Shown here in pieces: positions 1-64,000 of a stretch of DNA of 64,000 bases. The stretch covers positions 1 through 64,000 of the forward strand of contig NZ_JNIK01000006.1 of the NCBI RefSeq assembly GCF_000701365.1, read 5' to 3'. Below the pieces are notes generated by a model. That model ran no database searches. It was not told the DNA's origin and worked only from the letters and a program-made list of their open reading frames with translations. This stretch comes from Blastococcus sp. URHD0036 (GTDB taxonomy: Bacteria > Actinomycetota > Actinomycetes > Mycobacteriales > Geodermatophilaceae). The translations under genes and the position numbers were made by a program. Every line of letters starts with the position of its first letter. The stretch's first letter is position 1.

Positions 1-200
1 CACCAGACCATGCGGTCAGCGGAAATATCCGGTATTAGCCCCAATTTCTTGGAGTTATCCCAGAGCTGAGGGCAGGTTGCCCACGTGTTACTCACCCGTT
101 CGCCACTGATCCCCCACCGAAGCGGGTTCACCGTTCGACTTGCATGTGTTAAGCACGCCGCCAGCGTTCGTCCTGAGCCAGGATCAAACTCTCCGTAGAT
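1..200 (-). rRNA. rrs: 16S ribosomal RNA, 5' end (partial)
   Basis: Read on the minus strand, the region contains the universal 16S start AGAGTTTGATCCTGGCTCAG (181-192 onward), followed by the conserved GACGAACGCTGGCGGCGTGCTTAACACATGCAAGTCGAAC stretch in pieces. Further in are the actinobacterial helices around AGTGGCGAACGGGTGAGTAA and GGGCTAATACCGGATA. Only about the first 200 nucleotides are inside the window; the gene and the rest of the operon lie to the left. The mature 5' end is placed by analogy about ten bases before AGAGTTTGATC, so the right boundary is approximate. Confidence 0.97.
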
Positions 201-406
201 GATTTGATCACGGCTGAGAACCGCGAGCTGACACTCGCGGAATCAATCAACCAAAGGAATCCCAGCACCATCCAACCCAAAGGGACGAACAGTGCACGGG
301 GTATTACTTGGCACTGACTTTCGGCACGCTGTTGAGTTCTCAAGGAACGGACGCGCTCGTACTCGGGCCTTTGCAGGCATTCGTTCGAGGCGGTGTTCTC
401 AATGTA
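201..406 (-). promoter_or_regulatory. rRNA operon leader with box A-like antitermination element
   Basis: The leader of the leftward rRNA operon fills most of the gene-free stretch between 16S and the AlkB gene. On the minus strand, 322-348 reads GTTCCTTGAGAACTCAACAG followed by CGTGCC. This is the TTGAGAACTCAACAGCGTGCC element found in actinobacterial rRNA leaders next to box A. A hairpin (CGCGAGTGTCAGCTCGCG) lies near 222-240, just before 16S, and may belong to the processing stem. A weak -10 candidate, TACATT, is at 401-406 but has no convincing -35. From 407 to 559 I see only a poor inverted repeat (529-535 with 551-557) that might end the AlkB transcript. Confidence 0.7.
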
Positions 407-559
407 CCCCACGCTCCGCAACAGTGGACCCTCGGGGGGCGCTTCCGGCGGTTGACCGGGCTGGAGGCCCGGTCCGTTCTCGCGTGGTGCAGGGAGAACC
501 ATACACGCCTCCGAGGGGGTCGTGCAGGGGGGTCCCCGGAGGGTGTCGGAGGACCCCGA

Positions 560-1189
560 TCAGAGCACCCCGCGCGGCCGGAACTGGACGCTGACCCGCG
601 GTCCGACGGGCTTCGACGTCTTGGGGATGCAGTGCTCCCACGTGCGCTGGCAGGAGCCGCCCATCACCACGAGGTCGCCGTGCCCGACCGGGAAGCGGAG
701 GCTCTCGCCGCCACCGACGGGCCGGAGCATCAGCGGGCGCGGCGAGCCGAAGGACACGATCGCGACCATGGTGTCGGCCGACCGGGCACGGCCCAGGCGG
801 TCCCCGTGCCACGCCACGCTGTCGCGGCCGTCGCGGTACAGGCACATGCCGGCGCTGACGAACGGCTCACCAAGTTCGGGGCCGTAGTGCTCGGTCAGGG
901 CCGTGCGCGCCTCGGCGATCAGCGGGTGCGGGAGCGTCTCGTCGACCCCGTACCAGCGCAGCAGCCGCGGGACGGCGACCTCGCGTTCGTACATCTGCCG
1001 CCGGTCGGCCCGCCAGCCGATGTCCCCGAGCAGGACCTCGAGCACCGACTCCGACCCGGTGACCCATCCCGGCAGGTGGTCCACCCAGGCGCCGCGGCTC
1101 AGCGGATGGCGCTCCACCGCGCCGGCCAGCGGCGTGAGGGCGGCCTCCTCCGCCAGGTCCCACATCGACGGCTGGTGCGCGAGCGACAT
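560..1189 (-). CDS. alkB: AlkB-family 2-oxoglutarate/Fe(II) DNA repair dioxygenase
   Basis: The 209-residue protein is the length of E. coli AlkB (216). It carries the jelly-roll dioxygenase residues at almost the same positions: H128-x-D130 in AWHGD and H186 in WEHC bind iron, and R198 and R204 in RVSVQFR bind 2-oxoglutarate. AlkB enzymes oxidatively remove 1-methyladenine and 3-methylcytosine lesions from DNA, releasing formaldehyde. The N-terminal region (residues 1-110) matches the nucleotide-recognition lid of the family only loosely, so substrate range is uncertain. The start ATG lies 6 bases after TAGTCT (1196-1201, minus strand), which suggests a leaderless transcript. The next gene on the same strand is a RecQ-like helicase, so this is a small repair neighbourhood, though the two have separate promoters. 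Confidence 0.93.
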   Translation of the reverse strand: MSLAHQPSMWDLAEEAALTPLAGAVERHPLSRGAWVDHLPGWVTGSESVLEVLLGDIGWRADRRQMYEREVAVPRLLRWYGVDETLPHPLIAEARTALTEHYGPELGEPFVSAGMCLYRDGRDSVAWHGDRLGRARSADTMVAIVSFGSPRPLMLRPVGGGESLRFPVGHGDLVVMGGSCQRTWEHCIPKTSKPVGPRVSVQFRPRGVL

Positions 1190-1244
1190 GGTGGAAGACT
1201 AGCCCGGGTTTCGCACAGCTGTTCGAAAACCTGTGGACAACCGA

Positions 1245-3470
1245 TCAGGCGGCGAGCGCCAACGCGAAGGGCAGGACACGAGAGGCCCCGGCGAGACGGA
1301 GTTCGCGGCCGGCGACCGTCATGGTCCAGCGCGAGTCGGCCAGGTCGTCGACCAGCAGTACGGGGACCGGCCCCAGCTGGTCGAGTCGCTCCCGCAGCTC
1401 GGGCCCGACCACGATGCGCTGCCAGACCCCGGCCAGGCGGAAGGCGCTGTTGCCGCCCGCGCCTCCGCTGGGTCCGCCGGAGGCCAGGGAGAGCTCACCC
1501 AGGTACGGCAGCCGACCCAGCCGGGCGAGGCCCTCGGCCAGTCCGGTCACCAACCGGGGCCGGCGCCGGGAGGGGATCGCCACGACCGCGGCCGGCCGTT
1601 CCGCCCAGTCCCAGGCCCCCAGCACCCGCCCGCACGCGCGGAGCAGCTCGTCGTCCGGCGGGACGTCGCTGATCGACCGCTGGACGGGCACGTCGAAGGC
1701 GGCGTCCGGGTCCTCCTCGATGCCCGGCGCCTCCAGGTCCAGCACGACGGTTCCGCCCACGCCGTCGTCCCCCAGGAGCGTGCGCAGCCGCTGACCCCAG
1801 CCGAGGTCGGTGAGCCGGGCGACGGCCCGGCCCGGGTCGAGCTGCTCGGCCGGGCTGATCTTGCCCTTCACGGTCACGCCGAGCCGGTCGGCGCCGGTTG
1901 GCCACTGGGCCCTGGGCGGCAGCTCGACGCCGGGGCGGTCGAGCGCGGCGGAGGCCGCGTCCGCGGCACCGGAGGGGATGTCGGTGGGGTACCAGGGCCC
2001 GGCGCAGACGTCGCAGCGACCGCACGGCGCCGCGGTCGGGTCGTCGAGGGCCTCCTGCAGGAACGCCATCCGGCACTGCGCCTCGTCGACCGGCCGGGCG
2101 TAGGTGATCATCGACCGCTGCTCGGCCTCCCGGGTGCGCGCCACCCGGGCGTACCGGTCGGCGTCGTAGACCCACGGGACGCCGGTCGACCGCCATCCGC
2201 CCTGGACCCGCTCGACCGCGCCGTCGACGGCGAGCACCTTGAGCAGCAGCTCGAGCCGGGACCGGCGCACGTCGGCCACCGTCTCCAGCCGGGCCACGGA
2301 CCAGGCCTTGCCGTCGGCCATCGCGGTGAGGACGGCGGCCGCGTGGTCCTCCCGCGGCATCGACGAGGTGGCGAACCACTGCCAGATGGCGAGGTCCTCC
2401 GGGCCGGGGAGCAGCAGCACGTCGGCGTGCTCGACGGCGCGGCCCGCGCGGCCCACCTGCTGGTAGTAGCTGACCGGCGACGAGGGCGCCCCGAGGTGGA
2501 CGACGAACCCGAGGTCGGGCTTGTCGAAGCCCATGCCGAGCGCGGAGGTGGCGACCAGCGCCTTGACCCGGTTCTCCCGCAGGGCCTCCTCGGCGTCCTT
2601 GCGGTCGGCGTCGTCCAGCCGCCCGGTGTAGGACCGCACCTCGTGGCCGGCGTCGCGCAGCAGGGACGCCGTCTCCTCGGCCGCCGCCACGGTCAGCGTG
2701 TAGACGATGCCGCTGCCCGGCAGGTCGCCCAGGTGCGCGGCGAGCCAGGCCAGGCGGGCGCGGTCGGTCGGCAGCCGCAGCACGCCCAGGCGCAGCGAGT
2801 CGCGGGCCAGCGGGCCGCGGACGGTGGTGACCTCCACGCCACCGACACCCAGCTGCTCGGCGACGTCGGCCACCACCCGCTCGTTCGCCGTGGCGGTGGT
2901 GGCCAGCACCGGCGTGCCGGCGGGCAGCGTGCCCAGCAGGTCGCGGATGCGCCGGTAGTCGGGGCGGAAGTCGTGGCCCCAGTCGGAGACGCAGTGCGCC
3001 TCGTCGACGACGACCAGGCCGCAGCGGGCGACCAGGCCCGGCAGCTGCTCCTCGCGGAAGCGGGGGTTGGTGAGCCGCTCCGGGGAGACCAACAGGACGT
3101 CGACGTCGTCGGCGGCGAGCCGGGCGGCGATGTCGTCCCACTCCGTCACGTTCGAGCTGGAGATCTCCACGGCACGGATGCCGGCGCGGGAGGCGGCGGT
3201 GACCTGGTCGCGCATCAGCGCGAGCAGGGGGCTGACCAGCAGCGTGGGGCCGGCGCCGCGGCGGCGCAGGAGCGCGGTGGAGACGAAGTAGACCGCCGAC
3301 TTCCCCCAGCCGGTGCGCTGCACGACCAGCGCGCGCTGGGACCGCTCGACGAGGGCGGTGACGGCGGTGTCCTGCCCGTCGCGGAACTCCGCGTCGGGGC
3401 GGCCGGTGAGCTCGCGGAGGATCTCGAGCGCCTCGGCGGCCACCTCGGACGTCGGCAGGGCGGTGGTCAT
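1245..3470 (-). CDS. recQ: RecQ-family ATP-dependent DNA helicase with C-terminal phosphoribosyltransferase-like domain
   Basis: The 741-residue protein has a Walker A motif (QRTGWGKS, residues 51-58), a DEAH box (156-159) inside the RecQ signature DEAHCVSDWGHDFRPDY, the SPERL motif and a conserved helicase C domain. A zinc-binding CGRCDVC cluster follows near residue 490. It should unwind DNA 3' to 5' during repair or recombination. The last 150 residues are unusual: an AIPSRRRPRLVTGLA stretch and a VLLVDDLADSRWTMT loop resemble a ComF-like phosphoribosyltransferase fold and its PRPP loop, where D-D precedes a degraded TGxT. No HRDC domain is visible. I start at residue MTTALP because TACTGT (3478-3483) sits 7 bases upstream; an in-frame ATG ten codons earlier (3500) is the alternative. 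Confidence 0.9.
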   Translation of the reverse strand: MTTALPTSEVAAEALEILRELTGRPDAEFRDGQDTAVTALVERSQRALVVQRTGWGKSAVYFVSTALLRRRGAGPTLLVSPLLALMRDQVTAASRAGIRAVEISSSNVTEWDDIAARLAADDVDVLLVSPERLTNPRFREEQLPGLVARCGLVVVDEAHCVSDWGHDFRPDYRRIRDLLGTLPAGTPVLATTATANERVVADVAEQLGVGGVEVTTVRGPLARDSLRLGVLRLPTDRARLAWLAAHLGDLPGSGIVYTLTVAAAEETASLLRDAGHEVRSYTGRLDDADRKDAEEALRENRVKALVATSALGMGFDKPDLGFVVHLGAPSSPVSYYQQVGRAGRAVEHADVLLLPGPEDLAIWQWFATSSMPREDHAAAVLTAMADGKAWSVARLETVADVRRSRLELLLKVLAVDGAVERVQGGWRSTGVPWVYDADRYARVARTREAEQRSMITYARPVDEAQCRMAFLQEALDDPTAAPCGRCDVCAGPWYPTDIPSGAADAASAALDRPGVELPPRAQWPTGADRLGVTVKGKISPAEQLDPGRAVARLTDLGWGQRLRTLLGDDGVGGTVVLDLEAPGIEEDPDAAFDVPVQRSISDVPPDDELLRACGRVLGAWDWAERPAAVVAIPSRRRPRLVTGLAEGLARLGRLPYLGELSLASGGPSGGAGGNSAFRLAGVWQRIVVGPELRERLDQLGPVPVLLVDDLADSRWTMTVAGRELRLAGASRVLPFALALAA

Positions 3471-3542
3471 GGGCCCGACAGTAGGCACCTCCGCCGACAT
3501 CCCGCGGCCCCCTGTGGAGAGCGACGCGGGAGTATGGGGGCG

Positions 3543-4376
3543 ATGCCACAGGACCAGTCACTCCCGCCGGACAACCACGTCCACACGCACTGGTCGTGGG
3601 ACACCGCCTCCACCTCCACGATGGCGCGCGCCTGTGAGCGGGCGATCGCCCTCGGGCTGCCGGCGGTCGCGTTCACCGAGCACCTGGACTTCACCGTCTG
3701 GGACCCCGACGACCGCGCCACCGACGAGGGACTCGTCGAGCGGCACGCCTCCCGGCACGCAGAGATCGACGTCGAGGGCTACTTCGCCGAGCTCGCGGAG
3801 GTGCGCGCCCGCTTCCCGGAGCTGCGCATCCTGTCCGGGGTCGAGGCGGGCGAGCCGCACCTCTTCGGCGCCAGCATCGCCGCCCACCTGCGCAACGGGC
3901 CGGTCGACCGGGTGCTCGGCTCCCTGCACTCCCTGCCGGAGGGCGGGCGGCTCTACGGCGTCGGCCACCTGCTGTGGGAGGACTCCGACGGCACGATGCG
4001 CCGCTACCTCGCCGAGGTCGTCGACATGATCGAGAGCAGCGACGTCTTCCAGGTCCTCGCGCACGTGGACTTCCCGCGCCGGTACTGGCCCGGCGGCACG
4101 CACCGGTACGCGGAGAAGGACTACGAGGAGGAGTACCGGGCGGTCTTCCGGGCCCTGGCGCAGACCGGCCGCGCGCTCGAGGTGAACACCAGCAGCCCGC
4201 TGGCCTCGGTGGACCAGGTGCGCTGGTTCCACGAGGAGGGTGGCGAGGCGATCAGCTTCGGCAGCGACGGGCACCAGCCGGCCGCCGTCGGCCAGCGGTT
4301 CGACCTCGCCGTGGACGTCGTCGAGGCGGCGGGCTTCCGGCCCGGCCGGGACCCGTTCGACTTCTGGCGCCGCTGA
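3543..4376 (+). CDS. PHP-domain phosphatase, histidinol-phosphatase-like
   Basis: This 277-residue protein starts with the first PHP metal motif (DNHVHTH, residues 10-16) and has TEH near residue 40, a GVEAG glutamate site, GSLHS, HVD near residue 180 and a terminal GSDGH. These are the histidine and aspartate ligands of the trinuclear metal centre in PHP phosphoesterases such as HisK histidinol-phosphatase (about 270 residues). The likely reaction is hydrolysis of a phosphate monoester, L-histidinol phosphate being the usual annotation, but no other his gene is nearby. The chosen ATG is 7 bases after GAGTAT, compatible with a leaderless start; an ATG at 3534 would add three residues. It diverges from recQ with only about 70 bases between them. 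Confidence 0.85.
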   Translation: MPQDQSLPPDNHVHTHWSWDTASTSTMARACERAIALGLPAVAFTEHLDFTVWDPDDRATDEGLVERHASRHAEIDVEGYFAELAEVRARFPELRILSGVEAGEPHLFGASIAAHLRNGPVDRVLGSLHSLPEGGRLYGVGHLLWEDSDGTMRRYLAEVVDMIESSDVFQVLAHVDFPRRYWPGGTHRYAEKDYEEEYRAVFRALAQTGRALEVNTSSPLASVDQVRWFHEEGGEAISFGSDGHQPAAVGQRFDLAVDVVEAAGFRPGRDPFDFWRR

Positions 4377-4442
4377 TGAAGGACCTCCCTGCCCCCCACC
4401 ACTCGCAAGCTCGTGGCGGGCCCCTGCACGGTGGCCGAGTAC

Positions 4443-4471
4443 TTCAGCGCTGAGGTATTCGGGGCTAGGGT
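4443..4471 (+). promoter_or_regulatory. Promoter of the carbamate kinase operon with palindromic candidate operator
   Basis: TAGGGT at 4466-4471 lies 7 bases before the GTG start of the carbamate kinase gene, a leaderless arrangement. The -35 area (4443-4448, TTCAGC) overlaps the perfect palindrome TCAGCGCTGA at 4444-4453. A closely related sequence occurs twice in the fdrA/permease intergenic region (TCAGCGGTGAGA at 13317 and TTAGCGGTGAGG at 13347). A repressor bound here would block the -35. Confidence 0.5.
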
Positions 4472-4478
4472 CGCCGGG

Positions 4479-5444
4479 GTGACCCTCCCCCGCCGCGCCG
4501 TCGTCGCGCTCGGGGGCAACGCGATGACCGGCCCGGACGGCTCCGCCACCCCCGCCGCCCAGCAGGCTGCGCTGCGCGTCGCCGCTGGCCACGTCGCCGA
4601 GCTGGTCGCCGCCGGCGTCGAGGTCGTCGTCACCCACGGCAACGGCCCGCAGGTGGGCAACCTGCTGGTGAAGAACGAGCTGGCCGCACACGAGGTCCCG
4701 CCCGTCCCGCTGGACTGGAACGTCGCCCAGACGCAGGCGACCATCGGGTTCACGCTCGCCGACGAGCTGGACGCCGCCCTCGCGGCCCGCGGACTCCCCC
4801 AGCGGACCGCCGCCCTCGTCACCCGCACGCTCGTCGACCCCGCCGACCCGGGTCTCCGCACGCCGTCGAAGCCGGTCGGCCGCTTCCTCCCCCACGAGCA
4901 CGCCCAGCGGCTCATCGCGCTCGGCCAGACCTGGGAGGACCGCGGGCCCCGCGGCTGGCGGCGGATCGTCGCCTCGCCCGAGCCGCGGGCGGTCGTGGAC
5001 TACCCGGCGGTGCACGCGCTCGTCGCCGCCGGCTTCGTCGTCGTCTGCGCCGGCGGCGGCGGCATCCCGGTGGTGGCGGACGACGGCAACGACCCCACCC
5101 ACCCGGCGCTGCGAGGCGTCGAGGCGGTCATCGACAAGGACCTGACCGCGGCGGTGCTCGCCCGTGACGTCGACGCGGACGTCCTGGTCCTCGCCACCGA
5201 CGTCCCGAACGTCATGGTCGGCTTCGGCACGCCGTCCGCCCGTCCGCTCGGCCGCGTCACGCCCGCCGAGCTGCGCTCGCTCGCCGCGGCCGGCGAGTTC
5301 GCCGGCGGGAGCATGGGCCCCAAGGTCGAGGCGGCCCTGCGCTTCATCGGAGGAGGCGGCGGCCGCGCCGTCGTCACCACGCTCGAGTCCATCACCGACG
5401 CCGTCACCGGGGACGACGTCGGCACCGTCCTGACAGCTCACTGA
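4479..5444 (+). CDS. arcC: Carbamate kinase
   Basis: The 321-residue protein is a textbook carbamate kinase: VVALGGNAM at the N-terminus, [10 protein letters not shown] (near residue 55), the [10 protein letters not shown] nucleotide loop (near 190), [12 protein letters not shown] (near 220) and GSMGPKVEA (near 285). It interconverts carbamoyl phosphate plus ADP with ATP, ammonia and CO2. No arginine deiminase, ornithine carbamoyltransferase or arginine antiporter is nearby, so it is not part of an ADI operon. Instead it is followed after 13 bases by a ring-opening amidohydrolase and lies about 5 kb from ylbE/fdrA-like genes. That set resembles E. coli fdrA-ylbE-ylbF-arcC, where the kinase consumes carbamoyl phosphate from oxalurate breakdown. 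The GTG start is set by TAGGGT 7 bases upstream; an earlier in-frame ATG (4413) would lie upstream of that promoter. Confidence 0.95.
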
Positions 5445-5457
5445 GAAGAGGAACCCC

Positions 5458-6561
5458 GTGCCCGCACCGATCGAGGTCCGCAAGGTCCCGCTGCACAACG
5501 TCAGCGACGCCTCCGAGCTGGCGAAGCTCATCGACGAGGGCGTCATGGAGGCCGACCGGGTGGTCGCCGTCATCGGCAAGACCGAGGGCAACGGCGGCGT
5601 CAACGACTACACCCGGATCATCGCCGACCGCGCCTTCCGCGAGGTCCTGCTCGAGAAGGGCAGCCGGTCGAAGGAGGAGGTCGGGGAGATCCCGATCGTC
5701 TGGTCCGGCGGCACGGACGGCGTCATCAGCCCGCACGCGACGATCTTCGCCACCCTCCCCGAGGACGCGGTGGAGAAGACCGACGAGCCGCGGCTGACCG
5801 TCGGCTACGCGATGAGCGACGTGCTGCTGCCCGAGGACATCGGCCGCATCGCGATGGTGGAGAAGGTCGCCGCCGGCGTGCGCACGGCGATGGAGGCCGC
5901 GGGGATCACCGACCCGGCCGACGTCCACTACGTGCAGACCAAGACGCCGCTGCTGACGATCGAGACCATCCGCGAGGCGAAGTCCCGCGGTCAGGAGACG
6001 TACTACGACGAGCCGCACGGCTCGATGGACCTCTCCAACGGGACGACGGCGCTGGGCATCGCGGTCGCGCTCGGCGAGATCGAGATGCCGGAGCAGAAGC
6101 AGGTCATGCGCGACCTCTCGCTGTTCAGCGCGGTCGCCTCGTGCTCGTCGGGCGTGGAGCTGGACCGGGCGCAGATCGTCGTCGTCGGCAACGCCCGCGG
6201 GCACGGCGGCGCCTACCGGATCGGCCACTCGGTGATGACGGACGCCCTGGACCAGGACGGCATCTGGAACGCCATCCGCGAGGCCGGCCTCGACCTGCCC
6301 GAGCGGCCACGCACCAGCGACCTCGGCGACCGGCTGGTCAACGTCTTCCTCAAGTGCGAGGCCGACCCGACCGGCTACGTGCGCGGCCGGCGCAACGCGA
6401 TGCTCGACGACTCCGACGTCTTCTGGCACCGGCAGATCAAGGCGACCGTCGGCGGGGTCGCGGCGTCGGTGACCGGCGACCCGGCGGTGTTCGTCTCGGT
6501 GGCCGCGGTGCACCAGGGCCCCTCGGGCGGCGGCCCGGTCGCCGCGATCGTCAAGGCCTGA
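5458..6561 (+). CDS. Ring-opening amidohydrolase (barbiturase / cyanuric acid hydrolase family)
   Basis: At 367 residues this matches the AtzD/TrzD/barbiturase family, a small family with three repeated subdomains that each carry a serine-lysine pair. Recognisable blocks are [14 protein letters not shown] (near residue 40), [13 protein letters not shown] (near 80), YVQTKTP (near 162), [10 protein letters not shown] (near 225), [10 protein letters not shown] and the C-terminal [16 protein letters not shown]. The family hydrolyses the cyclic amides cyanuric acid (giving carboxybiuret) or barbituric acid (giving ureidomalonate). It forms an operon with the upstream carbamate kinase (13-base gap with a GAAGAGGA ribosome site). 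The nearby uracil-type permease and molybdenum hydroxylase favour barbiturate as substrate; this is inference, and cyanuric acid cannot be excluded from sequence alone. Confidence 0.9.
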
Positions 6562-6586
6562 GGCGGCGGCCAGCTGCCGCACGCAC

Positions 6587-6634
6587 TGTGCGCTGAGTGC
6601 CCGTTCCCCGGCCGGACCGGGCACTCAGCGCACA
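6587..6634. terminator. Hairpin terminator between convergent amidohydrolase and ohr genes
   Basis: A perfect 17-bp stem (TGTGCGCTGAGTGCCCG at 6587-6603 with its complement at 6618-6634) encloses a 14-base loop. It sits between two convergent genes and has no T-run, as is common for actinobacterial terminators. Part of the stem recurs at 7755-7770. Confidence 0.7.
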
Positions 6635-6649
6635 CTGCTCGTAGTGCGC

Positions 6650-7072
6650 TCAGGCGACGGTGGCCGTCAGCGTGACCGGGACGTTGCCCCGGGTGGCGTT
6701 GGAGTAGGGGCAGACCTGGTGGGCGGCCTCGACGAGCTCGTCGGCGGCGGCCTGGTCGATGCCGCCGAGCTCGACCTCGAGGGCGACGGCGAGCCCGAAG
6801 CCACCGGAGTCGTTCGCGCCGATGCCGACCTCGGCCGTGACGGCGGAGTCGGTGATCGGGAGCTTCTTCTGGCCGGCGACGAGCTTCAGCGCCGAGTGGA
6901 AGCAGGCGGCGTACCCGGCGGCGAACAGCTGCTCGGGGTTGGTCGCCCCGCCGGCGCCACCCATCTCCTTCGGGATGGCGAGGTCGACGTCGACGATCCC
7001 GTCGGAGCTGCGGGCGTGGCCGTTACGGCCGTCGCCCGAGGCGGTGGCGACGGCGGTGTAGATGGCGTCCAT
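6650..7072 (-). CDS. ohr: Organic hydroperoxide resistance protein (Ohr, OsmC superfamily)
   Basis: The 140-residue length is exactly that of Ohr. The two redox cysteines are C57 in YAACFHS and C121 in VCPYSNATRGN, with the conserved glutamate in NPEQLFAAGYAA (E47). Ohr reduces organic and lipid hydroperoxides in the cytoplasm with electrons from lipoylated proteins. The start ATG has a GAGGAG ribosome site 7 bases upstream; an upstream in-frame ATG would lengthen it beyond the family norm and run through an operator. It diverges from a TetR-family gene, and two copies of a palindromic operator lie between them. Regulation by a TetR protein rather than the usual MarR-type OhrR is therefore likely. 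Confidence 0.95.
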   Translation of the reverse strand: MDAIYTAVATASGDGRNGHARSSDGIVDVDLAIPKEMGGAGGATNPEQLFAAGYAACFHSALKLVAGQKKLPITDSAVTAEVGIGANDSGGFGLAVALEVELGGIDQAAADELVEAAHQVCPYSNATRGNVPVTLTATVA

Positions 7073-7093
7073 AAGGGCTCCTCGGCAGTAGGG

Positions 7094-7107
7094 AGAACGG
7101 TCGTTCT
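7094..7107. promoter_or_regulatory. TetR-type operator, copy 1 (ohr side)
   Basis: AGAACGGTCGTTCT is an inverted repeat with perfect 6-bp arms (AGAACG, CGTTCT) around two bases. It lies 22 bases before the ohr start codon and is repeated near the tetR promoter, so it is probably the binding site through which the divergent TetR protein represses ohr. Confidence 0.7.
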
Positions 7108-7145
7108 GCCTCCACTCGACCACAGGCACTGCCGCGATGCAAGAC

Positions 7146-7159
7146 GGAACGTTCGTTCT
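7146..7159. promoter_or_regulatory. TetR-type operator, copy 2 (tetR side)
   Basis: GGAACGTTCGTTCT repeats the copy-1 consensus RGAACGNNCGTTCT, 52 bp centre to centre, close to five helical turns. It ends five bases before the -10 hexamer TAGGAT (7164-7169) of the tetR gene, so it lies between -35 and -10 and fits autorepression. Confidence 0.7.
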
Positions 7160-7176
7160 CCCCTAGGATGGACGAC

Positions 7177-7743
7177 GTGACCGCCCCTCCCCGCCCCTCG
7201 GCCGCCCGCGAGCGCCTGCTGCGCACGGCCGCCGAGCTCTTCTACGCGGAGGGGCTGCACACGGTCGGCGTCGACCGGATCGTCGGCGCCGCGGGGATCA
7301 CGCGGGCGACCTTCTACCGGCACTTCCCCGGCAAGGAGGACCTCGTCGTCGCCTACCTGCGCGGGGTCGACGACGCCGTCCGCGAGTACGTCGGCGGCGC
7401 TCCGGACGACGCGGCGGCGGCCGTCGCCCAGCTGCGGCGGCTCACCGAGGCGATCGGCAACGAGCTGTGCCGGCCCGGCTTCCGCGGCTGCCCGTTCATC
7501 AACGCCGCCGCCGAGCACCCCGACCCGGCCGACCCGGTGCACCGCGCCGTCGCCGTCCACCGTGCGTGGCTCACCGAGACGGTCACCCGCGCCTACCGGA
7601 CCGCCGGGCACGCCGACCCCGAGGAGGCGACCCGGCGGTTCGTGATGCTGCGCGACGGCGCGATGGTGGCCGGCTACCTCGGCGACGCCGAGGCGGCCCG
7701 GACCACCCTCACCGCCGGCGCCGAGGACCTGCTCCCGGCCTGA
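7177..7743 (+). CDS. TetR-family transcriptional regulator divergent from ohr
   Basis: This 188-residue regulator has an N-terminal TetR helix-turn-helix (residues about 10-55, with the GITRATFYRHFPGKEDL recognition helix) and a ligand-binding C-terminal domain. The C-terminal domain contains two cysteines in NELCRPGFRGCPF, which could sense oxidants or electrophiles. The GTG start is chosen because TAGGAT lies 7 bases upstream; an ATG three codons earlier overlaps that hexamer. Two palindromic operators lie between it and ohr, so it probably represses both. The inducer (organic peroxide or another thiol-reactive compound) is a guess from the neighbour. Confidence 0.88.
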   Translation: MTAPPRPSAARERLLRTAAELFYAEGLHTVGVDRIVGAAGITRATFYRHFPGKEDLVVAYLRGVDDAVREYVGGAPDDAAAAVAQLRRLTEAIGNELCRPGFRGCPFINAAAEHPDPADPVHRAVAVHRAWLTETVTRAYRTAGHADPEEATRRFVMLRDGAMVAGYLGDAEAARTTLTAGAEDLLPA

Positions 7744-7749
7744 TGCTGC

Positions 7750-7809
7750 GAGCGATGTGCGCTGGGTGACCACTCCCGCGGCGGAACGGTCCTCAGGCGC
7801 ACAGCGCTC
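7750..7809. terminator. Long hairpin between convergent tetR and rpsD-like genes
   Basis: GAGCGATGTGCGC (7750-7762) pairs with GCGCACAGCGCTC (7797-7809) with one mismatch around a 34-base loop. It sits between two convergent stop codons and shares its core with the 6587-6634 hairpin. Confidence 0.55.
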
Positions 7810-7815
7810 GGCACC

Positions 7816-8418
7816 TCACCGGGAGTAGTACTCCACGACCAGCTGCTCCTCGCAGATCACCGGGATCTCCTCGCGGGACGGCGTCCGCTCCACCCGGGCC
7901 ACGAGGTCGGTGAGCCGGACCTCGAGGTAGGACGGCGGCTCGGCATGCGCACCCGACGCGGCGACGACGAACGGCTCCTTGGTCCGCGACCGCTCGGCGA
8001 TCTGCAGGAAGTCCCCGGGCTTGAGCCGGTACGAGGGCCGGTCGACGCGGCGCCCGTTGACGAGGACGTGCTGGTGCGTGACGAACTGCCGCGCCTGGTA
8101 GATCGTGCGGGCGAAGCCGGCCCGCAGCACCGTGGCGTCCAGCCGCGACTCGAGGTCCTGGATCAGCGCCTCGCCGGTCTTGCCGCCGGTCCGCCTCGCC
8201 CGGTCGAAGGCCCGCCGCAGCTGCGTCTCGCTGACGTCGTACTGCGCGCGCAGCCGCTGCTTCTCCAGCAACCGGGTCGAGTAGTCGCTCGGCGTCTTCC
8301 GCTTGCGGCCGTGCTCGCCCGGCGGATACGGACGGCGCTCGAAGTAGGCCACGGCCTTCGGGGTCAGCGGCATCCCCAGCCGGCGGCTCAGCCGGATCTT
8401 GGGACGAGGTGTGTTCAC
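7816..8418 (-). CDS. rpsD: 30S ribosomal protein S4, stand-alone zinc-ligand-free form
   Basis: The 200-residue protein has the S4 core ([26 protein letters not shown], the RNA-binding S4 domain around residues 90-150 with [11 protein letters not shown] and VLVNGRRVD). It ends in the usual EYYSR. Its N-terminus ([10 protein letters not shown]) lacks the four-cysteine zinc motif of the C+ form, and only one cysteine remains, in VICEEQ. S4 binds the 5' domain of 16S rRNA and starts small-subunit assembly. It is not in the alpha operon with rpsM, rpsK and rpoA, so it may be a second copy; I cannot check that from the window. The GTG start is only 11 bases from an iron-box-like sequence shared with the divergent DUF2470 gene, hinting at metal-responsive expression. 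Confidence 0.93.
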
Positions 8419-8429
8419 GGAGCCTCCAG

Positions 8430-8448
8430 TTTGGTTAGGCTCACCTTA
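8430..8448. promoter_or_regulatory. IdeR/DtxR-type iron box between rpsD-like and DUF2470 genes
   Basis: TTTGGTTAGGCTCACCTTA agrees at 16 of 19 positions with the palindromic actinobacterial iron-box consensus TTAGGTTAGGCTAACCTAA. It lies 11 bases before the rpsD-like start and 28 bases before the DUF2470 start, so one bound repressor could control both. It does not resemble the AT-rich Zur box. Confidence 0.65.
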
Positions 8449-8476
8449 CTACCGGACGACAGTCGCGAGGGCAGCC

Positions 8477-9244
8477 ATGACCGCACGTCGATCGACCCGT
8501 ACCTCCCCGCGGCTGGGCGCCGAGGCCCCGACCGACGCCGAGCGCGCCCGGACCGTCGCCACCTGCTCGGCGGCCTGGGTGCACACCCTCGGCCAGGGCA
8601 CCGCGCCGCTGCTGGCCGCGACCACCACCGCGGCCGGCGACGTGCTGCTCGTCGTCCCGCGCTCCGGTGGCCTCGCCGCCGCCGTCCGCCGCTCGCCGCT
8701 CGGTGACCTGCCGGCCCGGCTGACCGTCACCCGCCGCACCGCCCTCCCGCTGCGCGACCCGGTGCGCGGTCAGCTGGAGCTGGTCGGCTGGCTGTCGCCG
8801 GTGCCCCCGGCCGAGGAAGCGCGGCTGGTGCTCGACTTCGCCGACGCGTGCTCCGCCGACGTCCTCCTCGACGTGGGCCTGACCGCCTGCCTGCTGCGAC
8901 TGGAGGTGGCCGAGGTGCTGCTGGAGGAGGGTGGGACCTGCACCTCGATCGAGCCGGAGGAGTTCGCCGCGGCCCGCCCCGACCCGCTGGCGGCCGACGA
9001 GGTGGACCTCCTCGGCGAGCACGCCCACCCCCTGGCCGAGCTGTGCGCCCGCGTGCGGCTCTGGGCCGGGGAGGACGACGGCGTGCACCTGCTGGGCGTC
9101 GACCGGTTCGGCGTCCTCTTCCGCGTGGAGTGCCCCCGCTCCCACTACGACCTGCGCGTCCCGTTCCCGGCCGCGGCCGCCGACCGGACGGCGTTCGGGT
9201 CGGCGCTGGGCGAGCTGCTGGACTGCGCTCGCGCCCAGGCGTGA
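8477..9244 (+). CDS. DUF2470 domain-containing protein, possibly haem/iron related
   Basis: The 255-residue cytoplasmic protein ends in a DUF2470 domain (about residues 170-250, with LCARVRLWAGEDDGVHLLGVD in two overlapping blocks and a C-terminal RSHYDLRVPF). The N-terminal half contains the segment ERARTVATCSAAWVHTL and a split-barrel-like region. DUF2470 is the C-terminal domain of haem-degrading HugZ/HutZ proteins and is frequent in actinobacteria, where its exact role is unclear. The ATG has a GAGGGC ribosome site. The iron box 28-47 bases upstream supports induction by iron limitation and a role in haem or iron use; the biochemical activity is unknown. Confidence 0.75.
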   Translation: MTARRSTRTSPRLGAEAPTDAERARTVATCSAAWVHTLGQGTAPLLAATTTAAGDVLLVVPRSGGLAAAVRRSPLGDLPARLTVTRRTALPLRDPVRGQLELVGWLSPVPPAEEARLVLDFADACSADVLLDVGLTACLLRLEVAEVLLEEGGTCTSIEPEEFAAARPDPLAADEVDLLGEHAHPLAELCARVRLWAGEDDGVHLLGVDRFGVLFRVECPRSHYDLRVPFPAAAADRTAFGSALGELLDCARAQA

Positions 9245-9308
9245 GTCCGCCGCCCGGCTAGGGTCGAGCGGGACAGGACCGCACGGTCGGCCGGACGAGG
9301 GGCGCCCA

Positions 9309-10391
9309 GTGAACCGACCTGCCGTGACGGCCCACGCGCTGCCCCTGGCGACGCTGGCCGCCGTGGTCGTGACGGACCTCCTCATCGGCCGCGAGCAGGT
9401 GCTGATCAGCCTGGTGGCCATCGCGCCGATGGTCGCGGCGACCGCGCTCGGCCGCCGGGCGACCGCCGGCTACGGCGTCGCCGCCGTGGTCACCGCGGCC
9501 GTGCTGGGCGTGTACGACCAGCAGTACACCGAGACCACCGTGGTGGCGCAGATCGCCCGCATCGTCGGCGTGACCGCTGGTGGGGTCGCGGCCGTCGCCG
9601 CCTGCACGCTCCGCCAGCGCCGCGAGGCGCAGACCAGGCGGCTCGTGGCGGAGCAGGCCGCCGACCGCGCCGTCCTGGAGCTGGCCGAGACGCTGCAGCG
9701 GAGCCTCCTCACCGAGCCGCCGACGCTGGAGCGGCTGACGACGGCGGTGCGCTACCGGCCGGCCACGGTCGGCGCGCACGTCGGCGGCGACTGGTACGAC
9801 GCCTTCGCCGTTCCCGACGGGACGACGATGCTGGTCATCGGCGACGTCGAGGGTCACGACGCCCGCGCCGCGGCGACGATGGCGCAGGCCCGGGGGATGC
9901 TCCGCGGGCTGGCGCAGTCGGTGGTCGGATCGCCCGCCGCCGTGCTGTCGGCCCTGGACCGGGCGCTGCTCGACCTCGACGTCGAGGCGCTGGTGACGAT
10001 CACCGTCGCCACGCTGGACGAGCGCGCCCCGGCCGGAGCCGTGGAGCTGCGCTGGTCCAACGCCGGCCACCCCCCACCGGTGCTGGTCGGTGCCGACGGC
10101 AGCGCCGGCCTGCTGGCCCGGCCGGTCGACCGGCTGTTGGGACTGGACGAGGCCGGGCCCCGGTACGACCACGAGCTGCTGCTCACGCCCGGCGACACCC
10201 TGCTTCTCTACACCGACGGCCTGGTCGAGCGCCGGGACGCACCCCTGGACGACGGTCTCGCGTCGCTCGTCGACCGCCTGCGCGGCTCGAGCGCCCGACC
10301 GCTGGAGGACGTCTGCGACTCCCTCGTCGCAGAGCTCGGCGGGCAGGCCGACGACGACGTCGCCGTGATGGCGCTGCGGGTACGGGTTTAG
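9309..10391 (+). CDS. Membrane-anchored PP2C (SpoIIE-type) serine phosphatase
   Basis: The 360-residue protein begins with three or four hydrophobic segments (about residues 8-100), then a short coiled region (REAQTRRLVAEQAADRAV). The SpoIIE/RsbU-type PP2C domain covers about residues 135-358. Metal-binding motifs are visible: GGDWYDAF, GDVEGHD, LLYTDGLVER and DDVAVMALR. Such enzymes dephosphorylate anti-sigma antagonists (STAS proteins) to release a sigma factor, or other regulators. The first half replaces the soluble GAF/PAS sensor of related proteins, so the signal probably acts at the membrane. A TAGGGT hexamer at 9257-9262 gives a 40-base leader with GAGG before the GTG. It overlaps the convergent ylbE-like gene by four bases. 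Confidence 0.9.
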   Translation: MNRPAVTAHALPLATLAAVVVTDLLIGREQVLISLVAIAPMVAATALGRRATAGYGVAAVVTAAVLGVYDQQYTETTVVAQIARIVGVTAGGVAAVAACTLRQRREAQTRRLVAEQAADRAVLELAETLQRSLLTEPPTLERLTTAVRYRPATVGAHVGGDWYDAFAVPDGTTMLVIGDVEGHDARAAATMAQARGMLRGLAQSVVGSPAAVLSALDRALLDLDVEALVTITVATLDERAPAGAVELRWSNAGHPPPVLVGADGSAGLLARPVDRLLGLDEAGPRYDHELLLTPGDTLLLYTDGLVERRDAPLDDGLASLVDRLRGSSARPLEDVCDSLVAELGGQADDDVAVMALRVRV

Positions 10392-11782
10392 CGAACCTCG
10401 GCGGCGAGCGCGGTCAGTGCCTGCTCGAAGCACTCCCGCGGCGGCTGCACCAGCCCGGCGCCCACCTGGCCGGTGCCGGCGACCCGGCCCGCCATGCCGG
10501 TGTTGATCTGCGGCAGCCACCCGGTGCGCGCCACGGAGACGACGTCGATGCCGGTCGGCGACCCGCGGAAGCCGAGGATCGGGATCGCCATGGCCGGGTT
10601 CTCGGCGAGCGTGAGCTGGTACATCCGCTCGGTCGTGGCCAGGGCGTCGGGCACCGTGCCGCCGACGAACCGGACGATCGCCGGCGCCGCGGCCATGGAG
10701 AACCCGCCGACGCCGTAGGTCTCCATGATGGCGGAGTCGCCGATGTCGGGGTTCGCGTCGTCGGGCCCGTAGTCGCCGAGGTACAGCCCGACCGGGGTCT
10801 GCGCGGGGCCGGTGAACCAGCGGTCGCCGGTGCCGGCGGTCTGGATGCCGAACTCGGTGCCGTTGCGGGCCATGACCGTGACCATGGTCGAGCCGGGGAC
10901 GTCGCGGGCGGCATCCATCGCCAGCTTCGCCGTCGGCATGCCGAGGTTGAGGAAGAAGTGCTCGTTGCCGCCGATGAAGCGCAGCACCGCGGCGATGTCG
11001 GACGACGCCGCGTCCACCTCCACGACCGCGGGCGAGAGCTCGCGCAGCGCCATCAGGGACCCGGCGCGGTTGCGGTTGTGCCCCTCGTCGCCCATCTGCA
11101 GCATCTGCGCGAGCACGGCCTTGACGTCGAGCGGGTCGCTCATCGACCGCACGGCCGCGGCGAGCACCGGCCCCAGCACCTCGCGCATCCAGGCCAGCCG
11201 GGTGAGCACCTCGTCGTTGAAAGCGCCCATCCGCAGCACCTTGCCCAGGCCCTCGTTGAGGTTGCAGTAGGCCTTCCCGCCCTGGACCGGGTCCTCGAGG
11301 CACCACATCCACATGGACGGCGACGTGACCCCGGCCATCGGGCCGACCGCGGAGTGGTGGTGGCACGGGTCGAGGGCGATCTCGCCGGCGGCCAGCAGCC
11401 GCTCGGCCTCCGCCACCGTGGACGCCCAGCCCTCGAACAGGGTGGCCCCGATCAGCCCGCCGCGGAGGGGGCCGCTGGCGTCGGCCCAGGTGATCGGCGG
11501 TCCGGCGTGCAGGATCGTGCGGTCGGTCAGTCCGAGGACCTCGCGCGCCGGGCGGACGTCGGTGAGCACCGAGCCCGCGGCCAGCACCCGCTCGACCGCC
11601 GTCCGGTTGGCCGTGCCCCGGCGCGGGTCCAGGACCAGCGCGGCGAGGTCGGCCGCGTCGCCGAAGCCCGGCGGCCGCCAGTCGACGTCGTGCACCTCGG
11701 CGCCCTGGGCGCGCAGCGCGTCGGAGAAGACGTCGACGCCGGCGGCGACGACGGCGGGCGGTCCGGAGAGCAGCGGGTTCAC
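10388..11782 (-). CDS. YlbE-like DUF1116 protein (putative carbamoyltransferase subunit)
   Basis: The 464-residue protein is a full-length DUF1116 (YlbE/AllG) member. It has the N-terminal VNPLLSGPP start and conserved blocks PCHHHSAVGPMAGV (near residue 145), WCLEDPVQGGKAYCN, GDEGHNRN (near 230), GGNEHFFLNL and RNGTEFGIQTAG. In E. coli the adjacent fdrA (allF), ylbE (allG) and ylbF (allH) products form the oxamate carbamoyltransferase that splits oxalurate with phosphate. Here the start overlaps the end of the fdrA-like gene by four bases, so the two are translationally coupled. No YlbF (DUF2877) gene is in the window. The substrate here is inferred from context (ureidomalonate or another N-carbamoyl amide) and untested. 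Confidence 0.82.
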   Translation of the reverse strand: MNPLLSGPPAVVAAGVDVFSDALRAQGAEVHDVDWRPPGFGDAADLAALVLDPRRGTANRTAVERVLAAGSVLTDVRPAREVLGLTDRTILHAGPPITWADASGPLRGGLIGATLFEGWASTVAEAERLLAAGEIALDPCHHHSAVGPMAGVTSPSMWMWCLEDPVQGGKAYCNLNEGLGKVLRMGAFNDEVLTRLAWMREVLGPVLAAAVRSMSDPLDVKAVLAQMLQMGDEGHNRNRAGSLMALRELSPAVVEVDAASSDIAAVLRFIGGNEHFFLNLGMPTAKLAMDAARDVPGSTMVTVMARNGTEFGIQTAGTGDRWFTGPAQTPVGLYLGDYGPDDANPDIGDSAIMETYGVGGFSMAAAPAIVRFVGGTVPDALATTERMYQLTLAENPAMAIPILGFRGSPTGIDVVSVARTGWLPQINTGMAGRVAGTGQVGAGLVQPPRECFEQALTALAAEVR

Positions 11783-13287
11783 CGCGCGCCTCCCAGCAGG
11801 TCGAGGGCGAACCGGGTGGCCTGCGCGTTGGAGGCGAAGACGTGCGCGCCGGCCGCGGCGAGGGCATCGGCCTGGCGGCTCCAGCCCTGCGGATCGGCCT
11901 CGGTGCCGATCAGCGCGACGACCACCGGCAGCGGACCGGCCCGCCGGGCGGCGGTCAGCGTCGGCACGAGGGCGTGGGTCGGGTCCGGGTCGGCGCCGTA
12001 CCCGAGGACGACGTCGAGCAGCAGGACGGCGGGCTCGCGACGGGCGGCGAGGTTGCTGATCGCCTCGAGCCGCAGGGTCGGGTCGATCATCGGGTGCGCG
12101 CGGCCGACGGTGAGCGCGTCGTCGCCGAAGTCCACGACCACGTGGCCAGAGGCGGCAAGGTTGGGGGCCGAACCAGAAGAGTCGAAACGGTCCGTCCCGA
12201 GGTCGAGGTCGGGGCGCAGTGGCGTGTTCGAGCGGACGTCGCCGAGCACCGGGGCGGCCAGGAGCATCGCCTCGTCGGCCAGCGTGCCGCCGGAGTAGAA
12301 GCCCTTGAGGACGGCGCCCGGGGCGGCCTGCACCTCGGACCCGCTCCGCGACGGCCACGCCGGCACCGCGACGCCGAGGTCGCCGAGCAGCGCCTCGACC
12401 GCGGCGGTGAGGTCGGGCGACTCGGCGCTCAGCGCGGCGGACCGGACCGGGGTGGAGAGGCCGGCCGCCACCTCGGCGACGCGCGCGGCGACCGAGGGCG
12501 CGGGGGGCTTGGACACCAGCAGCACCCGCTCGGTCGCCGGGTCGTCGTCCAGCATCGCCAGCGCGTCCAGGGTCGCGAGCCCGCCGACGGCCTCGGAGAG
12601 GTCCCGGCCACCGACGCCGAGGACGTGCGAGACGCCGACCCGGGCGATGTCGAGCAGACAGGAGACCTGCTGCGCGCCGGTGCCGCTCGCTGCGACCAGG
12701 CCCACCGGCCCCGGGCGGACGACGTTGGCGAAGCCGAGGGCGAGGCCCGAGACGATCGCCGTTCCGCAGTCGGGCCCCATGACGAGGACGCCGGCGTCGT
12801 GCGCGGCGCGCTTGAGCGCGACCTCGTGCTCGACGGGCACGCCGTCGGAGAAGACGAGCACGCTCTGGCCGGCGGCGATGGCGTCGGCTGCCTCGGCGAC
12901 GGCGTACTGGCCGGGCACGCTGACGATGGCCAGGGCCGGGCCGTCGAGCGCGTCGAGGCCCGCGCCGACGGTGCGCACGGGCACGGTCTGTGCCGACGCC
13001 GTACTCCGCTGCCGCTCGGCCAGGGCGGTGTCGACGGCGGCGACCGCGGCGGCCAGCGCGTCGTCGTCGTCCGCCCGGATCGCGACGAGGAGCTGCTCCG
13101 GGGTGGCCGGCTCCTCGGGTGCCAGACCCATCCCCTGGGCCAGCTCCACGTTGAGCGGCGTGGCCATCGCGACGAGCACCGCGGTGACGCCGTCACGGGT
13201 GCCGATGTCGCGGCTGACCTGCATCAGCCGGACCGAGTCGGCATACACGCCGCTGCGTAGTGAGACGTGCCGGGACGGGGCGTTCAC
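11779..13287 (-). CDS. FdrA-like acyl-CoA-synthetase-fold protein (putative carbamoyltransferase subunit)
   Basis: The 502-residue protein has the FdrA layout: an N-terminal region (SGVYADSVRLM), then two succinyl-CoA-synthetase-type domains. These carry VMGPDCGTAIVSG (near residue 190), the AASGTGAQQVSCLL nucleotide-like loop (near 215), GVGGRDLSEAVGG and a C-terminal flavodoxin-like half with KGFYSGGTLADEA. E. coli FdrA is 555 residues. FdrA partners YlbE, and the gene order fdrA-ylbE is kept here with a four-base overlap. The GTG start (VNAPSRHV) faces the permease gene across 142 bases. The pair probably makes carbamoyl phosphate for the carbamate kinase encoded at 4479-5444. Confidence 0.85.
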   Translation of the reverse strand: MNAPSRHVSLRSGVYADSVRLMQVSRDIGTRDGVTAVLVAMATPLNVELAQGMGLAPEEPATPEQLLVAIRADDDDALAAAVAAVDTALAERQRSTASAQTVPVRTVGAGLDALDGPALAIVSVPGQYAVAEAADAIAAGQSVLVFSDGVPVEHEVALKRAAHDAGVLVMGPDCGTAIVSGLALGFANVVRPGPVGLVAASGTGAQQVSCLLDIARVGVSHVLGVGGRDLSEAVGGLATLDALAMLDDDPATERVLLVSKPPAPSVAARVAEVAAGLSTPVRSAALSAESPDLTAAVEALLGDLGVAVPAWPSRSGSEVQAAPGAVLKGFYSGGTLADEAMLLAAPVLGDVRSNTPLRPDLDLGTDRFDSSGSAPNLAASGHVVVDFGDDALTVGRAHPMIDPTLRLEAISNLAARREPAVLLLDVVLGYGADPDPTHALVPTLTAARRAGPLPVVVALIGTEADPQGWSRQADALAAAGAHVFASNAQATRFALDLLGGAR

Positions 13288-13316
13288 GGTTCCGGACGCT
13301 ACCGCCGGAACTTCCT

Positions 13317-13359
13317 CAGCGGTGAGACATCCGGGGAATAACGATTTAGCGGTGAGGCA
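13317..13359. promoter_or_regulatory. Repeated palindromic motif in the fdrA/permease intergenic region
   Basis: Two direct copies, TCAGCGGTGAGACA (13316-13329) and TTAGCGGTGAGGCA (13346-13359), lie 30 bp apart between the divergent fdrA-like and permease genes. Both match the palindrome TCAGCGCTGAGG over the -35 of the carbamate kinase promoter (4444-4455). They are candidates for a common regulator of both transcription units. Confidence 0.5.
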
Positions 13360-13429
13360 CTTCCGCAGCCCCGCCATGCGGTGTCAGATGGGGCACCCCC
13401 ATGGGATCGAGTGCCTCGAGGAGCCCCGC

Positions 13430-14905
13430 ATGGCCTTCACCTGGAAGCTCTACGGAGACGGGAAAACGCCCCCGCTGGGCGAGGCGGTGGCACCCGACGA
13501 GCGCCTGACGTGGCCCCGCACGATCGGCATCGGCGCGCAGCACGTCGTCGCGATGTTCGGCGCCACGTTCGTCTTCCCGCTGATCATGGGGCTGGACGCC
13601 AACCTCGCGATCATGATGAGCGGGGTCGCGACGATCCTGTTCCTGCTCATCGTCCGGAACCGCGTCCCCAGCTATCTCGGCACCAGTGCGGCGTTCGTCG
13701 GCGGTGTCGCGGCGATCCGGACCAACGGCGGGGACTCGTCCGACGTGGTCGGGGCGATCCTGGTCGCCGGCGTCGTCCTCGCCCTGGTCGGCGTGCTGAT
13801 CCACTTCGCCGGCCTCGGGGTGATCAACAAGGTCCTGCCACCGGCGGTCACCGGCGCGGTCGTCATGCTCATCGGCTTCAACCTCGCCCCGGTCGCGGCC
13901 AAGACCTACTGGCCGCAGGACCAGTGGGTGGCGCTGGCGACGATGACCTTCGTCATCGTCGCCTCCCTGGCGCTGCGCGGCTTCATCGCCCGCATCGCGA
14001 TCCTGCTCGGCCTCGTGTTCGGCTACCTGCTCTCGGTGCTGCTGGACGCCACGGCCGGACAGATCACGTCGTTCGACCCGAACACCGGCGGGGACACCAC
14101 CCGCGACCGGATCAACTTCGACAGCGTCGGCGACGCCGACTGGATCGGGACGCCGGACTTCACCGCGCCGCACTTCTCGGTGAAGTTCAGCCTCCTGGTG
14201 CTGCCCGCCGTCATCGCGCTGGTCGCGGAGAACGTCGGTCACGTGAAGGCCGTCGCGGAGATGACCAAGCGCGACCTCGACCCGATGATGGGCCGCGCCG
14301 TCGCCGCAGACGGGATCGCGACCGTCATCGCCTCCTCGGTCGGCGGCTCCCCCACGACGACCTACGCCGAGAACATCGGCGTCATGGCCGCGACGCGCGT
14401 CTACTCGACCGCGGCGTACTACGTGGCCGCGATCGTGGCGATCCTGCTCGGCCTGTGCCCGAAGTTCGGCGCGCTGATCAACATCGTCCCGGGTGGAGTG
14501 CTCGGCGGCATCACCGTCGTCCTCTACGGGATGATCGGCCTGCTGGGCGCCAAGATCTGGAAGGAGAACCGGGTCGACTTCGCCAACCCGATCAACCTCG
14601 TGCCGCTCGCGGCCGGGATCATCATCGGGATCGGTGACGTCACCCTGGAGTTCTCCGACGACTTCTCCCTGAGCGGGATCGCGCTCGGCTCGATCGTCGC
14701 CGTCGCCTTCTGGCACCTGGCCAAGGCGCTGGCACCCGCGGACATGCGGGAGGCGCTGACCCGGGAGGGCACGCACCCGGCCGCCGCCTCGACGCTCGGC
14801 CACGGCGCGGATCTCGGCGGGTCGGACCCGTCCTCGCTCGACGAGCTGGAGGCCGGGCGTGCGAGCACCCGGCGCGACGGCACGACGGGCACGCGCGAGA
14901 GGTGA
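13430..14905 (+). CDS. NCS2 family permease, uracil-permease (UraA/PyrP) type
   Basis: The 491-residue protein has about 12-14 membrane segments. It carries the NCS2 signatures VAENVGHVKAVAEM (near residue 270) and GGSPTTTYAENIGVMAATRVYS (in two overlapping parts near 305), whose glutamates bind the pyrimidine in UraA. The TTYAENIGV form is that of uracil permeases rather than of xanthine/urate carriers, which have a QNVG motif. It should import uracil, thymine or a similar ring by proton symport. A GAGGAG ribosome site precedes the ATG. The stop codon overlaps the GTG of the molybdenum-hydroxylase FAD subunit (GTGA), so uptake and oxidation are coupled. The C-terminal 55 residues are hydrophilic and variable. 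Confidence 0.9.
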   Translation: MAFTWKLYGDGKTPPLGEAVAPDERLTWPRTIGIGAQHVVAMFGATFVFPLIMGLDANLAIMMSGVATILFLLIVRNRVPSYLGTSAAFVGGVAAIRTNGGDSSDVVGAILVAGVVLALVGVLIHFAGLGVINKVLPPAVTGAVVMLIGFNLAPVAAKTYWPQDQWVALATMTFVIVASLALRGFIARIAILLGLVFGYLLSVLLDATAGQITSFDPNTGGDTTRDRINFDSVGDADWIGTPDFTAPHFSVKFSLLVLPAVIALVAENVGHVKAVAEMTKRDLDPMMGRAVAADGIATVIASSVGGSPTTTYAENIGVMAATRVYSTAAYYVAAIVAILLGLCPKFGALINIVPGGVLGGITVVLYGMIGLLGAKIWKENRVDFANPINLVPLAAGIIIGIGDVTLEFSDDFSLSGIALGSIVAVAFWHLAKALAPADMREALTREGTHPAAASTLGHGADLGGSDPSSLDELEAGRASTRRDGTTGTRER

Positions 14906-15780
14906 AGCCCGCCCCCTTCCGGTACGCCGACCCCGGCTCCCTCGACGAGGCACTCGACGTCCTCGTCGCCGAGGGAGCGGGCGCCAAGGTGCTCGCCGGT
15001 GGCCAGTCGCTGATCCCGCTGCTCTCGATGCGGCTCGCGGCGCCGGCCACGCTGGTGGACATCAACCGGGTGCCCGACCTCGACACCGTCGAGGCCACCG
15101 GGGACGGCGTCCGGGTGGGGGCACTGGTCCGGCACGTGGGGCTCCTGCACGACGCCGCCGCCGCCCGGGTGCAGCCGCTGCTGGCCCGGGCGACGGCGAA
15201 CGTCGCGCACCCCGCGATCCGGAACCGCGGGACGACGGTCGGCTCGATCGCGCACGCCGATCCGTCCGGCGAGATGACCGCGGTGCTGGCGCTGACCGGC
15301 GGCTCGGTGACGGTGGCGACGCCCTCCGGCCGCTCGACGGTGGGCTGGCGGGACCTCTTCGTGGGGCCGCTGGAGACCTCGGTGCACGGCCCGGCGATCG
15401 TGGTCGACGCCTTCTTCCCCGCGCTGCCGCCACGCTCGGGGACGGCGTTCGCGGAGATCTCGCGGCGCAAGGGCGACTATGCGGTCTGCGGCGCGGGCGT
15501 CGTCGTCACGCTGTCCGAGAACGGGACCGTCTCCGCCGTGCGCGCCTCCTACCTGTCCGTCGGGCTGGTGCCCGAGGTGTACGACCTGACCGACGCGGTG
15601 AACGGCCAGGCTGCCGACTCCGCGGACTGGGCCGCGGCCGGCGAGCTGGCCCGCACGCTCGTGGACCCGGACGGCGACCTGCACGCCAGCGCCGACTACC
15701 GGCGGCTGCTCGTCGGGGTGCTGACCGAGCGGACACTCGCAGAGGCCGCCGCCGAAGCCGTTCTGAGGAGTGCCGCATGA
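14902..15780 (+). CDS. Molybdenum hydroxylase, FAD-binding medium subunit (CoxM/XDH-B type)
   Basis: At 292 residues it has the FAD-binding family layout: LAGGQSLIPLLSMR (near residue 35) and TTVGSIAHADPSGE (near 115) contact FAD, followed by the CO-dehydrogenase flavoprotein C-terminal domain. It passes electrons from the iron-sulfur subunit to FAD. It overlaps the permease stop by four bases and the 2Fe-2S gene by four bases (ATGA), so it lies in the middle of a tightly coupled operon permease-M-S-L-CoxG. The substrate is set by the large subunit. Confidence 0.93.
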   Translation: MKPAPFRYADPGSLDEALDVLVAEGAGAKVLAGGQSLIPLLSMRLAAPATLVDINRVPDLDTVEATGDGVRVGALVRHVGLLHDAAAARVQPLLARATANVAHPAIRNRGTTVGSIAHADPSGEMTAVLALTGGSVTVATPSGRSTVGWRDLFVGPLETSVHGPAIVVDAFFPALPPRSGTAFAEISRRKGDYAVCGAGVVVTLSENGTVSAVRASYLSVGLVPEVYDLTDAVNGQAADSADWAAAGELARTLVDPDGDLHASADYRRLLVGVLTERTLAEAAAEAVLRSAA

Positions 15781-16334
15781 CGTCGGTCGACACCGAGCGC
15801 TCGATCACCGTCACGGTCAACGGGGTTCCACGTGAAGCAACGCTGCCGGTGCGGCGGCTGCTGTCGGACGCGCTGCGGCACGACCTCGGGCTGACCGGCA
15901 CCCACGTGGGCTGCGAGCACGGGGTCTGCGGGGCGTGCACGGTGCTGGTCGACGGGCAGCCGATGCGGTCGTGCCTCGTGCTCGCGGTCCAGGTCGACGG
16001 CGCCTCCGTCACCACGGTGGAGGGCCTCGCGCGCGACGACCACCAGGGCGGGCAGGTGCTGCACCCGGTCCAGGAGACGTTCCGCGAGTGCCACGCGCTG
16101 CAGTGCGGCTTCTGCACGCCGGGCTTCCTGGTCACGATCGCGGCCGGGCTCGAGGCGCGGGACAAGGCTGCGGAGATCACGGAGGAGGAGGTCGACGAGA
16201 TCGTCGGCGGCAACCTCTGCCGGTGCACGGGCTACGCCAACATCAAGAAGGCCGTCCGGCACGCGGCCGCGGCGATGCGCCCCACGGGAGCCGACCACAC
16301 CGGCCACTTCGGCGGCGGGGACGGCGCCTGGTGA
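15777..16334 (+). CDS. Molybdenum hydroxylase, 2Fe-2S small subunit (CoxS type)
   Basis: The 185-residue protein binds two [2Fe-2S] clusters. The plant-ferredoxin-type cluster uses GCEHGVCGACTVLVDG and the later C in MRSC (residues about 43-65). The second, all-helical cluster uses QCGFCTPGF and NLCRCTGY (about 105-150). All eight cysteines are present. It relays electrons between the molybdopterin large subunit and FAD. A C-terminal tail of about 25 residues, rich in His and Gly, is extra. The next gene starts after an 88-base gap with two palindromes, the only break in this operon. Confidence 0.95.
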   Translation: MTSVDTERSITVTVNGVPREATLPVRRLLSDALRHDLGLTGTHVGCEHGVCGACTVLVDGQPMRSCLVLAVQVDGASVTTVEGLARDDHQGGQVLHPVQETFRECHALQCGFCTPGFLVTIAAGLEARDKAAEITEEEVDEIVGGNLCRCTGYANIKKAVRHAAAAMRPTGADHTGHFGGGDGAW

Positions 16335-16349
16335 CCGCTCCCCTGCGCG

Positions 16350-16407
16350 GCATGGGATCCCATACCCCCGTATCCGCGCCTCTGACGTGGGCATGGGATC
16401 CGATGCC
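16350..16407. promoter_or_regulatory. Two GGATCC-centred palindromes between small and large hydroxylase subunit genes
   Basis: GGCATGGGATCC occurs at 16350-16361 and again at 16390-16401, 40 bp apart. The first copy is within the perfect palindrome ATGGGATCCCAT; the second is within GGCATGGGATCCGATGCC, with GGCAT/ATGCC arms. They may be a binding site or paired RNA hairpins that tune expression of the large subunit. No known motif is recognised. Confidence 0.35.
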
Positions 16408-16422
16408 GCGGGAGTCCAGGCC

Positions 16423-18840
16423 ATGACCACCAAGCTGTTCGGCGAGCCGGTCCGCCGGCGCGAGGACGCCCGGCTCATCGTCGGCAGGGGCCGCTACCTC
16501 GACGACATCGGCGCGCACGCCCTCGCCGCCGCCTTCGTGCGCAGCCCGCATGCGCACGCCCGGATCACCGACATCGACGTCGAGGGGGCGCTGGACGTCG
16601 ATGGCCTGGTCGCGATCTACACCTACGAGGACCTCACCGGCCCGATGGCCGAGCCGCTGCCGGTGCTCATCCCCCATCCGCAACTGCACGCGCCGCGCAC
16701 CGGCTACCCGCTGGCCAACGGCGAGGTGAACCACGTCGGCGAGCCGGTGGTCATGGTCGTGGCCACGGACCGCTACGTCGCCGAGGACGCCGCCGAGCGG
16801 ATCGTCGTCCGCTACGAGGAGCTGCCGGTGGTCGTGGGGGTGGACGCCGCGCGCTCCGGCGAGCACGCCGTCCACGAGGAGATCCCGGACAACGTCGCCG
16901 CCCGGCACCACCAGGAGACCGGGGACGTCGAGGCGGCGCTCGCCGCCTCCGCCCGCACGCTCTCCTTCACGCAGTACATCGAGCGCAGCGCGTGCATGCC
17001 GCTGGAGGGCAAGGGCGTGCACGCGCGCTGGGACCCGGCCGATGCCTCGCTGCGGGTCTACTCGAGCACCCAGGCGTCGACGTCGGTGCGGGCGGCGATC
17101 GCGGCGAAGCTGGAGCTGTCGCTGGAGGACGTCGAGGTGATCGCGCCGGACGTCGGCGGCGGCTTCGGCGTGAAGATCGTGCACCCGTGGCCCGAGGAGC
17201 TGCTGGTGCCGATGGCCGCGATCAAGCTCGGCCAGGAGGTGAAGTGGGCCGAGGACCGGCGCGAGCACTTCATCGGCAGCGCCCACGAGCGCCAGCAGCG
17301 GCAGGAGATCACCGTCGGGTTCGACGACGACGGCCGGATCACCGCCCTCGACGTGCACGCCTGGCACGACAACGGCGCCTACACGCCCTACGGGATCATC
17401 GTGCCGATCGTGACGGCGACCCAGCTGGTCGGCCCGTACGCGATCCCCGTCTACCGGGTGGTCGTGGAGAGCGTCTACACGAACACGGTGATCGTGACGC
17501 CGTACCGCGGCGCCGGGCGGCCGCAGGGCTGCTACGCGATGGAACGGACGATGGACCGCATCGCCGACCTCCTCGACCTGGACCGCGCGGAGGTCCGGCG
17601 GCGGAACCTGATCCAGGCCGACCAGTTCCCCTACGACCACCACCTGACGTTCCAGGACGGCCGGCCGGTCATCTACGACTCCGGCGACTATCCGGGGCTG
17701 CTCGCCAAGCTCGAGGCGCTGGTCGACTGGCCGGGCATCGAGGCCCGGCGGGCCGAGGCGGCGTCGCGCGGGAAGCTGCTGGGCGCCGGGATGGCGATGT
17801 ACGTCGAGGGCACCGGCCCCGGCCCGTACGAGGGCGGGCACGTGCAGGTGCTGGGCAGCGGCAAGGTGCTGGTCGCCACCGGCCTGACGTCGCAGGGACA
17901 GGGCCACGAGACGTCGTTCGCGCAGATCGTGGCGTCGGAGCTCGGCGTCCCGATCGAGGACGTCGAGGTGACCACCGGCGACACCCGCCGCTTCCCGTAC
18001 GCGGTCGGCACGTTCGCCTCGCGGGCCGCGGTGATGAGCGGCAACGCCATCGCGCTGGCCGCCCGCGGGGTGCGGGAGAAGGCGCTCCGGATCGCGGCGG
18101 AGGTGCTGGAGGCCTCGCCCGACGACCTGGAGATCGAGGACGGCGTGATCGGTGTCCGCGGGACGCCGGGGGCTTCCATCCCGCTGCGCACGGTCGCCGT
18201 CCTGTCGAACCCGCTGCGGTACGCGTTCGACGAGGCGGCGAAGCAGGCGACGCAGTTCGCGCGGGGCTCGGACGACTCCAAGCCGCCGGTCACCCCCGGC
18301 GACGCGCCGGGGCTGGAGCACCGCGACTACTACTCGCCGATCCGGTCGACTTTCGCGTCCGGTGCCCACGCGGCGGTGGTGGAGATCGACCCTGCTACGT
18401 GGGAGATCGACGTGGTCTCGTACGCCGTGGTGCACGACTGCGGGAACGTGGTGAACCCGATGATCGTCGAGGGCCAGGTGCACGGCGGGGTCGCACAGGG
18501 TGTGGCCGGGGCGCTGTACGAGCGGATGGCCTACGACGCGGACGGGCAGCTGCAGAACGCCTCGTTCATGGACTTCCTGATGCCGTACGCGTCGGAGATC
18601 CCGGACGTCGTGATCGACCACCAGCAGACGCCGTCGCCGCTGAACCCGCTGGGCATCAAGGGCGCCGGCGAGGCCGGCGTCATCCCGGGGACGGCGGCGA
18701 TCGCCTCGGCGATCGAGGACGCGACGGGGCGGCGGATCGCGGCGATGCCCATCTCGCCGACGGAGCTGTACGACGTGATGCGGTCCCCGGACCACGAGCG
18801 GACGGCGGCCGCGGGCCGCAGAGCGGGAGTTGGCGCGTGA
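16423..18840 (+). CDS. Molybdenum hydroxylase, molybdopterin large subunit (non-CODH type)
   Basis: The 805-residue protein is a xanthine-dehydrogenase-family large subunit: GRGRYLDDI at the N-terminus, VGGGFGVK (near residue 245), PYRGAGRPQG (near 362), TGLTSQGQGHETSFAQ (near 487) and GIKGAGEAGVIPG (near 748). The catalytic glutamate is in the last motif. The active-site loop reads PYRGAGR and not the AYRCSFR of form I CO dehydrogenase, so it is not a true CODH. It should hydroxylate a ring carbon with water, using Mo-cytosine-dinucleotide-type cofactor. Linkage to a uracil-type permease and a barbiturase-family enzyme suggests uracil or thymine oxidation to barbiturate; xanthine or another heterocycle is the alternative. 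ATG at 16423 is preferred over 16387 because conserved sequence begins with MTTKLFGEPV. Confidence 0.92.
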   Translation: MTTKLFGEPVRRREDARLIVGRGRYLDDIGAHALAAAFVRSPHAHARITDIDVEGALDVDGLVAIYTYEDLTGPMAEPLPVLIPHPQLHAPRTGYPLANGEVNHVGEPVVMVVATDRYVAEDAAERIVVRYEELPVVVGVDAARSGEHAVHEEIPDNVAARHHQETGDVEAALAASARTLSFTQYIERSACMPLEGKGVHARWDPADASLRVYSSTQASTSVRAAIAAKLELSLEDVEVIAPDVGGGFGVKIVHPWPEELLVPMAAIKLGQEVKWAEDRREHFIGSAHERQQRQEITVGFDDDGRITALDVHAWHDNGAYTPYGIIVPIVTATQLVGPYAIPVYRVVVESVYTNTVIVTPYRGAGRPQGCYAMERTMDRIADLLDLDRAEVRRRNLIQADQFPYDHHLTFQDGRPVIYDSGDYPGLLAKLEALVDWPGIEARRAEAASRGKLLGAGMAMYVEGTGPGPYEGGHVQVLGSGKVLVATGLTSQGQGHETSFAQIVASELGVPIEDVEVTTGDTRRFPYAVGTFASRAAVMSGNAIALAARGVREKALRIAAEVLEASPDDLEIEDGVIGVRGTPGASIPLRTVAVLSNPLRYAFDEAAKQATQFARGSDDSKPPVTPGDAPGLEHRDYYSPIRSTFASGAHAAVVEIDPATWEIDVVSYAVVHDCGNVVNPMIVEGQVHGGVAQGVAGALYERMAYDADGQLQNASFMDFLMPYASEIPDVVIDHQQTPSPLNPLGIKGAGEAGVIPGTAAIASAIEDATGRRIAAMPISPTELYDVMRSPDHERTAAAGRRAGVGA

Positions 18841-19496
18841 ACCTCGAGGGCTCGGCTGTTCTGCAGGGGACGCCGGAGCAGGTGTGGTCGGTGATCACCG
18901 ACCCCGCGGTGCTGGCGCGGACGATCCCGGGCTGTGAGTCGCTGCGGCTGACCGGGCCGGACGAGTACGAGATGAACGTGTCGGTGGGCGTCGGCGCGAT
19001 CCGCGGGACCTATGCGGGTGAGGTACGGCTGACCGACCAGCAGCGGCCGACGTCGTACGTGATGCACGCGTCCGGTGCCGGTGCGCCGGGGAACGCGCGG
19101 GCGAAGGTCCTGATCTCGCTTGCCTCCGACGGCGATGGGGCGACGACGCTGACCTACTCGGCGGACGCCGTGATCGGCGGTCCGGTGGCCGGTGTGGGTC
19201 AGCGGATGATCACCGGCGTCGCGAAGCGGATGGCCGGTCAGTTCTTCTCAGCGATCGACACCGAGCTGACGGGTGCGGGCGAGGCTCGGCCGACGGCTGC
19301 TGCTGTGAGTTCGACAACGGCGGACGTTCCCGCGGGAACGTCTCAGGCCCCGGCACCGCAGGTCTTCACCGGCAGGGCCGCGGCGTCGGCCGGCGCCCAG
19401 GTCGACCTGCGCTCCTTCATGCTCGGCGCCGCTTCCGGCGGCATCCTCACCGCCTGGGGCGTAGCCCTCGGCTACCTCCTCGGCCGCCGCCGCTGA
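18837..19496 (+). CDS. CoxG-like SRPBCC protein with C-terminal membrane anchor
   Basis: The 219-residue protein has a CoxG/SRPBCC lipid-binding fold (residues 1-150, with LQGTPEQVWSVITDPAVLA and the RTIPGCESL block). A low-complexity Ala/Pro linker follows, then a C-terminal hydrophobic helix ending in GYLLGRRR. CoxG proteins recruit molybdenum hydroxylases such as CO dehydrogenase to the membrane and may deliver quinone as electron acceptor. Its GTG overlaps the large-subunit stop by four bases. Its presence implies electron transfer from the hydroxylase to the respiratory chain. Confidence 0.88.
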   Translation: MNLEGSAVLQGTPEQVWSVITDPAVLARTIPGCESLRLTGPDEYEMNVSVGVGAIRGTYAGEVRLTDQQRPTSYVMHASGAGAPGNARAKVLISLASDGDGATTLTYSADAVIGGPVAGVGQRMITGVAKRMAGQFFSAIDTELTGAGEARPTAAAVSSTTADVPAGTSQAPAPQVFTGRAAASAGAQVDLRSFMLGAASGGILTAWGVALGYLLGRRR

Positions 19497-19512
19497 GGAC
19501 TCGGACGCCGCT

Positions 19513-19559
19513 GTGCAGTAGTCCACCTCATGCGTGGTCCATGAGGTGGACTACTGCAC
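19513..19559. terminator. Perfect 20-bp hairpin after the hydroxylase operon
   Basis: The 20-base arm GTGCAGTAGTCCACCTCATG (19513-19532) is followed, after 7 bases, by its exact reverse complement (19540-19559). It lies between the coxG stop and the lipase gene and has no T-run. It is probably the operon terminator, or a dispersed intergenic repeat. Confidence 0.65.
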
Positions 19560-19626
19560 GATCGTGGTGGTGAGGGACCGCTGGGTTCAGTAGCTTCGCG
19601 GGACCGCCCACCCCGGAGGCCTCCCC

Positions 19627-21003
19627 GTGATCGACGCTGCCCACGGACACCACCGCACCATCGGCCGGCCGCTCCTCGCGGTACTGCTGGCCGCGCTCGC
19701 CTTCCTCACCGCCTGCTCGTCGGACTCGGACGACAGCGGTGACGCGTCGGAGGAGACCGTTGAGTCGAGCGCGCCGACGGGGACGGACAACCTCCCGCCG
19801 CTGCCGGACGACGTCGCGCTGCCGATCGTCTTCGTGCACGGGTTCGCGGGGTCGGCCCAGCAGATCGAGTCCAACGCCATGCGGTTCGCGGCCAACGGCT
19901 ACCCCGAGGACCGGATCGTCGCCTACGACCACGACGGCGCCGGTCTGGAGATCGAGGCCTACGCCGCCGGCCTGAGCCAGGTCATCGACGACACCCTGGC
20001 CGAGTTCGACGTCGATCAGGTCTACGTCATCGGCCACTCCCGCGGGACCGCTGTCTCCAACCTCTATCTCAGCGACCCGGCACACGCCGCGCACGTCGCC
20101 AAGTACGTCGCCATCGACGGGCGTCCCTGCCCGGAGCCGGCCGTCGTCCCGTGCCTCGCCCCGACCCAGGCGCTGTTCCCCGGCCAGACGCACGTCGAGG
20201 TCGCCACCTCGAAGGAGTCCTTCGCCGCCCAGTACGAGTTCCTCGTCGGCGAGGCGCCCGAGGTGGTCGACATCGTCCCGCAGAACGACCCGGTCGAGAT
20301 CGCGGGCCGGGCGGTCAACTTCCCCGCGAACACCGGCCGCGAGGCCACCCTCGACATCTGGGCCATCGACCCCGACACCGGCGCCCGCACCGGCGACGAG
20401 CCGCACGCCAGCGAGGTGCTCGGCCCCGACGGCGAGTTCGGCCCGATCGAGCTCGAGAACGGCGCGCACTACGAGTAGGCGCTGAGCAGCGACGCCTCCG
20501 AGATCGTCCATCACCTCTACCTGCAGCCCTACGTGCGCAGCAGCACCTTCGTCCGGCTGCTCTCCTCCGAGCCCGACGGCCCGGTGCGCAGCAACACCAA
20601 CGTCGGCGACGACCACAGCGCGCTCGTCATCACCCGCATGCGCGAGTGGCACGCCGAGGGCGACGCCGACGTCCTCCAGCTCAGCGTCGACGGCGGCGAG
20701 CCCGTCGACGTCGTCACCGACTTCGTGGGCAACGGCGCCATCGGCCTCCACGTCCACGACGACGTCGCCACCCCCGGCGAGACCACTCTCGCGCCGCTGC
20801 CCTACTTCAGCGAGCAGCCCTTCCAGAGCGGCATCGACGTCTACCTGCCCGCCTCGCCCGACGCCGACGGCACCATCACCGCCACCAACCTGCCCCGCGG
20901 CGACACCAGCCGGCCGCAGACGCTCAACGTGCCCAACTGGCCGTCCAGCGGGCACACGGTGAGCCTCGTCTTCACCGACTGGCCGGTGGACGGCGCCGCC
21001 TGA
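19627..21003 (+). pseudogene. AFL-type lipase/esterase lipoprotein interrupted by an in-frame amber codon
   Basis: Codons 1-283 encode a lipoprotein signal (lipobox LTAC near residue 31) and an alpha/beta hydrolase domain with VFVHGFAGSAQQIESN and the nucleophile elbow GHSRGT. A TAG follows at 20476-20478. The same frame then runs open for 174 more codons to TGA at 21001, with normal codon use and recognisable family sequence (YVRSSTFVRLLSSEPDGP, HSALVITRMREWH). The joined length and order resemble the Archaeoglobus AFL lipase family (hydrolase, then C-terminal beta domain), as far as I recall it. A single change from TGG or CAG would explain the stop, so this is a pseudogene, a sequencing error or a read-through gene. 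The first part alone keeps the serine nucleophile. Confidence 0.8.
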
Positions 21004-21015
21004 CGCACGCGGAAC

Positions 21016-21046
21016 GGCCCCTCCCCGGGTGAGGGGAGGGGCCTTT
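21016..21046. terminator. Intrinsic terminator between lipase and ABC permease genes
   Basis: GGCCCCTCCCC (21016-21026) and GGGGAGGGGCC (21033-21043) form an 11-bp GC stem with a 6-base loop, followed by TTT. It serves the convergent lipase and ABC permease genes. Confidence 0.8.
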
Positions 21047-21060
21047 CGCGCGATAAGTGC

Positions 21061-21819
21061 TCAGGAGACCTGGCGGCGGCGGGTCATCACCGTGCCGGCG
21101 ATCAGGGCCACCCCGACCCACACGGTCAGGATCACGACCGACTGCACCTGCTGGTCACCCTGCGCCAACTCGAGGATCGCGTTGCCCGGGTCGATCTTGT
21201 CGGCCAGCTCCGGCTTCGTCGTCTGCAGGATGGGGAGCACGCCGAGGTTCAGCAGGTAGATCCCGGTCAGGGCGCCGGCGGTGTTGCCCACGGCCGCCCC
21301 GAAGCCGGCGCCGATCAGCGCGAACGCCGCACCGGCCACCGCCACCATGAGGATCGCCCGGCCCACGCCGTCCCACGGCCACGACGGCTGCACGGCCAGG
21401 AGCACCAGCACCGACAGCCCGCTCGCCACGACCGCGATCACGGCGCCCATCAGCGCCACGGCCGCGGCCTTCGCCGCCATCACCCGGCCACGCCTCGGCT
21501 CGAGCAGGAACGTCGTCTGGATCGAGCCGTGGGTCCACTCCCCCGCGGTCGACAGCGCCCCCAGGGAGAGGAGCACCAGCGCGCCGAGCAGCCCGGTGAC
21601 GACCAGCGGGCCCAGCGCGTCGTCCAGGTCCTCGCTCGCGGTCCCGGCGGCGAGCGCCATGGCGGCCGGCCCGATGAGGAGGGCCGCGGCGGCGACGGCC
21701 ATGCCCGACCGGGTGGAGAGCGACTTCCGGACCTCGAGCCAGACGGCCGACGGGAGGGACGGACCGGTCCGGCGTGCGGCGGGGCGGACGGCGACAGGAG
21801 TGGCAAGTGCAGTGGTCAT
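21061..21819 (-). CDS. ABC-2-type transporter permease
   Basis: The 252-residue protein has about six hydrophobic segments and the ABC-2 permease feature WTHGSIQTTFLLEPRRGRV, typical of actinobacterial permeases paired with a drug-type ATPase. It probably forms a homodimer with the ATPase encoded immediately upstream (27-base gap). Export of a hydrophobic compound or antimicrobial peptide is the usual role; the substrate is unknown. The adjacent divergent two-component genes probably control it. Confidence 0.87.
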   Translation of the reverse strand: MTTALATPVAVRPAARRTGPSLPSAVWLEVRKSLSTRSGMAVAAAALLIGPAAMALAAGTASEDLDDALGPLVVTGLLGALVLLSLGALSTAGEWTHGSIQTTFLLEPRRGRVMAAKAAAVALMGAVIAVVASGLSVLVLLAVQPSWPWDGVGRAILMVAVAGAAFALIGAGFGAAVGNTAGALTGIYLLNLGVLPILQTTKPELADKIDPGNAILELAQGDQQVQSVVILTVWVGVALIAGTVMTRRRQVS

Positions 21820-21846
21820 GTCAGGAACCTCCAGAGGGGTCGCGGC

Positions 21847-22719
21847 TCAGGCCGCGGTGAGGGAGAAGAAGACGTCTTCCAGCCCGCGCTGCAGCGGCCG
21901 GAGTTCGGAGAGCACGTGACCACCGGCTGCCGCGACGGCGCCGACGTCCGAGGGAGAGGCGCCCGACACGACGAGCGCACCGTCGTCGCCAGGGGCGACG
22001 GCGAATCCGCGGGCCGTCAGGTCCGCGGCCAGCGACACGGGATCGGCCGAGGTGACCGAGACACCGTCGGAACTCAGCAGCGACGCCACGGGGCCGTCGG
22101 CGACGATCCGGCCGCCACCGATCACCAGCAGCCGGTCGACGGTGTGCTCGACCTCGCCGAGCAGGTGTGACGACAGCAGCACCGTGCCGCCGCGGGCCGC
22201 GTGGTCGCGCAGCAGCCCGCGCATCCAGCGGATGCCCTCCGGGTCCAGCCCGTTCGCCGGCTCGTCGAACATGATCACCGGCGGATCGGCGAGCAGCGCC
22301 CCGGCGATGCCCAGCCGCTGCCGCATGCCGAGCGAGTAGCCGCGGATCCGCCGTCCCGCGGCGTCGGAGAGCCCGACCAGCTCGAGCACCTCGTCCACCC
22401 GCGGGGCCGGCACGCCGATCGCGTCGGCCAGGAGCCGCAGGTGCATCCGCCCGGTCCGCCCCGGGTGCACGGCGGCGGCGTCGAGCAGCGTGCCCATCAC
22501 CGAGCCCGGGTTCGGCAGCGCCGAGTAGGGCCGCCCGTCGACGAGCGCCGAGCCGGCCGACGCCGGCACCAGGCCGGTGATCATCCGCATCGTCGTCGTC
22601 TTGCCGGCGCCGTTCGGCCCGAGGAAGCCGGTCACCGTGCCGGGCTCCAGGGTGAAGGACACGTCGTCGACGACGGTCCGTGGGCCGTAGTGCTTGGTCA
22701 GTCCGCTGACCGTGATCAT
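21847..22719 (-). CDS. ABC transporter ATP-binding protein
   Basis: The 290-residue ATPase has Walker A GPNGAGKTT (near residue 37), signature YSLGMRQRLG (near 135), Walker B VIMFDEPANGLDP and switch histidine in LLSSHLL. The C-terminal 70 residues are the variable domain of drug-type (DrrA/BcrA) ATPases. It powers the permease encoded downstream. The ATG (MITVSGL) is chosen at the family start; the frame remains open upstream but runs into the divergent kinase promoter. Confidence 0.93.
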   Translation of the reverse strand: MITVSGLTKHYGPRTVVDDVSFTLEPGTVTGFLGPNGAGKTTTMRMITGLVPASAGSALVDGRPYSALPNPGSVMGTLLDAAAVHPGRTGRMHLRLLADAIGVPAPRVDEVLELVGLSDAAGRRIRGYSLGMRQRLGIAGALLADPPVIMFDEPANGLDPEGIRWMRGLLRDHAARGGTVLLSSHLLGEVEHTVDRLLVIGGGRIVADGPVASLLSSDGVSVTSADPVSLAADLTARGFAVAPGDDGALVVSGASPSDVGAVAAAGGHVLSELRPLQRGLEDVFFSLTAA

Positions 22720-22903
22720 CGCGTCCTCCAGGGGGTCGTCTGCTGGCGACGACCAATCTGGCGACGACGAGCCCCTCCCCGCGTCGGCCGCAGGGTCAGA
22801 CCCGGGGTCCCCGGACGGCGCTGCGCCGTCATCCGAAAGTCGACGCGGACGGCCCTCTTCCGGGCGACCCGGCGACGACGACCGGGCACCTACGCTCCGC
22901 TGC

Positions 22904-24037
22904 ATGAGGCTTCGGGAGCGCGTCTGGCCCGGCCTCCGCACGCGCAGCATCTGGCTGGAGTTCACCCTCGCGCTGCTCAGCACGATCGCCATCAGCGCCG
23001 GCGGGGCGACCGGCGACCGCGGCCCGGTGTCGGTGGCGGTGTTCGCCGTCCTGACCGCGGCGACCTTCGTCCTGATCCTCACCACGCGCCGTCGCGCGCC
23101 GCTCATCCCCTTCCTGCTCAGCGCCCTGGTGTCGGTGCTGTCGCCGGCCATCAACGGCGCGCTGATCGTGCTCGGCTACGCGGTAGGCCGGTACGACGGC
23201 CGGTGGCCCGCCCGGATCGCCGCCGCGGCCACCGGGGTCCTCGTGGTGGCCGAGCCGTGGAGTGGCGGCCCGGCCGGCGAGCAGGTCAGCCGCTGGCTCG
23301 GCGGCGCCGTCCTGGTGCTCTTCCCCGGCGGGATCGGTGTCTACGTGCGCACCCGCGCGCAGCTGCTGGCCGCGCTGCGCGAGCGGGCCGAGCGCGCGGA
23401 GGCCGAGCAGGAGCTCCTGGCCCGCGACGCCGTCGTCACCGAGCGGACCCGCATCGCGCGCGAGATGCACGACGCGGTGGGCCACCGGGTCAGCCTCATG
23501 GTGCTGCAGGCCGGCGCCATCGAGATGGCGGCCCGGGACCCGGAGCGGGTCGAGCAGCTGGCCGGCCACGTGCAGACCGCGGGGCGCCAGGCGCTCGACG
23601 AGCTCCGCCAGATGGTCGGCGTCCTCCGGGCCGGCGAGACCGAGGACGCGCCGCTGGCCCCGCAGCCCGGCCTCTCCGCGCTGCGGCAGCTGGTCGAGGA
23701 GTCGCGGGAGGCCGGCATGGACGTCGACCTCGGCGACGTCCCGGTCGCGCCGATCGCCCCGGCCACCAGCCGTGCGGCGTACCGCATCGTGCAGGAGGCA
23801 CTGACCAACGCGGGCAAGCACGCTCCCGGGGCGCACGTCGAGGTGACGCTGCACCGGAGCACCGACGAGCTGGCCGTCCGGGTGGTCAACGGGCCGGGAC
23901 GCGCGGCCGCACCGGTCCCCGGCGGCGGCTACGGGCTCGTGGGGTTGGGTGAGCGGGTGCGCACCCTCGGCGGCCGGCTGACCGCCCAGCCCCGGCTGGA
24001 CGGCGGCTTCTGCGTCGAGGCGGTGCTGCCCGCGTGA
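22904..24037 (+). CDS. Sensor histidine kinase, NarL-system type (HisKA_3)
   Basis: The 377-residue kinase has four or five membrane helices (residues about 15-145), a coiled linker, the dimerisation motif REMHDAVGHR with phospho-acceptor H189, and a HATPase domain (QEALTNAGKHA N-box, YGLVGLGERV G-box). It is a DesK/LiaS-like intramembrane sensor lacking a large extracellular domain, typical of systems that sense membrane stress or cell-wall agents. TACGCT 7 bases before the ATG suggests a leaderless mRNA. Its stop overlaps the response regulator start, and it diverges from the ABC transporter it probably controls. Confidence 0.92.
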   Translation: MRLRERVWPGLRTRSIWLEFTLALLSTIAISAGGATGDRGPVSVAVFAVLTAATFVLILTTRRRAPLIPFLLSALVSVLSPAINGALIVLGYAVGRYDGRWPARIAAAATGVLVVAEPWSGGPAGEQVSRWLGGAVLVLFPGGIGVYVRTRAQLLAALRERAERAEAEQELLARDAVVTERTRIAREMHDAVGHRVSLMVLQAGAIEMAARDPERVEQLAGHVQTAGRQALDELRQMVGVLRAGETEDAPLAPQPGLSALRQLVEESREAGMDVDLGDVPVAPIAPATSRAAYRIVQEALTNAGKHAPGAHVEVTLHRSTDELAVRVVNGPGRAAAPVPGGGYGLVGLGERVRTLGGRLTAQPRLDGGFCVEAVLPA

Positions 24038-24690
24038 TCCGGGTCCTGCTGGTGGACGACGAGGAGCTCGTCCGGTTCGGGCTGCGGACCGTGCTCGAGT
24101 CGGCGGGCGACTTCACCGTCATCGGGGAGGCCGGCACCGGGGCGGACGGCGTCGCGGCGGCCCGCGAGCTGAAGCCGGACGTCGTCCTCATGGACATCCG
24201 CATGCCGGTCATGGACGGCCTCACCGCGACCCAGCAGATCCTCGCGTTGCCGGACCCCCCGCAGGTCGCCGTCCTCACGACCTTCCACGTCGACGAGTAC
24301 GTGTACGCGGCACTGGCTGCCGGCGCCGCCGGCTTCCTGCTCAAGGACACCCCGCCCCGCGAGATCGCCGCCGCCGTCCGGGCGGTCGCCGACGGCACGG
24401 CGTCGCTGTCCCCGGCGGTGACGGCGACCCTCATCGAGTCCTACGTCGACCGGAAGGCCGTTCCGCGCCGGGTGGCGGCGCTGCGCCGGATCGACGGTCT
24501 GTCGGACCGCGAGCGCGAGGTGCTCGTCCTGCTCGGCAGCGGCGAGTCCAACGCCGATCTCGCCAAGCGGCTGTTCGTCAGCGAGGCGACGGTGAAGACC
24601 TACGTCTCGCGGCTGCTGACCAAGCTCGACCTGACGAATCGAACCCAGGCCGCGATCCTCGCCCACGAGGCCGGCCTGCTCGACGGTTGA
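24034..24690 (+). CDS. NarL/LuxR-family response regulator
   Basis: The 218-residue protein has a receiver domain with acidic pocket D8-D9 and phosphorylation site D54 (LMDIRMP). A LuxR-type helix-turn-helix follows near residues 150-210 (LSDREREVLVLLGSGESNADLA). It overlaps the kinase gene by four bases and so is its partner. The likely target is the adjacent ABC exporter. Confidence 0.95.
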   Translation: MIRVLLVDDEELVRFGLRTVLESAGDFTVIGEAGTGADGVAAARELKPDVVLMDIRMPVMDGLTATQQILALPDPPQVAVLTTFHVDEYVYAALAAGAAGFLLKDTPPREIAAAVRAVADGTASLSPAVTATLIESYVDRKAVPRRVAALRRIDGLSDREREVLVLLGSGESNADLAKRLFVSEATVKTYVSRLLTKLDLTNRTQAAILAHEAGLLDG

Positions 24691-24693
24691 TCC

Positions 24694-24722
24694 TTGACAT
24701 CGTCGGCTAAGGGTCTTAGCTT
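24694..24722 (+). promoter_or_regulatory. Consensus promoter with embedded palindromic operator
   Basis: TTGACA (24694-24699), a 17-base spacer and TAGCTT (24717-24722) form an almost ideal sigma-70-type promoter. The palindrome GCTAAGGGTCTTAGC (24706-24720; 6-bp arms, 3-base centre) fills the spacer and covers the -10. The start ATG is 7 bases after the -10, so the mRNA should be leaderless. The TetR gene at the end of the operon is the obvious candidate repressor. Confidence 0.8.
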
Positions 24723-24729
24723 TTTGGCT

Positions 24730-25548
24730 ATGGACATTAGCTACTTGACCGTCGACGGCTCCCGCATCGCCGCCGAGATCCGCGGCTCCGGGCCGCTCGT
24801 CGTCTGCTCGCCCGCCATGGGCGACACCCGCGACGCGTACGGACCGCTCGCCGACCGGCTCGTCGCCGCCGGCTTCCGCGTCGCCCTCCTCGACCTCCGG
24901 GGCCACGGCGACAGCGACGCCGGCTTCGACCGGTACGGCGACGAGGCGACCGCCGGCGACCTGCTCGCCGCGATCGACGCGTTCGGCGACGGCGGCCCCG
25001 CCTACCTGGCCGGCGCCTCCATGAGCGCAGCCGCCGCCGTCATCGCCGCCGGCCGCCGGCCCGACGCCGTGGCCGGCCTCCTCCTCTTCGGCCCCTTCCT
25101 GCGCAACGGCGCCGGGGGCGCGGCCGCCCGCATCGGCCTGCGCGCGCTGCTGCTCCGCCCCTGGGGCCCGCTGGCCTGGCGGATGTACGCGACGAAGCTC
25201 TGGCCGGGGCTCGGCGACGGGGCCCGCACCCGCGCGGCGTCGACGACGAAGCTGCTCACCCGTCCCGGACGGTGGAAGGCCTTCCAGGCCACGACCCGGC
25301 TGAACCACGACGTCGTCGCCCCGTGGATCCCGAAGGTCACCGCGCCGTCCCTGGTGGTCATGGGCGAGGCCGACCCGGACTGGAAGGACCCGCGCGCCGA
25401 GGCCGACTGGATCCGCCAGCAGCTCGGCAGCGAGGTGCTCACGGTGCCCGGCGTCGGGCACGCGCCGATGCTCGAGGCCCCCGACGTCGTAGCGCCCCGG
25501 GTCCTCGCGTTCCTGGAGGAGGCGACCGATGCCCCGCGCCGGTCTTGA
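24730..25548 (+). CDS. Alpha/beta-fold hydrolase
   Basis: The 272-residue hydrolase has the oxyanion region SPAMGDTRDAYGPL, LDLRGHGDSD, the nucleophile elbow GASMSAA (Ser98), an acid in GEADPDW and the histidine in VPGVGHAPM. It could be an esterase, lipase-like or dehalogenase-like enzyme; the family does not give a substrate. It is the first gene of a two-gene operon with a TetR regulator whose start overlaps its end by 20 bases. A substrate-derived inducer is therefore likely. The start is fixed by the -10 hexamer seven bases upstream; a TTG 12 codons earlier would lie within the promoter. Confidence 0.88.
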   Translation: MDISYLTVDGSRIAAEIRGSGPLVVCSPAMGDTRDAYGPLADRLVAAGFRVALLDLRGHGDSDAGFDRYGDEATAGDLLAAIDAFGDGGPAYLAGASMSAAAAVIAAGRRPDAVAGLLLFGPFLRNGAGGAAARIGLRALLLRPWGPLAWRMYATKLWPGLGDGARTRAASTTKLLTRPGRWKAFQATTRLNHDVVAPWIPKVTAPSLVVMGEADPDWKDPRAEADWIRQQLGSEVLTVPGVGHAPMLEAPDVVAPRVLAFLEEATDAPRRS

Positions 25549-26107
25549 TCCCGACGTCGTCGTGCGGCGGGCGAGCGCGCTGATCGACGAGCACGGCCTC
25601 GACGCCCTCACCCTCGCCCGCGTCGCCGGCGAGCTCGGGGTCGCGACGCCCAGCCTCTACAAGCACGTCGGCGGGCTCGACGACCTGATCGGCCGGGTGG
25701 CCGTCGCCGTCACGGCGGAGTTCGCCGCCCGGCTCGGCGCCGCCTCCCGCGGCCGCTCCGGCCGGGATGCCCTGGAGGCGATCGCCGACGCGTACCGGCG
25801 CTTCGCCCGCGAGCACCCGGGGACGTATCCGCTGACCCAGCGTGCCCGGGACACCGACGCGTGGACGGCGGCCGCGGCCGACGGCGTCTCGGCGGTCGTG
25901 GCCGCCCTGTCGGGATACGGCGTCGGGGAGGGCGACGTGCACCAGATCCGGTTCGCCCGCTCGGCGCTGCACGGGTTCGTCGACCTCGAGCTCCGCGGCG
26001 GGTTCGGCCTGCCCGAGTCGGTCGACGAGAGCTTCGCCGTCCTCGTCGACGCGCTCGACACGAGCCTGCGCGCGGTCGGCGGCCAGGAAGCCGTCAGCCG
26101 ACGGTGA
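25529..26107 (+). CDS. TetR-family transcriptional regulator with TetR_C_33-like C-terminal domain
   Basis: The 192-residue protein has an N-terminal helix-turn-helix (VAGELGVATPSLYKHVGGLDD at about residues 30-50, in overlapping parts) and a WHG-type C-terminal domain. That domain contains HQIRFARSALHGFVDLE, common in regulators of small hydrolase operons. A GAGGAGG ribosome site lies inside the end of the hydrolase gene. It probably binds GCTAAGGGTCTTAGC over the operon promoter and represses both genes until a ligand is bound. Confidence 0.9.
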   Translation: MPRAGLDPDVVVRRASALIDEHGLDALTLARVAGELGVATPSLYKHVGGLDDLIGRVAVAVTAEFAARLGAASRGRSGRDALEAIADAYRRFAREHPGTYPLTQRARDTDAWTAAAADGVSAVVAALSGYGVGEGDVHQIRFARSALHGFVDLELRGGFGLPESVDESFAVLVDALDTSLRAVGGQEAVSRR

Positions 26108-26652
26108 GCGCGACGCCGGTCTCGCGCTCGGAGACCGCCCACAGCTCGTCGATCCGCCGCTGCAGGTCCCAGCGGCGCAGCACCGGGTGCCGCACCGGCG
26201 GGCCGTTGGAGACGAACCGCGGCGCGTACAGCCCGCCACCCCGCGCCCGCGGGTCCGTCGCCGCCCGCAGCTGAGGTCGTGCGCCCTCCAGGGGCGTCAT
26301 CCCCGACCGCGCCGTGATCGCCTCGAAGAAGGCCCCCGCCCAGCCCGCGCCGCCCTCGCCTTGTAGCGCCGCTCCATGTGCGGGTCCTCGGAGTCCAGCG
26401 GCCGGCCCAGTGCCCGAGGTTCGACGCCGAGCTGGGTCTCGAACCCGTCGACCGTGCGCCCCCGCGGCATCGCCATCACGCCGGCGTTGTCCACCAGCAG
26501 GTCGACGACGGGATGACCGGCCAGGACGGCGTCCGCGGCGGCCCGCACGCCCGCCAGGTCCCCGAGGTCTGGAAGCCGAGCCCGCCGTTGGCGCCGGTCA
26601 CCACCGCCGTCCGGCCGCTGAGGTCGGGGATGTCCTTCTCGGTCCAGGCCAC
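26094..26652 (-). pseudogene. Short-chain dehydrogenase remnant with internal deletions
   Basis: Pieces of one short-chain dehydrogenase/reductase gene are readable in order but in different frames. The N-terminus reads VAWTEKDIPDLSGRTAVVTGANGG, in two overlapping parts (about 26580-26652). A middle part has VDLLVDNAGVMAMPRGRTVDG (26450-26540, overlapping parts), and the C-terminus has TPLEGARPQLRAATDP to ETGVALTVG (26094-26300). A complete member is about 300 residues; only about 185 codons remain. Roughly 40 codons are missing after the TGANGG loop, and the catalytic YxxxK region is gone. No functional product is expected. Confidence 0.8.
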
Positions 26653-26672
26653 GCAGTCCCTCTCGAGGAGCG

Positions 26673-26707
26673 TCGTGCTCTGCCCAGCCCCACGGGGCAG
26701 AGCACGA
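26673..26707. terminator. Hairpin of the GTGCTCTGCCC repeat family (copy 1)
   Basis: TCGTGCTCTGCCC (26673-26685) and GGGCAGAGCACGA (26695-26707) pair perfectly over 13 bp around a 9-base loop. The same 11-base core GTGCTCTGCCC builds hairpins at 39507-39536 and twice at 52918-52990. It lies between the serine hydrolase stop and the SDR remnant. Confidence 0.7.
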
Positions 26708-26737
26708 GCAACCGGGGAGTACCTCTGCCGCCGCCCG

Positions 26738-27865
26738 TCAGAGCGCGGCGTAGACCGACCGGACGTAGGCCTCGGCCCGGTCGGAGCCGAGGATCCCCGG
26801 CGCCATGCGGTTCATCATGTAGCTGATCGTCAGCCGGCGGTCGAGGTCCATCACGACCAGCGAGCCGCCCCAGCCACCCCAGTAGAAGGTCCGGCCGGCC
26901 GGCACGTACGGCACGACGGGTGAGCCCAGGCAGTAGCCGATGCCGAACCGGAACGGCGCCTCCAGCACCAGGTCCAGGCCGTCGGACTGCTGCCGGAACA
27001 CCAGCTCGATCGTCTCCGGCGACAGCAGCGTCACGCCGCCCGCGGTCCCGCCCAGCGACAGCACCCGCATCACGTCCAGCACACCGCGGGCGTTCGAGTG
27101 CCCGTTGAGCGCGCCGAGGTCGGCCGCCTGCCACTCGGGCGAGGTGGTCGCCTTCACCGACATCGTCGGCGCGGTGAACGTGCGGACGGCGATCGAGTCC
27201 GGGTCGATCTCCCCGGTCACCTCACCTCGCGGCGGCGCCACCAGCGGCGCGATCCGGTCCCGGTCCCACTCCTTCGCGCCCACCTGGAAGTCCGCGCCCA
27301 GCGGCCCGGCGATCTCCACCCGCACGAAGCGCCGGAAGGTCTCGTTGGTGATCCGCCGGATCACCTCGCCGACGAGGAAGCCCTGGTTGGCCGCGTGATA
27401 GCCCGAGGCCGTCCCCGGCTCCCACCACGGCCGCTGCGCCGCCAGCCGCTCGGTCGCCGTCGGCCAGTCGTACATGTCCTTGACGGAGAACGGCTGCTCC
27501 CAGCCCGAGACGCCCGAGGTGTGCGACATCAGGTGCCGGACCAGCACGTCCTTCTTGCCGTTGGCGCAGAACTCGGGCCAGTAGTCACCGACCGGCGCGT
27601 CGACGTCGAGCTCGCCGCGGTCCACCAGCATCAGCGCCGCCAGGTTGAGCACGCACTTCGTCGTCGACCAGACGTTGACGATGGTGTCCCGGGTCCACGG
27701 CGTCGTCCGCTCCTCGTCGCGGTACCCGCCCCAGAGGTCGACGACGGTCTCGCCGTCCAGGTCGACCGCGACCGACGCCCCCAGCTCGTCGCCGTCCAGT
27801 TGCCGCTCGAGCGCCTCGCGCACCCCGGAGAACCTGTCGTCGCACGTGCCCTGCACCTCAGCCAT
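26738..27865 (-). CDS. Serine hydrolase, beta-lactamase/EstB-type (class C fold)
   Basis: The 375-residue protein belongs to the beta-lactamase-related serine hydrolases: SxxK motif S67-T-T-K70, a YHA motif (Y156) in place of YxN, and a C-terminal GWGGS near residue 330 in place of KTG. No signal peptide is visible, so it is probably cytoplasmic, which argues for an esterase or peptidase and against antibiotic resistance. Related actinobacterial proteins act as esterases of unknown natural substrate. It diverges from an SDR gene. Confidence 0.9.
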   Translation of the reverse strand: MAEVQGTCDDRFSGVREALERQLDGDELGASVAVDLDGETVVDLWGGYRDEERTTPWTRDTIVNVWSTTKCVLNLAALMLVDRGELDVDAPVGDYWPEFCANGKKDVLVRHLMSHTSGVSGWEQPFSVKDMYDWPTATERLAAQRPWWEPGTASGYHAANQGFLVGEVIRRITNETFRRFVRVEIAGPLGADFQVGAKEWDRDRIAPLVAPPRGEVTGEIDPDSIAVRTFTAPTMSVKATTSPEWQAADLGALNGHSNARGVLDVMRVLSLGGTAGGVTLLSPETIELVFRQQSDGLDLVLEAPFRFGIGYCLGSPVVPYVPAGRTFYWGGWGGSLVVMDLDRRLTISYMMNRMAPGILGSDRAEAYVRSVYAAL

Positions 27866-27915
27866 CTCCGCTCCCTACCCGGATCGCGCCGCTCAACCGT
27901 CACTAGCCTGCTCGG

Positions 27916-28677
27916 ATGCCCACTGCTCTGATCACCGGCGCCAGCTCCGGCATCGGTCTCGCCTTTGCCGAGCGGCTCGCCGCCGACGGTTCCGACGTCG
28001 TCCTCGTCGCCCGCGACCGCGAGCGGCTCGAGGACCTCGCCGCGCGGCTGCGCACCGGGCACGGGGTGCAGGCCGACGTCCTCGTCGCCGACCTGGCCGA
28101 CCCCGGGCAGCGCCGCCGGGTCGAGGAGCGGCTCCACGAGGGGGTCGACCTGCTGGTCAACAACGCCGGCTACGCGACGCCCGGCGAGTTCGCCGACACC
28201 CCGCCCGAGGTGCTCGCCGCCAACCTCGAGGTCAACGTGGGCGCCGTCCTGGCGCTGAGCCGCGCGGCGCTCCCGGTCATGCAGGCGCGGGGCAGCGGCG
28301 CGATCGTCAACGTGTCGAGCATCGCCGGCTTCCTGCCCGGCCGGGGCTCGGTCTACGGCGCGGGCAAGGCGTACGTCACCACCCTGTCCGAGAGCCTGGC
28401 GCTGTCCGCCGCGCCGCACGGGGTGCGCGTCATGGCCCTGTGCCCCGGCTACACGAAGACGGAGTTCCACCAGCGGATCGGGCAGGAGCGCTCGGGTCCC
28501 GCGTTCCTCTGGATGGACGCCGACCGCGTCGTGGACGACGCCCTCGCCGACCTCGCCCGCGGACGGGTGGTGTCGATCCCGGGTGCGGTCTACAAGGCCG
28601 TCTACCTCGCCACCCGGATCGTGCCCCCGAGCCTGGTGCGTCGGCTCGCCGCACGGTCGGCCGCCGGCCGCGGCTGA
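27916..28677 (+). CDS. Short-chain dehydrogenase/reductase (SDR)
   Basis: The 253-residue protein has the classical SDR motifs: TGASSGIG (residues 7-14) for NAD(P) binding, NNAG (82-85), catalytic S135, Y147 and K151 (YGAGK), and PGYTKTEF after strand six. A basic residue pattern (VARDRERLE) after beta-2 favours NADPH. Members with this DltE-like layout reduce ketones or aldehydes; the substrate is not predictable. TAGCCT six bases before the ATG points to a leaderless mRNA. An unrelated SDR remnant lies 1.3 kb away on the other strand. Confidence 0.92.
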   Translation: MPTALITGASSGIGLAFAERLAADGSDVVLVARDRERLEDLAARLRTGHGVQADVLVADLADPGQRRRVEERLHEGVDLLVNNAGYATPGEFADTPPEVLAANLEVNVGAVLALSRAALPVMQARGSGAIVNVSSIAGFLPGRGSVYGAGKAYVTTLSESLALSAAPHGVRVMALCPGYTKTEFHQRIGQERSGPAFLWMDADRVVDDALADLARGRVVSIPGAVYKAVYLATRIVPPSLVRRLAARSAAGRG

Positions 28678-28752
28678 CGTCCCTCCCGCATATCGGCGGG
28701 ATAAGCGGAATCGCGAACGCTCTCGCAACGGGCCGCTGGCTGGACTGCCCGC

Positions 28753-29346
28753 ATGCCGATCCGCTCCCGCGCCGCCCTGCTCCTCGTCCCGCTGCTGCTC
28801 GGCGGCCTGACCGCCTGTGCCGACGCCGCCGGGGGCACCGCCCTCGACCGGGCCCAGAACGGCTTCGCCTCCTCCACGACGGTCGGCACGACCGACGACG
28901 GCCTCCTGACCGCCGCGGACGGCTACCTGCCGGACGGCGCCGGCGTCTCCGCCACCGACGACGTCCCCGCCGTCACCGACCTCGACCCGGAGTTGCGGGC
29001 CGCCGTGCAGGAGGCCGCCCGCGCCGCCGCGGCCGACGGCGTCGTCCTGCGGATCACCAGCGGCTGGCGCAGCGCGGAGCTCCAGCAGGCGCTCTTCGAC
29101 GCCGCGGTCGCCGAGCACGGCAGCGTCGACGCGGCCCGGGCCTACGTCCTGCAGCCGGACGAGTCCGAGCACGTCACGGGCGACGCCGTCGACGTCGGCC
29201 CGACCGAGGCCATGTACTGGCTGGCCCGGCACGGCTCCGACTGGGGCCTCTGCCAGACCTACGGCAACGAGGCCTGGCACTACGAGCTGGCCACCGAGCC
29301 CGGTACGGCGTGCCCGCCGCCGCTCACCGACGCTCGCGCCGGCTGA
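28753..29346 (+). CDS. Lipoprotein D-Ala-D-Ala carboxypeptidase, VanY-like (peptidase M15)
   Basis: The 197-residue precursor has a lipoprotein signal (LGGLTAC, acylated C22) and an M15 zinc peptidase domain. SEHVTGDAVDV (SxHxxGxAxD) and EAWHYE (ExxHxE-like) supply the zinc ligands and catalytic glutamate, and a SGWRS loop binds substrate. VanY-type enzymes trim the terminal D-Ala from peptidoglycan stem peptides outside the membrane. The gene is followed by an OmpR-type response regulator and kinase, the association seen with VanRS, but no vanHAX genes are present. The role is more likely wall remodelling than glycopeptide resistance. Confidence 0.9.
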   Translation: MPIRSRAALLLVPLLLGGLTACADAAGGTALDRAQNGFASSTTVGTTDDGLLTAADGYLPDGAGVSATDDVPAVTDLDPELRAAVQEAARAAAADGVVLRITSGWRSAELQQALFDAAVAEHGSVDAARAYVLQPDESEHVTGDAVDVGPTEAMYWLARHGSDWGLCQTYGNEAWHYELATEPGTACPPPLTDARAG

Positions 29347-29400
29347 TCGGCACCCGCGCTGCATACGCCGAGCACATCCCCGTCTCCCTACCCTGGGCCC

Positions 29401-30089
<689 letters not shown>

Positions 30090-30093
<4 letters not shown>

Positions 30094-31247
30094 GCGCACG
30101 GCTGCGGCTGACCCTCAGCTACGCCGCCTTCCTCTTCCTCGCCGGCGTCGCCTTCCTCGCCCTGCTCCTCTACGTCCTCCACTTCATCCCCTCCGGCGAG
30201 CTGGGGTTCGCGCCGGGCAACGGCTCGCCGCCCGGCTTCGTCCCGGACCGCGACGACCTGGTCGAGGCGCTGTGGCCCAAGGCCTGGACCGTGCTGGCCG
30301 GTCTCTCGGTGATCGGCCTCGTCGGCGGGTGGCTGCTCGCCGGCCACATGCTGCGGCCACTGCGTCGGATCCACCGCGTCACCCAGCAGGTCGCCGCCGG
30401 GTCATTGGACCACCGGGTGCGCATGACCGGGCCGCGCGACGAGTTCCGCGAGCTCGCCGACACCCTCGACACGATGCTCGACCGCCTGCAGGCCTCCCTC
30501 GACGAGCACCGCCGCTTCGCCGCCAACGCCTCCCACGAGCTGCGCACCCCCTACGCCGTCGAGCGCTCGATGCTCGACGTCGCCCTCGCCGATCCCGCCG
30601 GTGTCGACGTGCCGCAGCTGCTGCACCGGCTCGACCGCACCAACCGGCGCGGGACCGAGACCGTCGAGGCCCTGCTCGCGCTGGCCGCCCTCGACCAGGG
30701 CCGCCCCCCGGCGCGCACCCCGGTCGACCTGGCCGAGGTCACCGCCGCCGTGGTCGCCGACCTGGCACCCGTCGCCGTCGAGGCGGGGGTGCACCTCCGC
30801 ACCGAGCTGGGCGAGGGCGACCTCGACGGCGCGGAGCCGCTGGTCCGGCAGCTGGTCACGAACCTCGTGCTCAACGGGATCCGGCACAACACCGGGCCCG
30901 GCGGGGACGTCTGCGTCACCACCGGGACGACGGACGACGGCCGGGCGCACCTGCGGGTGACCAACACCGGCCCGGTCGTCCCGCCGCACCTGGTCGGCAC
31001 GCTGACCGAGCCGTTCGTCCGCGGTGTCGGGCGGGTGTCGGCCGGAGCGGAGCCGACCGGCAGCGGGCTGGGCCTGGCCATCGTCTCCCGGGTCTGCCGC
31101 GACGCCGGTGCCGACCTGCACCTCTCCGCCCCCCCGGCCGGCGGCCTCGACGTGCGGGTCGTCTTCGCACCCCCGGGGGCACTCACGCCTCCCGCCGCCG
31201 GACCGCCTTCCGGTAGCCGGCCAGCAGGTGGGCCCCGAGCTCGGTGA
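30090..31247 (+). CDS. Sensor histidine kinase, HAMP type
   Basis: The 385-residue kinase has two membrane helices (about residues 8-32 and 66-86) around a short 33-residue extracytoplasmic loop. A HAMP domain, a HisKA domain with H149 (ASHELRTP) and a HATPase domain (NLVLNGIRHN, GSGLGLAIV) follow. The small outer loop suggests sensing at the membrane or through a partner such as the M15 lipoprotein. The end overlaps the opposite-strand TetR gene by 65 bases; the last 25 residues are Pro/Gly-rich and may be dispensable. Confidence 0.93.
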
Positions 31248-31803
31248 GCTCCTCGCGCAGCCACTCGTCCGACGCGTCGGCCGGAGCGGCCAGCAGCGCC
31301 CCGGGGAGTGCCTGCATCAGCGCCGATCCCCAGACCGCGCCCAGGGCGTCGGTGTGCCGGCCGACCAGCATCGCCTCGGTCCGCTCGCGCACCTGGGTCG
31401 CCTGCTCCAGCACCGCCGCCCGCGTCATCGCCGTGGCGTCGCGGGTCAGCCACGCGGTGACCCGGCGGTGGCGCAGCAGCACCTCGACGTAGCCGCCGAG
31501 GTCGACCGTCCGGCCGGCCCGCGAGCCCGCCTGCCGGTTCTCCGCCTCGGCCACCAGGGCGAGGAAGTCGTCGAAGGCCGGCTGGATCAGCGCCAGCAGC
31601 AGCTCGTCCTTGGTGTGGAAGTGGTAGTAGACGGCGGCCTTGGTGACGCCGAGCCGGTCGGCGATGTCCTGCAGGCTCGTGCCCTCGAAGCCGTGCTCGC
31701 TGAACAGGTCGAGCGTCGCGTCGAGCACCCGCTGCGCGCCCGCCGAACGCCCGCCGGACGACGGCGGCGCGGCGGCGGAGAGCGCGGGAGGCGAGCTGGT
31801 CAC
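31183..31803 (-). CDS. TetR-family regulator divergent from the MMPL transporter
   Basis: The 206-residue protein has a Ser/Pro/Ala-rich N-terminal tail, then a TetR helix-turn-helix (SLQDIADRLGVTKAAVYYHF in residues about 42-62) and a TetR_C domain. The GTG start is chosen because TACGCT (31810-31815, minus strand) is 6 bases upstream; an ATG at 31842 would add 13 residues. Two 16-bp palindromes between this gene and the transporter are the likely operators. The natural role is repression of the exporter until its substrate binds. Confidence 0.9.
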   Translation of the reverse strand: MTSSPPALSAAAPPSSGGRSAGAQRVLDATLDLFSEHGFEGTSLQDIADRLGVTKAAVYYHFHTKDELLLALIQPAFDDFLALVAEAENRQAGSRAGRTVDLGGYVEVLLRHRRVTAWLTRDATAMTRAAVLEQATQVRERTEAMLVGRHTDALGAVWGSALMQALPGALLAAPADASDEWLREELTELGAHLLAGYRKAVRRREA

Positions 31804-31849
31804 CGGCGCAGCGTAGACGCATCCGGACGTGATGCGAGTCATCCGATCC

Positions 31850-31888
31850 CTAGCCGTTCGGCTAGTAGAGTCCTTGCCGATCGGCTAG
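31850..31888. promoter_or_regulatory. Tandem TetR-type operators flanking the MMPL promoter
   Basis: CTAGCCGTTCGGCTAG (31850-31865, perfect 7-bp arms) and CTTGCCGATCGGCTAG (31873-31888) are two copies of one 16-bp site, 23 bp apart. The -10 hexamer TAGAGT of the transporter gene (31866-31871) lies exactly between them, and the predicted transcription start falls in the second copy. Confidence 0.75.
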
Positions 31889-31938
31889 GCGCCGTCGCTG
31901 TCGCCTCCCACGACTTCCCGAGCACCTGGAGCACTCCC

Positions 31939-34137
31939 GTGGCCGTCTTCCTGCACCGTCTCGGCCGCTGGGCCTTTCACCGCCGCAGGACCGTCCTCTT
32001 GGCCTGGGTCCTCGCCCTCGTCGCGCTCGGCGGCCTGGCCGGAGCGTTCGGCCGCGACGCCGACGCCCAGCTGAGCATCCCCGGCGTCGAGTCGGTCACC
32101 GCCCTCGAGACGCTCGACCAGCGCTTCCCGGAGAGCGGCGCGGCCGGCGCCTCGGCCCGCATCGTCTTCGCCGCACCCGAGGGCAGCGCGGTCACCGACC
32201 CGCCGTACGCGGCCGCGATCACCGACGCGCTGGCCCGGGCGGCCGACGCCGACCAGGTCGCCGCCGTCAGCGACCCCTTCCAGCGGCAGGGCGTCTCGCC
32301 CGACGGCTCGATTGCCTACGCCACCGTCAGCTACCACGCTCAGGTCGACGAGATCACCGACGACGCCCGCGCCCAGCTCCTCGCGGTCGCCGACGACGCC
32401 GAGGACGCCGGCCTGCAGGTGGAGTTCGGCGGCGAGGCCACCCAGGCCGTCGCGGCACAGGGAGCGGCCGAGGCCATCGGCGTCCTCGTCGCGCTGGTCG
32501 TCCTCGCGATCACCTTCGGCTCGCTGCTCGCCGCCGGACTCCCCCTGCTGACCGCGCTCATGGGCGTCGCCGCCGGCATGGCGGGCGTCACCGCGCTCTC
32601 GGCCGTCGTCGACCTGACCAGCACCGCGCCCACGCTCGGGCTGATGATCGGGCTGGCCGTCGGCATCGACTACGCCCTCTTCATCACCGTCCGGCACAAG
32701 GAGCAGCTGCGCGCCGGCATGGACCCCCGGGAGTCCGCCGGGCGCGCGGTCGGCACCGCCGGCAGCGCGGTGGTCTTCGCCGGGCTGACGGTCATGATCG
32801 CGCTGGCCGGGCTCACCGTCGTCGGCATCCCGTTCCTGACCACCATGGGCCTGGTCGCCGCCGGGATGGTCGGCGTCGCCGTGCTGGTCGCGCTCACGCT
32901 CGTCCCGGCCATGCTCGGCTTCGCCGGGAACCGGTTCGACCGGTGGAAGGTCCCCGGACTCCGCCGCCGCCAGGCCGCGCTGGCCAGCGGGGACTCGGCC
33001 GGCACCCGCTGGGCCCGCTGGGTGACCCGCCGTCCGGTCGCCGTACTGGTCGCCGGCGTGGTCGGCCTGGGCGTCATCGCCCTGCCCGCGCTCGACCTGC
33101 GCCTGGGCCTGCCCACCGAGGGCGACCTCGGCGCGGAGACCACCCAGCGGCAGGCCTACGACCTCCTCGCCGGCGCCTTCGGCCCCGGGTTCAACGGGCC
33201 GCTGACCGTCCTCGTCGACGCCACCGACGCCCCCGACCCGCAGGCCGCCTTCGCCGCCACCGCCACCGCCATCGGGGAGCTGGACGGCGTCGCGACCGTC
33301 GCCCCGCCGCAGCCCAACGAGGCCGGCGACACCGCGATCGTCTCCGTCATCCCGGCGGACGGTCCCGCGGCGGCCGGCACCGAGTCCCTCGTGCACGACA
33401 TCCGCGATCTGCGCCAGGGCCTGACCGGGGACACCGGCTCCGAGCTCGCCGTCACCGGCAACACCGCGCTCGGCATCGACATCTCCGAGAAGCTCGGCGC
33501 CGCGCTGCCGGTGTTCCTCGTCGTCGTCGTCGGCCTGGCGTTCCTGCTGCTGATGCTCGCCTTCCGGTCGATCCTCGTGCCGATCAAGGCGACCCTCGGC
33601 TTCCTGCTCAGCCTCGCCGCCACCTTCGGCGCGCTGGTCGCCGTCTTCCAGTGGGGCTGGCTGGCCGACCTGCTCGGGGTCGAGTCCACCGGGCCGGTGC
33701 TGAGCTTCCTGCCGATCCTGCTCATCGGGCTGCTCTTCGGCCTGGCGATGGACTACGAGGTGTTCCTCGTCAGCCGGATGCGCGAGGAGCACGTGCACGG
33801 CGCGGCGCCCACGGAGGCGGTGGTCGGCGGTTTCCGCTCCGGCGCCCGGGTGGTGACGGCGGCGGCGCTGATCATGGGCTCGGTGTTCGGCGGGTTCATC
33901 CTCGGCCACGACGCGACCGTCAAGAGCATCGGCTTCGCGCTGGCGTTCGGTGTGCTGGTCGACGCCTTCGTCGTGCGGATGGCGATCGTGCCGGCGGTCA
34001 TGACGCTGCTCGGCGACCGCGCCTGGTGGCTCCCGCGCTGGCTGGACCGCGCCCTGCCCGACGTCGACATCGAGGGTGCGGCCCTCGAGCGGCGCGACGC
34101 CGATGCCGAGCGCGAGCTCGCCACCGCGCACAGCTGA
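31939..34137 (+). CDS. MMPL-family RND transporter
   Basis: The 732-residue protein has the MMPL layout: two halves, each with one helix, a large extracytoplasmic loop and five clustered helices. The first half carries LMIGLAVGIDYALFI and the second LLFGLAMDYEVFLVSRMREE; the GxxxDY charges power proton-driven export. MMPL proteins export lipids, siderophores or drugs. The GTG follows a 60-base leader. Control by the divergent TetR protein through the tandem operators fits a drug- or lipid-inducible pump; the substrate is unknown. Confidence 0.95.
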   Translation: MAVFLHRLGRWAFHRRRTVLLAWVLALVALGGLAGAFGRDADAQLSIPGVESVTALETLDQRFPESGAAGASARIVFAAPEGSAVTDPPYAAAITDALARAADADQVAAVSDPFQRQGVSPDGSIAYATVSYHAQVDEITDDARAQLLAVADDAEDAGLQVEFGGEATQAVAAQGAAEAIGVLVALVVLAITFGSLLAAGLPLLTALMGVAAGMAGVTALSAVVDLTSTAPTLGLMIGLAVGIDYALFITVRHKEQLRAGMDPRESAGRAVGTAGSAVVFAGLTVMIALAGLTVVGIPFLTTMGLVAAGMVGVAVLVALTLVPAMLGFAGNRFDRWKVPGLRRRQAALASGDSAGTRWARWVTRRPVAVLVAGVVGLGVIALPALDLRLGLPTEGDLGAETTQRQAYDLLAGAFGPGFNGPLTVLVDATDAPDPQAAFAATATAIGELDGVATVAPPQPNEAGDTAIVSVIPADGPAAAGTESLVHDIRDLRQGLTGDTGSELAVTGNTALGIDISEKLGAALPVFLVVVVGLAFLLLMLAFRSILVPIKATLGFLLSLAATFGALVAVFQWGWLADLLGVESTGPVLSFLPILLIGLLFGLAMDYEVFLVSRMREEHVHGAAPTEAVVGGFRSGARVVTAAALIMGSVFGGFILGHDATVKSIGFALAFGVLVDAFVVRMAIVPAVMTLLGDRAWWLPRWLDRALPDVDIEGAALERRDADAERELATAHS

Positions 34138-34142
34138 CCGGC

Positions 34143-34189
34143 GGACGCTCCGGCAGTGCCCCTCCCCAGGGGGCACTGCCGGAGCGTCC
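34143..34189. terminator. Perfect 20-bp hairpin after the MMPL gene
   Basis: The 20-base arm beginning GGACGCTCCGGCAG (34143-34162) pairs exactly with 34170-34189 across 7 bases. It lies five bases beyond the MMPL stop, with no T-run. Confidence 0.75.
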
Positions 34190-34239
34190 GAGACCTGTTC
34201 GTGCTGGATCCCGCGGACCGGCCCGGCTAGGTTCCGCGG

Positions 34240-36918
34240 ATGCGCGCCTCCGGCTCTCGGCCGCGGCGCGCCCTGCGCCGGCTGCGGATCGCGCTCGTCC
34301 CCCACCGCGACCAGGCACTCGCCCTCGCCGTGCTGGCCGCCGTGCTCGCCGCCGTCGCCGTCTCCGTCCCGCTGCTCACCGGCACCGCCGAGGAGGGCAG
34401 CTGGGAGCGCGAGCGGGCCCGGACCGCGGCGGTCGACGTGGGCACCACGTACGCGACGACGACGATCACCGATCCCACCGACCCCGAGCCGCCCTCGGCC
34501 ACCCGCGCCGCGCTCGTCGACGACGCGGTCACCGCGACCGTCGTCGAGCTCGGCCTGGACGCGCCGCGTGCGCTGCTCCGCGTCCGCGACACCTTCTTCG
34601 TGCCGACGCCGGAGGGGGCCAACCGGGTCCTGCTGTTCTCCCGCACCGACGCGGAGGACAACGTCGACCTGGTCGCGGGCGAGGCCCGCGCCGACGCCGT
34701 CCTGGTCCCGCAGCGCTTCGCCGAGCTCACCGGACTGGGCCCCGGCGACGTCCTGGTCACCGAGATCCCCGGCGGGGCACCGCTGGAGCTGCCGATCGGG
34801 GGCGTGTACGCCGAGCTCCCGGCGGAGCTGCCGGACTACTGGACCGGGCAGGACGCGCTCCTGACCCAGCCCCGCTACCGCGGCCTCGACGACCCCGTCT
34901 ACCCGACCGTCGCGGTGATCGCCCCCCGGTCCCTCGTCCTCGAGGCCGCCGACCAGCTCGAGAGCAGCGTGTTCCTCGAGTGGTTCCTGCCGCTGCCCGA
35001 CGGCCTGGACGTCGACGAGGCCCGCGCCGCCACCGCCCAGCTCGACCGGCTCCGGTCGCGGCTGGCCTCCGCGTCAGGAACGGTCGGCCGGCTCGCCGCG
35101 GCCGCCGGCATCGGGCCGCCCGCGCCACGGTCCCGGCTGCCCGAGGCCCTGCAGACCGCCGAGCGCACCGTCGAGCTGCTCGTCCCGCCCGTGACCGCCG
35201 TCGGCGCCGGCGGGTCGCTGGCGGCCCTGGTCCTGGTCGGCGCCTGGGCCGGGCAGCGCGTCCGCCGGCGCGAGGGCGAGCTGCGGGCGCTGCTCGTGCG
35301 CGGGCTCTCCCCCACCCGTGCGGCCGGCTCCGCCCTGCGCGAGGCGGTGCTGCCGGTGGTCGTCGGCACGGCCGCCGGCGGCGCGGCGGGGTGGCTCCTG
35401 GTCCGCGCGTTCGGCCCCTCCCCGCACCTCCCGGACGGCGTCGCGGTACGGGCCGTCGCCGTGCTGGCCGGCGGCGCGCTGCTCGCGGTCGCCACCGTCG
35501 GCGTCGTCACCGCCGCGGCCGTCGGCCGGATGGACGTCGTCGGCCGCCGGCCCCGCCGCGCCGTGCCGTGGGTGGCGGTCAGCGCGGGCATCACCGTCGC
35601 CGTCACCGCGCTGGTGCTGACCGGGGACACCGACGGCGACGGCGACCTGCACCTGCTCCCGCTGGTCCTCCCGCTCCTGGCCACCGTGGTCGCGGCCGGC
35701 GCGCTCACCGCCCTGCTGCCCCGGCTGGGCCGCCGCGGCCGCGCCCGCCTGGGCCGGCTGACCCCCGCCCCCTTCCTGGCGCTCTCCCGCGTCGCGGCCG
35801 GCCGCGGCGCCGTCCGGCTCGTCGTCGTCACCACGGCCCTGGCGCTCGGGCTCGTCGTCCAGGCCGGCACCCTCGCCGACTCCGCGGCCCGCACCGTCGA
35901 CGCGAAGGCCGCGGTCGCCGCGGCCAGCGACGTCGTCGTGCCGTTGCTGCGCCGGGTCCCCGAGGCGGGACCGGCGCCGGAGGGGACGACGGTCGTGGAG
36001 CGCACGACCGGACCCCTCACCCTGGTGCCGGGCGGGCGCGAGGTCGACGTGCTGGCCGTGCGGCCCGACGACCTGACCGGTGTGGTCCGCTGGGACCCGC
36101 AGCTGGCCGACCGCTCGCTGGAGGAGCTCGCCGCCGCGCTGGGCGACTTCCGGGGCGACCGGGTACCGGTCCTGCTCGCCGGGCCGTTCCCCGAGGACCT
36201 CGGCGACGAGCTCGTGGCCGAGTTCGCCCGTGTCTACGCCGTGCCGGTCGAGGTGGTGGGTCGGGTGTCGGCCTTCCCGGGGCAGACCGACGGCCCGCTC
36301 CTCGTCGCCGACCAGGACGGTTTCGCGGCCGCCATCCGCGCCACCGGCCGCGACCCGGAGACCTTCCTGGACCAGGAGCTGTGGGCCCGCGGGGAGGCCG
36401 CTCCGCTGCTCGGCGCGCTCACCGCCGCCGGCTGGGCGTTCGACCCCGACCAGGTCGTCACCGCCGGGGACTTCGCCGTCCGGCCCGAGCTCAGCGCCCG
36501 CGCGTGGTCCTTCGGTCACCTCCGCGCGGTCGCGGCCCTCGCCGGGCTGCTCGGCCTCACCGGCCTGGCGCTGCAGGCAGCCGCCCAGCAGCGCCGCCGG
36601 GCCGCCGCCTCCGTGCTGCTCACCCGGATGGGCGTCGGGACGGCGTCCCAGCGCACCGCAGCGGCGCTGGAGACCGGTCTGCTCGCCGGCCTCGGCGCGC
36701 TCCTCGCGATCGCCGTGGCCCTGCCGGTCTCGGTGCTGCTGGTGGACCTGCTCGACCCGGTGCCCGACGTGCTGCCCGGTCCCGTGGTCGCGGTGCCCTG
36801 GGGGAGCCTGGTCGCCGTCGTCGCGGGCGCCGTCCTCGCCACCGTCGCGGGGGCGCTCCTGACCGGCCGCGCCGCGCGGCAGGCCGACGGCGGGCGGGTG
36901 ATGCGCGATGCCACATGA
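34240..36918 (+). CDS. FtsX-like ABC transporter permease (large, two-repeat)
   Basis: The 892-residue protein has an N-terminal helix (about residues 25-47) and a large extracytoplasmic MacB-like domain. A cluster of four or five helices (about 310-480), a second soluble domain and a last FtsX-type helix set (about 755-885) follow. FtsX/MacB permeases do mechanical work on periplasmic or envelope substrates (lipoproteins, antimicrobial peptides, toxins). TAGGTT six bases before the ATG suggests a leaderless mRNA. It overlaps the first ATPase gene by 11 bases. Both halves of a duplicated permease appear to be fused here in one chain. Confidence 0.88.
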   Translation: MRASGSRPRRALRRLRIALVPHRDQALALAVLAAVLAAVAVSVPLLTGTAEEGSWERERARTAAVDVGTTYATTTITDPTDPEPPSATRAALVDDAVTATVVELGLDAPRALLRVRDTFFVPTPEGANRVLLFSRTDAEDNVDLVAGEARADAVLVPQRFAELTGLGPGDVLVTEIPGGAPLELPIGGVYAELPAELPDYWTGQDALLTQPRYRGLDDPVYPTVAVIAPRSLVLEAADQLESSVFLEWFLPLPDGLDVDEARAATAQLDRLRSRLASASGTVGRLAAAAGIGPPAPRSRLPEALQTAERTVELLVPPVTAVGAGGSLAALVLVGAWAGQRVRRREGELRALLVRGLSPTRAAGSALREAVLPVVVGTAAGGAAGWLLVRAFGPSPHLPDGVAVRAVAVLAGGALLAVATVGVVTAAAVGRMDVVGRRPRRAVPWVAVSAGITVAVTALVLTGDTDGDGDLHLLPLVLPLLATVVAAGALTALLPRLGRRGRARLGRLTPAPFLALSRVAAGRGAVRLVVVTTALALGLVVQAGTLADSAARTVDAKAAVAAASDVVVPLLRRVPEAGPAPEGTTVVERTTGPLTLVPGGREVDVLAVRPDDLTGVVRWDPQLADRSLEELAAALGDFRGDRVPVLLAGPFPEDLGDELVAEFARVYAVPVEVVGRVSAFPGQTDGPLLVADQDGFAAAIRATGRDPETFLDQELWARGEAAPLLGALTAAGWAFDPDQVVTAGDFAVRPELSARAWSFGHLRAVAALAGLLGLTGLALQAAAQQRRRAAASVLLTRMGVGTASQRTAAALETGLLAGLGALLAIAVALPVSVLLVDLLDPVPDVLPGPVVAVPWGSLVAVVAGAVLATVAGALLTGRAARQADGGRVMRDAT

Positions 36919-37726
36919 GGCCCCGGCGGCCGTCTGTGAGGGACTGGTCCGCATCTACTCCTCGCCCAGCGGTGAGGTGCACGCGCTCAAGGGCGTGGAC
37001 GTCGTCGTCCCGGCCGGCCGGGTCACCGCGATCACCGGCCCGTCCGGCTCGGGGAAGAGCTCCCTGCTGCGCATCCTGGCCGCGCAGGACCGGCCGACCG
37101 CGGGCCTCGCCGAGGTCGCCGGGCAGTCGCTCACCGGCCTGTCCACCCGCCGCCTGCGGGCGCTGCGCCGCCGGTCGATCGGCTACGTCTTCGCCCGCCC
37201 GGCGCAGAACCTGGCCCCGCACCTGACCGCCCGGGAGCACCTGGCCGCCGCCGCACGGCTGCGCGGCACGAACGGGGACGACGCCGCCGAGCTGCTGGAG
37301 CGCCTCGGCCTCGCCGACCGCGCCGACCACCTGCCCGCGCAGCTCTCCGGCGGGGAGCAGCAGCGGCTGGCGTTCGCCCAGGCGGTGACCGGCCGGCCCG
37401 CGCTCCTGGTCGCCGACGAGCCGACCAGCGAGCTGGACAGCCGGACGACCACCGACCTGATGGCGGCCGTGCGCGGCCTGGCCGACGCCGGGACGACGGT
37501 CGTGCTGGCCACCCACGACGCGCTCGCCGCCGCCGCGGCCGACCGGGTGGTGCACCTGCGCTCGGGGACGGTCGCGCACGAGGAGGTGGCCGGCCGCCGG
37601 CTGGCGGTGATCGACGGCGACGGCCGGGTGCAGCTGCCGGCGGACGCGCTCGCCCTCTTCCCCGAGCGGCGCGCGCTGCTGGAGATCACCGAGGACGGCG
37701 TCGTGCTGCGGGAGCCCGGGTCGTGA
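36908..37726 (+). CDS. ABC transporter ATP-binding protein (MacB/LolD type), first
   Basis: The 272-residue ATPase has Walker A GPSGSGKSS (near residue 44), Q-loop at ARPAQNLAPHL, signature LSGGEQQRLA (near 148), Walker B LLVADEPTSELD and H-loop TTVVLATHD. The C-terminal 50 residues extend past the standard 220-residue LolD core. Its start lies in the end of the permease gene and its stop overlaps the second ATPase, so all three are one operon. Confidence 0.93.
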   Translation: MPHEAPAAVCEGLVRIYSSPSGEVHALKGVDVVVPAGRVTAITGPSGSGKSSLLRILAAQDRPTAGLAEVAGQSLTGLSTRRLRALRRRSIGYVFARPAQNLAPHLTAREHLAAAARLRGTNGDDAAELLERLGLADRADHLPAQLSGGEQQRLAFAQAVTGRPALLVADEPTSELDSRTTTDLMAAVRGLADAGTTVVLATHDALAAAAADRVVHLRSGTVAHEEVAGRRLAVIDGDGRVQLPADALALFPERRALLEITEDGVVLREPGS

Positions 37727-38361
37727 GCGCACTGCAGGGCGTGGGCCTGGTGAAGTCCTACCGCCGTGGCCGCGAGGACGTGCACGCCCTGCGCGGGGTG
37801 TCGCTCGAGGTGGCGCCGGGCGAGCTGGTGGCGCTGCTGGGCCGCTCGGGATCCGGCAAGTCGACGCTGCTCAACTGCCTGCTCGGCTGGGAGCGGCCCG
37901 ACGCCGGCACCGTCGACGTGCCCGGGGTGCTCGTTCCGCAGGACGCGCCGTGGACGACCGTCGCCGTCGTCCCCCAGCAGTTCGGCCTGCTGGAGGAGCT
38001 GACCGTCGAGGGCAACGTGGTCCTGCCCGCCCGGCTGGCCGGCCACGAGGACCCGGCCGCGGCCGCGACGGCCGTCCTCGAGGCGCTCCGGCTGGACTCC
38101 CTCGCCGACCGGCTGCCCGCCGAGGTGTCGCTCGGCGAGCAGCAGCGGACGGCGCTGGCCCGCGCCCTCGTCGTCCGCCCGGCCTTCGTGCTGGCCGACG
38201 AGCCGACCGGCCACCTCGACGAGGAGCTCACCGGCACGGTGCTCGGCGTGCTCCGGTCCGCCTGCGCGGCCGGCACCGGGGTGCTCGTGGCCAGCCACGA
38301 CCCGGCGGTGGTGGCGTCGGCCGACCGGGTGCTGCGGCTCGAGGACGGCCTGCTGAGCTGA
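37723..38361 (+). CDS. ABC transporter ATP-binding protein (MacB/LolD type), second
   Basis: This 212-residue ATPase is a second, distinct member in the same operon. It has Walker A GRSGSGKST, a PQQFGLL Q-loop, Walker B FVLADEPTGHLD and ASHD switch histidine. The signature reads VSLGEQQR instead of LSGGQ, so this site may be weaker. With the first ATPase it could form a heterodimer on the single large permease. The GTG overlaps the preceding gene by four bases, and the stop abuts that of the opposite-strand ene-reductase. Confidence 0.92.
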   Translation: MSALQGVGLVKSYRRGREDVHALRGVSLEVAPGELVALLGRSGSGKSTLLNCLLGWERPDAGTVDVPGVLVPQDAPWTTVAVVPQQFGLLEELTVEGNVVLPARLAGHEDPAAAATAVLEALRLDSLADRLPAEVSLGEQQRTALARALVVRPAFVLADEPTGHLDEELTGTVLGVLRSACAAGTGVLVASHDPAVVASADRVLRLEDGLLS

Positions 38362-39471
38362 TCAGCCGGCCTGCAGCGTCGGGTAGTCGGTGTAGCCCTC
38401 GGCGCCGTCGGCGTAGTAGAGGTGCGGCCGCTGCTCGTTCTCCGGGTGCTGCCCGGCCCAGCGCTCGACGAGGTCGGGGTTGGCGATCACGGCCCGCCCG
38501 ACGGCGACGACGTCGGCGTGGGCGCTGTCGACGAGCGCCGTCGCCTCCTCGCGCGTGGTGATCGACCCGAAGCCGCTGTTGGCCATGAGCGGTCCGTCGA
38601 AGCGACGGCGCAGCTCCTGCACCAGGTCGCCGGCCGGCTCGCGGTGCAGCACCGAGAGGTAGGCCAGGCCCAGCGGGCGCAGCTGGTCCATCAGGTACCC
38701 GTAGGTGGCGAGGACGTCGTCGCGGTCGGGCTCGAGCGCGTCCTGGATGCCGTGCTCCGGGGAGATCCGCAGGCCCACCCGGCCCGCGCCGACCGCCTCG
38801 GCGACGGCGGTCGCGACCTCGACGACGAAGCGCGCCCGGTTCTCCGGGGAGCCCCCGTACTCGTCCTCGCGCCGATTCGAGGCCGGGGAGAGGAACTCGT
38901 GCAGCAGGTAGCCGTTGGCACCGTGCAGCTCGACGCCGTCCAGGCCGGCCTCGATCGCGCGGCGGGAGGCGTCGACGAAGGTCTGCACCCGCTCGCGCAC
39001 CTCGGCGGTGGTGAGGGCGTGCGGCACCGGGTAGGCGTGCTTGCCGGCGGCGGTCCGCGCCTCGCCGTCGATGGCGATCGCGCTCGGCGCCTCGACCCGG
39101 CGGCCGCCGTTGATCTCGGGGTGGGTGACCCGCCCGCCGTGCATGACCTGCAGGACGATGCGGCCGCCGCGGGCGTGCACGGCGTCGGCGACGCGGCGCC
39201 AGCCGGCGACCTGCTCGTCGGTGACGATCCCCGGCTGGCCGACGAAGGCCTGCGACTCGTGCACCGGGTAGGTCCCCTCGGTGACGATCAGGCCCAGGCC
39301 GGCGCGCTGGGCGTAGTGCTCGACGACGACGTCGCCGGGGATGCCGAGCGGGCCGGAACGCATCCGGGTCAGCGGGGCCATCGCCACGCGGTTCGTCAGC
39401 TCGAGGTCGCCCAGGGTCACGGGGGAGAAGAGGTCCACGCCTGGTTCCGACGCACCCACCGGCTCCGGCAT
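38362..39471 (-). CDS. Old yellow enzyme family ene-reductase (NADH:flavin oxidoreductase)
   Basis: The 369-residue TIM-barrel flavoprotein is close to NemA/XenA-type enzymes. It has NRVAMAPLTRMRS near the FMN site, EGTYP, QVMHGGRVTHP (near residue 107), VELHGANGYLLHEFLSP (near 180) with the substrate-binding H/N pair, and the FMN phosphate site VAVGRAVIANPDLV (near 325). It reduces activated C=C bonds (enones, maleimides, nitro compounds) with NAD(P)H. No regulatory gene is directly attached. Confidence 0.95.
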   Translation of the reverse strand: MPEPVGASEPGVDLFSPVTLGDLELTNRVAMAPLTRMRSGPLGIPGDVVVEHYAQRAGLGLIVTEGTYPVHESQAFVGQPGIVTDEQVAGWRRVADAVHARGGRIVLQVMHGGRVTHPEINGGRRVEAPSAIAIDGEARTAAGKHAYPVPHALTTAEVRERVQTFVDASRRAIEAGLDGVELHGANGYLLHEFLSPASNRREDEYGGSPENRARFVVEVATAVAEAVGAGRVGLRISPEHGIQDALEPDRDDVLATYGYLMDQLRPLGLAYLSVLHREPAGDLVQELRRRFDGPLMANSGFGSITTREEATALVDSAHADVVAVGRAVIANPDLVERWAGQHPENEQRPHLYYADGAEGYTDYPTLQAG

Positions 39472-39506
39472 TCCGGGAGGCGACGGGAGTCACTCCGGCG
39501 ATGCTC

Positions 39507-39536
39507 GTGCTCTGCCCAGCATGCTGGGCAGAGCAC
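39507..39536. terminator. Perfect 30-bp palindrome of the GTGCTCTGCCC family (copy 2)
   Basis: GTGCTCTGCCCAGC (39507-39520) is followed by AT and its exact complement (39523-39536), making a 30-bp perfect palindrome. It lies between the thioredoxin stop and the ene-reductase start on the same strand, so it probably terminates the thioredoxin transcript. Confidence 0.7.
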
Positions 39537-39557
39537 AAGCGTCCGGAGGTGGGGACC

Positions 39558-39896
39558 TCAGGCCGCGGTGGCGGCCAGGTACGGCTCGAGTGCCTGCATG
39601 ATCATCGCCTGCGGCCGGGCGCCGACGACGGTCGTGACCAGCTCGCCGCCGACGAACAGGCCCAGGGTCGGCATCCCCATCACGCCGTAGCGGCGGGTGG
39701 TCTCGGGGTTCTCGTCGACGTCGAGGGCGAGCACGCCCATCCGGCCGGCCTGCTCCTCCGCGATGCGCCCCAGCACCGGCGCGATCATCCGGCAGGGCCC
39801 GCACCAGGCCGCGGTGAACTCGACGAGCACCGGCGTGGTGCTGGCGAGCACGTCGGCGGCGAAGGTGGCGTCGGTGGTGGTGGCCAGGTCGGCCAT
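39558..39896 (-). CDS. Thioredoxin
   Basis: The 112-residue protein is a single thioredoxin domain with the active site WCGPC (C32, C35), the TAAWCGPCRMIAPVL context and the cis-proline loop GMPTLGLF. It reduces protein disulfides in the cytoplasm; no signal peptide is present. The ATG has a GGGAGA ribosome site. It is 29 bases downstream of an HxlR-type regulator on the same strand, so the two probably share a transcript. Confidence 0.95.
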   Translation of the reverse strand: MADLATTTDATFAADVLASTTPVLVEFTAAWCGPCRMIAPVLGRIAEEQAGRMGVLALDVDENPETTRRYGVMGMPTLGLFVGGELVTTVVGARPQAMIMQALEPYLAATAA

Positions 39897-39925
39897 GGCG
39901 ATCTCCCTGTTCGACGAGGGCCCGG

Positions 39926-40351
39926 TCAGCGGTTGACCTGGGCGACGAGCCGTTCCCGCGGGGCGATCTGCGCCCCGCACTCGCAGGTCAGCCGGGCCGT
40001 GACCCGCCCGCCGCAGCCGCCGTGCCGGTAGACGACGTCGGCCTGCGTGGTGGCGCCCAGGTGCCGTTCGCCCCAGTCCGACATCGCCGCGAGCAGCGGC
40101 AGCAGGTCGTACCCGGCGTCGGTGAGCACGTACTCCGACCGCACCCGGCTGCCGGGCAGCTGGTACGGCCGCGTGGCGAGCACCCCGGCCTCGGTGAGCC
40201 GGCGGAGGCGGTCGGAGAGCACCGTGCGCGAGGCCCCGGTGGCCGCCTCGAGCTCGTCGAAGCGCCGCAGCCCGAGGGACACCTCGCGCACGACGAGCAG
40301 CGCCCAGCGCTCTCCAACCAGCATCAGCACCTCGGCCACTCTCTCGCGCAC
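39926..40351 (-). CDS. HxlR-family regulator with cysteine-rich C-terminus
   Basis: The 141-residue protein has an HxlR winged helix (residues about 5-95: LVVREVSLGLRRFDEL, ASRTVLSDRLRRLTEAG). A tail follows with HGGCGGRV and LTCECGAQI. The three cysteines and nearby histidine could bind zinc or sense oxidants. The GTG lies 7 bases after the -10 hexamer CAGACT, so the mRNA is probably leaderless. It is followed by thioredoxin, which supports a redox theme. Confidence 0.9.
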   Translation of the reverse strand: MRERVAEVLMLVGERWALLVVREVSLGLRRFDELEAATGASRTVLSDRLRRLTEAGVLATRPYQLPGSRVRSEYVLTDAGYDLLPLLAAMSDWGERHLGATTQADVVYRHGGCGGRVTARLTCECGAQIAPRERLVAQVNR

Positions 40352-40358
40352 AGTGCTG

Positions 40359-40387
40359 AGTCTGGATCCAGCATCCAGCTACGTCAA
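40359..40387 (-). promoter_or_regulatory. Promoter of the HxlR-thioredoxin unit with CTGGAT repeats
   Basis: On the minus strand, TTGACG (40382-40387), a 17-base spacer and CAGACT (40359-40364) form a promoter ending 7 bases before the GTG. The spacer holds CTGGATGCTGGATCCAG, a tandem CTGGAT plus the palindrome CTGGATCCAG (40362-40371), a candidate autoregulatory site. Confidence 0.65.
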
Positions 40388-40418
40388 GCAGTACGGGCCC
40401 TGGGCGAGCCGCCGGGCG

Positions 40419-41900
40419 CTACTCCCGGCCGTCGCCCACCAGGGTCGCCCCGGCGACGACCGCGGCCTGGGGGTGCCGCTCGGGGACCGCGGGCTCCTCG
40501 TGGGTGACCGGGTCCCTCCGGACCGCCGGGATGAGCAGGCCGGCGACCGCGGCGAGCAGGAGCCCGCCGGAGGCCAGCAGGAACGCAGCCTGGTAACCGG
40601 ACTCCTGCGGGAGCCCGGACGCGGTGGCGCCGGCGGTGACGACCCCGGCGAGGACCGCCGTCCCGATCGACCCGCCGATGGTCCGGATGTTGGTGTTCAT
40701 GCCGCTGGCCACGCCGGTCTGGGTCGGCGGCACGGCCGCCACCACGAGGTTGGCCATGGCCGAGAAGGCCAGGCCGAACCCGATGCCCATGAGGACGCAG
40801 ATGAGGCTGACCTCCCAGAGCGAGTCGTTGACGAACGCGATCAGCGCGAAGCCGACCGCGGTCGACAGCGCGCCGGCCATGAGCAGGTTCTTCGAGCCGA
40901 AGCGCCGCGCCAGCCGGCCCGACGCGAGGCCCGTGGAGAAGGACGCGGCGGACTGCGGCAGGAGCACCAGCCCGGACACGGTGATGGACGCGCCGAGCCC
41001 GTAGCCGCTGATCACCGGGGTCTGGAGGAACTGCGGGATGAAGGCGAACCCGGAGTACATGGCCGCCCCGAACAGGAACCCGACCACGTTCGCCGTCCAG
41101 ACGCCCCGGACCCGCATCATCCGCATGTCGACCAGCGGCTGCCGGGCCCGCGACTCGACCGTCACCCAGAGGGCCAGCAGGACGACGGCGGCGACCAGCA
41201 ACCCGACCACCGTGGGCGAACTCCACCCCCACTTCGGGGCCTGGCTGATCGCCAGCAGCAGGCAGACCAGCCACGCGGAGAGGAGCACCGCCGCCAGGGG
41301 GTTCAGGGTGCCACCGGGCCGCGACCGGGACTCCGGGATCACGAAGTGCGCGGCCACGGCGGCGATCACCACGAGGACCAGGGGGACCCAGAACAGCCCG
41401 TGGTAGCCCAGGGTGTCGACGATCGGGCCGGCGAGGACGACGCCCAGCGCGCTGCCGACCGCCATCAGGGACGAGATGGTGCCCACCGCCCCGGGCACGC
41501 GGTGCGACGGGAACTCGTCGCGGATCATGCCGAAGGCCAGCGGCAGCACACCGCCGCCGCAGCCCTGCAGCAAGCGTGCCGCGATCATCAGCGGCAGTGC
41601 CGTCGCCAGCGCCGCGAGCAGGCTGCCGAGCGCGACCAGACCCAGCGCGAGGACGAAGATGCGCTTCTTGCCGACCATGTCCCCGAGCCGGCCGAGGATC
41701 GGCGTGGCCACCGCGGTGGCCAGGAAGTTGGCGGTCAACACCCACGCGATGTCGGCCTGCGTGGTGCCGAGCTCCCGCTGGAGCGTGGACAGCACCGGCG
41801 CCACCAGGCCCTGCTGGAGGACGAAGGCGACCACGCCGAGGGCCAGGACCGCGTAGGTCACCTGGTAACGAGCGCGCGGCGGCGCGAGATCGGCGGTCAC
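40419..41900 (-). CDS. MFS transporter, DHA2 (14-TM) drug:proton antiporter type, first of a tandem pair
   Basis: The 493-residue protein has 14 predicted helices and DHA2 motifs: GTTQADIAWVLTANFLATAV, the motif A loop GRLGDMVGKKR (near residue 67) and the motif C-type VGSALGVVLAGPIV (near 148). It should export drugs or metabolites by proton antiport. The gene is a paralogue of the next gene upstream; they share long blocks such as GAMYSGFAFIPQF versus IFAAFAFIPQF and ASGMNTNIRTIGGSIG versus ASGMNANIRTIGGSIG. A GTTG-N7-CAAC element lies just before it (41924-41938), immediately downstream of TATCTT (41941-41946). Confidence 0.93.
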   Translation of the reverse strand: MTADLAPPRARYQVTYAVLALGVVAFVLQQGLVAPVLSTLQRELGTTQADIAWVLTANFLATAVATPILGRLGDMVGKKRIFVLALGLVALGSLLAALATALPLMIAARLLQGCGGGVLPLAFGMIRDEFPSHRVPGAVGTISSLMAVGSALGVVLAGPIVDTLGYHGLFWVPLVLVVIAAVAAHFVIPESRSRPGGTLNPLAAVLLSAWLVCLLLAISQAPKWGWSSPTVVGLLVAAVVLLALWVTVESRARQPLVDMRMMRVRGVWTANVVGFLFGAAMYSGFAFIPQFLQTPVISGYGLGASITVSGLVLLPQSAASFSTGLASGRLARRFGSKNLLMAGALSTAVGFALIAFVNDSLWEVSLICVLMGIGFGLAFSAMANLVVAAVPPTQTGVASGMNTNIRTIGGSIGTAVLAGVVTAGATASGLPQESGYQAAFLLASGGLLLAAVAGLLIPAVRRDPVTHEEPAVPERHPQAAVVAGATLVGDGRE

Positions 41901-41923
41901 GATGCTGGCAGCCCTCCGTTCTC

Positions 41924-41938
41924 GTTGCTGAACGCAAC
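41924..41938. promoter_or_regulatory. GTTG-N7-CAAC element upstream of the first MFS gene
   Basis: On the minus strand GTTGCGTTCAGCAAC forms an inverted repeat with 5-bp arms right after the -10 candidate TATCTT. A similar GTTGGCGGCAGCAAC lies before the paralogous MFS gene (43476-43490). The two share GTTG and CAGCAAC, so one repressor may bind both. Confidence 0.45.
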
Positions 41939-42008
41939 CGAAGATACGGGACGCCTTTCGATACGGCGCACTGCCGACGGTGTGACGTACGCCCGTGCGG
42001 CGCGGTCC

Positions 42009-43463
42009 CTAGGAGTCGGACGGCAGCGGGGCCAACGGCGTCGCGGCACCCGCCACGGCGGCCCGGCGGGCGGCCCGCCGGGGGTCGGGCATGACCCGGG
42101 TGGCCAGGGTGGCCCCGACCATGGCGACGGTGAGCAGCAGGAAGCCGGTGGTGTACCCGGCCTCCGTCGGCAGGCCGCCGGGCGGCGCGGTCGAGGTGAC
42201 GACGGTGGCCATGACGGCCGAGCCGATGGAGCCGCCGATGGTGCGGATGTTGGCGTTCATCCCGCTCGCCGCGCCGGTCTGCTCGCGGGGCACGGAGGTC
42301 ACGACCACGTTGGCCAGCGCCGCCTGGGTCGTGCCGGTGCCGAAGCCCAGCAGCACGAAGGCGATCGCCAGCTGCCAGTGCTCGTCGTGCGCCACGGTGA
42401 CCACCGCGTAGGCCAGGGCGGTCAGCAGCGTGCCGGCGGTGACGATGTTGCGGGAGCTGAACCGGCGTCCCAGCCGGCCGGCGGCCAGGCCCGCGCAGAA
42501 GCCGGCCGCGGTCTGCGGCAGCAGCGCGAGCCCGACCTGGCTGATCGTCGAGCCGAAGCCGTAGCCGGCCGAGGGCGGCGTCTGCATGAACTGGGGGATG
42601 AACGCGAACGCGGCGAAGATCGTCAGCCCGACGAGGAAGGCGATGAGGTTCGCCGTCCAGACCGCGCGCAGCCGCATCATCCGCATGTCGATGAGCGGCT
42701 GCGCCGACCGGGTCTCCACGGCGATCCAGCCGCCGAGCATCAGCGCTCCGGCCGCCAGGAGGCCCAGCACCCGCGGCGACCCCCACCCCCACGCGGTGGC
42801 CCGGCTCACCCCGAGCAGCACGCAGACCAGCCAGCCCGACAGCAGCAGCGCGGCCGGGACGTTGACCCGGCCCGGGGTGCGCACCCGCGACTCGGGGATG
42901 ACCCGGTGGGCGATGGTCGCCGCGACCACGCCAACGCCCATGGGCAGCCAGAACAGCCAGTCCAGGCCGAGCGCGGAGTCGATGGGGCCGGCGATCACCA
43001 GGCCGGAGCCCGAGCCGACCGCGATGAGGGACGACAGCGCACCGATGGCGGTGGCCACGCTCGCGTCGGGGAACTCGTCGCGCAGGATGCTGTAGCCGAG
43101 CGGGATGACACCACCGCCGATCCCCTGCAGCGCGCGGCCGACGATCATCAGGGGCATCGCGCCGGCCAGCGCGGACAGCAGGCAGCCGAGGCTCAGCACC
43201 AGGAGCACGGTGACGAACAGCCGGCGCTTGCCGAACATGTCGCCGAGCCGCCCCACGATGGGCGTGGCCACGGCGGCGGCCAGCAGGTTGGCCGTCAGCA
43301 CCCAGGTGACGTCGGCCTGGGTCGTGTTCAGCTCGGCCTGGATCGCCGGCAGCACCGGGATCACCATCGACTGCAGCAGCGAGTAGGTGCACAGCCCCGC
43401 CGCCAGGACGAGGAAGGTCACCCGGTGCGACGTGCGACCGTCCCGCTCGTCCACGCTGCTCAC
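42009..43463 (-). CDS. MFS transporter, DHA2 (14-TM) type, second of a tandem pair
   Basis: The 484-residue protein has the same 14-helix plan as its neighbour. Motifs are NTTQADVTWVLTANLLAAAV, GRLGDMFGKRR and GSGSGLVIAGPI. The GTG (VSSVDERDG) is chosen as the start; the frame stays open to 43538, but the added residues are low-complexity and cross the GTTG-N7-CAAC element. A gap of 108 bases separates the two MFS genes, so each may have its own promoter. It probably arose by tandem duplication, now well diverged. Confidence 0.92.
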   Translation of the reverse strand: MSSVDERDGRTSHRVTFLVLAAGLCTYSLLQSMVIPVLPAIQAELNTTQADVTWVLTANLLAAAVATPIVGRLGDMFGKRRLFVTVLLVLSLGCLLSALAGAMPLMIVGRALQGIGGGVIPLGYSILRDEFPDASVATAIGALSSLIAVGSGSGLVIAGPIDSALGLDWLFWLPMGVGVVAATIAHRVIPESRVRTPGRVNVPAALLLSGWLVCVLLGVSRATAWGWGSPRVLGLLAAGALMLGGWIAVETRSAQPLIDMRMMRLRAVWTANLIAFLVGLTIFAAFAFIPQFMQTPPSAGYGFGSTISQVGLALLPQTAAGFCAGLAAGRLGRRFSSRNIVTAGTLLTALAYAVVTVAHDEHWQLAIAFVLLGFGTGTTQAALANVVVTSVPREQTGAASGMNANIRTIGGSIGSAVMATVVTSTAPPGGLPTEAGYTTGFLLLTVAMVGATLATRVMPDPRRAARRAAVAGAATPLAPLPSDS

Positions 43464-43475
43464 CCCGCCCGACTG

Positions 43476-43490
43476 GTTGCTGCCGCCAAC
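43476..43490. promoter_or_regulatory. GTTG-N7-CAAC element upstream of the second MFS gene
   Basis: On the minus strand GTTGGCGGCAGCAAC matches the element before the first MFS gene at GTTG and CAGCAAC. It lies 12 bases before the chosen GTG. Confidence 0.4.
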
Positions 43491-43598
43491 TGAGCACTGT
43501 GACAGGCGGCCGCCGGGGTGGCCCATCCGGGTGAGCACCGCTCAGTAGCCGGCCGGGGGCTGCCGATGGAGGGGGACCACCTCCGGAAGGGACACCCC

Positions 43599-44828
43599 GT
43601 GCGTCGTCAGCGTTCGGCCGCAGACCAGCAGATCGCCGAGCTGCTCGGCACGGCCCGCAGCGCGCTCGGCATGAGCGTCGCCTTCCTCAGCCGGTTGGAC
43701 GGGACCACCCAGCACCTGGAGGTCGTGGAGGCTTCCCGCCCGGCGTCGGTGCTCGTCCACGAGGGCGCCCGCGTGGTCCAGGAGACCTCGTTCTGCCAGG
43801 CGATCCTCGACGGCCGGCTGCCCGCGGTGATCCCGGACGTGAAGGACTCCCCGCTGGCGATGTCGCTGCCCTCGGCGCGCATCCCCCGCATCCGCAGCTA
43901 CGTCTCCGCTCCCGTCCGGCTCAGCGACGGCAGCCTGTACGGCACCTTCTGCGCGTTCGGCTTCACGTCCGACCCCGAGCTCGGCAAGCGCGACCGCGCG
44001 CTCATGGACGTCCTCGCCGGGGCCGCGGCCGTGATCGTCGAGCCCGAGCTGCGCGACCAGGAGCGGCGCAGCGAGATCGACGCCCGCCTCGACCCGATCG
44101 TGGCCGACGGCGGGCCGACCGTCGTCCTGCAGCCGATCGTCGACCTCGCCACCGGCGCCCGCGTCGGCGCCGAGGCCCTCAGCCGCTTCCCCGCCCAGTG
44201 GGAGAAGGCCCCCGACGTCGTCTTCGCCGAGGCGCACAGCGTCGGCCGCGGCCACGAGCTGGAGATCCTGGCGCTGCAGGGCGCCGCGGCGCACCTGGAC
44301 CGGGTCGGCGGCTACGTCGCCATGAACGTCTCCCCCGCCACCCTGCTGACCCGGCCGTTCGCCGACCTGCTGGCGACCCTGCCGCTGTCGCGCGTGCTGC
44401 TCGAGCTCTCCGAGCACGACCAGGTGGAGAGCTACGACGACCTGACGTCGGCCCTGCTGCCGTTCCGGGCCGCGGGCCTGCGGCTGGCGATCGACGACGT
44501 CGGCGCCGGGTTCTCGTCCCTGCGGCACATCGTCCTGACCTCCCCCGACGTGCTGAAGCTCGACCGGAGCATCGTCGCCGGCGTGGGCACCGACCCCGTG
44601 CTGCGCACCCTCGTCTCGTCGCTGGTCACCTTCGGCCACGGGTGCGGCGCGACGCTCGTCGCCGAGGGGATCGAGACCGCGGACGACGCCGGCACGCTGC
44701 TCGCCCTCGGGGTGGACCTCGGACAGGGCTGGCACTTCGGCCGTCCCGGCCCGGTGGAGGCCCTGGCGCCGGCCGGGGTGTCCACCCCCGGGCTGTTCTC
44801 GCCCGTCGGTTCGCCCGCCTCCGTCTAG
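43599..44828 (+). CDS. GAF-EAL protein, cyclic-di-GMP phosphodiesterase
   Basis: The 409-residue protein has an N-terminal GAF domain (residues about 5-170, with ETSFCQAILDGRLPAVIPD in overlapping parts) and an EAL domain (about 195-400). The EAL catalytic set is present: AEALSRF (EAL), NVSPATL, LELSEH, IDDVGAGFSSL, KLDRSIV and AEGIET. It should therefore hydrolyse c-di-GMP to pGpG. DDFG is replaced by DDVG, which keeps the two metal-binding aspartates. The GAF domain presumably binds a small ligand. The GTG with GGAAGG eight bases upstream is preferred to ATG at 43566. Confidence 0.88.
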   Translation: MRRQRSAADQQIAELLGTARSALGMSVAFLSRLDGTTQHLEVVEASRPASVLVHEGARVVQETSFCQAILDGRLPAVIPDVKDSPLAMSLPSARIPRIRSYVSAPVRLSDGSLYGTFCAFGFTSDPELGKRDRALMDVLAGAAAVIVEPELRDQERRSEIDARLDPIVADGGPTVVLQPIVDLATGARVGAEALSRFPAQWEKAPDVVFAEAHSVGRGHELEILALQGAAAHLDRVGGYVAMNVSPATLLTRPFADLLATLPLSRVLLELSEHDQVESYDDLTSALLPFRAAGLRLAIDDVGAGFSSLRHIVLTSPDVLKLDRSIVAGVGTDPVLRTLVSSLVTFGHGCGATLVAEGIETADDAGTLLALGVDLGQGWHFGRPGPVEALAPAGVSTPGLFSPVGSPASV

Positions 44829-45373
44829 GCCGGCCGGCCGATGCGGTAGACGACGTGGTCGGGCGGGTCGACCGGGTTGTCCGGCGTCAGAGGCCCCTCG
44901 GCGAGACGGGTGAAGCCGGCCCGTTCCAGGGCCCGCCACGAGGCGACGTTGCCCAGCGCCACGGGGACGACGACGTCGGCCGCGGCCGGGTACCGCGCCC
45001 AGCCCTCCGCCACGAACGCCGCGATCGCCGCGGCACCGGCACCCCGGCCGCGCATCGAGGGCTCACCGATCAGGTAGTCGATGCTCAGCGCCCCCTCGGG
45101 CACCCCGAACACCGGCGCGAGCTCCACCCCGTACTCCGGGTTGTCCGCGAAGGTGTAGCGCTGCAGCAGGCCGAAGGGCCGCCCGCCGGCGCAGGCCAGC
45201 TCGATCTCGGTGGGATCGGCGCCATCCAGCACCGGCCCGAAGTCGGCCTCCACCGCCTCGGGCGAGGGGTCGTGGGCCCACCACCGCGCGACCAGCGGCT
45301 CGGCCAGCCACCGGCCCAGCAGCGGCAGGTCGGCACGCTCCAGCGGGCGGAACGCGATCCGGAGCTCCGGCAC
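44825..45373 (-). CDS. GNAT N-acetyltransferase, AAC(6')-like
   Basis: The 182-residue protein has the GNAT acetyl-CoA loop in EPSMRGRGAGAAAIAAF and the AAC(6')-Ib-like N-terminal pattern LADLPLLGRWLAEPLVARWW, split over the first strand and helices. It may acetylate an aminoglycoside-like amine or a hydroxamate, as in siderophore pathways with this subfamily. Neither is shown here. TACCCT 7 bases before the chosen GTG suggests a leaderless start; an in-frame GTG at 45415 would lie upstream of that hexamer. It overlaps the EAL gene by four bases, tail to tail. Confidence 0.85.
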   Translation of the reverse strand: MPELRIAFRPLERADLPLLGRWLAEPLVARWWAHDPSPEAVEADFGPVLDGADPTEIELACAGGRPFGLLQRYTFADNPEYGVELAPVFGVPEGALSIDYLIGEPSMRGRGAGAAAIAAFVAEGWARYPAAADVVVPVALGNVASWRALERAGFTRLAEGPLTPDNPVDPPDHVVYRIGRPA

Positions 45374-45438
45374 CCGGCTGAGGGTAGGGGCCCGAACCCG
45401 GCCACGACCTGACACCGTTCCCCCCTACCGTCTCCGGC

Positions 45439-46521
45439 ATGACGCTCTCCGCGACCGCCGGCCAGGTCCTCGGCGCCCGCGTCCGCGCCCAGCAGCTGGA
45501 CCGGGACGCCGGGACGGCCGGCGACACCGCCGTCCTCGACATCGGCGTCCAGGACACCGGCACCGACGGCGGGCTGTGGGCGCTCGCCCTGCGCGGGGTG
45601 CACCCGGAGCCCGGTGAGCTGGCGACCGTCTGGACGGTCCGCGGCGCCCCGCACCTCTACCGGCGGGCCGACCTTCCGGCGGTGGCCGCCGCGACGGCGC
45701 CCCTGTCGGAGGCCGACGCCGCCAAGCGGGTGTTCGACGCGGCCAAGCAGCTCAAGGCCGCGGGCATCCCGGTGCTGACCGGTCTGGACACGGTGGCCGC
45801 GGCGATGCGCTCGATCGTCGACGGGCCGATGGTCAAGGGCGAGATGTCCGGCCGCCTCCGCGAGGTGCTCCCGGAGCCCTACCTGCGCTACTGCCGGCCC
45901 TGCGACGCGATCCACGCCTACGAGCAGACCTTCCGGCTGGCGGCGCTGCGGGCCGGGCTGGAGCTGCAGCCGGGCACCTCCCCGCCGGTGCTCCAGCCGG
46001 TGCCCGGTCTGGTCCCGGCCGCGGAGGTCCCCGAGCGGTTCGACGTCGTCCGCGCCTACCTGCGGCTCCTCGGCCCGGCGACGCCGCAGCACGTCGCCGG
46101 CTACCTCGACGGACCGGTCAAGGAGGTCAAGGCGCACTGGCCCACCGACGCCGTCGAGGTGGACGTCGACGGCGAGCGCCGCTGGACGCTCGCCCCGGAC
46201 ACCCTGGACGGCGGACCGCCCGCGGTCACCCGCCTGCTCGGGCCGTTCGACCTCCTCCTCCAGGGCCGCGACCGCGAGCTGATCGCCCCCGACCCGGAGC
46301 ACCGGAAGGCGCTGTTCCCGGTGCTGGGCCGGCCCGGGGCGGTGCTGTCCGGCGGTGCGATCGCCGGGGTGTGGCGCCCGCGCAAGGCCGGGTCGTCGCT
46401 GACCGTCGCGGTCGAGCTGTGGATACCTGCGACGGCGTCCCTGCGCAGCGCCGTCGAGGAGCAGGCCGAACGCCTGGCCGCCTTCCGCGGCGTCCGGCTG
46501 AAGGCCGTCGAGCTGACCTAG
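45439..46521 (+). CDS. HTH_42 winged-helix protein (AlkZ/YcaQ-like DNA glycosylase family)
   Basis: The 360-residue protein belongs to the HTH_42 (formerly DUF1006) superfamily: three winged-helix repeats followed by a C-terminal beta-barrel (VTRLLGPFDLLLQGRDREL, GVWRPRK). Studied members, Streptomyces AlkZ and E. coli YcaQ (AlkX), unhook DNA interstrand crosslinks or remove bulky alkyl lesions using a QxQ or QxD motif. Here the N-terminus has Q19-L20-D21, which could be that motif, but alignment is needed. TACCGT 7 bases before the ATG suggests a leaderless mRNA. It diverges from the GNAT gene. Confidence 0.78.
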   Translation: MTLSATAGQVLGARVRAQQLDRDAGTAGDTAVLDIGVQDTGTDGGLWALALRGVHPEPGELATVWTVRGAPHLYRRADLPAVAAATAPLSEADAAKRVFDAAKQLKAAGIPVLTGLDTVAAAMRSIVDGPMVKGEMSGRLREVLPEPYLRYCRPCDAIHAYEQTFRLAALRAGLELQPGTSPPVLQPVPGLVPAAEVPERFDVVRAYLRLLGPATPQHVAGYLDGPVKEVKAHWPTDAVEVDVDGERRWTLAPDTLDGGPPAVTRLLGPFDLLLQGRDRELIAPDPEHRKALFPVLGRPGAVLSGGAIAGVWRPRKAGSSLTVAVELWIPATASLRSAVEEQAERLAAFRGVRLKAVELT

Positions 46522-46526
46522 GGGCG

Positions 46527-46540
46527 TTTCGCGCGCGAAA
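46527..46540. terminator. Short palindrome between HTH_42 and ABC exporter genes
   Basis: TTTCGCGCGCGAAA is a perfect 14-bp palindrome between two convergent stop codons. It is short and GC-rich in the middle, so only a weak terminator call can be made. Confidence 0.4.
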
Positions 46541-46544
46541 GTCC

Positions 46545-48389
46545 TCAGGCCGCCAGCACCGCCTCGCGCTCGCCGACGGCGACGAGGTCGGCGTACCTCC
46601 CGCCACGGGCGACCAGTTCGGCGTGCGTGCCGGTCTCGGCCACCCGCCCGCCGTCGAGGACGACGATCCGGTCGGCGTCCCGCACGGTGGACAGGCGGTG
46701 GGCGATGGTGATCGTCGTCCGGCCGCGGCGGGCCTCGTCGAGCGCCACCTGCACCGCGCGCTCCGTCCGGGTGTCGAGCGCGCTCGTGGCCTCGTCGAGC
46801 ACCAGCACCCGCGGGTCCCGGAGCAGGGTGCGGGCGATGGCGAGCCGCTGCTTCTCCCCGCCGGAGAACCGGTACCCGCGGGCACCGACCACGGTGTCGT
46901 AGCCGGCCGGGAGCGCGGCGATCACGTCGTGCACCTGGGCCCGCCGGGCCGCGGTCTCGATCTCGGCGTCGGTGGCCTCCGGCTTCGCGTGCCGCAGGTT
47001 CTCGCGGACGGTCGTGTGCAGCAGGTAGGTCTCCTGAGCCACGACGCCCACCACCTCGGCGAGGGTGGCCAGCCGCAGGTCGCGCAGGTCGACGCCGTCG
47101 AGGGTCACCCGGCCGCTGGTCGGGTCGGCCAGCCGGGCGACCAGGGAGGCCAGGGTGCTCTTGCCGGAGCCGGTCTCGCCCACCAGTGCGAGGGTGCTGC
47201 CGGCCGGCACGGTCAGGTCGACGTCGTCGAGGGCCGGCCGGGCGCCGTCGGGGTAGGTGAAGCCGACGTGCTCGAAGCGCAGCTCCCCACGGACGACGGC
47301 GGGGTCGAGCTCGACGGGCCGCGCCGGGTCGTCGATCTCCACGGGCAGGTCCAGGTACTCGAAGACGCGACTGAACAGCGCCATCGAACTGGTCACCGAC
47401 ACCCCGACGTCGAGCAGCTGCATCAGCGGGCGGAACAGCGCGCCCTGCAGGGTGGTGAAGGCGACCAGGGTGCCGATCGTCATCCCGCCCGAGGTCGCCG
47501 GGAGGCCGGCGAACAGGTAGATCAGCGCCGGGATGCCGGCGAAGACGATGCTCATCGTCGCCATCCGCCAGCGGCCGGCCAGCTGGGAGCGGACCTCCAA
47601 CGCGACGAGGTCCTCCGACGTGGTGGCGAACCGCCGCGACTGGGCCGGGCCCGCGCCGAGCGTCTTGCCCAGCAGCACGCCGCTGACCGACAGCCCCTCC
47701 TCCACCTGCCCGTGCAGGTCGGCCAGCGACCGCTGCCGCTGCGCCGTGACGGCGCGCCGCATGCGGGCGACCCGGCGGGTCAGCACGATCGCCGGCGGGA
47801 GGACGACGAGGGAGAGCAGCGACAGCCGCCAGGACAGCGCCACCATCGCGACGACGGTGCCGACGACGGTCGTGGCGTTCGACGCCAGCGAGGTCGCCGT
47901 CGACGTCACGACCGACTGCATGCCGCCGATGTCGTTCATCAGCCGCGACTGGACCTCGCCGCCGCGCGTGCGGGTGAAGAACCCGAGCGACTGGCGCTGC
48001 AGGTGGCCGAAGACCGCCGTCCGCAGGCCGTGCATGACGCGCTGGCCGACGGTGGTCGACAGCCAGGTCTGGACGACGCCGAGGACGGCGGTGAGCACGG
48101 TGACCGAGACCATGCCGGCGACGGCCCAGGCCAGCAGCCGGACGTCCTGGTCGGGGAGCGCCTCGTCGATCACCAGCCGGACGAGGAACGGTGTCGCCAG
48201 GGCCACGGTGGACGAGGCGACGATCAGCGCCACCACCGTCGCGACCTGCGCGCGGTAGGGGCGGAACAGCGCCGTCACGCGGCGCAGCGGGACCGGGGAG
48301 CGTTCGAGCTGCGCCCGGTCGGCGGGATCCCGGGTGCGACCTCCGCGGCCGCCCCCTCCCTGCATCTGGATGTCGTCGACGACGACCAC
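46545..48389 (-). CDS. ABC exporter, fused transmembrane and ATPase domains
   Basis: The 614-residue half-transporter has six membrane helices (residues about 45-330) and a nucleotide-binding domain. The latter carries Walker A GETGSGKST (near 410), Q-loop VAQETYLLHTT, signature FSGGEKQR, Walker B VLVLDEATSALD and H-loop ITIAHRLSTV. It is a homodimeric MsbA/LmrA-like exporter of lipids or drugs. The exact start is uncertain: AGGAGG abuts the GTG used here, and an ATG at 48365 is possible. A MarR gene diverges from it, with TGAGGCTACCTCA (48410-48422) between them as a possible operator. Confidence 0.93.
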   Translation of the reverse strand: MVVVDDIQMQGGGGRGGRTRDPADRAQLERSPVPLRRVTALFRPYRAQVATVVALIVASSTVALATPFLVRLVIDEALPDQDVRLLAWAVAGMVSVTVLTAVLGVVQTWLSTTVGQRVMHGLRTAVFGHLQRQSLGFFTRTRGGEVQSRLMNDIGGMQSVVTSTATSLASNATTVVGTVVAMVALSWRLSLLSLVVLPPAIVLTRRVARMRRAVTAQRQRSLADLHGQVEEGLSVSGVLLGKTLGAGPAQSRRFATTSEDLVALEVRSQLAGRWRMATMSIVFAGIPALIYLFAGLPATSGGMTIGTLVAFTTLQGALFRPLMQLLDVGVSVTSSMALFSRVFEYLDLPVEIDDPARPVELDPAVVRGELRFEHVGFTYPDGARPALDDVDLTVPAGSTLALVGETGSGKSTLASLVARLADPTSGRVTLDGVDLRDLRLATLAEVVGVVAQETYLLHTTVRENLRHAKPEATDAEIETAARRAQVHDVIAALPAGYDTVVGARGYRFSGGEKQRLAIARTLLRDPRVLVLDEATSALDTRTERAVQVALDEARRGRTTITIAHRLSTVRDADRIVVLDGGRVAETGTHAELVARGGRYADLVAVGEREAVLAA

Positions 48390-48409
48390 CTCCTGGAACC
48401 GAAGAATGC

Positions 48410-48422
48410 TGAGGCTACCTCA
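48410..48422. promoter_or_regulatory. Palindrome in the MarR/ABC exporter intergenic region
   Basis: TGAGGCTACCTCA has 5-bp arms around CTA. Its complement contains TAGCCT, a plausible -10 of the exporter gene about 20 bases before the start. A MarR dimer bound here would block that promoter. Confidence 0.45.
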
Positions 48423-48460
48423 CGTTCCGGTAACCGCTGCGTTCTCGCTACCATTCCCCG

Positions 48461-48871
48461 GTGTCCGACTCCGCCGCCCTGGGCGAGCTCCTCATGCGGG
48501 CCGCGCGCGCCCAGCGCCGGCGCTGGCGGGAGTCGCTGGCCCCCTGGGACCTGTCGCCGCACCACGCACGGGCGCTGCGGGTGGTCGGCGGCCGTGAGGG
48601 CATCCGGCTGTCGGAGCTCGCCGAGGAGCTGCACATCGCGCCCCGGTCGGCGACCGAGGTGGCCGACGCGCTGCAGGCACGGGGACTGGTCGAACGGACC
48701 GCCGACCCCGCCGACCGCCGCGCCGTCGTCCTCCGGGTGACCGAGCAGGGCCGGTCGGTGCAGCGGGAGGTGGCCGCCGCGCGCGACGCCGACAACCGCG
48801 AGCTCTTCGGCCGGCTCTCGGAGTCCGACCGCGCGGAGCTGGCCCGCCTGCTGACCGCGCTGGGCGACTGA
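48461..48871 (+). CDS. MarR-family regulator divergent from the ABC exporter
   Basis: The 136-residue protein is a typical MarR: winged helix near residues 35-95 (LSELAEELHIAPRSATEVAD recognition region, then DRRAVVLRVTEQG wing) with flanking dimer helices. TACCAT six bases before the GTG points to a leaderless start. Its position suggests that it represses the exporter and itself. Confidence 0.92.
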   Translation: MSDSAALGELLMRAARAQRRRWRESLAPWDLSPHHARALRVVGGREGIRLSELAEELHIAPRSATEVADALQARGLVERTADPADRRAVVLRVTEQGRSVQREVAAARDADNRELFGRLSESDRAELARLLTALGD

Positions 48872-48920
48872 GGCTCGGCGACAGCTTCCCGGCGCGATTC
48901 CTCAGCCCTAAGGTTTCGGC

Positions 48921-51005
48921 ATGAGCGTCCCGACCGCCGCGCGGCGGATCCGCATCGGCATCGACACGGGGGGCACCTTCACCGACGTCGTCGCGGTGGA
49001 CGAGGAGACCGGGCGGACGGCGACCACCAAGACGCCGTCGACGCCGGCCGACCCCGCCGAGGGCTTCCTGGCCGGCGTCCGCAAGGTGCTCGACCTGATG
49101 GACCTCACCGGGGAGTCGGTGACCGCGGTCAGCCACGGGACGACGGTCGCGACCAACCAGCTCCTCGAGGGCAAGCTCGACCGGATCGGGTTCATCACCA
49201 CCGAGGGCTACGAGTCGGTGCTGGAGATCGCCCGCCAGTCGGTGCCCGACGGCTACGGCAACAGCTACTTCTGGGTCAAGCCGCCGCGGATCGTGCCGGC
49301 CGACCTGGTCCGCACCGTGGGCGGCCGGCTCGCGGTGACCGGCGAGGAGGTGCGCCCCTTCGACCGGGACGACGCCGTGGCCGCCGCCCGCTTCTTCCGC
49401 GACGCCGGCATCACCACCCTCGGCGTCTGCTTCCTGCACTCCTACGCCGACGACGCGCACGAGCGGGCGATGCTGGCGGTGCTCCGGGAGGAGCTGCCCG
49501 GCGCGGTGGTGTCGCTGTCGAGCGAGGTGCTGCGCGAGTACCGCGAGTACGAGCGGTCGGTGACCACGCTGGTCGATGCCGCGGTCAAGCCCCGGGTCGG
49601 CGCCTACGTGACCAACATCCGCACCCGGCTCGACGAGATCGCGCCCGGCGTGCCGTTCTACGTGATGAAGAGCAACGGCGGCGTGCTCTCGGCCGAGGAG
49701 GTCGTGCACCAGCCGATCACCACGATGCTGTCCGGTCCCGCTGCCGGGGCGCTCGGCGCGGCGCTGATCGCCGGAGCAGCCGGGTTCGACCGGGTGCTGA
49801 CCTGTGACGGCGGGGGCACCTCCACCGACGTGACGGTGGTCGTGGACGGGGAACCGACCCTGACCACCGAGGGCTCGGTCGGCGCCTATCCCTCGAAGAT
49901 CCCGATGATCGACGTCGTCACCGTGGGCGCCGGAGGGGGCTCGATCGCCTGGCTCTCCCCGGAGGGCACGCTCAAGGTGGGACCGCAGTCGGCCGGCGCG
50001 GACCCCGGCCCGATCTGCTACCCCTCCGGCGGCGATCGGCCCACCGTCACCGACGCGCACGTGGTGCTCGGCCGGATCCCGCCACACCTGCTGGGCGGGG
50101 AGATCCCGCTGTCGGTGGACGCGGCGCGGGCCGGGCTGCAGCGCCTCGGCGAGTCGCTGGACATGGACCTGGAGCGCACCGCCACCGGCATCCTCGAGAT
50201 CTCCGCGTGGAACCAGGCCAACGCGCTGCGCCAGGTGACCGTCGCCCGCGGCCTCGACGTCCGGGACTTCACCCTCACCACGTTCGGCGGCTCGGGCTCG
50301 CTGCTGGCCTGCCGGCTGATGGACGTGCTCGGCCTCCCGCGCACCCTCGTCCCGCCGAACCCGGGCAACGTGAGCGCCTTCGGGCTGCTCACCGTCGACG
50401 TCCGCAACGACTACGTGCAGACCGTGGTCAGCAAGCACGCCGACCTGGACCTCTCCCGGGTGCGGTCGGTCTACGCCGGGCTGGAGGACCGCGCCCGCGG
50501 GGCGCTGGACGGCGAGGGCTTCGCCCGCGACGAGCAGCGCATGCAGCGGACGGCGGACCTGCGCTACGTCGGCCAGGCCTTCGAGGTCCGGGTGCCCGTG
50601 GCGGACGGCGACCTCGACACGGCCGCCGCCGACGACGTCGCCCAGGCCTTCCACGCCGCACACCGCCAGCTGTACGGCTACGACTTCGCGACCGATCCCC
50701 GCCAGGCCGTCGAGTGGGTCAACCTCCGGGTGAGCGGGATCGGGCCGATCCGCCGTCCCGACCTGGTCGAGCTGCCACCGGCCGCGGGTGGGGCGGACCG
50801 GGCCGTCACGGGCTCGCGCCGGGTGTTCTTCGACGACTGGGTCGACACGCCGACCTACGACCGGATCCGGCTCGCACCGGGCGACGTGGTGGCCGGACCG
50901 GCCATCATCGAGGAGTTCGGGTCGACCGTGCCGGTGCACCCCGGCTTCGCGGCGACCGTCGACGCCCACGGGAACCTGCTGCTCACGAGGGAGTCCGACC
51001 GATGA
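48921..51005 (+). CDS. hyuA: Hydantoinase/oxoprolinase subunit A
   Basis: The 694-residue protein is a HyuA-type ATP-dependent hydantoinase or N-methylhydantoinase A. It has an actin-like ATPase fold with GIDTGGTFTDVVAVDE at the N-terminus, SHGTTVATNQLLEG, YEVMKSNGGVL-like FYVMKSNGG, LTCDGGGTSTDV and GAGGGSIAWL. The family cleaves cyclic amides or carboxylates acetone or acetophenone with ATP. TAAGGT six bases before the ATG suggests a leaderless start. The stop overlaps the ATG of subunit B, so the two form one enzyme. The substrate cannot be read from sequence. Confidence 0.95.
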   Translation: MSVPTAARRIRIGIDTGGTFTDVVAVDEETGRTATTKTPSTPADPAEGFLAGVRKVLDLMDLTGESVTAVSHGTTVATNQLLEGKLDRIGFITTEGYESVLEIARQSVPDGYGNSYFWVKPPRIVPADLVRTVGGRLAVTGEEVRPFDRDDAVAAARFFRDAGITTLGVCFLHSYADDAHERAMLAVLREELPGAVVSLSSEVLREYREYERSVTTLVDAAVKPRVGAYVTNIRTRLDEIAPGVPFYVMKSNGGVLSAEEVVHQPITTMLSGPAAGALGAALIAGAAGFDRVLTCDGGGTSTDVTVVVDGEPTLTTEGSVGAYPSKIPMIDVVTVGAGGGSIAWLSPEGTLKVGPQSAGADPGPICYPSGGDRPTVTDAHVVLGRIPPHLLGGEIPLSVDAARAGLQRLGESLDMDLERTATGILEISAWNQANALRQVTVARGLDVRDFTLTTFGGSGSLLACRLMDVLGLPRTLVPPNPGNVSAFGLLTVDVRNDYVQTVVSKHADLDLSRVRSVYAGLEDRARGALDGEGFARDEQRMQRTADLRYVGQAFEVRVPVADGDLDTAAADDVAQAFHAAHRQLYGYDFATDPRQAVEWVNLRVSGIGPIRRPDLVELPPAAGGADRAVTGSRRVFFDDWVDTPTYDRIRLAPGDVVAGPAIIEEFGSTVPVHPGFAATVDAHGNLLLTRESDR

Positions 51006-52897
51006 GCACGTCGCGCGGGAAAGTCCCCTCCGAGACCAAGGTGGACGCCGACCCCGTCCTCGTCGAGATCGTCGCCGGGACCCTCGCGGCGATCGAGCGC
51101 GAGGTCGAGACGGCGATCGGGCGCACCTCGCGGTCGCCGATGATCCGGGACGCGCACGACTTCCGGGCCGGCATCCACGACCGGCAGCTGCGCAAGCTCA
51201 CCGGCCGCTCGTACTCGGCGCTGGTGCACCCGGTGGTGCGCGACTACCCGATCGAGACGATGAACGTCGGTGACGTCTTCTTCCACAACGACGTCTACCT
51301 CTCCGAGGGCGGGATCGGCCACCTGCCCGACCTCTGCGTGACGGTGCCGGTCTTCGCGGGGAACGCGGAGACGGGGGAACCCGAGGTCGTCGCCTTCGTG
51401 CAGGCCTTCGGGCACCACGACGACATCGGCGGCGCGGTGCCGGGGTCCATGCCCTCGGCGGCCACCTCGGTGTTCGAGGAGGGCCTGATGGTCCCGCCGA
51501 TCAAGCTGTGGGACCGCGGCGTGCCCAACGAGAGCGCGCTGAAGATCATGACGCGCAACTCGCGGATGCCCGACTCGCTGGCCGCCGACCTCGACGCCGA
51601 GTGCTCGGCCTGCCTGGCCGGCGCGCGGCGGCTGGGTGAGCTGTTCGACCGGTACGGCGTCGCCGCGGTGCAGGCCTGCTTCGAGGCGATCCTCGCCAAC
51701 TCCACCGAGGTCTACCGGCGGGAGATCCTGAGCCAGATCCCCGACGGCACCTACGTGTGGGAGGACTACGCCGAGCACGACGGCGTCGAGGAGCCCCAGC
51801 TCCACCGCCAGCGGATCACGCTCACGATGGACTCGACGGCACCGGTGCCCCTGGTCATCGACTTCACCGGCACCGGCCCGCAGGCCAAGGGACCGATCAA
51901 CCACTGCGGGGACTACGCCGACGGCAACTTCCTCAAGAAGTGGCTGGCCCCGATCCTGCGCAACCTCGCCGCGACGCCCGAGCGGATGGCGCAGCTCGAC
52001 GTCAACGAGGGCGTCGTCCCGCTGATCGAGATGCGCTTCCCGGAGAAGGGCACGCTGCTGACGCCGGTCTTCCCGGCGCCGACCAACGCCCGGACCTTCG
52101 TGATCCTGCGACTGCTCGGCGTGCTGGCCGGCGTGCTCGCCAAGGCCACCGGCGGCCGGATGCCCGCCGACCAGGAGACGATCCGCTACACCGGCGTCTA
52201 CGGCACCGACGCCGACGGCCAGCCCTACCTCATGCGCGAGGTGCTCGGCGGCGGCTCGGGCGGGCGGTACTACGCCGACGGCGAGGACACCATCCACGTC
52301 GTCCCGGACTCGCGGAACCTGCCGACCGAGTTCACCGAGTCGCGGTTCCCGCTGCGGGTCGAGCGGCTCGGGCTGGCCGTCGACTCGGGCGGGCCGGGCC
52401 GGTACCGCGGCGGCTGCGGGTACGAGAAGGACATCCGGGTGCTGCGGGACGCGCACTTCATGTCGATCGCCGACCGCTCGATCCTCGCCTGCTGGGGCGT
52501 GAAGGGCGGCAAGGCGGGACGGCCGTTCTCGATCACCGTCGACCCCGGCGGACCCGGCGAGCACGAGGTCGACGCGCTCGCCGACGCCGAGCCGCTGCCC
52601 GCGGGCACCGTCGTCCGGATCCGGACCACGGGCGGCGGCGGCTGGGGCGACCCGCTGGACCGGCCGGTCGCCGACGTCCTGCGCGACATCGCCTGGCGCA
52701 AGGTCTCGGTGGCCGGCGCGCGGGCGGACTACGGCGTCGTGGTGCTCGACTCCGGAGAGGCCGACGAGGTGGCGACGGCGGCGCTGCGCGACGAGCTCCG
52801 GGCGGCCCGGACCGGCGAGGAGCCGTTCTTCGACCGCGGACCCGGCTACGCGACGCTGTCCGGCGGGGCCGCGTTCAACGAGTTCGACGTCCTCTGA
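51002..52897 (+). CDS. hyuB: Hydantoinase/oxoprolinase subunit B
   Basis: The 631-residue protein is the HyuB partner: FFHNDVYLSEGGIGHLPD, the HHDDIGGAVPGSMP metal site (near residue 138), DFTGTGPQAKGPINH and GGSGGRYYADGED. The C-terminal 50 residues vary. With subunit A it would hydrolyse a cyclic ureide or similar compound. No transporter, racemase or carbamoylase is adjacent, so it is not a complete hydantoin operon. A link to the pyrimidine genes 30 kb away is possible but unsupported. Confidence 0.95.
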   Translation: MSTSRGKVPSETKVDADPVLVEIVAGTLAAIEREVETAIGRTSRSPMIRDAHDFRAGIHDRQLRKLTGRSYSALVHPVVRDYPIETMNVGDVFFHNDVYLSEGGIGHLPDLCVTVPVFAGNAETGEPEVVAFVQAFGHHDDIGGAVPGSMPSAATSVFEEGLMVPPIKLWDRGVPNESALKIMTRNSRMPDSLAADLDAECSACLAGARRLGELFDRYGVAAVQACFEAILANSTEVYRREILSQIPDGTYVWEDYAEHDGVEEPQLHRQRITLTMDSTAPVPLVIDFTGTGPQAKGPINHCGDYADGNFLKKWLAPILRNLAATPERMAQLDVNEGVVPLIEMRFPEKGTLLTPVFPAPTNARTFVILRLLGVLAGVLAKATGGRMPADQETIRYTGVYGTDADGQPYLMREVLGGGSGGRYYADGEDTIHVVPDSRNLPTEFTESRFPLRVERLGLAVDSGGPGRYRGGCGYEKDIRVLRDAHFMSIADRSILACWGVKGGKAGRPFSITVDPGGPGEHEVDALADAEPLPAGTVVRIRTTGGGGWGDPLDRPVADVLRDIAWRKVSVAGARADYGVVVLDSGEADEVATAALRDELRAARTGEEPFFDRGPGYATLSGGAAFNEFDVL

Positions 52898-52917
52898 CAC
52901 CTCCTCCCCGCACGGTC

Positions 52918-52990
52918 GTGCTCTGCCCCGCCCCCATGGGCAGGGCACGGTGATTCCCCGTGCTCTGCCCACGGAGGGTGGGCAGAGCAC
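52918..52990. terminator. Two tandem hairpins of the GTGCTCTGCCC family (copies 3 and 4)
   Basis: GTGCTCTGCCC (52918-52928) pairs with GGGCAGGGCAC (52938-52948) with one wobble. GTGCTCTGCCCAC (52960-52972) pairs perfectly with 52978-52990 around GGAGG. They follow the hyuB stop and are the third site of this repeat family in the window. Confidence 0.7.
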
Positions 52991-53044
52991 GAGCGAGCCG
53001 GAGGACACCCGGCGGGCGCGTCCCGGAGAGGGCAGGCTGGGCGC

Positions 53045-53179
53045 ATGAGCGAGCCGCGCGAGGAGAACGAGACCGGCGGCAACAACCTGCGCCCCGGCCA
53101 GCACGACGAGGGTGGGCACGGCGGCATGGCCACCCGTGAGCTGGAGGCGGAGCAGGCCGAGGAGGACGGCGAGGACTAA
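53045..53179 (+). CDS. Small acidic hypothetical protein (44 aa)
   Basis: The 44-residue product (MSEPREENETGG start, AEQAEEDGED end) is strongly acidic, has no hydrophobic segment and is probably disordered. CAGGCT six bases before the ATG matches the leaderless promoter pattern used across the window. Its stop overlaps that of the convergent XRE gene. No family is recognised. Confidence 0.55.
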   Translation: MSEPREENETGGNNLRPGQHDEGGHGGMATRELEAEQAEEDGED

Positions 53180-53952
53180 CCCGCCCGACGCAGCGCCTCG
53201 GCCGTCGCGGTGTCGGCCGGCAGGAACGCCTCGACGCTGAGCTCGGCGGCGGTGACGTCGACGGCGGTGCCGAACGTCGTCACCGTGCTGACGAACGAGA
53301 GCAGCCCCCGGTCGGTGCGCAGCCGCAGCGGGACGACGATGCCGTCGGGCGTCGTCCGGTCCGTTCCGCCCGGCATCGCGGCGAGCTCGCGGTGCAACGC
53401 GGCCAGCGCCGGGTCGCCGGTGAGGTGGGCCTCGCGGTCGAGCCGGTGCAGCACGTGCCCCCGCCACTGGGGCAGGTTGGCGATCCGGGGCGCCAGGCCG
53501 TCCGGGTGCAGGCTCAGCCGCAGCACGTTGACCGGCGGCTCCAGCAGGTGGGCGGCGGCGCCCTCGGTCAGCAGAGCGACCGTCCGGTTCGCCGTCACCA
53601 GCTCCCACGAGCGGTCGACCACGAGCGCGGGATAGGGCTCGTAGGCGGTCAGCACGAGGTCCAGGGCCCGGCTGACCGCGGCCATGTCGGGGTGGTCCAA
53701 CCCGCGGGAGCCGTAGGCCGGCGCGAAACCGGCGGCCAGCAGGAGCACGTTCCGCTCCCGCAGCGGCACCTCGAGCCGGTCGGCGAGGTGCAGCACCATC
53801 TCCCGGCTGGGCCGCGCCCGCCCGGTCTCGACGAAGCTCAGGTGCCGCGTCGAGACACCCGCCTCGCTGGCCAGGTCGAGCTGGGACAGCCGGCGGCGCC
53901 GGCGCCAGTCGCGCAGCAGGTCCCCGACGGGTGGGCGGACGGCGGTGGTCAC
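53176..53952 (-). CDS. XRE-family regulator with MmyB-like ligand-binding domain
   Basis: The 258-residue protein has an N-terminal helix-turn-helix (LSQLDLASEAGVSTRHLSFV in residues about 22-42). A PAS-like MmyB domain covers about residues 95-255 (YPALVVDRSWELVTANR, NVLRLSLHPDGL). Such regulators bind fatty acids or similar ligands in some actinobacteria. TAGCGT 7 bases before the GTG suggests a leaderless mRNA. It diverges from the SnoaL-like gene, which is its probable target. Confidence 0.93.
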   Translation of the reverse strand: MTTAVRPPVGDLLRDWRRRRRLSQLDLASEAGVSTRHLSFVETGRARPSREMVLHLADRLEVPLRERNVLLLAAGFAPAYGSRGLDHPDMAAVSRALDLVLTAYEPYPALVVDRSWELVTANRTVALLTEGAAAHLLEPPVNVLRLSLHPDGLAPRIANLPQWRGHVLHRLDREAHLTGDPALAALHRELAAMPGGTDRTTPDGIVVPLRLRTDRGLLSFVSTVTTFGTAVDVTAAELSVEAFLPADTATAEALRRAG

Positions 53953-54070
53953 GCCGCGGACGCTAGCGACGACCCGGCGTCGCGTCGCTTACCCGCGAGG
54001 TAATCGACACCGTTCCCCCGGGCGGCAACCGTCGTCCTCGGCAGGACCACCCCGACGAACGGAGAACGAC

Positions 54071-54433
54071 ATGACCGCCACCCCCGACCACGCCGAGCGC
54101 TACCTCGCCGCCTGGAACGCGACCGACCCCGCGGCCCGCCGCGCGGCCGTGGCCGAGGTGTTCGCCGCCGACGCCCGCTACACCGACCCGCTGGCCGACG
54201 CCCAGGGCCGGGAGGCCATCGAGGCGACCATCGCCGCCGTCCAGGCGCAGTTCCCCGGCTTCGTCTTCACGCTCGCCGGGCCGGCCGACGCCCACCACGA
54301 CCAGATGCGCTTCACATGGCACCTCGGCCCGGCCGGGCAGGAGGCGCCCATCGTCGGGTCCGACGTCGCGGTCGTCGACGCCGACGGGCGGATCCGCACC
54401 GTCCTGGGCTTCCTGGACCGGGTCCCGACTTGA
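54071..54433 (+). CDS. SnoaL-like / NTF2-fold protein
   Basis: The 120-residue protein has the NTF2-like cone fold of SnoaL-type polyketide cyclases and small isomerases: RYLAAWNATDP at the N-terminus, ADARYTDPLADAQGREAIE and FTWHLGP. Members without neighbouring biosynthetic genes are usually of unknown function. A GGAGAA ribosome site precedes the ATG. The divergent MmyB-type regulator and the lone position suggest a two-gene unit, a pairing often seen in actinobacteria. Confidence 0.85.
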   Translation: MTATPDHAERYLAAWNATDPAARRAAVAEVFAADARYTDPLADAQGREAIEATIAAVQAQFPGFVFTLAGPADAHHDQMRFTWHLGPAGQEAPIVGSDVAVVDADGRIRTVLGFLDRVPT

Positions 54434-54453
54434 ACGGCACAGCCCGAGGAACG

Positions 54454-54485
54454 CCCGGCTGGTCCTCCGCGGAGGGCCGGCCGGG
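54454..54485. terminator. Hairpin between the SnoaL-like gene and the small acidic ORF
   Basis: CCCGGCTGGTCCTCC (54454-54468) pairs with GGAGGGCCGGCCGGG (54471-54485), with two G-U wobbles, between convergent genes. Confidence 0.65.
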
Positions 54486-54491
54486 TCCCGC

Positions 54492-54653
54492 TCAGCCGAG
54501 GGGCTCGGTGGGACCGGGCGTGGGCTTGGCCTCGTCGCCCGTCGTGCCCTCGCCCGCGTCGGGAGCGTCCTCGACGTCCTCCGGCGCGGTCGGCGTCTGC
54601 TCCTTGACGTTCTCCCGGGCCTGGTCGCGGTCGGTGCCTGGTACCTCGGACAT
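54492..54653 (-). CDS. Small acidic hypothetical protein (53 aa)
   Basis: The 53-residue product starts MSEVPGTDRDQAREN and ends PGPTEPLG. It is acidic, rich in Pro, Thr and Glu, and probably unstructured. A GAGAGG ribosome site lies 6 bases before the ATG, and a hairpin follows the stop. I do not recognise a family. It resembles the other small MSE-starting acidic protein at 53045 only in composition. Confidence 0.55.
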   Translation of the reverse strand: MSEVPGTDRDQARENVKEQTPTAPEDVEDAPDAGEGTTGDEAKPTPGPTEPLG

Positions 54654-54742
54654 GACGGTCCTCTCGTCGGTGACGGACCCTCAGGACCTACCCCGCCCGG
54701 CGACGACGACCCCGGCGTTCGCCCGCGGCGCAACGGCAGCTG

Positions 54743-55210
54743 TCAGCCGCGGCGCCACCACCGGCGACGCCGCGGCTCGGGCGGTGGCTCGGCGGCCGGG
54801 GGCGGGGGCCGGGTCGCCGTCCAGTGGCCGACGAGCGCCTCGACGTCGGCCAGGCCCGGGACCGGCGCCCAGCGGCTCTCCTGCGGCCGCCGCCAGAAGG
54901 CCTCCACCCGCGCGTTGTAGTCCTCCGCGAGCGCGCGGACGGCGTCCTCGCTCGCCAGGCGCAGCACCCGCTCCGGCAGCTCGTCGCGCTCGCGGCGCAG
55001 CCGCAGCCCCGGCGGCAGCATGTCCGCCGTCTGCACGCCCTCGCGGCGGGCCTTGGCCAGCGCCCAGTCGTAGGCGGTCTGCTCGGGGTCGATCTGCAGC
55101 GGCTTCCCCGAGCTCGGCAGGCCCGAGAACGCGCCGCGCTCCTGGGCCTGCCTGATCTGCTGCTCCACCCAGGTCTCGAAGGAGACCCCGGTGGGTTTCC
55201 GGTCGGTCAT
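54743..55210 (-). CDS. DUF1992 protein (DnaJC28-like conserved domain)
   Basis: The 155-residue protein has the DUF1992 domain in residues 1-75 (VEQQIRQAQERGAFSGLPSSGKPL in parts, then AYDWALAKARREG and LPPGLRLRRERDEL). This is the domain found in DnaJ homologue subfamily C member 28 but without a J domain. A Pro-rich segment and a basic WRRG end follow. Its role in bacteria is unknown. The start codon sits 37 bases from the divergent NUDIX gene. Confidence 0.88.
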   Translation of the reverse strand: MTDRKPTGVSFETWVEQQIRQAQERGAFSGLPSSGKPLQIDPEQTAYDWALAKARREGVQTADMLPPGLRLRRERDELPERVLRLASEDAVRALAEDYNARVEAFWRRPQESRWAPVPGLADVEALVGHWTATRPPPPAAEPPPEPRRRRWWRRG

Positions 55211-55247
55211 CGCTCCCCATGGTCCCCGGTCTGAGAGGGTCGGGCAC

Positions 55248-55793
55248 GTGCGGACGACCAGCAGCCGGGAGGTGTACCGCAACCCGTGGATCCGGGTGCG
55301 GGAGGACGCGATCGAACTCGCCGACGGCTCCAGCAGCGTCTACGGCGTCGTCGAGAAGCCGGACTTCGCCCTCGTGCTGCCCGCGGAACGCGACGGGTTC
55401 TGGCTGGTCGAGCAGTTCCGGTACCCCATCGGCCGTCGGGCGTGGGAGTTCCCGCAGGGCGGCTGGCCGCACGGCGCCGGCGGGACAGCGGAGGAGCTGG
55501 CCCGCGCCGAGCTCGCCGAGGAGACCGGCTTCCGCGCCGGCGCGCTGCGCCACCTCGGCCACCTGGACCTCTCCTCCGGGCTGTCCACCCAGGAGTTCGA
55601 CGTCTGGCTGGCGACCGACCTGACGCCGGGGCCCACCGCGCGGGAGGCGAGCGAGGCGGACATGCAGCAGGCGTTCGTGACCGAGGCCGAGCTGCGCGAG
55701 ATGGTGCGCACCGGCCGGTTCACCGACGCCCCGTCGCTCGCGGCGTACTCGCTGCTCCTCCTCGATCGCACCGGAGGAGATCCGTCGGCGTGA
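55248..55793 (+). CDS. NUDIX hydrolase, ADP-ribose pyrophosphatase-like
   Basis: The 181-residue protein has a NUDIX box near residues 80-105 (GGTAEELARAELAEETGF). The usual arginine of REUxEE is replaced by alanine, while the metal-binding glutamates remain. The N-terminal VYRNPWIRVRED is typical of ADP-ribose pyrophosphatases (NudF/YffH-like), which cleave ADP-ribose or sugar nucleotides to AMP. GAGGGT 7 bases before the GTG fits the leaderless pattern. Confidence 0.9.
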   Translation: MRTTSSREVYRNPWIRVREDAIELADGSSSVYGVVEKPDFALVLPAERDGFWLVEQFRYPIGRRAWEFPQGGWPHGAGGTAEELARAELAEETGFRAGALRHLGHLDLSSGLSTQEFDVWLATDLTPGPTAREASEADMQQAFVTEAELREMVRTGRFTDAPSLAAYSLLLLDRTGGDPSA

Positions 55794-55812
55794 CGCCGAC
55801 GGATCTCCTCCG
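55772..55812. terminator. Bidirectional hairpin between NUDIX and FMN reductase genes
   Basis: The 20-base arm starting CGGAGGAGATCCG (55772-55791) and its exact complement (55793-55812) are separated by one base and include the NUDIX stop codon. It serves two convergent genes. Confidence 0.75.
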
Positions 55813-55815
55813 CGG

Positions 55816-56388
55816 TCAGGCGGCGCGGAGGGTGCTCAGGGCGCCGGTCACCCGCAGCAGCTCGTCCAGCATCGCCTTGCCACCGGCCTCGAGCTCGGCG
55901 TTGGCGACGAAGACCTCGTCCTCGTCGAGGAACTGGGGGAAGAACGGGATCGAGACCGCCTCGGGCACCGTGTGCAGCCGGAGCGCCGCAAGGACGGGCT
56001 TGAGCGCGGTCGCGGCGCGCAGACCCGCGGAGACACCGCCGTAGGAGACCAGGCCCGCGGCCTTGTCGGCCCACTCGCCGTGCAGGTGGTCCAGCGCGTT
56101 CTTCAGCGAGGCCGGGAAGGAGTGGTTGTACTCCGGCGTCACGAACACGAACGCGTCGCCGCGGGAGACCGTGGCGCTCCAGTCGCGGGTGGCCTGGTGC
56201 ACGTACTGCCCCAGGCGCGGGTGGTTGGGCTCGTCGAGCAGCGGCAGGCCCACCTCGGCCAGATCGACGAGCTCGACGTCGAAACCGCCGTGCGCCTCGG
56301 CCAGCTGCTGCACCCACCGGGCGATCGCGATGCCCTTGCGGCCGGGACGGGTGCTGGCGGCGACCACCTGCAGGACGGGACGGGACAC
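55816..56388 (-). CDS. NADPH-dependent FMN reductase family protein
   Basis: The 190-residue flavodoxin-fold protein has STRPGRKG for FMN phosphate binding (near residue 11) and the family motif TPEYNHSFPASLKNALDHL (near 90), then VSYGGVSAG. Such enzymes reduce FMN, quinones or azo compounds with NAD(P)H. GGAG lies 7 bases before the GTG; an earlier in-frame ATG (56490) would add 34 poorly conserved residues. Confidence 0.92.
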   Translation of the reverse strand: MSRPVLQVVAASTRPGRKGIAIARWVQQLAEAHGGFDVELVDLAEVGLPLLDEPNHPRLGQYVHQATRDWSATVSRGDAFVFVTPEYNHSFPASLKNALDHLHGEWADKAAGLVSYGGVSAGLRAATALKPVLAALRLHTVPEAVSIPFFPQFLDEDEVFVANAELEAGGKAMLDELLRVTGALSTLRAA

Positions 56389-56525
56389 GGTGCGCTCCAA
56401 GGACGACGAGACGTTTCGTTGAACTCTCAACTCTGCCGTCCGCTCGGCATTCCGGTGTGCGCCCGTGACGGATCTCGCATCCGCCTCCACCCGCGGGGGC
56501 GGGGGCCCGGGCAGGATGGGGCCAC

Positions 56526-57995
56526 GTGCCGCCTGCGCTCGCCGATCTGCGTCCGACCCGCCCCGCGTGGCTGGCTCCGCGGGTCGCCCGCACCGAGGTC
56601 CTCGCCGGCCTGGTGACCGCCCTGGCGCTGATCCCCGAGGTCATCAGCTTCTCCATCCTGGCCGGCGTCGACCCCCGGGTGGGCCTGTTCACGTCGTTCA
56701 CGATGGCCGTCGTCATCGCGTTCACCGGCGGCCGGCCGGCGATGGTCAGCGCCGCGGCGGGAGCCACCGCCCTCGTGGTCGCGCCGCTGGTGGCCGACCA
56801 CGGCGTCGAGTACCTGGTCGCCGCGGTGATCCTGGGCGGGGCGTGCCAGGTCCTGCTCGCGGCGGCGGGCATCGCGCGGCTCATGCGGTTCGTCCCGCGC
56901 AGCGTCATGGTGGGCTTCCTCAACGCGCTGGCGATCCTCATCTTCAGCGCGCAGGTGCCGCACCTCATCGGCGTCCCGTGGCTGGTCTACCCGATGGTCG
57001 CCGCCGGCCTGGCCGTCATGGTCGGCCTGCCGCGGCTGACCACCGCCGTCCCGGCCCCGCTGGTCGCCACCATCGTGCTCACCGGCGTCACCGTGCTGGC
57101 CGGCTGGTCGGTGCCCGACGTCGGCGACGAGGGCGCCCTGCCCGACAGCCTCCCGTCGCTCGTGCTCCCCTCCGTGCCGCTGACCTGGGAGACGCTGACC
57201 ATCGTCGCGCCCTACGCGCTGGCCATCGCCTTCGTCGGTCTGATGGAGTCGCTGCTGACGGCGAAGCTGGTCGACGACCTCACCGACACCCGCTCGGACA
57301 AGACGCGGGAGTCGTGGGGCCAGGGCGTGGCCAACATCGTCACCGGGTTCTTCGGCGGCATGGGCGGCTGCGCGATGATCGGCCAGACGATGATCAACGT
57401 GCGGTCGGGCGGCCGCACCCGGCTCTCGACCTTCCTCGCCGGCGTCTTCCTGCTGGTGCTGGTCGTCGCGCTCGGGGACGTCGTCGCGGTCATCCCGATG
57501 GCCGCCCTCGTCGCGGTGATGGTCTTCGTGTCGTTCGTGACCTTCGACTGGCACAGCCTGCGCACGCTGCCGTCGATGCCGTGGAGCGAGACCGCGGTGA
57601 TGGTCTCCACCGTCGCCGTCGTCGTGTGGACGCACAACCTCGCCATCGGCGTCGCCGTCGGCGTCCTCGTCGCCTGCGTGCTCTTCGCCCGCCGGGTGGC
57701 CCACCTGGTACGGGTCACCGGCCGCACCGCGGACGACGGCACCCGCGTGTACACCGTCACCGGAGCGCTCTTCTTCGCCTCCAGCAACGACCTCGTGGAG
57801 CAGTTCGACTCCGCCGGCGATCCCGACCGCGTCGTCGTCGACCTGTCCGGGGCCTCGGTGTGGGACGCGTCCACCGTGGCGACCCTCGACGCGATCACCA
57901 CCCGGTACGCCGCCCGCGGCAAGCGGGTGGAGATCACCGGCCTGGACGGGCACTCGGCCGACCGCTACGAGCGGCACACCGGCCGGCTCGGCTGA
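56526..57995 (+). CDS. SulP-family anion transporter with STAS domain
   Basis: The 489-residue protein has about 12 membrane segments (residues about 25-390) with SulP signatures ALIPEVISFSILAGVDP and GMGGCAMIGQTMINVRSGGRTR (in parts). A short C-terminal STAS domain with VVVDLSGASVWDASTVATL follows. SulP proteins move sulfate, bicarbonate or dicarboxylates; the GGCAMIGQT loop is common in bicarbonate-type members. The substrate is not certain. It diverges from the FMN reductase gene. Confidence 0.92.
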   Translation: MPPALADLRPTRPAWLAPRVARTEVLAGLVTALALIPEVISFSILAGVDPRVGLFTSFTMAVVIAFTGGRPAMVSAAAGATALVVAPLVADHGVEYLVAAVILGGACQVLLAAAGIARLMRFVPRSVMVGFLNALAILIFSAQVPHLIGVPWLVYPMVAAGLAVMVGLPRLTTAVPAPLVATIVLTGVTVLAGWSVPDVGDEGALPDSLPSLVLPSVPLTWETLTIVAPYALAIAFVGLMESLLTAKLVDDLTDTRSDKTRESWGQGVANIVTGFFGGMGGCAMIGQTMINVRSGGRTRLSTFLAGVFLLVLVVALGDVVAVIPMAALVAVMVFVSFVTFDWHSLRTLPSMPWSETAVMVSTVAVVVWTHNLAIGVAVGVLVACVLFARRVAHLVRVTGRTADDGTRVYTVTGALFFASSNDLVEQFDSAGDPDRVVVDLSGASVWDASTVATLDAITTRYAARGKRVEITGLDGHSADRYERHTGRLG

Positions 57996-58170
57996 TCGAC
58001 CCGGCCGACCGGCGAACGGGATCCGGCGCGACCCGATCGTGACTTGACTCCCGGCCGGCGCTCGTGCCGCTGAGCGGCGGCGACGCGGAGCGTGGCGACC
58101 CTCCACCGAACGGGTGATCCCGTCCGCCGGGAGACTGCGACGCGTCCGGGGAGCCCCCAGGCTGGCCGTC

Positions 58171-59184
58171 GTGCCCCTGACCGCCCCCGGCTTGCCGGAC
58201 CTGCCGGCGGACCTGGCCGGTCCGGTGGCGGTGCAGCTGGCCAAGCCCGCCCGCGCGCTGCCGCCGCCGAACGGACTGCCCGGCGGCTGCCTCTACGAGC
58301 CGAAGTGGGACGGCTACCGGCTGGTCGTCGTGCGGACGGCGCGCACCACCCGCCTGTGGTCCAAGCAGGGGCGCGACCTCACCGACCGCTTCCCCGACGT
58401 CGCCGCGGCGGCACTCGCCCAGCTCCCGGCCGGCAGCGTCGTCGACGGCGAGGTGGTGATCTGGCACGACGACCGGCTGGACTTCGGCCTGCTGCAGAAG
58501 CGCATGGTGACCGCCCCCGGCCGGATCGCCGCCCAGGTCGCGGCCGCCCCGGCGTCCTACGTCGCGTTCGACCTGCTCGCCGCCGGCGGCACCGACCTGC
58601 GCCGGCGCACCCTGCGCTCCCGTCGTGCCGAGCTGGAGCGGCTGGCCGCCCGCTGGGCCCCGCCGCTGCAGCTCTCCCCGATGACGGCGGACCCGGAGGA
58701 GGCGGCCCAGTGGTCCCGCGACTTCCGGGTGGCCGGGGTCGAGGGGCTGGTCGCCAAGGGCGCCGGGACCCGGTACGCGCCGGGCCGCCGGGAGTGGGTC
58801 AAGGTCAAGTCCTGGGAGACCACCGAGGTGATCGCCGGTGGGATCATCGGCTCCCTCGACCGGCCGAGCCAGCTCGTGGCCGGGCGCTACCGCGACGGCG
58901 AGCTGGTCGTGGTCGGCCGGACCAGCCCGCTCACGCCGGCCGCGGCCGAGGAGCTGGCGGCCGTCCTCGCGCCCGCGGGGGACGAGCACCCGTGGCCGGA
59001 CCGGATCGGCACCGGACGCTTCGGCGGTGGCCGGCTCAGCGTGCCCCTGACCCGGGTGCGTCCCGACGTCGTCGTCGAGGTCAGCGCGGACGCCGCGCTG
59101 CAGGCCGGCGTCTTCCGGCACCCGCTGCGCTTCGTCCGCACCCGCCCGGACCTGCGGCCCGACGACGTCGACCCGATCGACTGA
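58171..59184 (+). CDS. ligC: ATP-dependent DNA ligase, LigC-like
   Basis: The 337-residue protein has an adenylation domain with motif I EPKWDGYR (AMP-accepting K45), motif IIIa/IV YVAFDLL and VEGLVAKG, and motif V REWVKVKSWETTE. An OB-fold covers the last 110 residues. The length and lack of polymerase or nuclease domains match mycobacterial LigC. It seals nicks in DNA with ATP, probably in repair. No Ku or LigD gene is nearby. CAGGCT 7 bases before the GTG supports this start; an ATG at 58114 would lie upstream of it. Confidence 0.93.
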   Translation: MPLTAPGLPDLPADLAGPVAVQLAKPARALPPPNGLPGGCLYEPKWDGYRLVVVRTARTTRLWSKQGRDLTDRFPDVAAAALAQLPAGSVVDGEVVIWHDDRLDFGLLQKRMVTAPGRIAAQVAAAPASYVAFDLLAAGGTDLRRRTLRSRRAELERLAARWAPPLQLSPMTADPEEAAQWSRDFRVAGVEGLVAKGAGTRYAPGRREWVKVKSWETTEVIAGGIIGSLDRPSQLVAGRYRDGELVVVGRTSPLTPAAAEELAAVLAPAGDEHPWPDRIGTGRFGGGRLSVPLTRVRPDVVVEVSADAALQAGVFRHPLRFVRTRPDLRPDDVDPID

Positions 59185-59202
59185 CCCTCCGGGCCCCGCT
59201 CG

Positions 59203-59715
59203 TCACGGGCGTTGGGGCAGCCGGCCCAGCGTGACCAGGAAGCGGCGGAGCAGGTCGGCCAACTGCTCCCGCTCGGCCTCCGACAGCCCGGCCAGCAACC
59301 GCCGCTCGGTCTCCAGGTGGTCGGGCAGGGCCGCGTCGAGCGCCGCCCGCCCGGCGTCGGTGAGCGTGACGACGACGCCCCGCCCGTCGGACTCGCTGCG
59401 GGTCCGGGTGATCAGCCCGCGCTCCTCGAGCCGGTCCAGCCGCTGGGTGATCGCCCCGGAAGTCACCAGCGCCGTCCGCATGAGGTCGGTGGGGGTGAGC
59501 TGGTGGGGCGGCCCGGCCCGGCGCAGGGCCGCCAGGACGTCGAAGGCGGGCGCGTCCAGGTCGTGGCGGGCGAACGTGGCGCGCTGCGCCAGGTGCACCT
59601 CCCGCTGCAGCTGGGTGATCCGGCCGACGATCCCCATCGGCGAGCAGTCGAGGTCGGGCCGCTCCCGGGCCCACTGCTCGAGGATCAGGTCGACGGAGTC
59701 GGCCGGCTCGCTCAT
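59203..59715 (-). CDS. MarR-family transcriptional regulator
   Basis: The 170-residue protein has a MarR winged helix (residues about 45-125: LTPTDLMRTALVTSGAITQRL, then RTRSESDGRGVVVTLTDAG). An N-terminal extension of about 35 residues and a C-terminal helix complete it. CATGAT six bases before the ATG may be a -10. It lies seven bases beyond the NmrA-like gene on the same strand, so it may share its transcript. Confidence 0.92.
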   Translation of the reverse strand: MSEPADSVDLILEQWARERPDLDCSPMGIVGRITQLQREVHLAQRATFARHDLDAPAFDVLAALRRAGPPHQLTPTDLMRTALVTSGAITQRLDRLEERGLITRTRSESDGRGVVVTLTDAGRAALDAALPDHLETERRLLAGLSEAEREQLADLLRRFLVTLGRLPQRP

Positions 59716-59722
59716 GCCCTGA

Positions 59723-60556
59723 TCATGCAGCGGCCAGCAGGTCGGCGAGGTGCTCGGCGTAGGGACGCGGGGGTCGCCCGAGCAGCGCCGTCGCCACCCG
59801 GGGGCTGCCGACGAACCCGTGCGCGCGGTAGTGGTCGAGCATCAGCCGGCGGCATCGCGCCCGGTAGGAGACCGGCACGTCCCCGGCGGGGACGACGTCG
59901 TCAGCGACGACCTCGCGCCCCAGCGCCTCCCCCATCAGCTCGGCCAGCCGAGGAGCGGTGAGCGCCTCGGGACCGGCGACCTCGAAGGTGCCGCCGTCCA
60001 GCCCGTCCTCGGTCAGGAGCACGGCCGCGGCCTCGGCGACGTCGGCCAGGTCGATCAGCGACTGCGCCGTCCGCAACCCCCAGAAGCTGCGCAGCACGCC
60101 CGTCTCGCCGGCCCGGCGCACCTCCTCGTCCAGGTTCTGCGCGTAGGCGCAGGGCTGCAGCACCCGCCAGGTGACGCCGGCCCGGTCGAGGGCCTCCTGG
60201 GCCCGGTCCTTCGCCGTGTGGTGCGGCATCGAGTGGGCCTGCGGGCGCAGCACCGAGTGGTAGACGACGCGGCCGACGCCCGCCCGCCGCGCCTCCCCGA
60301 ACAGCGCAGCCGCCCCCTCGGCCTCGTCCGGGTCGAAGTTCGGCCAGATCAGGTAGAAGGCGTCCGCGCCGGCGAGGACGCGGCTCCAGGCCAGCGGCTG
60401 GGTCAGCTCGGCCACCACGACCTCGGCACCCAGCTCCACCAGCTCCGGCCGGGGCCCGCGGTGACCCACCACGGCGCGCACCGGGAGGTCGCGCGACCGC
60501 AGCGCCCGGACGACGGCCCTGCCCGTCTGCCCGCCGGCCGCCGTCACCACGATCAC
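59723..60556 (-). CDS. NmrA-like NAD(P)-binding protein
   Basis: The 277-residue Rossmann-fold protein starts directly with the dinucleotide loop VTAAGGQTGRAV (residues 4-15). It has YHSVLRPQ near residue 105 and ALGREVVADDV in the C-terminal half, as in NmrA/QOR2-type atypical SDRs. These either reduce quinone-like substrates or act as redox-sensing regulators. The GTG opening the conserved fold is used; an ATG 12 codons earlier is possible. A MarR regulator follows directly. Confidence 0.88.
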   Translation of the reverse strand: MIVVTAAGGQTGRAVVRALRSRDLPVRAVVGHRGPRPELVELGAEVVVAELTQPLAWSRVLAGADAFYLIWPNFDPDEAEGAAALFGEARRAGVGRVVYHSVLRPQAHSMPHHTAKDRAQEALDRAGVTWRVLQPCAYAQNLDEEVRRAGETGVLRSFWGLRTAQSLIDLADVAEAAAVLLTEDGLDGGTFEVAGPEALTAPRLAELMGEALGREVVADDVVPAGDVPVSYRARCRRLMLDHYRAHGFVGSPRVATALLGRPPRPYAEHLADLLAAA

Positions 60557-60629
60557 GGGAGTAGCTGAGCAGTGAGGTACCGCCGAGGTCAACTCCGCGG
60601 GCTCCTCGGCGCGGCGCCCCGGCCCTCGC

Positions 60630-61709
60630 TCAGGAGCGGGGCGCGCGGACGAGCTCGGTGCTCAGCCGGACGGTCAGCCCCGGCCCCGCCGACAGCAGGT
60701 CGACGGAGTCCCAGAGCTTGCGGGCCAGCCACAGGCCCATGCCGCCGTGGGCCAGGTCCTCGCCGTGCGCGGGCTGCAACCCGGCCAGCGGGTCGTCGTA
60801 GCCGCGTCCGGAGTCGCTCACCGTGCACACCAGCCGCCGGCCGTCGCTCCACAGCCGCGCCGAGACCGGCGGGCGACCGTGCCGGAACGCGTTCGCCATG
60901 ACCTCGGCGACGGCCAGCAGGAGGTCCTCGCGCTGATCGGCGTCGGGCACCGCCGCGCCGAGCCCGGCCCGGAGCCGGCCGCGCAGCTCGGCGAGCACCG
61001 TCGCGCCGTCGACCGCGAGCAGGGGAGCCAGGTCCTCCACCGGCTCCCGCGGCACCGGCAGCGAGCGCAGGTAGGACCCGGGCTCACGGAAGCTCCGGTT
61101 GTCCACGGTCCCGTCGGCGGTCGACAGCTGCGGGTGCGCGGCGACGGCCTGAGCGACCAACCGTTCCCCGAGCACGGTGGTGTCCAGGGCGCAGAGCACC
61201 GACATCGGGGCACCCGCGAGGAGTGCGCTCCCGGCGATCTCGTACCGCAGCCACTCCCGCGCCCCGCCCGGGATGTCGTCGCACAACCCCTGGCCGATCA
61301 GCCGAAGCCGCCCGGAACCGCGCCCCTCGGCCCGGCGCAGCGCCTCGCGCAGGGCGATGAAGGCGTCCGGCACCCGGGTGTCCTGGAGGCAGATGCGGGT
61401 GTCGCTCTCGATCGAGCCCGCCCGCTCACCCAGAGGCCCGGTGATCACCTTCGCCAGCTCGGGGGTGGCGGCCAGGACGACCAGGTCCCCGGCGCGCAGC
61501 CCCTCCTCGATGAAGGGCGTGGTGGCGGCGAGCAGCACGTCGGGCGACTCGTAGAGGACGGCGGCGTGCCCCAGTCCCGCCGCGGAGCCGGCCCAGCCGC
61601 GCGCCGGGGACGGGGCGTGCGCGGCGCCGTCCTCAGCCGTTGCTCTCACCTGTTCCTCGACACCTGCAGGGCCGGGTGGGCCGGCCGACCGGAGAGAATT
61701 GTGCGACAC
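60630..61709 (-). CDS. MEDS-domain protein with RsbW-type anti-sigma ATPase domain
   Basis: The 359-residue protein has an N-terminal MEDS domain (residues about 45-215: HAAVLYESPDVLLAATTPFI, LRLIGQGLCDDIPGGAREW in parts), as in DcmR-type sensors. A HATPase_c_2 domain (about 235-355) follows with DLLLAVAEVMANAFRHG, SDSGRGYDDP and GGMGLWLAR. This is the layout of actinobacterial anti-sigma-factor or anti-anti-sigma kinases controlling stress sigma factors. It lies just downstream of a PP2C-STAS protein on the same strand, so the two probably act in one partner-switching pathway. Confidence 0.9.
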   Translation of the reverse strand: MSHNSLRSAGPPGPAGVEEQVRATAEDGAAHAPSPARGWAGSAAGLGHAAVLYESPDVLLAATTPFIEEGLRAGDLVVLAATPELAKVITGPLGERAGSIESDTRICLQDTRVPDAFIALREALRRAEGRGSGRLRLIGQGLCDDIPGGAREWLRYEIAGSALLAGAPMSVLCALDTTVLGERLVAQAVAAHPQLSTADGTVDNRSFREPGSYLRSLPVPREPVEDLAPLLAVDGATVLAELRGRLRAGLGAAVPDADQREDLLLAVAEVMANAFRHGRPPVSARLWSDGRRLVCTVSDSGRGYDDPLAGLQPAHGEDLAHGGMGLWLARKLWDSVDLLSAGPGLTVRLSTELVRAPRS

Positions 61710-61814
61710 CGGACCGGCGCAGGCGGCAGGAGGTCCGGGTTGCCGTCTGCCCGGTGCCGTCCCCCGCGAAACCGGACACGCCCCTCGCCCACCCGTCCGG
61801 GGGAGGCACCGGCG

Positions 61815-64000
61815 TCAGGAGCCGCCTCCCGCCAGGTCCGCCGGCAGTCCCGACATCCGCAGCACCCGGTCGGGGGCGCTGCCCGGGACGGTGTCCAGGC
61901 GGAGCCGGCTCCCCGCCCGGCGGACGGCAGCCGCGGTCTCCAGCAGCAGCCCCACGCCGGCGCTCGCCAGATAGCTGACCGCGCGCAGGTCGAGCACCGT
62001 CCCGGCGCCGTCGTGCGGGCTGCCGTCCCGCGTCGCAGCGGCGAGGACGTCGTCGCGCAGCCGGCTCACCGCGGCGAGGTCCAGCTCGCCGGAGAGCACG
62101 AGCACCGGCCCCGCCGGCCCGGAGCGCACCGCCAGCGCCGCCTCCCCGTCGTCGGCCGCCGGGACATCGGCGGACGGGTCCGTCGACGCCTCGCCGGCCG
62201 GCGGGGGGACGACCCGGAAGACGGCCTCGGTACCGCCGCCCGGGGCCGGCCCGATGCCGACGTCCTCGGCGAGCGCCCGGATGAGCTCGATGCCCCGGCC
62301 GCGGAAGCCCTTGTCGGCCGGCGGCGGACGCCACGTCCCGTTGTCCCGGACGCGCACGCGGACCGAACCGTCCGCGTCCCGTTCCAGGGAGTACTCGGCC
62401 TCGCCGGCGTGCCCGGAACCCGCGTAGGCGTGCTCGACGGCGTTGGCGAGTGCCTCGCCCAGGGCCAGCTGCAGGTCGTCGACGCTGTCGGCGGGCAGGC
62501 CGGCGGCCAGGGTCCAGGCGGAGACCGTGCGGCGGATCCGGCTCAGCCGCGCCGGATCGGCCGGCAGCCGCTCGGCCAGTGGCGGGGGGACGACGCGGGC
62601 GGCGATGACGGCGACGTCGTCGGGCCGGTCGTTGTCGGCCAGGACGTCGGCGAGCAGGTGCCGGACCAGCCTCCCCGGTTCGGCAGCCGCGTGCCGCTCC
62701 GCCGCCGCGGTGATCCGCGCCAGACCGGCGTCGAGGGCCTCGTCCCGCCGTTCCACGAGGCCGTCGGTGTAGAGGACCAGCGTCGTCCCGGGTGCGACCG
62801 CCGCCGTCCCCTCCGAGTAGGGCGGCCGGTCCGGCACCCCGAGGACGGCACCGGAGCCCGCGCCGTCCAGCAGGGTCACCCCCTCGCCGGTGACCAGCAG
62901 CGGCGGCGGGTGCCCGGCGCGGGCCCAGCGCACCCGGCCGGCCGTGCGGTCGACGACGAGGCAGGCGGCGCTGGAGGCGAGGGCACCGGGGAGCCGGGCG
63001 GCGAACCGGTCGAGCAGCTCGAGGGCCTCGGCCGGCGCGCATCCCTGCATCAGCGCGGCCGACAGGGCGCTGCGCAGCTGCCCCATGACGGCGGCCGCGG
63101 CCGGGCCCTGGCCGACGACGTCGCCGACGGCGATGGCGACCCGGTCCTCGTCGAGCTCCACGACGTCGTACCAGTCGCCGCCGGCCGAGCTGCCCACCGC
63201 GCCGGGCAGGTACTCGGCGGCGAGGGCGAGCCCGGCCAGCTGCGGGAGCGCGGCGGGCAGGAGGCTGCGCTGCAGCGTCGTGGCGATGTCGAGCTCGGCG
63301 CGGTACAGCCGGGCGCGGTCGAGGGCGAGTCCGATCTGCTCCGCCACCGCCAGCAGCAGACCCCGCTCGCTCTCGGGGAACGAGTGCGGGCCGCGGTACG
63401 CGATGCCCAGCACGCCCAGCACCCGCCCCCCGACGCTCAGCGGAACCGCCGCGGCCGCGGCCAGGGGCGCGGCGACGATGCTCCGGACCTGGCCGCCGGT
63501 CAGCCCCGCACGCTGCGCCAGCCGCTCGTCCGCCGTCTCGACCCACTGGGGACGGCCGGAGGTCACCGCAGTGGCCAGCGCCAGCGGGGCGGTCAGCGGG
63601 ACGACCCGCCACGGGGCCCGCTCGACGTCGTCGGCGCTCCCGCTCATGGTCAGGGCGACGAGTGCGCGCTGCGCCGGGTCGACCTCGTAGACGCCGACCC
63701 GGCCGCCGTCGGGGGTGAGGCCGTTGAGGGTGTGGGCGGCCACCTCGGCCACCTCCACCGGCGTCGTCGCGGCCGACAGCTCCGCGGTCACCTGCTGGAG
63801 CACCGCCAGCCGGCGGGCGGTGGCGCGCTCCTCGGCCAGGAGGAGCACGTTGTCCACGGCGAGGGCAGCGCGGGCGGCGACCTCCTCGACCAGCGCCCGG
63901 TCGTCCTCGCCGAAGGGCAGGGAGTCCGCGAGCCGCGCCATGCCGAGGACGGCCAGGACGCGCCCGCCGACCGAGAGCGGCACGGCCATGCCGGAGCCGA
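61815..64000 (-). CDS. GAF-GAF-PP2C-HATPase-STAS multidomain phosphatase (N-terminus outside window)
   Basis: The visible 728 residues begin inside a first GAF domain, followed by a second GAF (about residues 65-230 of the visible part) and a SpoIIE-type PP2C domain. The PP2C part covers about 235-460 (GGDWYDVVELD, VGDVVGQG, LYTDGLVERRD, DDVAVIA). Next come an RsbW-like HATPase domain (about 470-590, ALGEALANAVEHAY) and a STAS domain (about 620-724, VLDLRAVSYLASAGVG with the phospho-acceptor serine region). Phosphatase, kinase and antagonist of a sigma-factor switch are thus in one chain, under small-ligand or redox sensing by GAF. The frame is open to the right edge, so the true start is beyond it. 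The two GAF domains share PLSVGGRVL and are probably internal duplicates. Confidence 0.93.
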   Translation of the reverse strand, partial: GSGMAVPLSVGGRVLAVLGMARLADSLPFGEDDRALVEEVAARAALAVDNVLLLAEERATARRLAVLQQVTAELSAATTPVEVAEVAAHTLNGLTPDGGRVGVYEVDPAQRALVALTMSGSADDVERAPWRVVPLTAPLALATAVTSGRPQWVETADERLAQRAGLTGGQVRSIVAAPLAAAAAVPLSVGGRVLGVLGIAYRGPHSFPESERGLLLAVAEQIGLALDRARLYRAELDIATTLQRSLLPAALPQLAGLALAAEYLPGAVGSSAGGDWYDVVELDEDRVAIAVGDVVGQGPAAAAVMGQLRSALSAALMQGCAPAEALELLDRFAARLPGALASSAACLVVDRTAGRVRWARAGHPPPLLVTGEGVTLLDGAGSGAVLGVPDRPPYSEGTAAVAPGTTLVLYTDGLVERRDEALDAGLARITAAAERHAAAEPGRLVRHLLADVLADNDRPDDVAVIAARVVPPPLAERLPADPARLSRIRRTVSAWTLAAGLPADSVDDLQLALGEALANAVEHAYAGSGHAGEAEYSLERDADGSVRVRVRDNGTWRPPPADKGFRGRGIELIRALAEDVGIGPAPGGGTEAVFRVVPPPAGEASTDPSADVPAADDGEAALAVRSGPAGPVLVLSGELDLAAVSRLRDDVLAAATRDGSPHDGAGTVLDLRAVSYLASAGVGLLLETAAAVRRAGSRLRLDTVPGSAPDRVLRMSGLPADLAGGGS

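Follow-up and report, generated by a model that had tools for sequence, protein, structure and literature searches.

Which substrate is oxidized by the three-subunit molybdenum hydroxylase encoded next to a nucleobase permease in this DNA of Blastococcus, and what becomes of the product? The whole stretch of 64,000 nucleotides that was analysed is called the window below; its relevant genes are the following.

4413–5444, plus strand: carbamate kinase (true start probably nearer 4494); AA_kinase 101.1 bits; ends 13 bases before the barbiturase gene
5458–6561, plus strand: barbiturase, predicted to convert barbiturate to 3-oxo-3-ureidopropanoate; PF09663 490 bits
10388–11782, minus strand: AllG (YlbE) transcarbamylase subunit; PF06545 AllG 319.6 bits, over the cut-off; start picked at 11782
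11779–13287, minus strand: AllF (FdrA) transcarbamylase subunit; PRK06091 397.4 bits, PDB 3dmy FdrA 225 bits; start picked by eye
13430–14905, plus strand: uracil-type NCS2 permease; Xan_ur_permease 268.7 bits (Pfam)
14902–15780, plus strand: M, FAD subunit of the Mo hydroxylase; FAD_binding_5 and CO_deh_flav_C (Pfam)
15777–16334, plus strand: S, 2Fe-2S subunit; Fer2 and Fer2_2 (Pfam)
16423–18840, plus strand: L, Mo-cofactor subunit, proposed catalytic chain of uracil dehydrogenase; Ald_Xan_dh_C, MoCoBD_1 and MoCoBD_2; NF040766 1446.1 bits
18837–19496, plus strand: G, CoxG-like with hydrophobic C-terminus; COXG 98.2 bits (Pfam)
48921–51005, plus strand: HyuA, hydantoinase/oxoprolinase A; 72% identity to the Nocardioides cluster copy
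51002–52897, plus strand: HyuB, hydantoinase/oxoprolinase B; 68% identity to the Arachnia cluster copy

The M-S-L(-G) set, from the xanthine oxidase family, is likely a dehydrogenase of uracil (pyrimidine) and the entry enzyme of an oxidative route of pyrimidine breakdown. Demonstrated here are the gene content, the signatures and the conserved linkage and co-occurrence; the catalysis is inferred from them, as is every reaction in Blastococcus, and uracil cannot be separated from thymine as the substrate by sequence.

The permease, M, S, L and G genes form a single tight operon (13430–19496) in which all five ORFs were confirmed. The genes are joined by 4-base overlaps, the sole gap being the 88 bases from S to L. 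The presence of FAD, double 2Fe-2S and MoCo domains (Pfam) meets the criterion for a three-subunit Mo hydroxylase of the xanthine oxidase family. An initial sequence-only reading had reported the M-S-L-G order, a UraA-type permease gene and a UraA-type TTYAENIGV motif within it; all of this held (the motif is at bases 14357–14383), with the permease gene lying just outside 14902–19496, the span which that reading gave to the operon. The closest solved relative of the permease is the uracil permease UraA (209 bits vs 61 for the uric acid-xanthine permease, PDB), and its best NCBIfam model is RutG (382.9 bits, under the equivalog cut-off of 758.65). The suggestion that a CoxG anchor directs electrons to the respiratory chain is plausible, being inferred from the hydrophobic C-terminus of G (residues 194–212, mean hydropathy 1.45) and from the description of CoxG as a menaquinone-binding membrane protein (PMC13240472).

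The PYRGAGR loop of L begins at base 17500, and its GEAG motif, which we take to be the site of the catalytic Glu, is found at base 18667. Alignment to the CoxL chain of PDB 8uem places AYACSFR opposite PYRGAGR, and therefore the form I Cys is Gly in L. PYRGAGRP is present in all 27 L subunits long enough to include the loop (the window copy among them; L078, a fragment stopping before it, is left out). The earlier claim that this loop replaces that of CO dehydrogenase held, the characteristic Cys being absent; the claim that it points to a pyrimidine needs a qualification. The loop AYRGAGR belongs to the “form II” enzymes and is present also in other Mo hydroxylases (PMC13240472); a loop with G-A-G is therefore no marker of pyrimidine enzymes, and it speaks against CO, not by itself for uracil. 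L scores above the cut-off of 950 on NF040766 (CODH_aero_grp5, NCBIfam “aerobic CO dehydrogenase”) and below the cut-off of 991.15 on the CoxL equivalog TIGR02416 (464.8 bits). The models of the xanthine dehydrogenase Mo-subunit are all below cut-off (NF043082, 384.9 of 780; PRK09970, 366.4 of 916), and the top PDB match is quinoline 2-oxidoreductase. L resembles the form II/NF040766 proteins in its score well over the cut-off and in a loop ending with RGAGR, but differs from them in having PYRGAGR instead of AYRGAGR and in its pyrimidine-breakdown context.

The strongest evidence for a pyrimidine (uracil/thymine) dehydrogenase, an assignment already suggested as possible from sequence alone and supported here with its catalysis inferred, is one which that reading had not used: the barbiturase gene located in the same window ~8 kb upstream of the operon. 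It strengthens the assignment because barbiturate is the expected product of uracil dehydrogenase. The protein scores 627 bits with PDB 5hwe “Barbiturase”, and the remaining 6 PDB matches do not exceed 320. Barbiturases are marked by Asn194, His324, Lys328, Val348 and Ser/Ala349, and cyanuric acid hydrolases by Arg195, Thr321, Arg325, Gly345 and Gly346 in AtzD numbering (PMC3758960). The window enzyme is a ring opener of the same family as AtzD, but its five specificity residues (N194, H324, K328, V348, A349) are all Bar-type, so that it fails the cyanuric acid hydrolase signature at the equivalent positions. All five are Bar-type in 80 of the 81 places compared, window copy counted (61 NHKVA, 19 NHKVS and 1 IHKVA). 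At the position of Arg188 of cyanuric acid hydrolase, the barbiturase residue is Gln according to PMC4051656 and Asn in the set of PMC3758960.

The association of the two enzymes extends over the class. Among 325 of its genomes, barbiturase/AtzD was found in 74, L in 70 and both in 69 (p = 2e-63); by genus, barbiturase/AtzD accompanies L in 33 of 34 cases (p = 2e-23, genera tallied by hand). These statistics are uncorrected for phylogeny below the genus. At most three L candidates per genome were scored, and second matches were not counted (L in G051, 878 bits, and G183, 834 bits; AllG in G007, 24.8 bits; a second barbiturase fragment in G209); the L count takes in G119, whose 881-bit match lies at the edge of a contig and is below the cut-off of 950, and the barbiturase/AtzD count includes a 25-residue fragment in G023. 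Both genes share a single contig in 44 of the 69 genomes and are at most 40 kb apart in 42. L is missing from five of the 74 barbiturase/AtzD genomes. Four of these carry low-scoring family members (291–439 bits; G031, G093, G100 and G122), which may possibly not be barbiturases, and the remaining genome, G020 (478 bits), is a draft in 380 contigs. In the opposite direction, L is present and barbiturase absent from the genome in G266, and on the Rhodococcus plasmid pRZP2 L is present with no barbiturase within the 32 kb mapped. RutA exceeded the cut-off in none of 75 genomes, weaker homologues being seen in 27.

The oxidative pyrimidine pathway, described in the 1950s, consists in R. erythropolis of uracil/thymine dehydrogenase, barbiturase and ureidomalonase and ends in urea and malonate (PMC3758960). 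Uracil/thymine dehydrogenase (EC 1.17.99.4) converts uracil to barbiturate and thymine to 5-methylbarbiturate; the work on it reportedly used an R. erythropolis strain, and to our knowledge no gene has been assigned to this EC number. The comparison with Rhodococcus suggested by the sequence-only reading was made, and barbiturase does adjoin M-S-L-G in R. erythropolis. The barbiturase of strain NBRC 15567 is 79.7% identical to the window copy, and permeases together with M-S-L-G (L 60% identical) adjoin it. In the R. erythropolis locus L062, barbiturase occupies 10001–11095 and M-S-L-G 15813–20297, with a permease ahead of M; M begins 4.7 kb after barbiturase, and L reaches 1401 bits on NF040766. 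In contrast to NBRC 15567, where an amidase adjoins barbiturase and the genome lacks any AllG match, the window has a carbamate kinase beside barbiturase as well as AllF-AllG.

In the proposed pathway uracil would be imported by the permease and then, as is likely, hydroxylated at C6 with water by MSL to give barbiturate, while electrons would pass from Mo through 2Fe-2S and FAD to the quinone pool via the CoxG-like anchor. Barbiturase would very probably open the ring to yield 3-oxo-3-ureidopropanoate. AllF-AllG together with AllH, which is encoded elsewhere, would convert the latter and phosphate to malonamate and carbamoyl phosphate, and the kinase beside barbiturase would use carbamoyl phosphate and ADP to form ATP, ammonia and CO2. 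This ATP-yielding branch is inferred, and for both steps together the balance tips only slightly in its favor. We lean a little against the last step, in which an amidase would produce malonate to be activated by a CoA transferase. In the own genome the best amidase candidate is a 40% match on contig 18; no genes of the pathway neighbour it within the 20 kb examined.

Carbamate kinase beside barbiturase, and AllF/AllG diverging from the permease, are the new elements of this locus, a pattern conserved in many Actinobacteria. The kinase scores 321.5 bits on TIGR00746 (cut-off 358) and AllF is likewise under its PRK06091 cut-off of 433; AllH, on a separate contig (contig 5), is over its cut-off. 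Of the 67 genomes having both, 59 have the kinase gene at most 1.5 kb from barbiturase, and AllG is present in all 59 vs 9 of the 15 other barbiturase/AtzD genomes. At the level of loci (29 of 30 searched, L002 left out), three of 21 with the kinase beside barbiturase have no AllG, and all three are MAG records (L058, L072, L079). The 20 comparison stretches, 18 of them with AllG, were hand-picked from L-bearing genomes and are not a random sample. The E. coli allFGHK operon (oxamic transcarbamylase and carbamate kinase) has probable counterparts in the AllF and AllG families and the kinase of the window and in AllH elsewhere; the proposed substrate is an acylurea one CH2 longer than oxalurate. 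The Blastococcus genes differ from that operon in being linked to barbiturase and the Mo hydroxylase, not to allantoin genes, and no AllD match at E<=1e-20 was found in the own genome.

The best surviving alternative accepts dehydrogenase and barbiturase as proposed but assigns AllFGH and carbamate kinase to purine-derived oxalurate, with hydrolysis of ureidomalonate to urea plus malonate, as happens in Rhodococcus. It remains possible: AllFGH of E. coli converts oxalurate to carbamoyl phosphate (PMC11326118), several clusters include amidases, and 11 of the 325 genomes have AllG without barbiturase/AtzD. Ureidoglycolate dehydrogenase (AllD) is the source of oxalurate in the E. coli route. Against this alternative, AllD, the only oxalurate source covered, was over the cut-off in none of 79 genomes (weaker homologues in 17; of 14 control genomes, 4 including E. 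coli gave a match, 1 over the cut-off), and the kinase adjoins barbiturase, with AllG in all 59 genomes counted above. Moreover, AllG is missing from four of the five Rhodococcus/Rhodococcoides genomes with an amidase beside barbiturase, and no carbamate kinase was seen in the examined flanks of these five loci.

Less well supported, and in our opinion unlikely, is that the enzyme merely sits in a nucleobase island and oxidizes xanthine, hypoxanthine or some other purine or N-heterocycle such as nicotinate or a modified pyrimidine. The enzyme family is identical, the top PDB hit is to quinoline 2-oxidoreductase, and PucR-type regulators recur in the clusters. However, the xanthine dehydrogenase models give at most 385 bits against cut-offs of at least 780, the permease is closer to the uracil permease, and 69 of the 70 L genomes have barbiturase/AtzD, for which a purine enzyme has no need.

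The reading of L as an aerobic CO dehydrogenase, which has the NCBIfam name, the 1446 bits on NF040766, the M-S-L-G order and the CoxG-like protein in its favor, is very unlikely and was rejected on the active-site loop and model scores: Gly replaces the Cys of AYxCSFR, TIGR02416 stays at 464.8 bits against 991, experimental validation exists for form I, which has the Cys motif, whereas form II activity is “unresolved” (PMC13240472), and CO oxidation has no use for a uracil-type permease or barbiturase. Equally improbable is s-triazine degradation with a cyanuric acid hydrolase as the ring opener, which has family membership and NF052395 “cyanuric acid amidohydrolase” (470.5 bits, cut-off 360) in its favor and was rejected on the specificity residues, all Bar-type, and on the PDB scores, in which barbiturase (627 bits) leads the next match (320 bits).

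If the uracil dehydrogenase assignment is true, L and its partners provide a candidate sequence for the enzyme of the first pathway step, uracil/thymine dehydrogenase; it also suggests that the curated family NF040766 is wrongly named “CO dehydrogenase”, so that CO oxidation could be overestimated from genomes. The phosphorolytic branch, if real, would give ATP from pyrimidine breakdown. The part of the open-licence literature that was examined contained no report of a uracil/thymine dehydrogenase gene or of AllFGH acting with barbiturase; in PMC11898903 and PMC7662398 barbiturase appears in the reference lists only. It is possible that the barbiturase neighbourhood was described earlier.

The S-L gap holds a palindrome-like CATGGGATCC (16351 and 16392), which was considered as a possible operator and dropped. 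With up to one mismatch it has 5 matches in the window vs 3.3 expected, and exact CATGGGATC occurs once in the loci of 14 relatives (one of which stops before the S-L gap), near the permease start and outside the gap.

A bolder joint reading, which as a whole may equally well prove right or wrong, sees here a widespread ATP-conserving actinobacterial pathway. NF040766 would be uracil dehydrogenase, and AllFGH a general acylurea transcarbamylase whose phosphorolysis of 3-oxo-3-ureidopropanoate to malonamate and carbamoyl phosphate would let the kinase form ATP; in a second variant without a nearby barbiturase (G266, pRZP2), HyuAB would open the ring of barbiturate or 5-methylbarbiturate. HyuA of the window is the sole match in the genome to the Nocardioides copy at E<=1e-20, and in other uracil clusters G is followed by Hyu relatives. 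The window yielded neither an amidase nor a CoA transferase, and no relative of XdhC or CoxD/E (these last two not being sought genome-wide); in the 20 kb beyond it no match to the pathway queries exceeded 60 bits. The maturation genes XdhC/CoxI and CoxD/E-like are recurrent in the clusters of relatives.

A compact operon of five open reading frames, permease-M-S-L-G, is found in the window, where M, S, L and G denote the FAD subunit, the 2Fe-2S subunit, the Mo-cofactor large subunit and a CoxG-like protein. Its domains are those of a xanthine-oxidase-family enzyme with three subunits, together with CoxG. The best description of the system is a probable uracil/thymine dehydrogenase that belongs to an oxidative pyrimidine pathway, in what may be a new carbamoyl-phosphate-producing variant. 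The operon is shown by computation; uracil as the substrate of the Mo enzyme is likely, but this is inferred without activity data. The relevant features are as follows.

4413-5444, carbamate kinase (AA_kinase; TIGR00746 321 bits, under the cut-off)
5458-6561, ring-opening amidohydrolase (PF09663, 490 bits)
10388-13287, AllF (FdrA) and AllG, divergent from the permease
13430-14905, permease
14902-15780, M
15777-16334, S
16423-18840, L
18837-19496, G
48921-52897, HyuA/HyuB

The sequence-only reading, which guessed a uracil/thymine dehydrogenase, was right in direction; its motifs PYRGAGR and TTYAENIGV were both confirmed at the claimed places, and its coordinates left the permease out. The permease resembles a uracil permease most closely (209 bits) and scores far lower, 61 bits, against uric acid-xanthine permease. 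A lipase-like protein (Lipase_C, alpha/beta hydrolase; 19627-20478) lies directly 3' of G on the same strand and is apparently unrelated. The S-L gap (16335-16422) holds two near-palindromic copies of CATGGGATCC, a count not above chance, and in the relatives examined no S-L gap contains the exact CATGGGATC.

In the NCBI family library L scores 1446 bits (cut-off 950) with NF040766, "aerobic carbon-monoxide dehydrogenase large subunit", and does not reach the CoxL equivalog (465 bits vs 991) or XdhA (385 bits vs 780). Alignment shows that the active-site loop Cys of the CoxL chain in PDB 8uem is absent, being replaced by Gly in L. The AYRGAGR loop is common to form II enzymes, whose activity is called unresolved (PMC13240472); Pro replaces its first Ala in all 27 L subunits reaching the loop, the window's own included. 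The name of NF040766, aerobic CO dehydrogenase group 5, looks wrong because the model matches barbiturase-linked enzymes (barbiturase/AtzD, the ring-opening amidohydrolase family, in 69/70 L genomes); the reference library labels a probable uracil/thymine dehydrogenase as CO dehydrogenase. Electron transfer from CoxG to quinone is only inferred.

The closest PDB match of the amidohydrolase is barbiturase 5hwe (627 bits), followed by a cyanuric acid hydrolase (320 bits). It carries the barbiturase-group signature N194, H324, K328, V348 and A349, and this group includes Blastococcus and Geodermatophilus (PMC3758960). The protein also passes NF052395, a model for cyanuric acid hydrolase (470 bits, cut-off 360), which speaks against the barbiturase reading, but the five-residue set outweighs it. 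The carbamate kinase gene precedes that of barbiturase by 13 bases.

Linkage of these genes is shown by computation, and their co-occurrence was counted in one sample of 325 genomes of the class: barbiturase/AtzD occurs in 74, L in 70, AllG in 79, carbamate kinase in 116 and AllH in 71. Barbiturase/AtzD and L coincide in 69 genomes (p = 2e-63), and 33/34 L genera, counted by hand, also have barbiturase/AtzD (p = 2e-23). AllG accompanies L in 67/70 genomes, and AllH occurs only with AllG (71/71). In 59 genomes carbamate kinase is no more than 1.5 kb from barbiturase, and AllG is present in every one of them, vs 9/15 of the other barbiturase/AtzD genomes (p = 3e-5); among 29 named genomes AllG is present in 18/21 with an adjacent kinase vs 2/8 without (p = 0.004). 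These tests ignore shared ancestry below genus, and at most three L candidates were scored per genome. Poor fits are AllG without barbiturase/AtzD in 11/325 genomes and a lower-scoring AllG (247 bits) in R. jostii.

The barbiturase query gave at least 80 loci, of which the best 80 were used. Among 51 of these (L002-L052), many truncated by the fetched flank or contig, 48 contain carbamate kinase, 40 AllF, 31 the permease and 30 M. Where more than 2.5 kb remained beyond AllF (20 loci), the permease was divergent in 16, and M without permease in 4. Twenty L neighbourhoods of our own choice contained AllG with AllF (18), PucR-like (19), permease (17), G (18), HyuA (11), recognisable AllH (10) and amidase (5). 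Modestobacter loci L019 and L028 have a single run CoxD-CoxE-XdhC-barbiturase-permease-M-S-L-G-HyuA-HyuB. Embleya (L121) has CoxD-CoxE-XdhC as well as a block AllG-AllF-AllH that diverges from PucR-permease-M-S-L-G, followed on the opposite strand by barbiturase, carbamate kinase, carboxyltransferase and CoA transferase. The order in Rhodococcus erythropolis NBRC 15567 (L062) is XdhC, PucR, permease, carboxyltransferase, CoA transferase, PucR, barbiturase, amidase, aminotransferase-like (named by eye), permease, M, S, L, G, HyuA. A prior description of the barbiturase neighbourhood is not excluded (only open-licence literature was searched, without the original barbiturase papers).

In E. coli, AllF and AllG make up oxamic transcarbamylase together with a third subunit, AllH (PMC11326118); here AllH is encoded outside the window, on contig 5 of the same genome. 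The divergent gene beside it is 34% identical to a PucR regulator of the Rhodococcus cluster. This AllH/PucR-like pair (locus L082, 7925-11178) stands apart from the rest of the cluster, and in other genera lies within the block.

Oxalurate is made by AllD in the E. coli route. AllD exceeded the cut-off in 0/79 genomes (weaker homologues in 17), therefore AllFGH there probably acts on another substrate; 4 of 14 control genomes, E. coli among them, gave a match, one over the cut-off. RutA exceeded the cut-off in 0/75 genomes (weaker homologues in 27), so a uracil permease in these genomes is probably not accounted for by the Rut pathway (the reductive pathway was outside this test).

We lean, without firm confidence, towards an inferred phosphorolytic, ATP-yielding branch. 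By chemical inference, the barbiturase product 3-oxo-3-ureidopropanoate is oxalurate plus one CH2, the same type of N-carbamoyl amide acid. Cleavage of this product by phosphate would release carbamoyl phosphate and malonamate, and an amidase would then be needed for malonamate. Amidase-signature genes occur in several clusters and none was found in the window. The CoA transferase and carboxyltransferase genes would suit malonate use.

Genome G266 and Rhodococcus plasmid pRZP2 also fit poorly: both have permease-M-S-L-G-HyuAB, the former without barbiturase in the genome, the latter without one nearby. Because the pair is present there, HyuAB might conceivably be an alternative opener of the barbiturate or 5-methylbarbiturate ring, as an inference. 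Relatives of the window's HyuA/HyuB follow G in many other uracil clusters, with pairs at L103 13820-17844 and L120 18283-22320. In five Rhodococcus/Rhodococcoides loci (L060, L062, L064, L067, L070) an amidase-signature gene is immediately 3' of barbiturase and could be a candidate ureidomalonase gene.
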